Of a stretch of DNA of 28,741 bases, positions 1 to 28,741 are shown piece by piece (within the stretch, counting starts at the first letter, position 1; every line of letters begins with the position of its first letter). The position numbers were made by a program, and so were the translations under genes. This stretch comes from a virus. The stretch spans positions 1 through 28,741 of the IMG/VR virus record IMGVR_UViG_3300047476_001635. The stretch is one strand, 5' to 3'. Under the pieces are notes generated by a model. It was not told where the DNA came from, did no database searches, and saw nothing but the letters and a program-made list of their open reading frames with translations.

Positions 1-337
1 TACCAGTAATTGTTGCATCTGCTGTAATGCCTTGTGTAACAGTTCCTATTGTTAAAATATTTGATGGGCCTGGGCCACCAATAATACCATCAACTCCTCT
101 TGGAAGAGTTAGATTTAATATAGCATTTGAACTAGTGCCAACATTTGTTACGGATGCTGGTGTGCTGGCGCTAACAGTAGTTACTGTACCTATCTCTATG
201 GTGCCTGCTGGGCCCTGTGGGCCTGGATTAGCCTCAATGAAGGCTGCAATGTCAGCACCAAGGTTACCAAGGTCTCTGGGGACGTCTGGGGTGTCTGTAT
301 AGTCTGGAAATCTCCAGTTATTAACTCCTGTGTTCAT
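1..337 (-). CDS. Collagen-like tail fibre protein, N-terminal part (runs off window)
   Basis: The first 112 residues of a longer protein whose 3' end lies outside the window. The start (MNTGVNNWRFPDY) is followed by an acidic stretch. A Gly-Pro-rich GPQGPAG segment leads into a beta-rich unit of the type GTVTTVSASTPASVTNVGTS...NLTLPRG, followed by another glycine-rich segment (DGIIGGPGPS) and a second copy of the unit beginning. Alternation of short collagen-like segments with this TVTT...ASVTN...LPRG unit is common in tail fibre and tail-tip proteins of phages of Gram-positive hosts. The start lies exactly six bases after TATAAT (344-349), so the message is probably leaderless and separate from the oxygenase operon ending at 358. 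A virion role is likely; the receptor and full length cannot be judged. Confidence 0.8.
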   Translation of the reverse strand, partial: MNTGVNNWRFPDYTDTPDVPRDLGNLGADIAAFIEANPGPQGPAGTIEIGTVTTVSASTPASVTNVGTSSNAILNLTLPRGVDGIIGGPGPSNILTIGTVTQGITADATITG

Positions 338-352
338 TTTTTTATTATACCA
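338..352 (-). promoter_or_regulatory. Extended -10 promoter, leaderless start of fibre gene
   Basis: On the minus strand TGG-TATAAT (hexamer at 344-349) is followed by six adenines and then the ATG at 337. The expected transcription start therefore falls on or next to the start codon. No convincing -35 is seen 17 bases upstream (GTATAT); the TGn extension may compensate. The promoter sits right behind the stop codon of the preceding oxygenase gene. Confidence 0.65.
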
Positions 353-357
353 TCAAT

Positions 358-1008
358 CTACTTCGTATATACGTGTGCTGGGCTCATGTATCTTGTGCCA
401 GATATAATTGGCTTTACCTCATGAATAAATGGCTCTTGAGATGGGAACATGATTAGGCTTCCTGCCTGTGGCTTTATTGTTATATTATGATTTGGAAAAC
501 TTATCTCCCCGCCCTCATAATCATCATTAATATATGCAACTAAAGAAAAAGCTAAGTCTTTATTCCCATCTTGACCATCAAAATGTGGGCCCATAGACTG
601 TCCCTGATTCCATGCTTTAATGGTTACCTGATCTAAATTTAGATTATATCTATTCTTATCTAAATTTCTAGATGCCAAATATCTATCTGTGCACATTTCA
701 AACGCCATTAATAAACTGTTTGCAATATACAAAGTTCTTTTATCTACAAAATCTGATCCTGTAGAAATTTTTAGAGCGCTTTTATCAATTACTTTTGTTC
801 TGCCATATACAAGGCTATTGTCATTGCTAGCAGTCCAGTTTTCCCATTTAGATATTCTAGAATAAGACTCTGGATAATTATCAATATCTTCAATAAAGCC
901 TGGCAAATACTCTGGAAAACTTAATGCATTTTCCCAATACCAAATTTCTGGCGCAAGTGGCTTTAAGACAAACATTTGAAATTGTTTGAATTCTACATTA
1001 TTGTCCAT
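358..1008 (-). CDS. 2-oxoglutarate/Fe(II) oxygenase, prolyl 4-hydroxylase-like (copy 1)
   Basis: A 217-residue double-stranded beta-helix dioxygenase. The iron ligands are readable: HxD at H142/D144 (PHFDGQ) and the distal His at H196 (FIHEVKP), with an Arg about ten residues later (GTRYMSP) in the place of the 2-oxoglutarate anchor. The signature AYINDDYEGGEISFPNH matches the P4H-like family, whose members hydroxylate using O2 and 2-oxoglutarate. The ATG at 1008 was chosen because it follows the upstream stop by one base (TAATATG) and has GGAAG about nine bases before it; a GTG reaching to 1047 would overlap the upstream gene. It is the last gene of the five-oxygenase operon. The fold is fairly sure; the substrate is unknown, with virion proteins one possibility. 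Confidence 0.88.
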   Translation of the reverse strand: MDNNVEFKQFQMFVLKPLAPEIWYWENALSFPEYLPGFIEDIDNYPESYSRISKWENWTASNDNSLVYGRTKVIDKSALKISTGSDFVDKRTLYIANSLLMAFEMCTDRYLASRNLDKNRYNLNLDQVTIKAWNQGQSMGPHFDGQDGNKDLAFSLVAYINDDYEGGEISFPNHNITIKPQAGSLIMFPSQEPFIHEVKPIISGTRYMSPAHVYTK

Positions 1009-1009
1009 A

Positions 1010-1762
1010 TTAAGCTTCCACTTCAGTAGCGGGATATTGTTCACCACGAGATGTAATTCTTAATCCCTTATTTCTAATTTCTTCCCATTCCGCAGCTTCT
1101 TTTTTCTGGTAAGCTCTTACTTCAGCTAGTTCCTCTGCCCACTTGTCTCTGACTTCCTGTGGATAGTCTGATTCTTCTCTGTCATCCCAGAATGAACCCA
1201 ATGTGTAGCGTACTGCTTTTTTAACAGTAGTTACTTCGTGCATATTGTCAAAACCACCAGCAAAGGTTACCATGGTGCCAGTTTTTGGTACTATGGTAAG
1301 CCCATGCCTAAAGTTTAAGACTCCATCTTCAAAATCATCATTTAAATAAATAAATGTGGCATATCGGCTTCTAGTAAATGCTCCAGATGTGCCGTCGTTA
1401 TCTGTATTGTCTGAATGCATATTTGCAAATGCTCCTGGTGCCCATCTTTGTGAGTGCCAACTTATCTGAGACATTTGCTCTGGATTCTTGCCAGCCATTT
1501 CTGCTGTTGCGTCAATAACTCTCTGTCTTAAAACCTGAAAAAAATCTCCTGGCAGTCCGCATGCAATTGTATCTGGATCATTTACTTCTGGCATTCCAGA
1601 AGAATATGACTCATAAAATGAAATTGGCATCCACTTTAACTGCTCTTTATCCATTTTAATTGCTAAGACATCAATAATTGATTTGCATTCTTCTGCAGTC
1701 AAGAAATTGTCATACTGAACAATGTCTGGCTTGTGTCTAGTAATAATCATGTCTCTTTCCAT
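1010..1762 (-). CDS. 2-oxoglutarate/Fe(II) oxygenase, prolyl 4-hydroxylase-like (copy 2)
   Basis: A 250-residue oxygenase with HxD at H116/D118 (NMHSDN), distal His H175 (NMHEVTT) and a following Arg (VRYTLGSFW). The usual NDDYEGGEL motif appears as NDDFEDGVLNF. A charged Glu/Lys/Arg-rich tail of about 50 residues (AEELAEVRAYQKKEAAEWEE) follows the catalytic domain, probably helical, and is shared only loosely with copy 3. The start at 1762 follows the upstream stop by one base in the same TAATATG arrangement as the next gene; ATG at 1750 with GGAAAG before it is a real alternative, and a TTG at 1813 was rejected. Catalytic competence looks intact. The substrate is unknown. Confidence 0.87.
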   Translation of the reverse strand: MERDMIITRHKPDIVQYDNFLTAEECKSIIDVLAIKMDKEQLKWMPISFYESYSSGMPEVNDPDTIACGLPGDFFQVLRQRVIDATAEMAGKNPEQMSQISWHSQRWAPGAFANMHSDNTDNDGTSGAFTRSRYATFIYLNDDFEDGVLNFRHGLTIVPKTGTMVTFAGGFDNMHEVTTVKKAVRYTLGSFWDDREESDYPQEVRDKWAEELAEVRAYQKKEAAEWEEIRNKGLRITSRGEQYPATEVEA

Positions 1763-1763
1763 A

Positions 1764-2615
1764 TTAGTATGTCCCATCTGGAATTGCTGCATCCATATTT
1801 TTTTCGCTACCAAACTGCTTCTTTATATGATCTTCATAAGATACTACTACGCCATCATTGAAATAAATCATATTTCTCTTGTCTTCATTTTCAATTCTTT
1901 CTTGCTCCATCTTAGCCCATCTATATGCACCAAATTTTCTTTGGTTCGCAAGCCATTCTTCTGTTCCATTATGAGGTGTCATTATAAAGTTTCTTACGAA
2001 AAACTTTTCATTTGTGTTAATTGTTTTAACTCCATGATAATAAGGCTGAGTAGAAGGAAATACCAAAATGTCACCAGCCTTTGGCTTATGATTAATAAAT
2101 TTGCCATCTACATAAAATTCAATATCTCCACCATCGTAGTCATCATTTATATACATTGTGCATGTAATAAAGAACTTGTCTCCAGGCATGTCTCTCTGTG
2201 AAGTTATGTGATCTGTATGGTACTGCATTGTAAGCTTAGTTTTAAGGTTATCAATTCCAGCTTTATATTTAGAATAAGAGCATCCACTAAAATGCCAGCC
2301 TTCTGGCAACTCAATGTTATGTCTTGCAACATAATCTAAAATTACCTTATTGTATGCTGCTTCTACTTCTTCAACAAATTCTTTTTCTTTTAAGAACATT
2401 GGGTCAGATAATACATCTGAAGGAACTTCTCTGATATCCTTCTTTTGTGTATATGTGCCAAAATGAGCCCATGGGTCCCATGTCTTTAATAGATACTTAC
2501 CCTCTGAAGTTTTTTCAGACTTGTTCATTGTTTCATAAAGATCTGCTGGGTTCTTTAATACATTTCTATAAACATCAATCTTTGGGTATAGCTCTATATA
2601 ATTTAGTTCGCTCAT
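1764..2615 (-). CDS. 2-oxoglutarate/Fe(II) oxygenase, prolyl 4-hydroxylase-like (copy 3)
   Basis: A 283-residue protein with HxD at H133/D135 (QYHTDH), distal His H194 (YYHGVKT) and the family motif MYINDDYDGGDIEFY. After the core comes a C-terminal region of about 70 residues rich in charged and aromatic residues (GAYRWAKMEQERIENEDKRN), which could be a partner- or substrate-binding extension. The N-terminal region (ELYPKIDVYRNVLKNPADLY) resembles the opening of copy 5 (ELFPGVWVYRDVIKKDLDVI), so the two may come from an internal duplication. It overlaps copy 4 by four bases (ATGA), a sign of translational coupling. The substrate cannot be inferred. Confidence 0.88.
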   Translation of the reverse strand: MSELNYIELYPKIDVYRNVLKNPADLYETMNKSEKTSEGKYLLKTWDPWAHFGTYTQKKDIREVPSDVLSDPMFLKEKEFVEEVEAAYNKVILDYVARHNIELPEGWHFSGCSYSKYKAGIDNLKTKLTMQYHTDHITSQRDMPGDKFFITCTMYINDDYDGGDIEFYVDGKFINHKPKAGDILVFPSTQPYYHGVKTINTNEKFFVRNFIMTPHNGTEEWLANQRKFGAYRWAKMEQERIENEDKRNMIYFNDGVVVSYEDHIKKQFGSEKNMDAAIPDGTY

Positions 2616-3289
2616 GGCTGTCTTTCTCCTGTGTGCTTATGTATCGTCCAAAAGAATGGCGATGTAAATCTATTTCCAGCTGTTACTGGACGGACTCCAT
2701 GTGTATAGTACATGTCGCCTGGGAAAAAATATGCTGCTCCTGCAACTGGCTGGAACTCAATTCCATGTTGTGGGAAGTATAATTCTCCACCCTCATAGTC
2801 GTCATTAAAATAAAATAGTCCAGCTAAATCGTACCATGGGAAATCATTTGCTCTTCCCTTTTCTGGTCCAGAATGGAACTCTTTATCTGCATGAGGTTCT
2901 TGTCTTGCTCCAACTGGCCATCTAACTATTGCTGGCCCAGTTTCTTTTGCATCAACTTTAAAAAATGCATCTACCTCTATCTTTAATCTTGCAATCATGC
3001 TGTAAATAAGATCAAGGATACTTGGATCTGATGCCATCAATGAGTTATATGTGCAAACTCTATCTTCCCAAACTGTGTGATCATACAAAACTAATCCGTC
3101 TTCGTCTCTGTGTGTTTCTGTGATATCCCATATTTTATTATTTAGCGCAAAATCCATAAGACGCTTGCGTTCTTCGACAGTTAGAAAGTCTCTAATCTCG
3201 ACAATATTGTCTATTGAGTCACCAAAAAATCCAGAGGGGGTAATAGATTTTGGTAGCTGATCTTTGGTCCATTCATTTGCTAGCTTCAT
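2612..3289 (-). CDS. 2-oxoglutarate/Fe(II) oxygenase, prolyl 4-hydroxylase-like (copy 4)
   Basis: A 225-residue protein. The metal triad is H133/D135 (EPHADKE) and H197 (YTHGVRP), with Arg in GNRFTSPF as the likely co-substrate contact. It carries the hallmark FYFNDDYEGGELYFPQHG. Its length is that of a minimal catalytic domain with a short N-terminal cap (DFLTVEERKRLMDFA, typical of the entry helix in this family). It is coupled on both sides: its end overlaps copy 3 by four bases, and its ATG at 3289 overlaps the end of the DUF6065-like gene. This is a clean, probably active P4H-like enzyme; whether it acts on proteins, peptides or free metabolites is not shown. Confidence 0.88.
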   Translation of the reverse strand: MKLANEWTKDQLPKSITPSGFFGDSIDNIVEIRDFLTVEERKRLMDFALNNKIWDITETHRDEDGLVLYDHTVWEDRVCTYNSLMASDPSILDLIYSMIARLKIEVDAFFKVDAKETGPAIVRWPVGARQEPHADKEFHSGPEKGRANDFPWYDLAGLFYFNDDYEGGELYFPQHGIEFQPVAGAAYFFPGDMYYTHGVRPVTAGNRFTSPFFWTIHKHTGERQP

Positions 3290-4011
3290 TTATCCATTAT
3301 ATCATTTCTATTATTTAATTCATTGACTTTAAGTCTTATAGCCTTTACCTGATGTTTGCCAATGCTATTCTTAAGATGATCAACCGCATCTCTATAAAAA
3401 TTAGACCATGTGGCAGACCTATTTAAGCTGTATACCACATTTGAGTATTCCGTTGAATCAAATTTAGGCTGAGGCAAGCTTTCAATAGGCTCAAAGTTTA
3501 TTTCTGAGTTTTGAAGACCACCGAGGTCTATTGGCATTATTGCAATTATTGGTGTCCCAGCCTTAATTGTTATAACTTCATTTGGCTTAGTTATCATCCA
3601 TGCACATGGCAGCTCACCAGGAAAAAATGATGTGCTTACAAGTGTTGTGAAAGGTACTGCACCATCAATAAACAAGTTTGGGACTGGCATAGACATAAGC
3701 GTAACACTTTCATCTGTAGTAAACATTAGCCCAGTATTAAAGCTTATTGTTCCATTTGCTCTTCCAGAATATGCATATTTTTCTCCAGAAAGTATTTTAA
3801 CATGATCTGGAGTGCTATCATGAATTCCATCCCAAATAAAAGATATATCTTCTGGGAAAGATATTCCCCAACCTAACTGATTAGTAAGACCAACTGGGAA
3901 GCATTTATAAGCATGGGCTTCATATGTATTATCCATCCACTCTCTTTTAATAGAAAGAGGCAAGACTTCTCCATATCCCTCCCTTATCTTATAAGCTTTT
4001 ATTTTATGCAT
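3286..4011 (-). CDS. DUF6065-like protein
   Basis: A 241-residue protein without iron-binding HxD. The order of short motifs (FPVGLTNQLGWGISFPED, then FNTGLMFTT, then SFFPGELPCAWMITKPNEVI and KAGTPIIAIMPI) resembles what I remember of DUF6065, a family of unknown function often seen near oxygenases and in phages. The predicted fold is mostly beta. It sits second in the oxygenase operon, overlapping the first gene by eight bases and the next by four, so it is made together with the hydroxylases and may act as a partner or on the same substrate. ATG at 4011 (GGTAAG upstream) was preferred to a TTG at 4044. The family assignment is from memory and should be tested by profile search. Confidence 0.7.
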   Translation of the reverse strand: MHKIKAYKIREGYGEVLPLSIKREWMDNTYEAHAYKCFPVGLTNQLGWGISFPEDISFIWDGIHDSTPDHVKILSGEKYAYSGRANGTISFNTGLMFTTDESVTLMSMPVPNLFIDGAVPFTTLVSTSFFPGELPCAWMITKPNEVITIKAGTPIIAIMPIDLGGLQNSEINFEPIESLPQPKFDSTEYSNVVYSLNRSATWSNFYRDAVDHLKNSIGKHQVKAIRLKVNELNNRNDIMDK

Positions 4012-4717
4012 AAGAATTCTTACCAGTTTTTGCGTCTTCTTCAACCCACCTACTTCTCATCTCAAAGAACTCTGGCTTGTGTGCATGATCATTATAATCA
4101 AGCATTGTAACAATTGAAAATTTCATTCCATCTTCTACTGGCATCGCTCTATGTGAAAAGAGATAAGTTGATGGGAAAATATATAGGTCTCCAGCCTTTG
4201 GCTTAATATCTAATCCAATCTTTGGGAAGAAAAGATTACCTCCTTCATAATCATCATTTACATATGCTACCAAAGATACGGTTGCGCTATATGAGAATCC
4301 ATGATCAGCATGCTCTTGGAAATGTTGACCCTTGCCATATCGGATACAGTTCATAACTTCCCAATAGTTCATTTTTACATTAAATCTATTGCAATAATCT
4401 TTAACTGCGTCATCTTGGGCTTTTCTCAAATCTGACCATAAATTGTTTACTAATTTTTGTGTTTCATTAGCTGGAGCAGGGATATCTCCAATTTTTATAT
4501 CTTCACAGTCTCTATATGAAGGGCGTCTTTCGCTGTATCCAACAAAACCAAATGTCCAGCTATATCTGGAATCACCCTCTTTAACAGCAGACTCGCCTAT
4601 CTCATTCAAACGATTGATTACATCTAGATCTTTTTTAATTACGTCCCTATACACCCACACGCCTGGGAAAAGCTCTTCTTTTGAAGAAAATCCATATTGA
4701 TCATTTATAGTAGTCAT
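4004..4717 (-). CDS. 2-oxoglutarate/Fe(II) oxygenase, prolyl 4-hydroxylase-like (copy 5, operon leader)
   Basis: A 237-residue oxygenase and the first gene of the operon. Iron ligands: H136/D138 (QEHADHG) and H189 (FSHRAMP). The core motif is AYVNDDYEGGNLFFPKIG, and after it comes KPKAGDLYIFPS as in the other copies. A C-terminal helix rich in charge (EMRSRWVEEDAKTG) follows. The distal His is followed by Arg-Ala-Met rather than the Gly-Val usual in the neighbours, a small departure that may alter the pocket. The ATG at 4717 lies six bases after TACAAT, so the message is probably leaderless; a GTG at 4780 would place the start inside the terminator hairpin and was rejected. Confidence 0.88.
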   Translation of the reverse strand: MTTINDQYGFSSKEELFPGVWVYRDVIKKDLDVINRLNEIGESAVKEGDSRYSWTFGFVGYSERRPSYRDCEDIKIGDIPAPANETQKLVNNLWSDLRKAQDDAVKDYCNRFNVKMNYWEVMNCIRYGKGQHFQEHADHGFSYSATVSLVAYVNDDYEGGNLFFPKIGLDIKPKAGDLYIFPSTYLFSHRAMPVEDGMKFSIVTMLDYNDHAHKPEFFEMRSRWVEEDAKTGKNSYA

Positions 4718-4723
4718 ACCTTT

Positions 4724-4752
4724 ATTGTAGCATTTTGAATTTACAAATACAA
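4724..4752 (-). promoter_or_regulatory. Promoter of the oxygenase operon (leaderless)
   Basis: On the minus strand TTGTAT (4747-4752) is separated by 17 bases from TACAAT (4724-4729), itself preceded by TGC (extended -10). Six bases later is the ATG of the first oxygenase. The -35 starts directly behind the terminator of the preceding gene, so the oxygenase operon forms its own transcription unit. Confidence 0.75.
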
Positions 4753-4756
4753 TAGC

Positions 4757-4790
4757 AAAGAGAGGGGGGCTTTTGGCCACCCCTCTCTTT
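4757..4790 (-). terminator. Intrinsic terminator after the Hint protein gene
   Basis: An 11-bp arm (AAAGAGAGGGG, 4757-4767) pairs with CCCCTCTCTTT (4780-4790), and an inner GGC/GCC pairing closes an A-rich loop. The Hint-protein gene stops at 4797, a few bases before it. The hairpin is flanked by A/T on both sides, so it could work in either direction, although the T-run is better on the plus strand (4788-4792). Confidence 0.8.
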
Positions 4791-4796
4791 TTATAA

Positions 4797-6035
4797 TTAA
4801 GCTATTGCTACGAAATTATTGACTATAAACCATGGCTGTGGAGACGTTCTAACGTCATACACTGTAGATTCTGAGTCATCTTTTTCAATTGATGTTACAG
4901 GTATTTCTGAAATTAATCCATCTTTATCAACCTTGATAATGATTTCTCCAATTTCAATATCTCCAGCATTTTTGTAAGTAATTCCTTCTGGTGTCTTTAC
5001 AAATAGTGGCTGTGTAACTGAGTAGTCTTTACCTCTATAGTTGAATCCAATTAATGTTGAAGTCTTCTCTGTGACAGAAAGAACTTCTGTATTTACTAGT
5101 TCAACAACTTCAGGAAGCAATCCTGATGTCTTATTAGAAGATAGTGACTCAAGGCTGACGTGCTTGTCAGAGATAGTTATAACAGTGTCTCCAACCTTGA
5201 TATCTTTTGCCTTTACCCAACCAGCTGTAGTAAATATTACTGCATCTGGTGCAAGACACTTACCCTTAAATGCTGGTGGTGCAAAGAAGCTTGGCGGTGC
5301 GAAGAATCCTGGCGGTGCGAAGAAGCTTGGCGGTGCGAAGAATCCTGGCGGTGCGAAGAAGCTTGGCGGTGCGAAGAATCCTGGCGGTGCGAAGAAGCTT
5401 GGCGGGAAGAATGGTGGGAAGAATGGTGGGAAGAACGGAGCCTGTGTTGTAACAGTAGCTGTATTCGCTGAAGCTGCTGATCTTCCATTTGCATTATCCG
5501 CATAAACATTATAATACTGTGATGTATTAGCTGTGTCTGGAATTGTTGCAGATGTAGATGAAGTATTTGCGCTTGTACCATCATTTCCATAAACATAATA
5601 GTTTGTAATTGCCTTACCACCGTTTGAAGGAGCTGACCATGAAACAGTGTTCTGATTTACTCCAGCGGTAGCTGTTGCTGATGGTGCATCTGGAACAGTA
5701 GTAACTGTAACTGCTGGTGCAGCTACAGAATTACTGTTGTTATCTAGATACGCATCATATGATGAAACTTGATATGTTCTTGAAGAGTTGGAAGCAATTC
5801 CTGTAATTGTTGCTGTATTGGTACCAAATGGTATTGTTGCAACAACTGTAGAACCTTCATAAACTTTATATCCAGTTGGTGTATTACCGTCAACTGGAGC
5901 TGTCCATGAAACTACAACTGCCCCGTCGTTAAAGGCTCTATTTGTACCAACATCAGATGCTGTGACACCTGTTACTGGATTTGGGCCAGTAAAGTTATCT
6001 TGGGCTGAGGCTTTTCTACCTATATTTTTTGACAT
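4797..6035 (-). CDS. Fibronectin-III/Pro-Phe repeat/Hint domain adhesin (412 aa)
   Basis: Domain order: a short N-terminus; two fibronectin type III-like domains (about 17-110 and 112-200; VSWTAPVDGNTPTGYKVYEG and VSWSAPSNGGKAITNYYVYG); three FFPP units and seven FFAPP(S/G) units (about 203-256); and a 153-residue Hint (intein/hedgehog-like) domain from C260 to the end. Hint block A is clear (CLAPDAVIFTTAGWVKAKDI KVGD as two runs). Block B (YSVTQPLFVKT) lacks the usual TxxH histidine, and the protein ends in FVAIA instead of the His-Asn of a splicing intein. Protein splicing is therefore not expected; cleavage at C260 or transfer to a nucleophile remains possible. RBS: AGGAG six bases before ATG. 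Probably a virion surface protein; paralogous in its C-terminus to the 1071-residue protein at 12289-15504. Confidence 0.82.
   Translation of the reverse strand: MSKNIGRKASAQDNFTGPNPVTGVTASDVGTNRAFNDGAVVVSWTAPVDGNTPTGYKVYEGSTVVATIPFGTNTATITGIASNSSRTYQVSSYDAYLDNNSNSVAAPAVTVTTVPDAPSATATAGVNQNTVSWSAPSNGGKAITNYYVYGNDGTSANTSSTSATIPDTANTSQYYNVYADNANGRSAASANTATVTTQAPFFPPFFPPFFPPSFFAPPGFFAPPSFFAPPGFFAPPSFFAPPGFFAPPSFFAPPAFKGKCLAPDAVIFTTAGWVKAKDIKVGDTVITISDKHVSLESLSSNKTSGLLPEVVELVNTEVLSVTEKTSTLIGFNYRGKDYSVTQPLFVKTPEGITYKNAGDIEIGEIIIKVDKDGLISEIPVTSIEKDDSESTVYDVRTSPQPWFIVNNFVAIA
5275..5440 (-). repeat. Tandem 18-bp (36-bp) and 12-bp coding repeats, Phe-Phe-Ala-Pro-Pro
   Basis: Plus-strand units alternate GGCGGTGCGAAGAAGCTT and GGCGGTGCGAAGAATCCT, so the higher-order unit is 36 bp. 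They encode FFAPPS and FFAPPG on the minus strand, seven FFAPP in total, followed by three 12-bp units encoding FFPP. The near identity of the copies at the DNA level points to recent expansion, and copy number may vary between relatives. Confidence 0.9.
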
Positions 6036-6055
6036 GTTATTCTCCTATTTCCCAA

Positions 6056-8479
6056 TTATGCCTTTAAGTCTCCAGCCAACAACCAAGTTGTTGCTGCAAT
6101 CTTAGTAGCTGTTACTGATGAATTTGTTGTTCTTAATGTTGAGCCTGGAGTTGAAAGAATTGTTATTCCATTTCCAGTTATATTTGCACCAGTGCCTGAT
6201 GACTGGTAGAAGCTTATTGAAGAACCGATTTCATACTTAGCGTTTCCTGTTGCTTCAAAGCTGATGTTTACTGAACCTGATAGTGGTACAAGCGAATCTC
6301 TTACTGCAGCATCTGTTCCTAGTGCGTCAAGTGTTGTGCTTGATGAAACTGCTGTTGCAATTGTTGTAAGTGATGGTACGCCTGCCTTTGTTTGAGTCTT
6401 GTCAGAGAATACTACGCCAGCTGCAGTTAAGTTATTTACAGCAAGGTCATCAAGTGATCCACCTGCAAAATCAACTGTTGTTGATGGCTCTGTAGTTACA
6501 TCTTTAAATAGCTTCCACTTGGAATCAGATACGTCTCTTACGATACCTGAGTGCTTTGCTGTTCCATCGTTATAAGCAACTACAAGACCTAGGTCAACTG
6601 TATTTGCTGTATTTTGATGTGCAAGCTGGACTAAGTTATCTTCAATTGTAATAGATGTTGCTGATGCGTTAAATGTTGTACCATTTACAGTAAGATTGCC
6701 TTGAACTGTTAATGCTCCATCTAATGTTGTAGACTGTGCATCTGTTGTTACAAGCTTTGATGTATCGGCAATTCCATGTACTGAAGTTGTAGAATTGTTG
6801 TGTGATGTTACAGCAGATGTTGCTGCTCCAGCTGCATCGTAATTTGATGCTAGACCATCTGCATAATTTTCTGATGCTACTGCTGCTGCGTCAATTGCTT
6901 CTTGCTTTGCTGTAGCAACATTTGCTGTAGTAGCAAGCAGTGAAGTATCTGCAATTCCATGTACATTTGCTGTAGCAGATGTGTGTGATGTTAAGTCTAA
7001 TTCAGATGCCTTATCATTTATCTGTCCCTGAATACCAGATGTTACGCCATTCACATATGCAATCTCTGTTGCAGAAACGTCTCCAATTGATGTTGTGCTT
7101 GGCAGAACAACAGTTCCTGTAAATGTTGGAGCTTCTTTATAAGCTACTAGATCAAGAGCTTCTGCTAGTCCAGCAATTTTGCTTGGATCAATGGCTGCAT
7201 CTGACGCAACATGAAGGTCTGAAATCGATCCGTTTGCAATCTTTGCTGAAGTTACAGCGCTATTTGTAATTTTAGCTTCTGTAATTGCATTTGCTACAAT
7301 CTTATTGGGAGTAATTGCATTATCTGCAATCTTTCCTTCATTAACTGCATTATCTGCAATCTTTGTATTGGTGACTGAGTTAATTGCAATCTTGTCTTCA
7401 GTAACTGCGTTATTTGCAATTTTGGCCTCTACAACTGCGTTGTTTTGAATCTTAGAAGAAATAACTGCATCTCCTTCAATCTTGGCTGCATTAATTGCGG
7501 CATCCTGAATTTTAATATTTGATACTGAATTAGTAGCAAGCTTGTCTTCTGTAACTGCTGCTGCTTCAATATTTGCATTTTTGACTGTATCTACTGGCAA
7601 TATTACTGAGCCAGTAGCTGTTATATTTGTTGTATTTACAGCAGTAGCCTCAAGTGTGCCAAGAGCTAAGTCGTCAAATGTGCCCTGAGAAAAGTTAATT
7701 GTTGTTGTTGGCTCATCTGTTACGCCTTTGAAAAGCTTCCATTTTGCATCTGAAGCATCTCTAACAAGTCCTGTGTGGTTGTATGTACCATCATTATGTG
7801 ATGCAACAATACCTAGGTCCAGCTGGCTTGACTCATTGTCTTCACCAATATAGAACAGTGGATCTGTTATTGTGAAATTCTGTGTATTTAATGTTGTTGT
7901 TGTACCATTAACTACTAGGTTTCCGCCTACAGTTACATTCTCTGCAGATACGTTACCGCTAGTTATAATGTGTGCTGAAAGGTTGTCTAGTCTTAATTCG
8001 CTCTCTGGAATCTTTCCGTCGCCGTTTAATGATGCAACTCCATTAGCAACTCCTCGATCTCCAGTCTCTAAATATCCTGTAAGAGAGTTATTTACTCCGC
8101 TAATTGCAGCGTCTGTATAGTCAGCTGCTGCAGCTTCTGCTGCCGCTGCTTTATCTATTGCCTCTGATGTTGCAAATGCTTTTGTCGCAACTACGTCTGC
8201 ATCTACATTTATTGTGATTGTATTTGCACCGTCATTATATGTCTTTGTAAGACCTGCTCCTGTTGTAAGGGCAGCATTTATGGCATCCTGAGAAATTTCT
8301 CCAATTGCCTGTGAGTCAGAAGCGGCATATGAAAGGTCATTCCATGCGTCTGTACCATTACCAAATTTAAATTTATTAGTGTTTGTTTCAACACCCATTT
8401 CACCTGCAGCCAAAGTTGGATTTGCTGTGGTCCATTCAGAGGATGTACCTCTTCTTACTTGAATTCTTACTGTTGACAT
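6056..8479 (-). CDS. Large tail fibre protein with Mtd-like N-terminus and KI repeats (807 aa)
   Basis: Residues 1-52 (VRIQVRRGTSSEWTTANPTL...GEMGVETNTNKFKFGNGT) match the N-terminal domain type seen in major tropism determinant-like and many tail fibre proteins, probably the anchor to the tail. About 293-433 holds a run of 11-residue repeats of the form NAVTEDKIAIN, likely forming a trimeric stalk. Two copies of a module (DPLFYIGE...DLGIVASHNDGT... KWKLFKGV, around 210-270, and a variant near 615-680) flank coiled-coil-like segments rich in Ala, Asp and Asn. The C-terminus is beta-rich (SISFYQSSGTGANITGNG), suggesting a receptor-binding or trimerising tip. RBS AAGGGG lies upstream, and an extended -10 promoter sits at 8510-8518. 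Confidence 0.85.
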   Translation of the reverse strand: MSTVRIQVRRGTSSEWTTANPTLAAGEMGVETNTNKFKFGNGTDAWNDLSYAASDSQAIGEISQDAINAALTTGAGLTKTYNDGANTITINVDADVVATKAFATSEAIDKAAAAEAAAADYTDAAISGVNNSLTGYLETGDRGVANGVASLNGDGKIPESELRLDNLSAHIITSGNVSAENVTVGGNLVVNGTTTTLNTQNFTITDPLFYIGEDNESSQLDLGIVASHNDGTYNHTGLVRDASDAKWKLFKGVTDEPTTTINFSQGTFDDLALGTLEATAVNTTNITATGSVILPVDTVKNANIEAAAVTEDKLATNSVSNIKIQDAAINAAKIEGDAVISSKIQNNAVVEAKIANNAVTEDKIAINSVTNTKIADNAVNEGKIADNAITPNKIVANAITEAKITNSAVTSAKIANGSISDLHVASDAAIDPSKIAGLAEALDLVAYKEAPTFTGTVVLPSTTSIGDVSATEIAYVNGVTSGIQGQINDKASELDLTSHTSATANVHGIADTSLLATTANVATAKQEAIDAAAVASENYADGLASNYDAAGAATSAVTSHNNSTTSVHGIADTSKLVTTDAQSTTLDGALTVQGNLTVNGTTFNASATSITIEDNLVQLAHQNTANTVDLGLVVAYNDGTAKHSGIVRDVSDSKWKLFKDVTTEPSTTVDFAGGSLDDLAVNNLTAAGVVFSDKTQTKAGVPSLTTIATAVSSSTTLDALGTDAAVRDSLVPLSGSVNISFEATGNAKYEIGSSISFYQSSGTGANITGNGITILSTPGSTLRTTNSSVTATKIAATTWLLAGDLKA
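7203..7600 (-). repeat. Degenerate 33-bp coding repeats (KI-type fibre repeats)
   Basis: About a dozen units of 33 bp within the 807-residue fibre gene, each encoding an 11-residue motif such as AVTEDKIAINS or AITPNKIVANA. The Lys-Ile step is nearly invariant and a small residue precedes it. They look diverged rather than freshly duplicated. Confidence 0.75.
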
Positions 8480-8509
8480 TATGCCACCCCTTTAATTTGA
8501 TCTATTGAA

Positions 8510-8518
8510 ATTATAGCA
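8510..8518 (-). promoter_or_regulatory. Extended -10 promoter TGCTATAAT for the 807-aa fibre
   Basis: TGC-TATAAT on the minus strand in the 61-base gap between the 120-residue and 807-residue fibre genes. No -35 match is visible 17 bases upstream (CTAAAT). A short leader of about 25 bases follows and contains AAGGGG before the ATG at 8479. Confidence 0.6.
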
Positions 8519-8540
8519 TTTAAACCTTTATAATTTAGCA

Positions 8541-8903
8541 TCATGCTACTAATGCTCCTGAATCGAAAGTCATTCCAAACTCAGTTGTTGAAGGGTCCCC
8601 ACCAGATATGAACTTATTGGTTCCTGATGGTGTTACTCCATTTGCCTGAATTATATATGTTGGCTGACCATTGTAATCAATAGCCAGTCCTACGTCCATA
8701 AATGAGAGCATGCTAGCCTCATTAGGAATTTCTGAGTACAAAGCTACAGGCTCCCAAGTTCCATTAATTTGAACCTGAAGCCTATTTGTTGTTGTATCAA
8801 AAGATATTGGGGCTGTTCCTAATACGATATTAGAATCAAATGTCGCAGTTCCTGCTACATTTAAACCGTTCTTTACTTTAAAATTTTTATCTACTGTTGC
8901 CAT
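8541..8903 (-). CDS. Small fibre-family virion protein (120 aa)
   Basis: Begins MATVDKNFKVKNGLNVAGTA, nearly the same as the start of the 485-residue fibre next to it (MATVDKNFRIKNGLVIEGST), so the two share an N-terminal attachment segment and differ downstream. The middle reads FDTTTNRLQVQINGTWEPVA, a common 'label on a tail protein' motif, and the rest is beta-rich. No ribosome-binding site is obvious near the ATG at 8903 (AGGGG lies about 15 bases off). Probably a short fibre or decoration protein. The precise role cannot be read. Confidence 0.72.
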   Translation of the reverse strand: MATVDKNFKVKNGLNVAGTATFDSNIVLGTAPISFDTTTNRLQVQINGTWEPVALYSEIPNEASMLSFMDVGLAIDYNGQPTYIIQANGVTPSGTNKFISGGDPSTTEFGMTFDSGALVA

Positions 8904-8932
8904 TTAAGTTCACTGTCCCCTAATTGTTTTGG

Positions 8933-8955
8933 TGGGGTTTTTAAAAGGAACCCCA
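8933..8955 (-). other. Intergenic hairpin
   Basis: TGGGGTT (8933-8939) pairs with AACCCCA (8949-8955) in the gap between two fibre genes. There is no T-run on the minus strand after it, so it is more likely a processing or stability element, or a weak attenuator, than a full terminator. Confidence 0.4.
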
Positions 8956-8970
8956 TAACCTTTTATTTAA

Positions 8971-10428
8971 TTATGCGTTAAATACTGTACCAGCTACGGT
9001 AATTGTTGAATCATTTACTGGAGTGACTCTAATTCTGCAATGAGAATTAACTACATCTGCCGTAATGGTCCCTCTTGTTCCGTTTGTCCCAACAATTGCA
9101 TACTCTGTAATTGCTACGTTATCAGATGAATCTAGCGTTACTAGAATTTCTGAAATTTCATTATGTGTTCCATTGTCAATTTTAACAAGGAACTTACCTG
9201 ATTTAAAGTTTATTTTATTGAACTGGTATGCTGTTACTGCAACTGAGCCAAGTGAGGTTGTTCTTGCAGCTACCTGCTTTGCAACATCATTAATATTTAA
9301 ATCTGTAAATGGTGTTGTTGCATCTAATACATCTGCAACATATCCAAGAGCTGTCTGCTCTGCAGCTGATTGAGCTAATGTAGCTGATCCTGCTGCGTCA
9401 TACCATGCATCTGTCTCTGTGCGATTAACTTGAATTGAGTTATTGCCATCAAGTTCTAATCCAGTTCCAAGCTGAACATCAAATGAGCCATTTACATATT
9501 CAATACCATCACCAAGTGCTGAAGATACTGCATCCTTGGCACGAGTGTCTGTAAAGTAAAGAGCTGAAGCATCTTCTGAAACATCTGCAGTGTCTAGGCC
9601 AGTTACAGAAATTACATCAGATGTAATATCAATATTTGATCCAGCTGTTAATGTGTTCTGCTTTGCAGCTAGATTCGCAGCCATATCTGTAGCATAATTT
9701 GGATTATCAGCAATAGCTGCTGCTAACTCATTAAGTGTGTCTAAAAGAGCTGGTGCAGAATCAACAAGATTTGATACAGCAACTCCAATTTCTGAACTTG
9801 TCTTATATGCTGACCATACATTTGTTGATGTTGTTGAGGCATCATTAATTAAAGAGTCTGCGTATCCTTTAGCGTTATTCTCTGCAGTTGTTGCGGAGCC
9901 TGCTGGGTCATAGTTTGATGCTAGGCTATCTGCATAGTTTTTAGCATCTTGTTCTGCTGTATCAGCATAGCTTTCGTAAGCAGCTGTTATTGCTGATTCA
10001 CGTCCATCTGTATATGAATTAGCATTTGTTGTTGCAGTTGTTGCATAACCTTGTGCAGTATTTAATGCATCTACAATTTCGCCATCTACATATGAAACAG
10101 CGTTATTGTATGCGCCTTGTGCGGAACCCGCTGGATCATAATTTGATGCAAGGCTATTTGCATAATTTTCTGCTGCTGATTGAGCATCAGACGCTGATCC
10201 GTATGAATCAAATACGTTTGAGTTTACTGTAAGGTTGCCAGAACCATCAACATTAAATACGCCTGTATCTACTGACTTTACAAGTGTTGCCCCACCAACA
10301 AGGTTGAGGATATAAGAATCACCAGCTTGGGTGTTTTCTGAAAGTATGTTATTGCCATTAAGGGTTGCGGTTGATCCTTCGATAACCAGCCCATTTTTAA
10401 TTCTAAAGTTTTTATCTACTGTTGCCAT
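8971..10428 (-). CDS. Tail fibre protein with coiled-coil-like shaft (485 aa)
   Basis: The N-terminal attachment segment (about 1-20) is shared with the 120-residue protein. A long Ala/Asn/Asp/Tyr-rich shaft (about 75-240) follows, with repeated YADSLASNYDPAGSA units and QGYATTATTNANSYTDGR-like heptads, then LNELAAAIADNPNYATDM. The unit ALYFTDTRAKDAVSSALGDG also occurs in the 580-residue fibre as LYFTNTRAMNAVEGMF. The end (from about 380) is a compact beta domain (FKSGKFLVKIDNGTHNEISEIL) that could be the host-contact tip. GGGAG nine bases before the ATG supports the start. A virion fibre is likely. Confidence 0.83.
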   Translation of the reverse strand: MATVDKNFRIKNGLVIEGSTATLNGNNILSENTQAGDSYILNLVGGATLVKSVDTGVFNVDGSGNLTVNSNVFDSYGSASDAQSAAENYANSLASNYDPAGSAQGAYNNAVSYVDGEIVDALNTAQGYATTATTNANSYTDGRESAITAAYESYADTAEQDAKNYADSLASNYDPAGSATTAENNAKGYADSLINDASTTSTNVWSAYKTSSEIGVAVSNLVDSAPALLDTLNELAAAIADNPNYATDMAANLAAKQNTLTAGSNIDITSDVISVTGLDTADVSEDASALYFTDTRAKDAVSSALGDGIEYVNGSFDVQLGTGLELDGNNSIQVNRTETDAWYDAAGSATLAQSAAEQTALGYVADVLDATTPFTDLNINDVAKQVAARTTSLGSVAVTAYQFNKINFKSGKFLVKIDNGTHNEISEILVTLDSSDNVAITEYAIVGTNGTRGTITADVVNSHCRIRVTPVNDSTITVAGTVFNA

Positions 10429-10461
10429 GTTTTATGACTCCCTATACTGCTTTATTTTTTA

Positions 10462-11019
10462 TTATGCCTTTACTGCTGTGCGAATAAATCTTACTGAAAT
10501 TTCACCAGAAGTAGGGGTGATTCTTAAACTAATTATACCTGCATTTTCTTCAAAGGTATAATCAAATAAATTGTTTTCTGTGTTAGATATTATATTTGTC
10601 TCTGATATCATGATGTCAGTTCCATCATGTGCTGCAAGTATCTCTGAAGTATAAACCTCAGAGCCCTTTGTAACCTGAAGATTATATCTTACTGTTCTCC
10701 AGATTGCCTTTGCAAATGAATCAACATTTGTAGGGTTTTCAATTCCATAAACTGTAAGGTCGTTATTGCCTTCTAGCCCAAGTAATTCTATTGTTGCATC
10801 GCTGCTATTATTTACATCATTAAGCAGTGTCTCAATTGTTGAGACTTTGTAAGTTAATGAGTTTTCATCTTGTGAACCATCTACTCCAACTTTAATCTGA
10901 AGAGCTTCAATTGCATCATTTGCATTTGAGTGTTGCTCAGAATGCGATGGAGCTGAAAGCTGATCTGATCCATTTGGATTGATAAATTCATCTATGTTAT
11001 TTGGATAACTGGTGGCCAT
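10462..11019 (-). CDS. Virion/tail-associated protein (185 aa)
   Basis: The opening contains SAPSHSEQHSNANDAIEALQ, a segment frequent at the start of phage tail proteins, followed by KVGVDGS and a helical linker. The C-terminal 90 residues (AIWRTVRYNLQVTKGSEVY...AHDGTDIMISETNI) are beta-rich and resemble the tip domain of the 485-residue fibre in layout, including the end FIRTAVKA. AGGGGG eight bases before the ATG supports the start, and a TATAAT at 11057-11062 may be its promoter. Structural; exact position in the tail unknown. Confidence 0.72.
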   Translation of the reverse strand: MATSYPNNIDEFINPNGSDQLSAPSHSEQHSNANDAIEALQIKVGVDGSQDENSLTYKVSTIETLLNDVNNSSDATIELLGLEGNNDLTVYGIENPTNVDSFAKAIWRTVRYNLQVTKGSEVYTSEILAAHDGTDIMISETNIISNTENNLFDYTFEENAGIISLRITPTSGEISVRFIRTAVKA

Positions 11020-11056
11020 AAGACTACCCCCTATGTGTAATTATGTTACTTAGATA

Positions 11057-11062
11057 ATTATA
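11057..11062 (-). promoter_or_regulatory. Possible -10 upstream of the 185-aa protein gene
   Basis: TATAAT on the minus strand in the 55-base gap after the oxygenase gene ending at 11075, with TTAGTA 17 bases before it as a weak -35. The preceding triplet is CGG, so it is not an extended -10. A leader of about 30 bases with AGGGGG follows. Confidence 0.45.
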
Positions 11063-11074
11063 CCGTAAAAAATT

Positions 11075-11776
11075 CTAATTACTAAATAACTTGTTTCTAT
11101 ACTCAGTATCTTCCCAAAAAAGAGAGACAGTATACCTAATACCAGATTCTACTTTCTTTACTCCATGCAAACTATGTTCATCTCCCTTTAGGCATATTAG
11201 AGTGCCAATTTCTGGCTTTATGTAAAAGTTGTGATCTGGAAAGTATAGTTCTCCGCCTTCATAGTCATCGTTTAGGTAAATAAGAGATGAGTAATGTTTT
11301 GTTTGAAACATTTGGCCGAATGTATCTAAAAATGATTTTGGTATATTATTTTTTGCAAGCTTAATGTAGTCGTGGCCAGGCTCTTCTTGGTAAAAATAAT
11401 CTAGGTGTGGAGTTTGTTCTCTTCCAGGGCGCCATCTGTTAATTAGGTATTGCTCTTCTCTTAATGAAGTAACTCCATATTTTTCTTCTATATGTGTTCT
11501 AATTTTGCCAGCCAAAAATTGATAATAGTATGGGTTGAGACCATATCTTTCTGCAAATCCTTGGTTAGTAATATTTATACACATACCATCCCATTGAGAA
11601 ACTGAATACTGAAGGTTACCAGCAACATTATCTTTTTTAGGATAATTCAGATTATAATCAAGTGCCCAAAGCTCTTCTGAAAAATTTTTAACTTTTAATA
11701 TATTATCGCATTCTTCTTTAGAAAGAAAATTTTTTACAATACGAATATTAGGATTTTGAAGATCAATAATCTCCAT
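11075..11776 (-). CDS. 2-oxoglutarate/Fe(II) oxygenase, prolyl 4-hydroxylase-like (copy 6)
   Basis: A 233-residue oxygenase embedded among fibre genes rather than in the main oxygenase operon. Iron ligands: H124/D126 (TPHLDYF) and H204 (SLHGVKK), with Arg following in GIRYTVSLFW. Core motif IYLNDDYEGGELYFPDHN. An insert of about 30 residues rich in Lys and Phe (KLAKNNIPKSFLDTFGQMFQ) lies between the HxD motif and the core strand, longer than in the other copies. It sits five bases after a small Cys-rich protein gene. There is no strong ribosome-binding site before ATG 11776, so translation may depend on coupling. Its position among fibres is the strongest hint that a virion protein is the substrate, but this is inference. 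Confidence 0.88.
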   Translation of the reverse strand: MEIIDLQNPNIRIVKNFLSKEECDNILKVKNFSEELWALDYNLNYPKKDNVAGNLQYSVSQWDGMCINITNQGFAERYGLNPYYYQFLAGKIRTHIEEKYGVTSLREEQYLINRWRPGREQTPHLDYFYQEEPGHDYIKLAKNNIPKSFLDTFGQMFQTKHYSSLIYLNDDYEGGELYFPDHNFYIKPEIGTLICLKGDEHSLHGVKKVESGIRYTVSLFWEDTEYRNKLFSN

Positions 11777-11781
11777 TTATA

Positions 11782-12021
11782 TTACCATTTGCCAATAGGG
11801 CAAAATGCCTTAGCCATTCCAGTTTTTATCTTCATGATACATCCACATTGTTTGCATTGTGTTGTTGAGGATATAAACTCTGGACATTGCTTGCAAATAT
11901 CGTATCTGGATTCTTTTACTGAATCTTCAACCCATTCAGTTTGTGGGTTTACAATATCCCAGGGCTTAACAGCATTTGGATCGGTTAAATTTGCTTTTAT
12001 TGTTTGCCATCTAGAAGTCAT
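11782..12021 (-). CDS. Small cysteine-rich, probably zinc-binding protein (79 aa)
   Basis: Six cysteines in the C-terminal half: YDICKQCPEF, then TQCKQCGCIM and AFCPIGKW. Two CxxC pairs plus CxC and a final Cys indicate one zinc site or a treble-clef-like knuckle. The pattern SRYDICKQCPE...CKQCGC...CPIGKW resembles small phage proteins I recall from the DUF6171 type, but I am not sure of that name. It lies between the 76-residue protein (two-base gap) and oxygenase copy 6 (five-base gap), so the three form one unit. No function can be assigned; an adaptor or metal-binding partner is conceivable. Confidence 0.7.
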   Translation of the reverse strand: MTSRWQTIKANLTDPNAVKPWDIVNPQTEWVEDSVKESRYDICKQCPEFISSTTQCKQCGCIMKIKTGMAKAFCPIGKW

Positions 12022-12023
12022 TG

Positions 12024-12254
12024 TTATTCTTTCTTAAAAGATTGGCCATCCCATTTCCATCCCTCAGCTTGAGGTGGAAGATCTAATATATCTATTGGCA
12101 AATCTGTAAAATTAACTATGGTTGGATTGCTTGATAATCCTGATCTTAATATCTCTGTTTCTAAATTGCCTTTAGGTATACTGAACCACCCAGCAAATTC
12201 ATTATCAACAAGTACGAAAAATACTTCTCCGTCAAAATCCTTTTTTATAGACAT
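12024..12254 (-). CDS. Unrecognised small protein (76 aa)
   Basis: A 76-residue protein with a hydrophobic first strand (GEVFFVLVDNEFAGWFSIPKG) and a C-terminal EGWKWDGQSFKKE, an ending seen in small proteins near phage tail genes. There is no membrane segment or known catalytic motif. AAGGAG eight bases before the ATG is the best ribosome-binding site in this part of the window, and an extended -10 (12274-12282) precedes it, so it leads the short unit that continues into the Cys-rich protein and oxygenase copy 6. Confidence 0.65.
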   Translation of the reverse strand: MSIKKDFDGEVFFVLVDNEFAGWFSIPKGNLETEILRSGLSSNPTIVNFTDLPIDILDLPPQAEGWKWDGQSFKKE

Positions 12255-12273
12255 ACAAAATCTCCTTTTCTAA

Positions 12274-12282
12274 AGTATAGCA
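12274..12282 (-). promoter_or_regulatory. Extended -10 promoter TGCTATACT
   Basis: TGC-TATACT on the minus strand, overlapping the gap between the 1071-residue gene (ends 12289) and the 76-residue gene. The matching -35 position reads TAGCCA and is weak. A leader of about 15 bases with AAGGAG follows. Confidence 0.55.
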
Positions 12283-12288
12283 TAATTA

Positions 12289-15200
12289 TTAGGCTATGGC
12301 TATAAGTCCATTAACTATAAACCAAGGTTGTGGGGACGTTCTAACATCATAAACTAGAGATTCAAATTCATCTACCTCAATTGACTCTACTAGTATTTCT
12401 GATACTTGGCCTTCTGGGCTTATGCTCAATATAGTATCTCCTATATTAATGTTTCCAGATTCTTTATATTCAATTAAATCTATATTCTTTATAAATATAG
12501 GCTGGGTCACTGAATAGTTCTTGCCCATTCCGTTAAATCCAATTAATTTTGAACTCTTTTCTGTAACAGAAATAACTTCTGCATTAACAAGAGAAACCTG
12601 GTCTGGGAGCAATAAAGATGTCTTACTATTTGATACTGAGTTTATATCAATATCTGAGTTTGCTATAGTAATTATTTGATCTCCAACCTTAATATCTTTT
12701 GCCTTTAGGCTGCCGCTTGATGTCAAGATAAGAGAATTTGGAGCTAGGCACTTGCCCTTAAATGCTGGTGGTGCGAAGAAGCTTGGTGGTGCGAAGAAGC
12801 TTGGTGGTGCGAAGAAGCTTGGTGGTGCGAAGAAGCTTGGTGGTGCGAACAGTGATGCCTCTCCAGTACAAGGTCCGTATATATTTGCACAGCCTATTGG
12901 TGTAATACAATAAGTTTGAGTGCCACCATTTCCACAAGATTGTGTTCCAGAACCATATGGGCAACTATTACAATCTGTAGTCGGCGGAGTTGCAGGCGGT
13001 GTTGCAGGCGGAGTTGCAGGCGGAGTTGCAGGAGCGGTTGATTGACAATCTGGATAACCACTAGTTGAGCAACTTCTAGAATAACCAGAGCCAGAACCAG
13101 AATTATTAGTTGATGATGTTGTATATCCGCAATTTCCTACTCCTCCTCCAGAATAACTTTCAGTACAATACCATGTAGTTGATGATGGAACACAGCCAGT
13201 ATCTGTAACAATATTAGCGCAGGATCCTGGCGTATAGCAAACATAAGTGTTCATTGTTCCAGAAGTGCAAATACTTGTTGAAACAGATCTACTGCTAGTA
13301 TAGCTGCTTGATCCACAAGCCTGGCACTCTGCAGCACTACAGTCTATACCAGAACCACATGTTGCTGCAGGTGGTGTTGATGGCGGAGTTGCAGGCGGTG
13401 TTGAGGTACAGCATGATCCCGAAGCTGGGGTAGGGTAAGAAGTTTGAGAACAGCTTACGCATGGATCAGTATTATGCTCATTTATAGTTGACATATATTG
13501 AGTTACTGTACAGTCTGAATTTCTCATAGAACAGTACCATGAAGCTGTTGGTGGAGTTGCAGGCGGAGTTGCTGGTGGGGTTGCGGGAGCACAAGCACCC
13601 TGTGTTGCAGCTGCTAATGCTTCTGCAGAAGTGGATCTATAATATGTCCAAGTTACAGTTCTTGCTCCAGATACAGATGTGTCTGCAGGCATACTTGATG
13701 CAGTAAATGGACCACTTACAGATGGCTGAGAAACGCATGTATCATTTTGGAAATCTGCAGTTGCTGTTCCAGCATAATATGTTACAGATGTTGATGGTCC
13801 AGTAGATAAGCAGTCTGGGTATGGACCTCCAGCAATACAAGTTCTAGAATAACCAGACCCTTGGGCAGAATTATTAGTAGAAGATGTTGTGTAGCCACAG
13901 TTTCCGACTCCACCACCATTATAGCTTTCAGTACAATACCATGTTGTGCCAGCTGGGACACAGCCAGTATCAGTTGTTATAACGTCACAAATGCCTGGGG
14001 TATAACATGTACTGGTATTCATATACCCAGAAGCGCAAATACTTGTTGAAACAGATCTAGTTCCTGTTGTTGTGCTAACACAAGACTGGCATGCTGCTGT
14101 AGCGCATGCTGATGGGGAATCACATACTGCAGTTGCTGCAACTGCAGTAATTGAATTGCTGCTAAATGCTTTATCTGTCATTCTTAAGTCAGTTGTTAAA
14201 ACTTGTACAGAAGATGTTATTTGTGTATTATCGTAATCCGTTGTTGTGCCCAAATCAAGTGTAGAGCCTAACCCAAACCATATGGCTGACCCATTGGAAT
14301 ACCATTCAATAGCATAAGAGTATATTGATGACTCATTGCTCCATGTTCCATTGGTTGAGCTAAATGTACGTCCGTCTCTAGAAATAGTTGGCAATGTTTG
14401 ATTTACTGGAAGAGGGCTTTCTGGATATGTAATAGTTAATGCTGGTGTTGATGTCCATGATGTTTCTGTAAATCTAGGTGCTGTTCCAGTTACAGTTACA
14501 GTAAATGATCCATAAGTTGTTCCTCCTGCACCTAATTGATTAATGTCAAAGGATGTTGCGGATGGATCTCCTAGGAAAGAACTGGCGTAAACCTCTCCAT
14601 TATTATATATAGCCCACCCAGTTTGCTGGATTAAAGTATTAGACCAACTTAGCCTGCCGCCCCAAGAAAATGATGTCATGGTTGCTACTACGCTAGCTTT
14701 AGTTGGCTTTAAATCCATTACAGATGCATTTTTCCCGTATCCAGTAATTGTTTGTCCAGAAACGTTTGCTGTGTTTTTAGGATTAATAAGAATTCCAAGT
14801 GTTCCAGAAGCAGATCCAGTATCTATTGTAAATTTATGAGCTGTTCCAGTAACACTGTATACTCCCTTTGTGGTATCACTGTTATTATTCATGCTAGACA
14901 CTTCTGTAAATGCCACTTCTGGACCCTGATACTGAATATAATAATCATCGGCGCCCCTTACTCTTTGCCAAGTAAGTTCTACAACTCCATTAGAAACAAC
15001 ATTAACACTTATATTTGTTTGTACAGCTGAAGCAATTATTGGGCTTGCCAGAGTATATACGTCTTCTGTATTTTTACCAGAAGAATTTGTTGCTGTAACT
15101 TTACATCTTACTTTATATCCAACATACTTGAGTGCAGATGCAATTGGATACTGCTCCCATAAGTCTTCATTTAAGTATAATGTATTTTGTGTAGCATTAG

Positions 15201-15504
15201 GAATGTCAGTCCAGCTAGAAGAGTTGCCTCCAGCTTTTTGCCATTGATATTCAAAGGTTGTTGGAGAGTTTTCCCATGTTCCAGTAGATACAGCTATGGT
15301 TTCTTGTGCTGAGTAATAAAATGCATTTCCCTGAATAGATAAAGCTGGCAATTCTGTGTTTTTAGGAGCTAGATTTAATAAACTTTTCCATTCTGATCCA
15401 TCCCATACATACGCCGCTTTAGATTCATTCCAGGTAGAACCATCGTGAATCTGTATTTTTTTTAAAGGATTCCAGCTGGAACCGTCAAAAATATTTAGCG
15501 GCAT
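12289..15504 (-). CDS. Giant Cys-rich/Pro-repeat/Hint domain adhesin (1071 aa)
   Basis: Domain order: three DGSxWN-type motifs (about 7-45); several Ig/fibronectin-like beta domains (about 50-450; FEYQWQKAGGNSSSW, VELTWQRVRGADDYYIQYQG); a Cys-rich module (about 460-568), a second spacer with PATPP repeats (about 650-715), a second copy of the Cys-rich module (about 715-821), more PATPP repeats; one LFAPP and four FFAPP units (about 884-912); and a 153-residue Hint domain from C919 to the end. Hint block A (CLAPNSLILTSSG) is intact; the block B His is missing (YSVTQPIFIK) and the end is LIAIA, so splicing is not expected. RBS GGAG six bases upstream of the ATG. A secreted-looking, disulfide-rich architecture points to a virion adhesin. 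It has the same Hint tail as the 412-residue protein. Confidence 0.82.
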   Translation of the reverse strand: MPLNIFDGSSWNPLKKIQIHDGSTWNESKAAYVWDGSEWKSLLNLAPKNTELPALSIQGNAFYYSAQETIAVSTGTWENSPTTFEYQWQKAGGNSSSWTDIPNATQNTLYLNEDLWEQYPIASALKYVGYKVRCKVTATNSSGKNTEDVYTLASPIIASAVQTNISVNVVSNGVVELTWQRVRGADDYYIQYQGPEVAFTEVSSMNNNSDTTKGVYSVTGTAHKFTIDTGSASGTLGILINPKNTANVSGQTITGYGKNASVMDLKPTKASVVATMTSFSWGGRLSWSNTLIQQTGWAIYNNGEVYASSFLGDPSATSFDINQLGAGGTTYGSFTVTVTGTAPRFTETSWTSTPALTITYPESPLPVNQTLPTISRDGRTFSSTNGTWSNESSIYSYAIEWYSNGSAIWFGLGSTLDLGTTTDYDNTQITSSVQVLTTDLRMTDKAFSSNSITAVAATAVCDSPSACATAACQSCVSTTTGTRSVSTSICASGYMNTSTCYTPGICDVITTDTGCVPAGTTWYCTESYNGGGVGNCGYTTSSTNNSAQGSGYSRTCIAGGPYPDCLSTGPSTSVTYYAGTATADFQNDTCVSQPSVSGPFTASSMPADTSVSGARTVTWTYYRSTSAEALAAATQGACAPATPPATPPATPPTASWYCSMRNSDCTVTQYMSTINEHNTDPCVSCSQTSYPTPASGSCCTSTPPATPPSTPPAATCGSGIDCSAAECQACGSSSYTSSRSVSTSICTSGTMNTYVCYTPGSCANIVTDTGCVPSSTTWYCTESYSGGGVGNCGYTTSSTNNSGSGSGYSRSCSTSGYPDCQSTAPATPPATPPATPPATPPTTDCNSCPYGSGTQSCGNGGTQTYCITPIGCANIYGPCTGEASLFAPPSFFAPPSFFAPPSFFAPPSFFAPPAFKGKCLAPNSLILTSSGSLKAKDIKVGDQIITIANSDIDINSVSNSKTSLLLPDQVSLVNAEVISVTEKSSKLIGFNGMGKNYSVTQPIFIKNIDLIEYKESGNINIGDTILSISPEGQVSEILVESIEVDEFESLVYDVRTSPQPWFIVNGLIAIA
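12767..12853 (-). repeat. Tandem 18-bp coding repeats, Phe-Phe-Ala-Pro-Pro-Ser
   Basis: Four perfect copies of GGTGGTGCGAAGAAGCTT on the plus strand (12767-12838) and a partial fifth, encoding FFAPPS on the minus strand. The unit is the same as at 5275-5402 apart from GGT/GGC choices, so the two loci are related by duplication or exchange. Confidence 0.92.
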
Positions 15505-15513
15505 TTGGTCTCC

Positions 15514-17256
15514 TTAGTATTGAATGTAAATGTCTCCAGCAGAATTTCCGCTTGAAGGTGGCACTATGTCTGTTCCGTATGTAATTTTATTTATACTAGA
15601 TGAAGAATTTCCATTTGTATAAGTTCCATTTATATTTGCATTAGCTGCATTGGCTGCATTTTCAATTGCTAGCGATATTGATGATGGAATAGCAGATGTC
15701 AAGATCTTACCTTCTATATCTAGCCCAGCATATCCGCCAGCAACATTTCTATCTGAAGCTAAAGCGTATGCCTCTAAAGAGTTACTGATCCCATTGATTG
15801 CGTTATCTGTATATGTATTTGCACTTGATATGCCTTGAGTCAAAGACTCGGAGGTTGCATAAATAGAAACAATATTGTCAAACTGTGACTGAATATTTGA
15901 TGTAACTCCGCTAAGCCTTTGTATCTCTTCGTTAGTTACTGATCCTATAATTGCTGAGGAAGACTCAAAACCTCCTACCTGCAAGTTATCTAGTGAGCCC
16001 TGTGAAAAATTAACTGTTGTAGTAGGCTCATCAATTACACCCTTAAATATTTTCCATTTTCCGTCACTTGAATCACGTACAATTCCTGAGTGCTGATATG
16101 TTCCGTCATCAAAAGAGCTTACTAAACCAAGATCTACGAGGTTAGAGGAGTTTCCTTCACCAATATAAATAAGTGGATCAGAAACTACAAGATCTTGAGT
16201 AGATACAGTAGTAGTAGTTCCATTAACAACTAGGTTGCCAGAAACAGATATGTTTTCTACGTGTGTATCTCCAGTAAATGAAGGACCAGATAGTCTGGCT
16301 ATTGAGCTTGGTATAGAAGACTCTTGTATTTTACCGCTTGAATCTAATCCAGATACGCCACCAGAAATATTTATGTCTGATAACGGTATATATCCACTTA
16401 AAGTATTAGTTATTTCAGCTCTTAAATCATCAACTGCAGTAAGAGCAGAAACCAAAACATTTGTTCTAGCAGCATTTGTTGCTGAAATTGCTCTAGCATT
16501 TGTAAAGTACAGATTTGATCCTTCTGGAAGATCTGAAGTAGATGTTATTGCTGCGGTTGGATCAAAATTAGAAATTGCAGCATCCACATATGTTTCAGCT
16601 TCTAAAACTTTTTGGTCTAGGTAAGCTTTTGTATCTGCCATAGCTGGACCAAGCGCATTTATGGCTCTTATATCTGTAAAGTAAAGTCTAGATCCTTCTT
16701 CGATGTCAGATGTTGTTAAAAGATTAATAGCTGTATTAGTAAACTGCTCTGCATTATTACCAGCTAAAATAACAGCGTTATCTGCTTTTTGTGTTGCATC
16801 AAGTGCTGCTTCTGAAATTGCATCTTCAAATTTTGCAGCTGTATGTGCATTAGCTGAGCTTAATGCTTGTGCTGCTGATCCTATTGGATCAAACATGCCT
16901 TCTACTGCATTCATAGCTCTAGTATTTGTAAAATACAGACGCCCACCTTCAGGAATATTAGTAGTAGTAATTCCAGAAAGTGCATTTTGAATTGCTGCTG
17001 CTGCTTCATCATCAAGTGACACCTGATCTGGAAGTTGGGAAAATGGAACTTTACCCTCTGAATTTAGTGTAGCTATTCCATTAGGTTGCCCTGGCTTAAA
17101 TGCATATGATTCTATAGCATTCCATCTTTGAGTGCCATTACCTATTTTAAATTTAAGGGTATCTGTTTCTATTCCAATTTCACCATTTAATAGTAATGGA
17201 TTATTTGCTGCCCAGTTTGCTGCTAAATCTCTTCTTAATTGAATTTTAAGTGCCAT
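15514..17256 (-). CDS. Tail fibre protein with Mtd-like N-terminus (580 aa)
   Basis: The N-terminal domain (IQLRRDLAANWAANNPLLLN GEIGIETDTLKFKIGNGT in two runs) is the same type as in the 807-residue fibre, so both probably dock at the same tail position. Three copies of SRLYFTDIRAINAL-like units (near 105, 190 and 255) alternate with Ala-rich helical segments. The DPLIYIGEGNSSNLVDLGLV ...KWKIFKGVIDEP module follows at about 350-415 and matches the one in the 807-residue fibre. The C-terminus ends GNSAGDIYIQY. Start overlaps the upstream stop (TAATG) with GGAGG nine bases before. This is a virion fibre; its tip is short and may pair with another protein. Confidence 0.84.
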   Translation of the reverse strand: MALKIQLRRDLAANWAANNPLLLNGEIGIETDTLKFKIGNGTQRWNAIESYAFKPGQPNGIATLNSEGKVPFSQLPDQVSLDDEAAAAIQNALSGITTTNIPEGGRLYFTNTRAMNAVEGMFDPIGSAAQALSSANAHTAAKFEDAISEAALDATQKADNAVILAGNNAEQFTNTAINLLTTSDIEEGSRLYFTDIRAINALGPAMADTKAYLDQKVLEAETYVDAAISNFDPTAAITSTSDLPEGSNLYFTNARAISATNAARTNVLVSALTAVDDLRAEITNTLSGYIPLSDINISGGVSGLDSSGKIQESSIPSSIARLSGPSFTGDTHVENISVSGNLVVNGTTTTVSTQDLVVSDPLIYIGEGNSSNLVDLGLVSSFDDGTYQHSGIVRDSSDGKWKIFKGVIDEPTTTVNFSQGSLDNLQVGGFESSSAIIGSVTNEEIQRLSGVTSNIQSQFDNIVSIYATSESLTQGISSANTYTDNAINGISNSLEAYALASDRNVAGGYAGLDIEGKILTSAIPSSISLAIENAANAANANINGTYTNGNSSSSINKITYGTDIVPPSSGNSAGDIYIQY

Positions 17257-17711
17257 TATGAATTTCCTCCGTCAAGCGATGGGGCTTCAAAATCTTCTGA
17301 GCCACCGCCACCAATTATTGTATCCTGTGATTCTTCTATACCATCAAACGTTCCTGCATCAAATAGTGTTTCATCTACAAATGTTGGCTTGTTTAATACA
17401 TCAGATGGGCTTCCACCATCATATCCTATTATCTGAGGCAAAACTGTTTCTGGGGTATCTGGATTTGATAATGATTTAAAGTCAATTTGATTCTGTATAT
17501 CAATAGTATGTACGTCTCCATCAAATGTATGGGTATGCATATAAAATGGTGTTGGATCGGTACTTGGTGGAGTTAATTCTATCCAAGATGTTCCGTTATG
17601 AACACGCAAATTTTTAGTTGTCGTATTAATATAAACTTCGCCTACCTGACCAAATTCTGGGTCTGCTGACAAAGCTAAAAGCCTAAGAGGTACTAGCATT
17701 TGTCTCGACAT
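17256..17711 (-). CDS. Tail-associated protein (151 aa)
   Basis: The motif GQVGEVYINTTTKNLRVHNG TSW (two runs) near residues 21-43 is a common structural element of phage tail proteins, followed by a His-rich MHTHTFDGDVHTI and an acidic, glycine-rich tail (GGGGSEDFEAPSLDGG). It is tightly packed: two bases after the 323-residue gene and overlapping the start of the 580-residue fibre. It is probably a connector or small fibre component. The His-rich stretch could bind metal as in some fibre tips; this is a guess. Confidence 0.72.
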   Translation of the reverse strand: MSRQMLVPLRLLALSADPEFGQVGEVYINTTTKNLRVHNGTSWIELTPPSTDPTPFYMHTHTFDGDVHTIDIQNQIDFKSLSNPDTPETVLPQIIGYDGGSPSDVLNKPTFVDETLFDAGTFDGIEESQDTIIGGGGSEDFEAPSLDGGNS

Positions 17712-17713
17712 TT

Positions 17714-18685
17714 TTAGCCTACTACAACTACTCTATATTCTCCAGCAGAAGGTGCGGAAGCAAAGTTAATTACTACTGAATTCATTCCAGATCTTTGTAC
17801 ATCTGCCTCTACCTGTGCAAACGGTGTGGCAGCCTCAAAAATTTGAACTGTTACATCAGAAGTTCCTAAATTATGTGTTACTGTGTAAGATGTTGAAGAA
17901 GATCCTAATGTTTCTGCATACTTTCTTGCAATTGCATGATAGTTTGTTCCATTATTTGTTAATGTCCATTTATCTGATGTTTCATTCCAAAGAATTTCAA
18001 CATCTGCTTCTGTACCACGCTCTACTGTTATGCCAGCATCTGTTGTTGGAGTTCCAGTAAAATTGCTATTAAGTTTTACTTTATTGTCTTCAATATTAAT
18101 CTGTGTAGTGTTTACAGAATTAACAGTTCCTATTACATTTAAGTTTCCGCCAACTTGTAAGTTTCCGACAATCTCAACATCATCTGGCAACCCAATTGTT
18201 ACTGCAGCATTGTGACCGCTATTTGGAGATACTGTTACTTGATTAGCTGTTCCAGCAATTGTTGCTACATAGTCGCCTGTTGTTTGTGAATCAAGTGGGA
18301 TAATTAAATCTACTTCACCAGCAGCAGTTAATCTACCTTGTGCATCTACAGTAAATGTAGGAACCTTGGTATCTGAACCATAATCTCCAGCAGATACTGA
18401 TGTATCATCTAAATCTATTGTTGTCGTACCAGTTGTGTCATTATAAGACTTTGTTAAACCAACTCCGCCTTCTACATATGAACCAATAGCATCTTGAATT
18501 ACTTCTAGTGAGCCAGATGTAGAAATCCACTCTGTACCATTCCAGAAGTACATAATATTGTCTTGTGAATTGTAATAAATCTGACCAGATACTGGGCTCG
18601 AAGGAGCAGCACCTAAGTTTTGAATTCTGGCATTGAGTAATTCATTCTTGTTTAAATCAATGCTAACTAAAAATTTTCTTGCCAT
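17714..18685 (-). CDS. Tail fibre protein (323 aa)
   Basis: Starts MARKFLVSIDLNKNELLNAR and continues PVSGQIYYNSQDNIMYFWNG, the usual tail-protein opening. A repetitive beta stalk (VPTFTVDAQGRLTAAGEVDL) and a VGGNLNVIGTVNSVNTTQIN segment lead to a variant of the module found in the other fibres (IEDNKVKLNSNFTGTPTTDA). The C-terminal 65 residues (SSTSYTVTHNLGTSDVTVQI) form a beta domain often found at the end of tail proteins. AAGGAG seven bases before the ATG. Virion fibre or baseplate-attached protein. Confidence 0.83.
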   Translation of the reverse strand: MARKFLVSIDLNKNELLNARIQNLGAAPSSPVSGQIYYNSQDNIMYFWNGTEWISTSGSLEVIQDAIGSYVEGGVGLTKSYNDTTGTTTIDLDDTSVSAGDYGSDTKVPTFTVDAQGRLTAAGEVDLIIPLDSQTTGDYVATIAGTANQVTVSPNSGHNAAVTIGLPDDVEIVGNLQVGGNLNVIGTVNSVNTTQINIEDNKVKLNSNFTGTPTTDAGITVERGTEADVEILWNETSDKWTLTNNGTNYHAIARKYAETLGSSSTSYTVTHNLGTSDVTVQIFEAATPFAQVEADVQRSGMNSVVINFASAPSAGEYRVVVVG

Positions 18686-18699
18686 TTTTTATCTCCTTT

Positions 18700-19137
18700 T
18701 TAGGACAGGTATGCTGTCCCCGAAAATGGCTGAGCCATTGTCAATGTTATTTGGTTAATACTATTATAGTCTATTCCAGTTTCTAACAAGTCGCCAGAAC
18801 TGGACTTTACAGACACATTTGGGTGAAATTGCAAATTGTGGTTTATTGTAACAGAATATACTCCATTGACTGGACCAGTAATTTGGCTCATTTCCCATGA
18901 ATACATGTATGAGATTTGCTTGTCCAAAATAAAGCTATCCTCTACACTCCATGTATCAGTTGAAAGAGATTTTGGTCCCCAAAATCTTGTAGTTAGCGTA
19001 TCAAAGTAAAAATCTCCTGGGACGCCAAGTGAATCTGCTGGATTTCCTTCTCCGCTGATAATTGTTCTTCCAGGAGCACCCGAAGCTCTAACTACTACTA
19101 GTGGATTATTTTCAGTTACAATTAGGCGAGTTGCCAT
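18700..19137 (-). CDS. Virion protein, tail/baseplate type (145 aa)
   Basis: MATRLIVTENNPLVVVRASG is followed by a Gly-rich loop and GDFYFDTLTTRFWGPKSLST, the same 'labelled tail protein' motif as its neighbours. The second half (VYSVTINHNLQFHPNVSVKS ...NQITLTMAQPFSGTAYLS) has the TVTHNL-like tip domain seen at the end of the 323-residue protein. Its start overlaps the stop of the upstream 114-residue gene (TAATG), indicating coupling. Structural; the precise place is unknown. Confidence 0.75.
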   Translation of the reverse strand: MATRLIVTENNPLVVVRASGAPGRTIISGEGNPADSLGVPGDFYFDTLTTRFWGPKSLSTDTWSVEDSFILDKQISYMYSWEMSQITGPVNGVYSVTINHNLQFHPNVSVKSSSGDLLETGIDYNSINQITLTMAQPFSGTAYLS

Positions 19138-19481
19138 TATAGTGTCACCGCCCTATTTAATGTAAGATATCCCTCTAATAATCTTGTGACATTAACGCTG
19201 GGATCAATTATAACTAAATCATAGGCAGACTTTGGGTAAAAAAGTTTTTTGGTTCTTTCTGCCGAAACGGAAACAGAAAGTTTGCCAAGAGAAGGGGTTA
19301 TTGTAATTCCATCTGTATGATCTAATGTAAATGCCAGTTTCTTGCCACCTTGAGTATCTCTAACTTGCATTTTTGCTGTATGGTGGTTTAATTGTATTGG
19401 TTCGTTATCTTCATCTAGGTATTGGACCTCAAAAGTAAACGTTGCGTTCTCGTCTACTTGAAAATTTTTTTGAGCTGCCAT
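19137..19481 (-). CDS. Baseplate/tail protein, Ig-like (114 aa)
   Basis: A 114-residue beta-sandwich-like protein: NATFTFEVQYLDEDNEPIQL, then HTAKMQVRDTQGG and ITPSLGKLSVSVSAERT. This pattern (a linear series of strands around a DLT/Q-type step, then a MQVR strand) is typical of small virion proteins next to fibre genes, including BppU-like N-terminal domains. It is the first gene of the fibre operon. AGGGG precedes the ATG, and an extended -10 lies in the loop of the upstream terminator hairpin. Confidence 0.75.
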   Translation of the reverse strand: MAAQKNFQVDENATFTFEVQYLDEDNEPIQLNHHTAKMQVRDTQGGKKLAFTLDHTDGITITPSLGKLSVSVSAERTKKLFYPKSAYDLVIIDPSVNVTRLLEGYLTLNRAVTL

Positions 19482-19491
19482 TTTTTACCCC

Positions 19492-19533
19492 TAAAAAGAA
19501 AATACCCTTACACTATTTTAGCATAAGGGTATT
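19492..19533 (-). terminator. Intrinsic terminator after the holin gene
   Basis: A 10-bp perfect stem (AATACCCTTA, 19501-19510, with TAAGGGTATT, 19524-19533) and a 13-base loop, followed on the minus strand by TTTTCTTTTT (to 19492). It lies between the holin-like gene (ends 19550) and the fibre operon. Confidence 0.82.
19515..19523 (-). promoter_or_regulatory. Extended -10 (TGCTAAAAT) inside the terminator loop
   Basis: The 13-base loop of the terminator hairpin contains TGC-TAAAAT on the minus strand, placed to start a transcript about 35 bases before the 114-residue gene. The -35 position reads GTCAAT and is poor. If used, it would start the fibre operon directly where the upstream operon ends. 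Confidence 0.5.
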
Positions 19534-19549
19534 CCCAATTGACTAATAA

Positions 19550-19792
19550 TTACTTGCTTGTAAATCCAAATTCTTTGTTGCTTGGGCTTAAAGCTTTTAG
19601 GATTACTGGGGCAACTGCTGCTACTCCAGCGGCAATTAAATCCTTTGGATTTGTGTTGCCAGTCATATATAGTGCTGTTGCTGCAGCCAAAAATGCTCTA
19701 CCGTATGTTCCAATTGCTGCTAAAATTTGCTCTTGCATTGTTACTTTCCCATCTTTATTTAAATCAGCTTTATCAAATTTTTTGATAGCCAT
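19550..19792 (-). CDS. Holin candidate with an EF-hand loop (80 aa)
   Basis: Residues 10-21 (DLNKDGKVTMQE) fit a 12-residue EF-hand loop at every ligand position (D1, N3, D5, G6, E12). Two hydrophobic segments follow: about 23-45 (ILAAIGTYGRAFLAAATALY) and 48-67 (PKDLIAAGVAAVAPVILKAL), separated by a short loop, and the tail is polar. Size and topology fit a two-helix holin, which would open the inner membrane to release the lysin. Start: ATG at 19792 with GGAG eight bases before; a TTG start at 19843 was rejected. The EF-hand on a holin is unusual. It lies between the reductase and the fibre region; a second membrane role, such as calcium-responsive anchoring, cannot be excluded. Confidence 0.7.
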   Translation of the reverse strand: MAIKKFDKADLNKDGKVTMQEQILAAIGTYGRAFLAAATALYMTGNTNPKDLIAAGVAAVAPVILKALSPSNKEFGFTSK

Positions 19793-19850
19793 TTTATCAT
19801 CTCCATTTGGGCCCTGTTGCCCATGAATTTTGGTTTTAACCAATACTATA

Positions 19851-19879
19851 ATTCTACCATTAGGCAGATATATCTACAA
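19851..19879 (-). promoter_or_regulatory. Possible promoter of the holin candidate gene
   Basis: TGG-TAGAAT (hexamer 19851-19856) on the minus strand, with TTGTAG 17 bases upstream (19874-19879), overlapping the end of the reductase gene. The leader of about 50 bases contains a small TTGGTT/AACCAA hairpin (19830-19843) and GGAG before the ATG. Confidence 0.5.
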
Positions 19880-21794
19880 GCTCACAGTTCCCATCTGAGC
19901 TGCACGCAAGGGTGGCATTTGTAGAGGTTCCGTCTTCTGTCTCATAAAAAGAAAGATCTTCCCATCGAATATTCTTTGGCATCTTAGCAACTAGGTCCTC
20001 ATATTCCTCTTTGCTAATTTCTTGATATGGAGCCTGCTTGTATGTGTGCTCTGAATGAGGAAGGAATGAAATTCCAGAAACCTCATCAAAATTCTTATAA
20101 ACCCAAGCTCCTACTTCCATCCATTCGTCTTCTTTTACAGAAACTGTAATGGAAGGCTTATGCTCACACCAAGCACGTTGATAAACTAGCCAGATATTAA
20201 GGTGATCAATTGCTGTTAAATCATTTCTAACAATTGCTCCTTCTGGAGCCTTAACTGGAAATGAAAATACATATGTCTCATTTGGCTTCATTACGTCGTC
20301 TTCGACGGGAATACCAACTTCCTTTAAAAATACTGAAATTGGATCATTTTTTGAACCACGCACAGTACGAACATAGTATTGAGAATGCCAAGGATGCATT
20401 CCTGAAGATACCCCGACCAATTGAGATACTGTTCCAGAAGGCTTTACACATGTAATGGCTGCAGACTCAGGAATCCCAATTTTCCCTGCCTCTTCTTTGT
20501 TTACTTCTCTTGCCTTATCACGCAAAGTCATCAGGAATGCCTCAAGTGAAACTAGGTCTTCTTTTCCAGACATAAACTTATGACCAAATTGGCCAGTAAG
20601 TGAAACTCCAAGAAGTCTTTCTTCTTCTGTATTATCTTTCCAAATTTTACGAAGATACTTGAAGTCTGTAAGTGTTGACTGCCATGTTCCAAGGATTGTT
20701 GCTAGCTCTACTTTTCTTTGTATGTCTTTCTTGCTATCATTTTCACGAAGTACTACTTCTGAAAGGTTGCAAAATTGATACGGACGCAAAATAATTTCAG
20801 AGCAAGGATTGGTTCCGTAATGAATCTCTGGATCTCTGCGACCAAACTTAGCTGCCTGTGCTTGTGCTGCTGCAACATTGTAAATGCCACGCTCTCCAGA
20901 CTTTGAGTCATAAAGAGATTTCCATTCTGCAATAAACTGCTCCATGTCTGGCTTACGAGAATATGCAACTGAGTTATTAGACAAAGCTCTTTGTGGACTT
21001 GCTTCCCACCAGTTACCAGCTTTAGCTTGTGCCATCTCAATGTCATTAATGTTAGACAAGGAGATCATTGCTGATCGTCTTACTCCGCCAACAACAACAA
21101 CCTCACCAATCTTGCACATAATGTCATGACATTCAATTGGCTTTAGGTTTCTTCCAGCTGCATTTTTAAACTTTGCAATAGTAAAGTCAAACAGGTTAAC
21201 GAGTGGTTGTGGGCCAGATGATCTTCCACCCATTGTCTTTAATCTTGCTCCTGCAGGACGGACCTTAGATACGTCTATTGCAGGAATATGTCCTGTCCAA
21301 AGAAGTGCAAGAAGTTCACGATAAGCTTTAGCCCATCCCTGTTTAGAATCTTCTACGACAATAACAGTGTCTGACTTTTCAAGTTTTTCTGGGACGGCAG
21401 GAAGTTTATTGATGTATTTGTATTCAACAGAGAATCCAACACCTGTTCCGCACATTAGTACATACATTGTTTCGTCAAAAGAACGTGGTGAATCTACTGG
21501 CAAGAAAGCGCAGTTATATCCTGCTACGTTATCTCTTTCAAGTGCGGCACCAGATGTCATTACAGATCTCATTGATGGCATTACATTTCGTTCGAACACA
21601 AACTTTTTTAATTCCGCAACTAGCTTTTCATCTGGAATATAATTATGATTTTTTTCTAAGTGGTCTGTCATAAAGGAAAAATATCTATCTACTGTTTCTC
21701 CCCATGTTTCTCTACGACCTTCTGCTTCTACCCATTTAGCATATCTTGATAGTGCAATAAAGTTTTCATAAGGGTTTTCAATAGTATTTTTCAT
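19860..21794 (-). CDS. nrdJ: Class II (adenosylcobalamin-dependent) ribonucleotide reductase
   Basis: A 644-residue reductase that turns ribonucleotides into deoxyribonucleotides for phage DNA synthesis. Landmarks: C95 in YNCAFLP and C342 in FCNL (the redox pair), C331 with E333 in NPCSEIIL (thiyl radical Cys and general base), the CGTGVGFSVE glycine-rich segment, CVKPSGTVSQL, and the C-terminal C631/C637 pair (CSSDGNC) that re-reduces the active site. This layout matches the monomeric RTPR-type class II enzymes, which need adenosylcobalamin and no separate radical subunit. It is about 95 residues shorter than the Lactobacillus enzyme. Start: ATG at 21794 with AAGG about seven bases before; a TTG at 21857 was rejected. 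The host or environment must provide cobalamin. Confidence 0.93.
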   Translation of the reverse strand: MKNTIENPYENFIALSRYAKWVEAEGRRETWGETVDRYFSFMTDHLEKNHNYIPDEKLVAELKKFVFERNVMPSMRSVMTSGAALERDNVAGYNCAFLPVDSPRSFDETMYVLMCGTGVGFSVEYKYINKLPAVPEKLEKSDTVIVVEDSKQGWAKAYRELLALLWTGHIPAIDVSKVRPAGARLKTMGGRSSGPQPLVNLFDFTIAKFKNAAGRNLKPIECHDIMCKIGEVVVVGGVRRSAMISLSNINDIEMAQAKAGNWWEASPQRALSNNSVAYSRKPDMEQFIAEWKSLYDSKSGERGIYNVAAAQAQAAKFGRRDPEIHYGTNPCSEIILRPYQFCNLSEVVLRENDSKKDIQRKVELATILGTWQSTLTDFKYLRKIWKDNTEEERLLGVSLTGQFGHKFMSGKEDLVSLEAFLMTLRDKAREVNKEEAGKIGIPESAAITCVKPSGTVSQLVGVSSGMHPWHSQYYVRTVRGSKNDPISVFLKEVGIPVEDDVMKPNETYVFSFPVKAPEGAIVRNDLTAIDHLNIWLVYQRAWCEHKPSITVSVKEDEWMEVGAWVYKNFDEVSGISFLPHSEHTYKQAPYQEISKEEYEDLVAKMPKNIRWEDLSFYETEDGTSTNATLACSSDGNCELVDISA

Positions 21795-21847
21795 TTGTCG
21801 CCTTTTCTTCCGCCTAACGGATTGATTGATTTTTTGAATGAAGTCTA

Positions 21848-21856
21848 AGTGTATCA
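21848..21856 (-). promoter_or_regulatory. Possible extended -10 for nrdJ
   Basis: TGA-TACACT on the minus strand about 54 bases upstream of the reductase ATG, in the 302-base gap between divergent genes. No clear -35 is seen. Plausible only. Confidence 0.4.
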
Positions 21857-21857
21857 A

Positions 21858-22039
21858 ACTTTTTTATAAAAGAAAAGACAAATAAAATTTATTGTTGTTT
21901 TTTAGTTAACTATAATATATAATACTTACTATATACATATATATATAATATATGTTGATTTTTGTTGATTTGCTGACCCCCCGACCCCCCTATTCGAAGT
22001 ATACTATTTAGATATTCTATGTCAAGAACAAAAAATCAT
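21858..22039. other. AT-rich divergent intergenic region
   Basis: The gap between nrdJ (minus) and the lysozyme-like gene (plus). It contains an almost pure alternating A/T stretch (about 21908-21956, with repeated TATA steps) followed by two C-runs (CCCCCC at about 21977 and 21985). There is no open reading frame or RNA gene that I can support. Easily melted DNA between divergent units could serve promoters or replication, but nothing here proves an origin. Confidence 0.5.
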
Positions 22040-22069
22040 TTGACATGAGTTTAATTCAAATGGTATGAT
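22040..22069 (+). promoter_or_regulatory. Consensus sigma-70-type promoter of the lysozyme-like gene
   Basis: TTGACA (22040-22045), 18 bases, TATGAT (22064-22069), with TGG before the -10. The expected start is near 22076, giving a leader of 20-27 bases that contains AAAGGAGG. The only perfect -35 hexamer in the window. Confidence 0.8.
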
Positions 22070-22102
22070 TGTAGTTCGCTATCTCTAAAGGAGGAAATGC
22101 CA

Positions 22103-22651
22103 ATGGAGAATATAAAGAAAAGCTTGAGCGATGTTGTTCATCAATATGCTGCGATTGCAATTACAGTAATGTTTTTGTTTTCAAACACAGTTGCTGCAAC
22201 ACCTGCACAAGCTCTAATAGTAAAACCAAAGACAGAAGTACAACTTAAGAAAGAAACCTTAGTGAAGTACAGCAATACTGTTTATAAGCCTTCAGAGGCT
22301 TTGTCTGGAGAAGAATTAAAAGATCTTCTTTGGGCAGTAGGCTTTGAGGGAAAAGCACTTAAAACTGCTTGGGCCATTGCTATGAGGGAGTCTAACGGAC
22401 GACCAATGGCGTACAATGGCAACAGGAAAACTGGAGACAGTTCCTATGGAATTTTTCAGATCAACATGTTGGGTAATCTCGGCGATGTTCGTAAAGAAAA
22501 ATTTAATTTAAAGTCAAACGTACTATTATTTGACCCAACTATAAATGCAGAGATAGCGTATTATATGACCGATGGCGGCAGTGATTGGTCAGCTTGGAAG
22601 GGTTTAACCCCAAGAGCGCAGGAATTCTACCTAGAATTTCCAAACAATTAG
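22103..22651 (+). CDS. Exported lysozyme/transglycosylase-like protein
   Basis: A signal peptide is likely: basic start (ENIKKSLSDVVHQ), hydrophobic core (YAAIAITVMFLFSNTVAA), and ATPAQA as the probable cleavage site. The C-terminal half is lysozyme-like: the catalytic Glu is probably in AMRESNGRP (residue 96 from this start), followed by GDSSYGIFQINMLG and the AYYMTDGGSDWSAWKG segment typical of SLT/lysozyme-fold domains. It would cut peptidoglycan either at lysis, with the holin across the intergenic region, or during infection if packed in the virion. The ATG at 22103 has AAAGGAGG at eight bases; an ATG two codons upstream (22097) is too close to that site but possible. Confidence 0.83.
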   Translation: MENIKKSLSDVVHQYAAIAITVMFLFSNTVAATPAQALIVKPKTEVQLKKETLVKYSNTVYKPSEALSGEELKDLLWAVGFEGKALKTAWAIAMRESNGRPMAYNGNRKTGDSSYGIFQINMLGNLGDVRKEKFNLKSNVLLFDPTINAEIAYYMTDGGSDWSAWKGLTPRAQEFYLEFPNN

Positions 22652-22663
22652 AAAGGAAATGTT

Positions 22664-22879
22664 GTGAGGATACAGTACGTGTCTACATACATTAAACTTT
22701 CCGAAGAGGGCCTTGTTCCTAAGCTTTTATGCCCACAGGATCAAGGTCCTCTTTTATGCAATGGCGATGGAGAATCTTTAATATACTTGTATTGTCTTGA
22801 ATGCGATTATAAAAATACTATGGGCATAGCTAGATATGAAAATATAGTAAAATTAGTAGATGAACAAAGAAAAGTTTGA
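22664..22879 (+). CDS. Small zinc-ribbon-like protein (71 aa)
   Basis: Starts with GTG, preceded by AAAGGA about seven bases away. Four cysteines: LLCPQDQGPLLCNGD and YLYCLECDYKN. The spacing C-x8-C...CxxC with surrounding aromatic residues suggests a zinc ribbon, though the first pair is wider than normal. The C-terminus is helical and charged (NIVKLVDEQRKV). The gene follows the lysozyme-like gene by 12 bases and overlaps the next small gene. Function unknown; a nucleic-acid-binding or adaptor role is possible. Confidence 0.68.
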   Translation: MRIQYVSTYIKLSEEGLVPKLLCPQDQGPLLCNGDGESLIYLYCLECDYKNTMGIARYENIVKLVDEQRKV

Positions 22880-22970
22880 TTTTGAGTCCAACATAGTTTC
22901 CCCTACGGATTCTATGGGTAGAGAAATTTGGTGGGAAGATGCAGGAAGACCAGAAGGCGGAGACAAGTAG
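22860..22970 (+). CDS. Very small overlapping ORF (36 aa)
   Basis: ATG at 22860 to TAG at 22970, peptide MNKEKFDFESNIVSP TDSMG-REIWWEDAGRPEGGDK. It overlaps the end of the 71-residue gene by 20 bases and the start of the 70-residue gene by 32 bases in different frames. No ribosome-binding site is evident, so it would rely on coupling. The balanced composition with two Trp (REIWWEDAG) makes it a plausible real peptide, but it remains unproven. Confidence 0.45.
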   Translation: MNKEKFDFESNIVSPTDSMGREIWWEDAGRPEGGDK

Positions 22971-23151
22971 TCTAGAAGATAATATTCCTATGGTTACATA
23001 TATTATGTTACATAGAATATATGATTTGCTTACATTAATATCAAATAAAATTGTAGGTTCTGAGGATACTCAAAAAATGATTTCATATCATGAAGCAGGG
23101 TACTTACTCGGTCCAGTTCCATCATTTGCACCGCAAGAAGAATCCGAATAA
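22939..23151 (+). CDS. Unrecognised small protein (70 aa)
   Basis: An acidic start (MQEDQKAETSSLEDN), an amphipathic helix (TYIMLHRIYDLLTLISNKIV) and the ending GYLLGPVPSFAPQEESE. An ATG at 22990 (MVTYIML) is an alternative start that would avoid the overlap with the small ORF. No domain is recognised. The neighbours are small, probably early phage proteins. Confidence 0.6.
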   Translation: MQEDQKAETSSLEDNIPMVTYIMLHRIYDLLTLISNKIVGSEDTQKMISYHEAGYLLGPVPSFAPQEESE

Positions 23152-23157
23152 AAGTTC

Positions 23158-23186
23158 TTGACTTAGATATAAAGATATATTACAAT
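23158..23186 (+). promoter_or_regulatory. Strong promoter without a gene behind it
   Basis: TTGACT (23158-23163), 17 bases, TACAAT (23181-23186). It starts inside the gap after the 70-residue gene and points to a segment with no usable gene, ending at a terminator hairpin at 23240-23271. Confidence 0.75.
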
Positions 23187-23192
23187 TAATAG

Positions 23193-23271
23193 TCAGGTTG
23201 AGATTGTAAAATTTCCCTGATTGCATGAAGATGCACATGGCCCCTATGGATCCGCCTCCGTAGGGGCTTTT
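23193..23271 (+). ncRNA. Candidate small RNA (about 75-80 nt)
   Basis: A strong promoter (23158-23186) implies a start near 23193, and an intrinsic terminator ends the transcript near 23271. The segment between holds no credible gene: the only ATG run encodes 12 residues (MKMHMAPMDPPP) without a ribosome-binding site. A promoter and terminator enclosing a short gene-free interval is the usual architecture of a small RNA. Alternatively it is a leader attenuated before the oxygenase unit downstream. Confidence 0.55.
23240..23271 (+). terminator. Intrinsic terminator
   Basis: GCCCCTATGGA (23240-23250) pairs with TCCGTAGGGGC (23257-23267), 11 pairs with one T-G wobble and a six-base loop (TCCGCC), followed by TTTT. 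Confidence 0.82.
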
Positions 23272-23274
23272 GCA

Positions 23275-23283
23275 TGCTATAAT
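23275..23283 (+). promoter_or_regulatory. Extended -10 TGCTATAAT before the 45-aa gene
   Basis: TGC-TATAAT four bases after the T-run of the terminator, nine bases before the ATG at 23293. The leader would be only about three bases. It restarts transcription for the small gene and oxygenase copy 7. Confidence 0.65.
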
Positions 23284-23292
23284 ATAATTACT

Positions 23293-23430
23293 ATGGCTAG
23301 AGATCATTTTGCAAAATTTATGGCAAGCCCGCAGTTTAATCACGAATGCGATGGTTCATGCAAAGTGCAATCACATCAAAAAAAAGAATATATTATAGAA
23401 AAATTACTTAAAAGGATTGGTAAAAAATAA
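23293..23430 (+). CDS. Small basic protein (45 aa)
   Basis: MARDHFAKFMASPQFNHECD is followed by GSCKVQSHQKKEYIIEKL and a basic end. One CxxxxC-like pair with a nearby His (FNHECDGSCKV) might bind metal. The stop overlaps the start of the oxygenase behind it (TAATG), so the two are coupled. The ATG was chosen because a near-consensus -10 lies nine bases upstream; a TTG at 23221 would run through the terminator hairpin. Role unknown; perhaps linked to the oxygenase. Confidence 0.65.
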   Translation: MARDHFAKFMASPQFNHECDGSCKVQSHQKKEYIIEKLLKRIGKK

Positions 23431-24284
23431 TGTTTTACGACAGAGAAGATTGTATTAAAGCATCTTTTTTCCCAGATGATTATGGGACACAAAGCGGAGT
23501 TTTTATATTTAAGGGCTTCTTTACAGATGAAGAATGTAAGACTGTAGAAGATGAGCTAAGAGACTATGATATGAGTGACAAGTACGGTGACACTCTAATC
23601 AGCTGGTATTCAAATAAAGTTAGTCCACCACTTAAAGCAATCCACCCACTCTGGGAAAAGGCAAGCGAGCTTTTGTACCCAGAATACGTAATGCACCCAC
23701 AGGGCAACGTTTTGATAATAACACCAGAAATGAATGAAGGAATGTTTACTCATTCAGATTCTCCTGGAAAGGGAGAATGCCACAGATTATCTCAGGTTGA
23801 CGTATGGAAGACATGCTGCGAACTTGACTTTGGCTTAGTAGGATATTTTGGAGACTTTGAAGGCGGAGAAATATTTTACGTAAACATTAATAAAGACGGA
23901 ACAAGAAAAGATGCTGTACGTGAAGAAGACCGCTTAACAATAAAGCCTGAAAGAGGAGATCTTGTAATACACGGAGCATTTGCACCACATGCACATGGTG
24001 TAGAGCCAGTTACATCTGGAAGAAGATATGCATTCTCAAACTTTGTGTTAAAGGCAGAAGATAATCCAGGAACATTTTATAACTATAAAACACCAGAGTA
24101 TTATGAGCAAATTAAAGATAAAGATACACTCAGCCTAAAAGACTTTGTTAACATATGGATGAGACCACTAAAGGAAAACCCACAGTTTACTAAAGAAAGA
24201 ATTAGAGAGTATCAGGCATCTGGACTAGAAGGACCAGAGCTCTCAGAAAAATTTATGGGTGAGTTTAAAGAGCATAAAGACTAA
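23430..24284 (+). CDS. 2-oxoglutarate/Fe(II) oxygenase, prolyl 4-hydroxylase-like (copy 7)
   Basis: A 284-residue oxygenase and the only plus-strand copy. Iron ligands: H108/D110 (FTHSDSPGKG) and H189 (HAHGVEP), with Arg in GRRYAFSNF. The core motif is the divergent GYFGDFEGGEIFYVNINKDG, where the NDDY of the other copies is replaced by GDFE. A helical C-terminal region of about 70 residues (YYEQIKDKDTLSLKDFVNIW) follows the fold. Seven of its 13 Ile codons are ATA, which suits the tRNA-Ile(UAU) gene in this window. It converges with the membrane protein gene behind it (overlapping stops). Probably active on a different substrate from the minus-strand set. Confidence 0.87.
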   Translation: MFYDREDCIKASFFPDDYGTQSGVFIFKGFFTDEECKTVEDELRDYDMSDKYGDTLISWYSNKVSPPLKAIHPLWEKASELLYPEYVMHPQGNVLIITPEMNEGMFTHSDSPGKGECHRLSQVDVWKTCCELDFGLVGYFGDFEGGEIFYVNINKDGTRKDAVREEDRLTIKPERGDLVIHGAFAPHAHGVEPVTSGRRYAFSNFVLKAEDNPGTFYNYKTPEYYEQIKDKDTLSLKDFVNIWMRPLKENPQFTKERIREYQASGLEGPELSEKFMGEFKEHKD

Positions 24285-24571
24285 GCAATAAAATGTTTTA
24301 ATATTGCGGCAGTTGCCAAGCAACACCATATCATATTAAACACTATTATTGTAGGTAAAGTTTTTCTAGTAGATGTCCAAATCAAAGACATGCTAGATAC
24401 TAAAGCAAATATATAAAGCCACCACCACTGCTTGCCAAAAAGAAGTCCTGGAACAATAATTGTAGCTTTAGTCATAAAAGATATAAGCTCTATTGTATTT
24501 ACTAGATTCCAATATGATCTATGACCAAACTTTGATAAAACATACTTTATCTTATTCACTAAAGCCACCAT
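24281..24571 (-). CDS. Small membrane protein (96 aa)
   Basis: Three likely membrane segments: about 27-45 (IELISFMTKATIIVPGLLFG), 46-65 (WWWLYIFALVSSMSLIW) and 71-93 (LPTIIVFNMIWCCLATAAIL), with a basic N-terminus (NKIKYVLSKFGHRSYW). It overlaps the end of the halogenase gene by 20 bases, so it is expressed from the same message. No family is recognised. It could anchor or export the halogenase product, or be unrelated. Confidence 0.65.
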   Translation of the reverse strand: MVALVNKIKYVLSKFGHRSYWNLVNTIELISFMTKATIIVPGLLFGKQWWWLYIFALVSSMSLIWTSTRKTLPTIIVFNMIWCCLATAAILKHFIA

Positions 24572-26060
24572 TTAATTTTAAAAAGTCATAATGCTTTAGT
24601 GTTTTATGATATATGGATTTTTTTATAGAATTATTTTCTTTTATTTCTTTGCTAAATTTATTATGGTGTTTTTCAGAGAATGACTTTATTTTATCTATAT
24701 CCATTATTCCATTACCATAAGCAATTGCGTAATAACTATACTCTGGCCATATTGTCCACATGTTTTCTCTATCTTCAACTTCTCCAAGATTTAATATGAG
24801 GTCGTGCACATGCTTTATTCTATCTGGCATTTTATTTTTGGTTGTAAAATTTTCCCAGAAATCAGTATTTGTTTTATTTGTCATGTAATGTAGGTATATA
24901 AAGTCTTTTATGGACTCAGACTCATCAAAACATTTTTGGTTAATTGTTTCTCTATATTCACCAGGGTTAAATGTCTCAACCTCTGTATTGAATACTCTAT
25001 TGAGAGCCCCAGCTGTTTGCTGAAGTGATGTAGCTTCAAGTGGCTCTACAAAACCAGCAGCAAGTCCAATTGCCATGCAGTTTCCAATCCACACATTTTT
25101 AAAAATTCCAGGATCAAAACTAAACTCTTTGACAAATGTTACGCCTCCATATTTTTCTGTAATTTCTTTTCTTACAGCCTCATTTGAAATAATTCTTGAG
25201 TCATATACATATCCACACCCATATCTATGCTGTAATGGGATCTTCCATATCCAACCATAATCTGTAGCAATTGATTCAGTATATGGCTCTAGCTCTTTTT
25301 CATTATCAAGTGGCATTAAAAATGCTTGTGCTGCATTGGCTGGGAGGCTTTCAGAATAACTTATCCATTCTCCTCCAAGCTTACCTCCAATAAAGTACCT
25401 TGCAAATCCAGTGGCATCTACAACAAAGTCGGTAGATATAATTGAGCCATCTTCTAAAGTTATTGACTTTATATTAACTCCATTTACATCAGCGTCTACT
25501 ACCCTAGAGTCTATATGAGATACATTTCTTGATAATGCTTTTTCTTTTAAAAACTTTGCAAGCAATGGTGCATCCCAGTGAAAAGCGTAGGCACCATATT
25601 GCTTTTGGTAATCTCCCACTGTTTCAAACGGAACACGGTTTTCATTAGATACCATAGTCATAAAACAAAAATCTTCTTCTGGTATGTCATTAGCATAAGA
25701 AAAAACTCTAGTGTTCGGGAATCCTGGATCGTCAAACTCAATCCTGTTAAGTCCATCCATGTTGTGTGGCCAGAAGTTAAACGCATGCATGTAGCTCCCA
25801 CCATCTTGTGACCAATTTGTGAACTTTATCCCATTTTTAATTGTCGACTTAGTATTAGTAACCAGATCTTCTAGTGTTATATCTAGATAGTTAAAAAGGT
25901 TGACGAGCATAGGCACAGTGCCTTCGCCTGCACCCAGTATGCCTATTTTAGTACTCTCTATAACAACTACGTTCTCGTCAGGGAATCTTTTTTGAGCAAA
26001 AAGAGCAGATAGCCAGCCAGCGGTTCCACCACCAACTATAACTATGTTCTTTTTTGTCAT
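24552..26060 (-). CDS. Flavin-dependent halogenase (tryptophan halogenase family)
   Basis: A 502-residue FADH2-dependent halogenase, which makes HOCl/HOBr/HOI-type species and transfers halogen to an electron-rich substrate. Diagnostic sites: G10-x-G-x-x-G15 with W16 (GGGTAGW) for FAD, the catalytic Lys at K75 (TIKNGIKFTNW, the PrnA K79 position), the family motif WxWxIP at W270-P275 (WIWKIP), and E339-E342 (EPLEAT) in the region of the PrnA catalytic Glu. The length fits the family. A flavin reductase would be needed and is not in this window. The ATG at 26060 lies six bases after TACAAT (leaderless); an ATG 37 codons upstream was rejected. Viral halogenases are known from cyanophages (VirX1); the substrate here is unknown. 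Confidence 0.9.
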   Translation of the reverse strand: MTKKNIVIVGGGTAGWLSALFAQKRFPDENVVVIESTKIGILGAGEGTVPMLVNLFNYLDITLEDLVTNTKSTIKNGIKFTNWSQDGGSYMHAFNFWPHNMDGLNRIEFDDPGFPNTRVFSYANDIPEEDFCFMTMVSNENRVPFETVGDYQKQYGAYAFHWDAPLLAKFLKEKALSRNVSHIDSRVVDADVNGVNIKSITLEDGSIISTDFVVDATGFARYFIGGKLGGEWISYSESLPANAAQAFLMPLDNEKELEPYTESIATDYGWIWKIPLQHRYGCGYVYDSRIISNEAVRKEITEKYGGVTFVKEFSFDPGIFKNVWIGNCMAIGLAAGFVEPLEATSLQQTAGALNRVFNTEVETFNPGEYRETINQKCFDESESIKDFIYLHYMTNKTNTDFWENFTTKNKMPDRIKHVHDLILNLGEVEDRENMWTIWPEYSYYAIAYGNGIMDIDKIKSFSEKHHNKFSKEIKENNSIKKSIYHKTLKHYDFLKLNGGFSE

Positions 26061-26066
26061 AAATCT

Positions 26067-26095
26067 ATTGTACCTTTCGATAAATTCAGAGTCAT
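26067..26095 (-). promoter_or_regulatory. Leaderless promoter of the halogenase gene
   Basis: ATGACT (26090-26095), 17 bases, TACAAT (26067-26072), six bases, ATG at 26060 (minus strand). Confidence 0.7.
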
Positions 26096-26360
26096 ATAGT
26101 GCGAAAAAAGTGCGCCGCCGAGAGAAGGACATTCTAGTCAACTGGAATATATGGATCCATATGCGATCCATTTACATAGAAATACCCCTGATAAAGCCTC
26201 TAGAGGCTCTCTAAGGCTCTTTGAGCCTTTCTGCCTACCCAAGGGCGGGAGAGGGCCAAAAAGTGCCTTTACGAGAATATTCTAGAGTTTGCCAGAACCT
26301 AATAGCAAGAAGTATAGACTGATAAGGAACAAGGACGCTTTGACGAAAAATATATATAGC
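26096..26360. other. Non-coding interval with palindromes and two hairpins
   Basis: About 265 bases with no supportable gene, richer in G+C in places (GCGCCGCCG, GGGCGGGAGAGGG) than its surroundings. It holds the palindromes ATATGGATCCATAT (26149-26162), AGCCTCTAGAGGCT (26195-26208) and AGAATATTCT (about 26275-26284), and the hairpin AAGGCTC-TTT-GAGCCTT (26213-26229). The pair of hairpins may end transcription from the small membrane peptide gene. Other functions (protein binding, RNA gene, replication site) cannot be told apart. Confidence 0.5.
26195..26229 (-). terminator. Possible double hairpin terminator
   Basis: On the minus strand AAGGCTC-AAA-GAGCCTT is followed by AGCCTCTAGAGGCT and TTTAT. 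Stems are short (7 and 5-6 bp) and the T-run is weak. Confidence 0.4.
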
Positions 26361-26507
26361 TTAGAGGTCTTGTAATTCATCTTCATCGTCCTCTATGTCA
26401 AAGACATATTCGATCCCGCCCAATTTTCTAATCTGATCATATATAAATATACTTGCAGAAAAGAATAATGCAGTAGGTAATATAAATCTTAAGTATTTTT
26501 TACTCAT
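26361..26507 (-). CDS. Small single-pass membrane peptide with acidic tail (48 aa)
   Basis: The start ATG at 26507 lies six bases after TATAAT (26514-26519), the same leaderless pattern as six other genes. A basic N-terminus (MSKKYLRF) precedes one hydrophobic segment (FILPTALFFSASIFIYDQIR) and a strongly acidic end (FDIEDDEDELQDL). This suggests an inner-membrane peptide with its acidic tail outside or inside; orientation by the positive-inside rule puts the N-terminus in the cytoplasm. No homologue is recognised. It is transcribed divergently from the methyltransferase gene. It was identified by reading the minus strand directly and is supported mainly by the promoter spacing. Confidence 0.6.
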   Translation of the reverse strand: MSKKYLRFILPTALFFSASIFIYDQIRKLGGIEYVFDIEDDEDELQDL

Positions 26508-26513
26508 ATAGTA

Positions 26514-26519
26514 ATTATA
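26514..26519 (-). promoter_or_regulatory. Leaderless -10 of the 48-aa peptide gene
   Basis: TATAAT exactly six bases before the ATG at 26507 (minus strand). No clear -35. It lies about 20 bases from the -35 of the opposing methyltransferase promoter. Confidence 0.65.
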
Positions 26520-26537
26520 CTATACATAATATTCTAG

Positions 26538-26565
26538 TTGACTAGTAATTATCATACAGTATAAT
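26538..26565 (+). promoter_or_regulatory. Leaderless consensus promoter of the methyltransferase gene
   Basis: TTGACT (26538-26543), 16 bases, TATAAT (26560-26565), six bases, ATG at 26572. The best match to consensus among the leaderless promoters. Confidence 0.8.
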
Positions 26566-26571
26566 AGAGTT

Positions 26572-27213
26572 ATGAACTACACAATTGAGCCATGGAAAGA
26601 TAAGCAACTTGATCCAGAATTTTTAGAAATTCTTACAGAGCAAGCTGAGCTTAATCTAGGACTTGTAGGCGAACACGATATTAAATCTAAAGAACCATGG
26701 GAAAGATATTACGTGCTATGGAGTGCACTAAAAGAAGTTAAAGATCTTCCAGGTAATTTTGTACAATGTGGTGTCTATATGGGAGACCAAGCCTATTTTA
26801 TGGCAGAAGCGTCCGATAAGACAGTATACCTGTTTGATTCATTTGAAGGTGCAAAAGATCTTGGAGAATTTGATAACGAATACTATATAGAGAATCCTTA
26901 TAAGTGCACTGTAGAAGATTGCCAATCAAGATTATCTCCATTTAACAATGTATCAATTAATGTTGGTCCCGTTCCCGCCAATTTTGAAAAAGTAGAACAG
27001 ATTTCACTTCTATATGTAGATGTTAATCTGTATGAGCCTACAAAGATTTCAATTGAAGAGCTATGGGATAAGATTGTCGACAATGGTCTACTTATGGTAG
27101 ATACACATGACAATTATTCTACTGGAGCAACAAAAGCAGTTGTAGAGTTTGCCGTAGAAAAGAATTTATCTATTCAGACTCTTCCTACTGGTATTGCAGT
27201 AATTACTAAATAG
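26572..27213 (+). CDS. TylF/MycF-type S-adenosylmethionine-dependent methyltransferase
   Basis: A 213-residue Rossmann-fold methyltransferase of the TylF (PF05711) kind, members of which O-methylate sugars or related hydroxyls. Motif I reads GNFVQCGVYMGDQ (61-73), the second strand YLFDSFEG (86-93), and the metal/active-site region LLYVDVNLYEPTK (D150) and GLLMVDTHDNYSTGATKAV (D177, D180). The usual DDY is VDTHDNY, a small deviation that may alter metal binding. The likely role is methylation of a hydroxyl on a glycan or small molecule, possibly one made by a neighbour. It ends head-on with the SGNH-like gene (8-base overlap). No ribosome-binding site is needed if leaderless. Confidence 0.85.
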   Translation: MNYTIEPWKDKQLDPEFLEILTEQAELNLGLVGEHDIKSKEPWERYYVLWSALKEVKDLPGNFVQCGVYMGDQAYFMAEASDKTVYLFDSFEGAKDLGEFDNEYYIENPYKCTVEDCQSRLSPFNNVSINVGPVPANFEKVEQISLLYVDVNLYEPTKISIEELWDKIVDNGLLMVDTHDNYSTGATKAVVEFAVEKNLSIQTLPTGIAVITK

Positions 27214-27868
27214 CTAAAGGACTTAGCTTTTCCGCAAATAGATTCCAAATCTTTGCCATATGCTCAGGCTTTAATCCATCTACTGGATGAGGAGCATCTG
27301 TATGTGTCATAGATGGAGTTAGCTCAGGTACACCAAGAGCATCTAGGATATCCTGCTGAGTAACAACTATTTCAAACCCCGCTTCTTTTGCATACTTATG
27401 TAGTGCAGCGAGAAACTCACGATTCTGATCAATTCTCTGCTCATGTGTGTAGTATGGGCTTATTCCTTCATGCTTTAAAAGCATTTCAGTAAACTGTGGC
27501 AATGGCTCCATAATTACAACACGAGAATTAGGAAAGTTCTTTTTAATGTTGTCAATAAAATCTTTTACTGTGCTATCTGCATTTTTATACTTAGACAAGA
27601 ATGTTCTAACATCTACATATCCCATCCATAGAGCTAAAACTCCATCATCTTTAATTTCTGAGAATGGTATTGGCTTATGGTCAATAGTTCTTGCAATTTC
27701 TACACCAGAAGACATCTCATCTTCTTCACGCATTTGCTCGATACTAAACCCATGCATCTTCTTAGCAGCTTTAGGCCAAGGTATGAAAGTCACTTCATGC
27801 TTTTCTGGATAATAGTGCTCAATAGCTCTAGACAGATGACAGTCACTAATCATATACACATTTTTCAT
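27206..27868 (-). CDS. SGNH-hydrolase-like protein
   Basis: A 220-residue protein with the fold signs of SGNH hydrolases: block I as MISDCHLSR (S8-D9), WMGYVDVRTFL in the place of block III (with Val for the usual Asn), and block V as D191-A-P-H194 in TDAPHPVDGLKPEHM. Members cut or transfer acyl groups on sugars or lipids, but this set of deviations (SDCH for GDS, no Asn) makes activity uncertain. It is translated from the same message as the sulfotransferase upstream (two-base gap, AAGGA before the ATG). It might deacylate or acylate the glycan that the sulfotransferase and methyltransferase modify. Confidence 0.7.
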   Translation of the reverse strand: MKNVYMISDCHLSRAIEHYYPEKHEVTFIPWPKAAKKMHGFSIEQMREEDEMSSGVEIARTIDHKPIPFSEIKDDGVLALWMGYVDVRTFLSKYKNADSTVKDFIDNIKKNFPNSRVVIMEPLPQFTEMLLKHEGISPYYTHEQRIDQNREFLAALHKYAKEAGFEIVVTQQDILDALGVPELTPSMTHTDAPHPVDGLKPEHMAKIWNLFAEKLSPLAI

Positions 27869-27869
27869 T

Positions 27870-28490
27870 TTATATCAATCCTTCTTCTATTTTTCTTTTT
27901 AGGTCCAGGTAAACCTTAAGGCTTTTAAACTCATCCTCTGGGAAAAGTGCTTTAGTGTATCTATCTACCTTTTCTCTTCCAGAACTTTTTGCACGTGGTA
28001 CCCTATTTGCATTACCAGAATCTATAACAGCCTTTATAACTTCATCCTCAGATCTTGGAGTAATCTCGTACTCAATTCCAAAATGTTCTGCAACTTTTTT
28101 TACAAATAGATCTGGATTTTTAGTAAGCGTATCAAAGTCAATTATCTTGACATGCTTAAGATCTTCTATGTCAGTAAAAAATTCTAGATATCTTTCTTTT
28201 TCACGAAGTATCTGGTCAACTATTTGTTTTTTATTATCTTCTTCTATTAAACCTACGCCATCCTTAAAATATACGTGCTCAGAAGTTCTTAGCCATCTCT
28301 CTGCTCCAGATGCAATAGCGTCGTATGGATTTCTAAGTATGACTAGTGTTGGTACTTCCTCTGCAATATCTTTCCGCTCATGACCTGCAGTTGTAATTTC
28401 TAAAAATTGATTATTAAATGAGAGTCTAAGTAAGTTTAGCGCAAAGTTCATTCCAGAGCCTGCTGGACACACAATCTTGATCTTCTGCAT
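27870..28490 (-). CDS. Sulfotransferase-like protein
   Basis: A 206-residue PAPS-type sulfotransferase candidate. The 5'-phosphosulfate loop appears as CPAGSGMNFALNL (residues 8-20) and the 3'-phosphate motif as ILRNPYDAIASG (R53, S61), followed by KVYLDLKRKIEEG at the end. Size is shorter than typical (about 250-300) but the two nucleotide-binding motifs are in the right order and spacing. The reaction is transfer of sulfate to a hydroxyl of a glycan, lipid or protein. The ATG at 28490 lies six bases after TATAAT (28497-28502), again leaderless. It is co-transcribed with the SGNH-like gene. Confidence 0.82.
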   Translation of the reverse strand: MQKIKIVCPAGSGMNFALNLLRLSFNNQFLEITTAGHERKDIAEEVPTLVILRNPYDAIASGAERWLRTSEHVYFKDGVGLIEEDNKKQIVDQILREKERYLEFFTDIEDLKHVKIIDFDTLTKNPDLFVKKVAEHFGIEYEITPRSEDEVIKAVIDSGNANRVPRAKSSGREKVDRYTKALFPEDEFKSLKVYLDLKRKIEEGLI

Positions 28491-28496
28491 AATATT

Positions 28497-28502
28497 ATTA
28501 TA
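28497..28502 (-). promoter_or_regulatory. Leaderless -10 of the sulfotransferase gene
   Basis: TATAAT six bases before the ATG at 28490 (minus strand); a -35 is not evident, and the position would fall within the tRNA gene. Confidence 0.65.
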
Positions 28503-28516
28503 CTCTCGTTAAATTG

Positions 28517-28591
28517 TAGGAGCACTGAGATTTGAACTCAGGATCTTTTGTATATAAGACAAATGCTTTCACCAGACTAAGCTATACTCCC
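28517..28591 (-). tRNA. tRNA-Ile (anticodon UAU, reads AUA)
   Basis: A complete cloverleaf of 75 bases on the minus strand: acceptor GGGAGTA/TGCTCCT (one G-T and one T-G wobble), D stem GCTT/AAGC with GG in the loop, anticodon stem TTTGT/ACAAA with loop CTTATAT (T33, anticodon TAT at 34-36, A37), variable AGATC, T stem CTGAG/CTCAG with loop TTCAAAT. The 3' CCA is not encoded (A-CAA follows). AUA is normally read by a CAU anticodon tRNA whose C is changed to lysidine by TilS; a direct UAU anticodon is rare in bacteria. Seven of 13 Ile codons in the oxygenase at 23430-24284 are ATA, so the tRNA likely helps translation. It lies six bases behind the 39-residue gene and may share its transcript. 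Confidence 0.9.
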
Positions 28592-28597
28592 TAGGAG

Positions 28598-28717
28598 CTA
28601 GCGTATTCGTTTATTTGCGATAAGCTTTTCAATGCAATTAGTGCAAAAGTTTTCAAGTGTGCCTTTAGCGTTAATACGCTCAACATACTTTGGGTTTTCG
28701 CAGAAATCACAATTCAT
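28598..28717 (-). CDS. Tiny zinc-binding peptide (39 aa)
   Basis: Two CxxC pairs: MNCDFCENPKY near the start and NFCTNCIEKL in the middle, 21 residues apart (Cys3/Cys6 and Cys25/Cys28), an arrangement that fits a single zinc ribbon. The ATG at 28717 lies six bases after TACAAT, preceded by TGA as an extended -10, so it is leaderless. The stop TAG is followed six bases later by the tRNA gene. Such tiny phage zinc proteins are often regulatory or nucleic-acid-binding; the role is unknown. Confidence 0.72.
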   Translation of the reverse strand: MNCDFCENPKYVERINAKGTLENFCTNCIEKLIANKRIR

Positions 28718-28723
28718 AATCTT

Positions 28724-28732
28724 ATTGTATCA
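28724..28732 (-). promoter_or_regulatory. Leaderless extended -10 of the 39-aa peptide gene
   Basis: TGA-TACAAT (hexamer 28724-28729), six bases, ATG at 28717. The -35 would lie beyond the window end. Confidence 0.65.
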
Positions 28733-28741
28733 TATTTTCAG

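Follow-up and report, generated by a model that had tools for sequence, protein, structure and literature searches.

In plant extensin, prolyl hydroxylases (P4H and P3H) act on a long proline-rich repeat to give a stabilised rod. Likewise, in collagen several prolyl hydroxylases act on a long proline-rich repeat, stabilising the rod (PMC4295552). Amongst virus-encoded enzymes, the P4H of PBCV-1 (vCPH; PDB 5c5t) is sequence-specific on proline-containing peptides; this enzyme, the one viral P4H that is well studied, is active and has no known role, and hydroxyproline was not found in PBCV-1 virions (PMC7019647). Marine cyanophages carry 1-5 2OG-Fe(II) oxygenase genes (PHROG 61), and one, S-SCSM1, has 24 (PMC3037559, PMC9602691); an earlier note on the DNA studied here, which held that phages often carry one or two, therefore understated the range. 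A PHD-like fold in marine phages has also been described by Phold (PMC12774648), and P4H genes in Baltic viruses have been called cryptic (PMC9301287).

The stretch analysed here (the window) is the complete IMG/VR record IMGVR_UViG_3300047476_001635, a fragment of 28,741 bases, whose minus strand encodes at 358-4717 five P4H-like 2OG-Fe(II) oxygenases and one DUF6065 protein, head to tail (Table 1). The domain, and its presence in many copies per genome, are shared with the cyanophages; however, in the cyanophage records we viewed the 1-3 oxygenase genes have no fixed location and adjoin uvsX/primase or tail genes, whereas five of those in the window form one operon, and the best cyanophage matches listed are at most ~35% identical. 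The five-enzyme operon also differs from the chlorovirus type, a small P4H gene found in all chloroviruses, for which the available part of the report mentions no five-enzyme operon, DUF6065 protein or linked repeat protein (PMC7019647).

Table 1. Position of the oxygenase operon, the repeat tracts and other genes in the window.
Feature	Position	Strand	Score or remark
ox1 oxygenase (HFD, H, R)	358..1008	-	PF13640 46 bits
ox2 oxygenase (HSD, H, R)	1010..1762	-	PF13640 35.7 bits
ox3 oxygenase (HTD, H, K)	1764..2615	-	PF13640 36 bits
ox4, most conserved oxygenase (HAD, H, R)	2612..3289	-	PF13640 33 bits
DUF6065 protein, predicted dUTPase-like fold	3286..4011 (ORF 3286-4044)	-	PF19541 ~108 bits
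ox5, P4H-like oxygenase that opens the operon (HAD, H, K)	4004..4717	-	PF13640 51.4 bits
FN3 tail-type protein with Phe-Pro tract and Hint/intein-like C-terminus; candidate substrate	4797..6035	-	fn3 29.9 bits
Repeat tract FFPPFFPPFFPP(SFFAPPGFFAPP)n	5271..5435	-	within 4797-6035
ox6, extra oxygenase between tail genes	11075..11776	-	PF13640 34 bits
Second FFAPP tract	12763..12849	-	in 1071-aa protein 12289-15504
RNR, Class II-like	19860..21857	-	
ox7, seventh oxygenase, complete ligands	23430..24284	+	PF13640 24.5 bits, Pfam sub-threshold
Tryptophan halogenase	24552..26171	-	341 bits

A profile search of the whole record returned seven PF13640 matches. Six of them, namely the five operon ORFs and ox6, exceed the 27-bit cut-off, and ox7, which falls below it, keeps every catalytic residue; indeed, the HxD motif, the distal His and the R/K 2OG anchor ten residues on are present in all seven copies. 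This bears out the earlier reading of five diverged copies of one fold with complete HxD...H ligands, a DUF6065-like gene as second operon member, and two more oxygenases elsewhere. The same reading had all the operon genes joined by overlaps of at most eight bases: measured from the conserved ATG starts (4717, 4011, 3289, 2615, 1762 and 1008), the junctions are -8, -4, -4, +1 and +1 nt, such that three overlaps stand and the other two pairs of genes simply abut.

Scans of IMG/VR with DUF6065 and ox5 gave more than 100 loci. In ~50 close relatives the order fn3 protein-ox5-DUF6065-ox4-ox3-ox2-ox1-(2-337 gene) is kept on one strand, and this conserved order, taken with low dN/dS, implies that the arrangement is more than chance. 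Median dN/dS against the window was 0.10 for ox1, 0.067 for ox2, 0.084 for ox3, 0.066 for ox4, 0.08 for ox5 and 0.12 for DUF6065, which should be taken as order-of-magnitude values since synonymous sites are near saturation (pS 0.62-0.70). The HxD is unchanged in all 44-56 orthologues of each of ox1-ox5, the distal His and R/K are invariant among the orthologues of ox2, ox4 and ox5 (the copies counted), and ox4 is 77-95% identical in most close relatives. Each of ox1-ox5 is under strong purifying selection, in agreement with the earlier argument that the retained catalytic residues speak against decay.

In the tree, ox2, ox3, ox4, ox5, ox6 and ox7 each form a supported clade, bar a few long-branched, weakly matching rows, with 100/100 for the orthologues of both ox2 and ox3; close orthologues of ox1 group at 98/99, and distant ox1-like genes do not form a single clade. 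The tree gives no clear deep branching order among the copies. From these sequences the copies appear to be old, separate orthologue groups, ox1 less cleanly than the rest, and in a conserved order, rather than the unrelated recent acquisitions that the earlier note had named as its refutation. Recent tandem duplication was likewise ruled out, considering these old clades and the 20-30% pairwise identity of the other copies to ox1. Module-bearing contigs, which belong to a family of freshwater viruses of bacteria, carry 6-12 PF13640 genes; ox6 is sporadic, present in only some relatives, and ox7 lies inside the cluster after ox1 in a sister lineage (L053, L101, L102, L104). Lineage diversity is low: clustering of ox4 yields no more than 9 groups at 70% identity, with 2 at 60%, and most loci come from few lineages.

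Regarding the reaction catalysed, the AF2 model of ox5, the one copy modelled, is confident (pLDDT 91), and the best 50 PDB fold matches listed for it are all prolyl hydroxylases, including PHD2, Pseudomonas putida P4H bound to EF-Tu, an algal P4H, the chlorovirus vCPH and Bacillus anthracis P4H. The B. anthracis enzyme is also the best PDB match of ox5 by sequence profile (E 9e-8), whilst the top match of the ox4 profile is human prolyl 3-hydroxylase 1 (E 1.3e-7), followed by B. anthracis P4H. By sequence, ox1 weakly matches PKHD and P4H enzymes in the PDB, and ox2 and ox3 have no PDB match. The predicted fold and profile of ox5 and the profile of ox4 would fit peptidyl-proline substrates, though this specifies the substrate class weakly, because PF13640 proteins generally find prolyl hydroxylase structures.

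The DUF6065 protein scores 108.5 bits against PF19541 (cut-off 26.6), and its AF2 model is confident (pLDDT 92.8). Its best Foldseek matches are dUTPases (E 4e-4, TMt 0.6-0.7), a distant but significant likeness; however, the protein is ~100 residues longer and 12% identical, no significant match to dUTPases was found by sequence, and the catalytic motif does not look conserved by eye. The segment that aligns by eye with dUTPase motif 3, where dUTPases carry an Asp, is LVSTSFF in the window; most relatives have LISTSFF there. Because this region does not look dUTPase-like by eye, we treat DUF6065 as a binding or assembly partner, probably a non-enzymatic accessory. The gene is duplicated in some relatives. 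Genome scans for DUF6065 by profile and by single protein returned nothing, there was no match in INPHARED, and a literature search of incomplete coverage found no paper on the family. DUF6065 does occur in 26 of 190 alphaproteobacterial genomes, and none of the 24 alphaproteobacterial loci fetched has a module oxygenase within ~1.5 kb, which rules it out as a general oxygenase partner: as far as tested, the pairing is phage-specific.

What, then, could these enzymes act upon? Directly upstream of ox5 lies an ORF with FN3 domains that the earlier note missed, although its suggestion that the copies act on a repetitive substrate now finds support: the encoded protein carries a repeat of (G/S)FFAPP type and is the likely substrate. 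Over 141 such tracts the consensus is GFFAPP, with 34.6% F and 34.1% P. The 1071-aa protein with the second tract also contains PPAT repeats (12988-13023), and is a possible second substrate. In both proteins (4797-6035 and 12289-15504, minus strand), a Hint/intein-like end starts with KGKCLAP right after the tract and is absent in many relatives; in the former, both Intein_splicing and Hint_2 are sub-threshold in Pfam. This domain may cleave or attach the end of the tract by self-processing.

The association between tract and oxygenases holds from whichever side it is approached. An oxygenase-blind scan for DNA encoding FFAPPxFFAPP gave 118 loci, of which 102 hold an oxygenase; where at least 2 kb is present on both flanks, an oxygenase lies within 2 kb in 46 of 48. 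In reverse, amongst DUF6065 loci that extend at least 3.5 kb upstream, a Phe-Pro tract ORF (at least 55% F+P in 40 residues) lies upstream in 91 of 92, and the lone exception ends at 3.5 kb. In bacterial genomes, FFAPP gave 8 matches, mostly antisense or low-complexity frames by eye, with no neighbouring module oxygenase. Relatives were also retrieved by their portal protein, its identity confirmed by PHROG 12. These comprised 15 loci with tract and cluster, 15 with neither, and 5 with the cluster and an upstream region outside the locus; searching whole contigs revealed tracts in 3 of these 5, the other 2 contigs ending at the cluster, and brought the totals to 18 with both and 15 with neither. 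The whole contigs of the 15 negatives yielded no tract and no cluster, the only PF13640 gene in any of them being a single copy in L443, which has no convincing DUF6065. At least 5 joint changes of tract and cluster fall on supported branches of the portal tree, 7 by parsimony, and neither ever changes alone; a sign test on independent pairs gave 5/5 (p = 0.0625, the lowest reachable with 5 pairs).

These distributions bear on the published default for phage 2OG oxygenases, auxiliary metabolism (PMC3037559, PMC9602691), by which, as has been suggested for cyanophages, the enzymes would target host metabolites or the level of 2-oxoglutarate. We consider this improbable here: the cluster belongs to the structural part of the genome, upstream of the portal gene and with the repeat gene as its constant neighbour, no tract-less relative has it, and drawing down 2-oxoglutarate needs no five separately conserved enzymes.

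A collagen-like (Gly-X-Y) tail fibre would be another candidate substrate, considering that known P4Hs act on collagen and that the gene adjoining ox1 downstream (2-337) bears a short GPQGPAG motif. Yet a control scan for collagen repeats (GPAGPQGPAGP) found an oxygenase within 2 kb in 0 of 47 well-flanked loci, and in only 2 of 120 loci overall, one of the same lineage as the window. Moreover, there are tract-less relatives in which long fibres of GPTGPTG and GPSGPSG type occupy the same slot, and these have no oxygenase cluster; two of the cluster-less relatives we inspected have long collagen-like fibres there together with a glycosyltransferase-like gene. We therefore reject the collagen-like neighbour, whose chance of being the substrate seems very slight; what regularly accompanies the oxygenases is the Phe-Pro tract. 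Separately, Synechococcus phage S-CAM7 (L366, 1-5618) has a 2OG oxygenase just after two collagen-like-repeat ORFs and a glycosyltransferase, possibly a parallel tail-modification layout.

Co-inheritance does not in itself prove a substrate relation, because close genes travel as a cassette, and adjacency alone can yield perfect co-inheritance. The oxygenases and the repeat protein might thus move together whilst the enzymes modify another virion protein, the host surface or a host protein, and the P. putida P4H amongst the ox5 fold matches was indeed solved in complex with EF-Tu. We think such hitchhiking unlikely: the association holds where ox4 has been inverted, where other genes have been inserted and where the N-terminal part of the carrier has been replaced, and the slot can keep its other tail genes when the oxygenases are missing. 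One distant lineage has an inverted ox4 and bears its tract on a protein without an FN3 match, and the FFAPP protein, ox4, ox5 and DUF6065 are still adjacent, so that the linkage survives both the inversion and a different carrier N-terminus. In the loci of this lineage (L152, L153, L160, L166, L176, L178, L192 and L194), a short FFAPP protein with another type of N-terminus either faces the inverted ox4 convergently or adjoins it.

Other parts of the window deserve mention. The nearest relatives of its RNR are Streptomyces phage enzymes (65% identity) and a lysis-type gene carries an SLT lysozyme-like domain, for which reasons an actinobacterial host is likely. The tryptophan halogenase, found in 1 of 15 module-bearing relatives, was ruled out as a part of the module and is sporadic cargo. 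Beyond it lie a gene for a TylF-like methyltransferase and two genes without assignment, of which one looks sulfotransferase-like by eye (26572-27213, plus; 27206-28490, minus); these could modify glycans or small molecules.

Taking gene anatomy, predicted fold and co-inheritance together, we infer that the module probably hydroxylates the Phe-Pro repeats, mainly at proline, during tail assembly, and would thus constitute a virion-maturation operon. The tail-type protein would be made with a long, very hydrophobic Phe-Pro tract, upon which the five non-redundant 2OG-Fe(II) oxygenases supplied by the downstream operon would act, hydroxylating mainly prolines at different positions or carbons, and perhaps Phe or small residues. 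Ahead of tail assembly or in its course, hydroxylation would turn the tract into an extended rod that is rigid and soluble, with DUF6065 probably a non-enzymatic partner presenting or protecting the substrate. That PBCV-1 virions lack detected hydroxyproline despite an active P4H counts against such hydroxylation in the virion. The best reading, by analogy, likens the module to collagen or extensin maturation without placing it within the collagen system: a phage supplies the enzymes, from a single operon adjoining the repeat gene, the repeat itself is Phe-Pro (GFFAPP), and the host is bacterial. More tentatively, we posit an assembly line of at least five specialised oxygenases that, with the dUTPase-fold DUF6065 protein as guide, successively hydroxylate the Phe-Pro repeat into a new kind of hydroxylated virion rod. 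If so, this would be, to our knowledge, the first phage-tail pathway dedicated to protein hydroxylation; our literature search, of incomplete coverage, found no paper on hydroxylated phage tails.

Phage 2OG oxygenases are abundant, and prolyl-hydroxylase-like ones are widespread in marine phages without a known substrate. Were our reading true, a part of these abundant phage '2OG oxygenase AMGs' would be recast as virion-maturation enzymes, and many of the genes currently catalogued under auxiliary metabolism may prove to be of this kind. As the genome described here singles out a candidate substrate that is specific, repetitive and easy to detect, the role of viral prolyl hydroxylases becomes testable.
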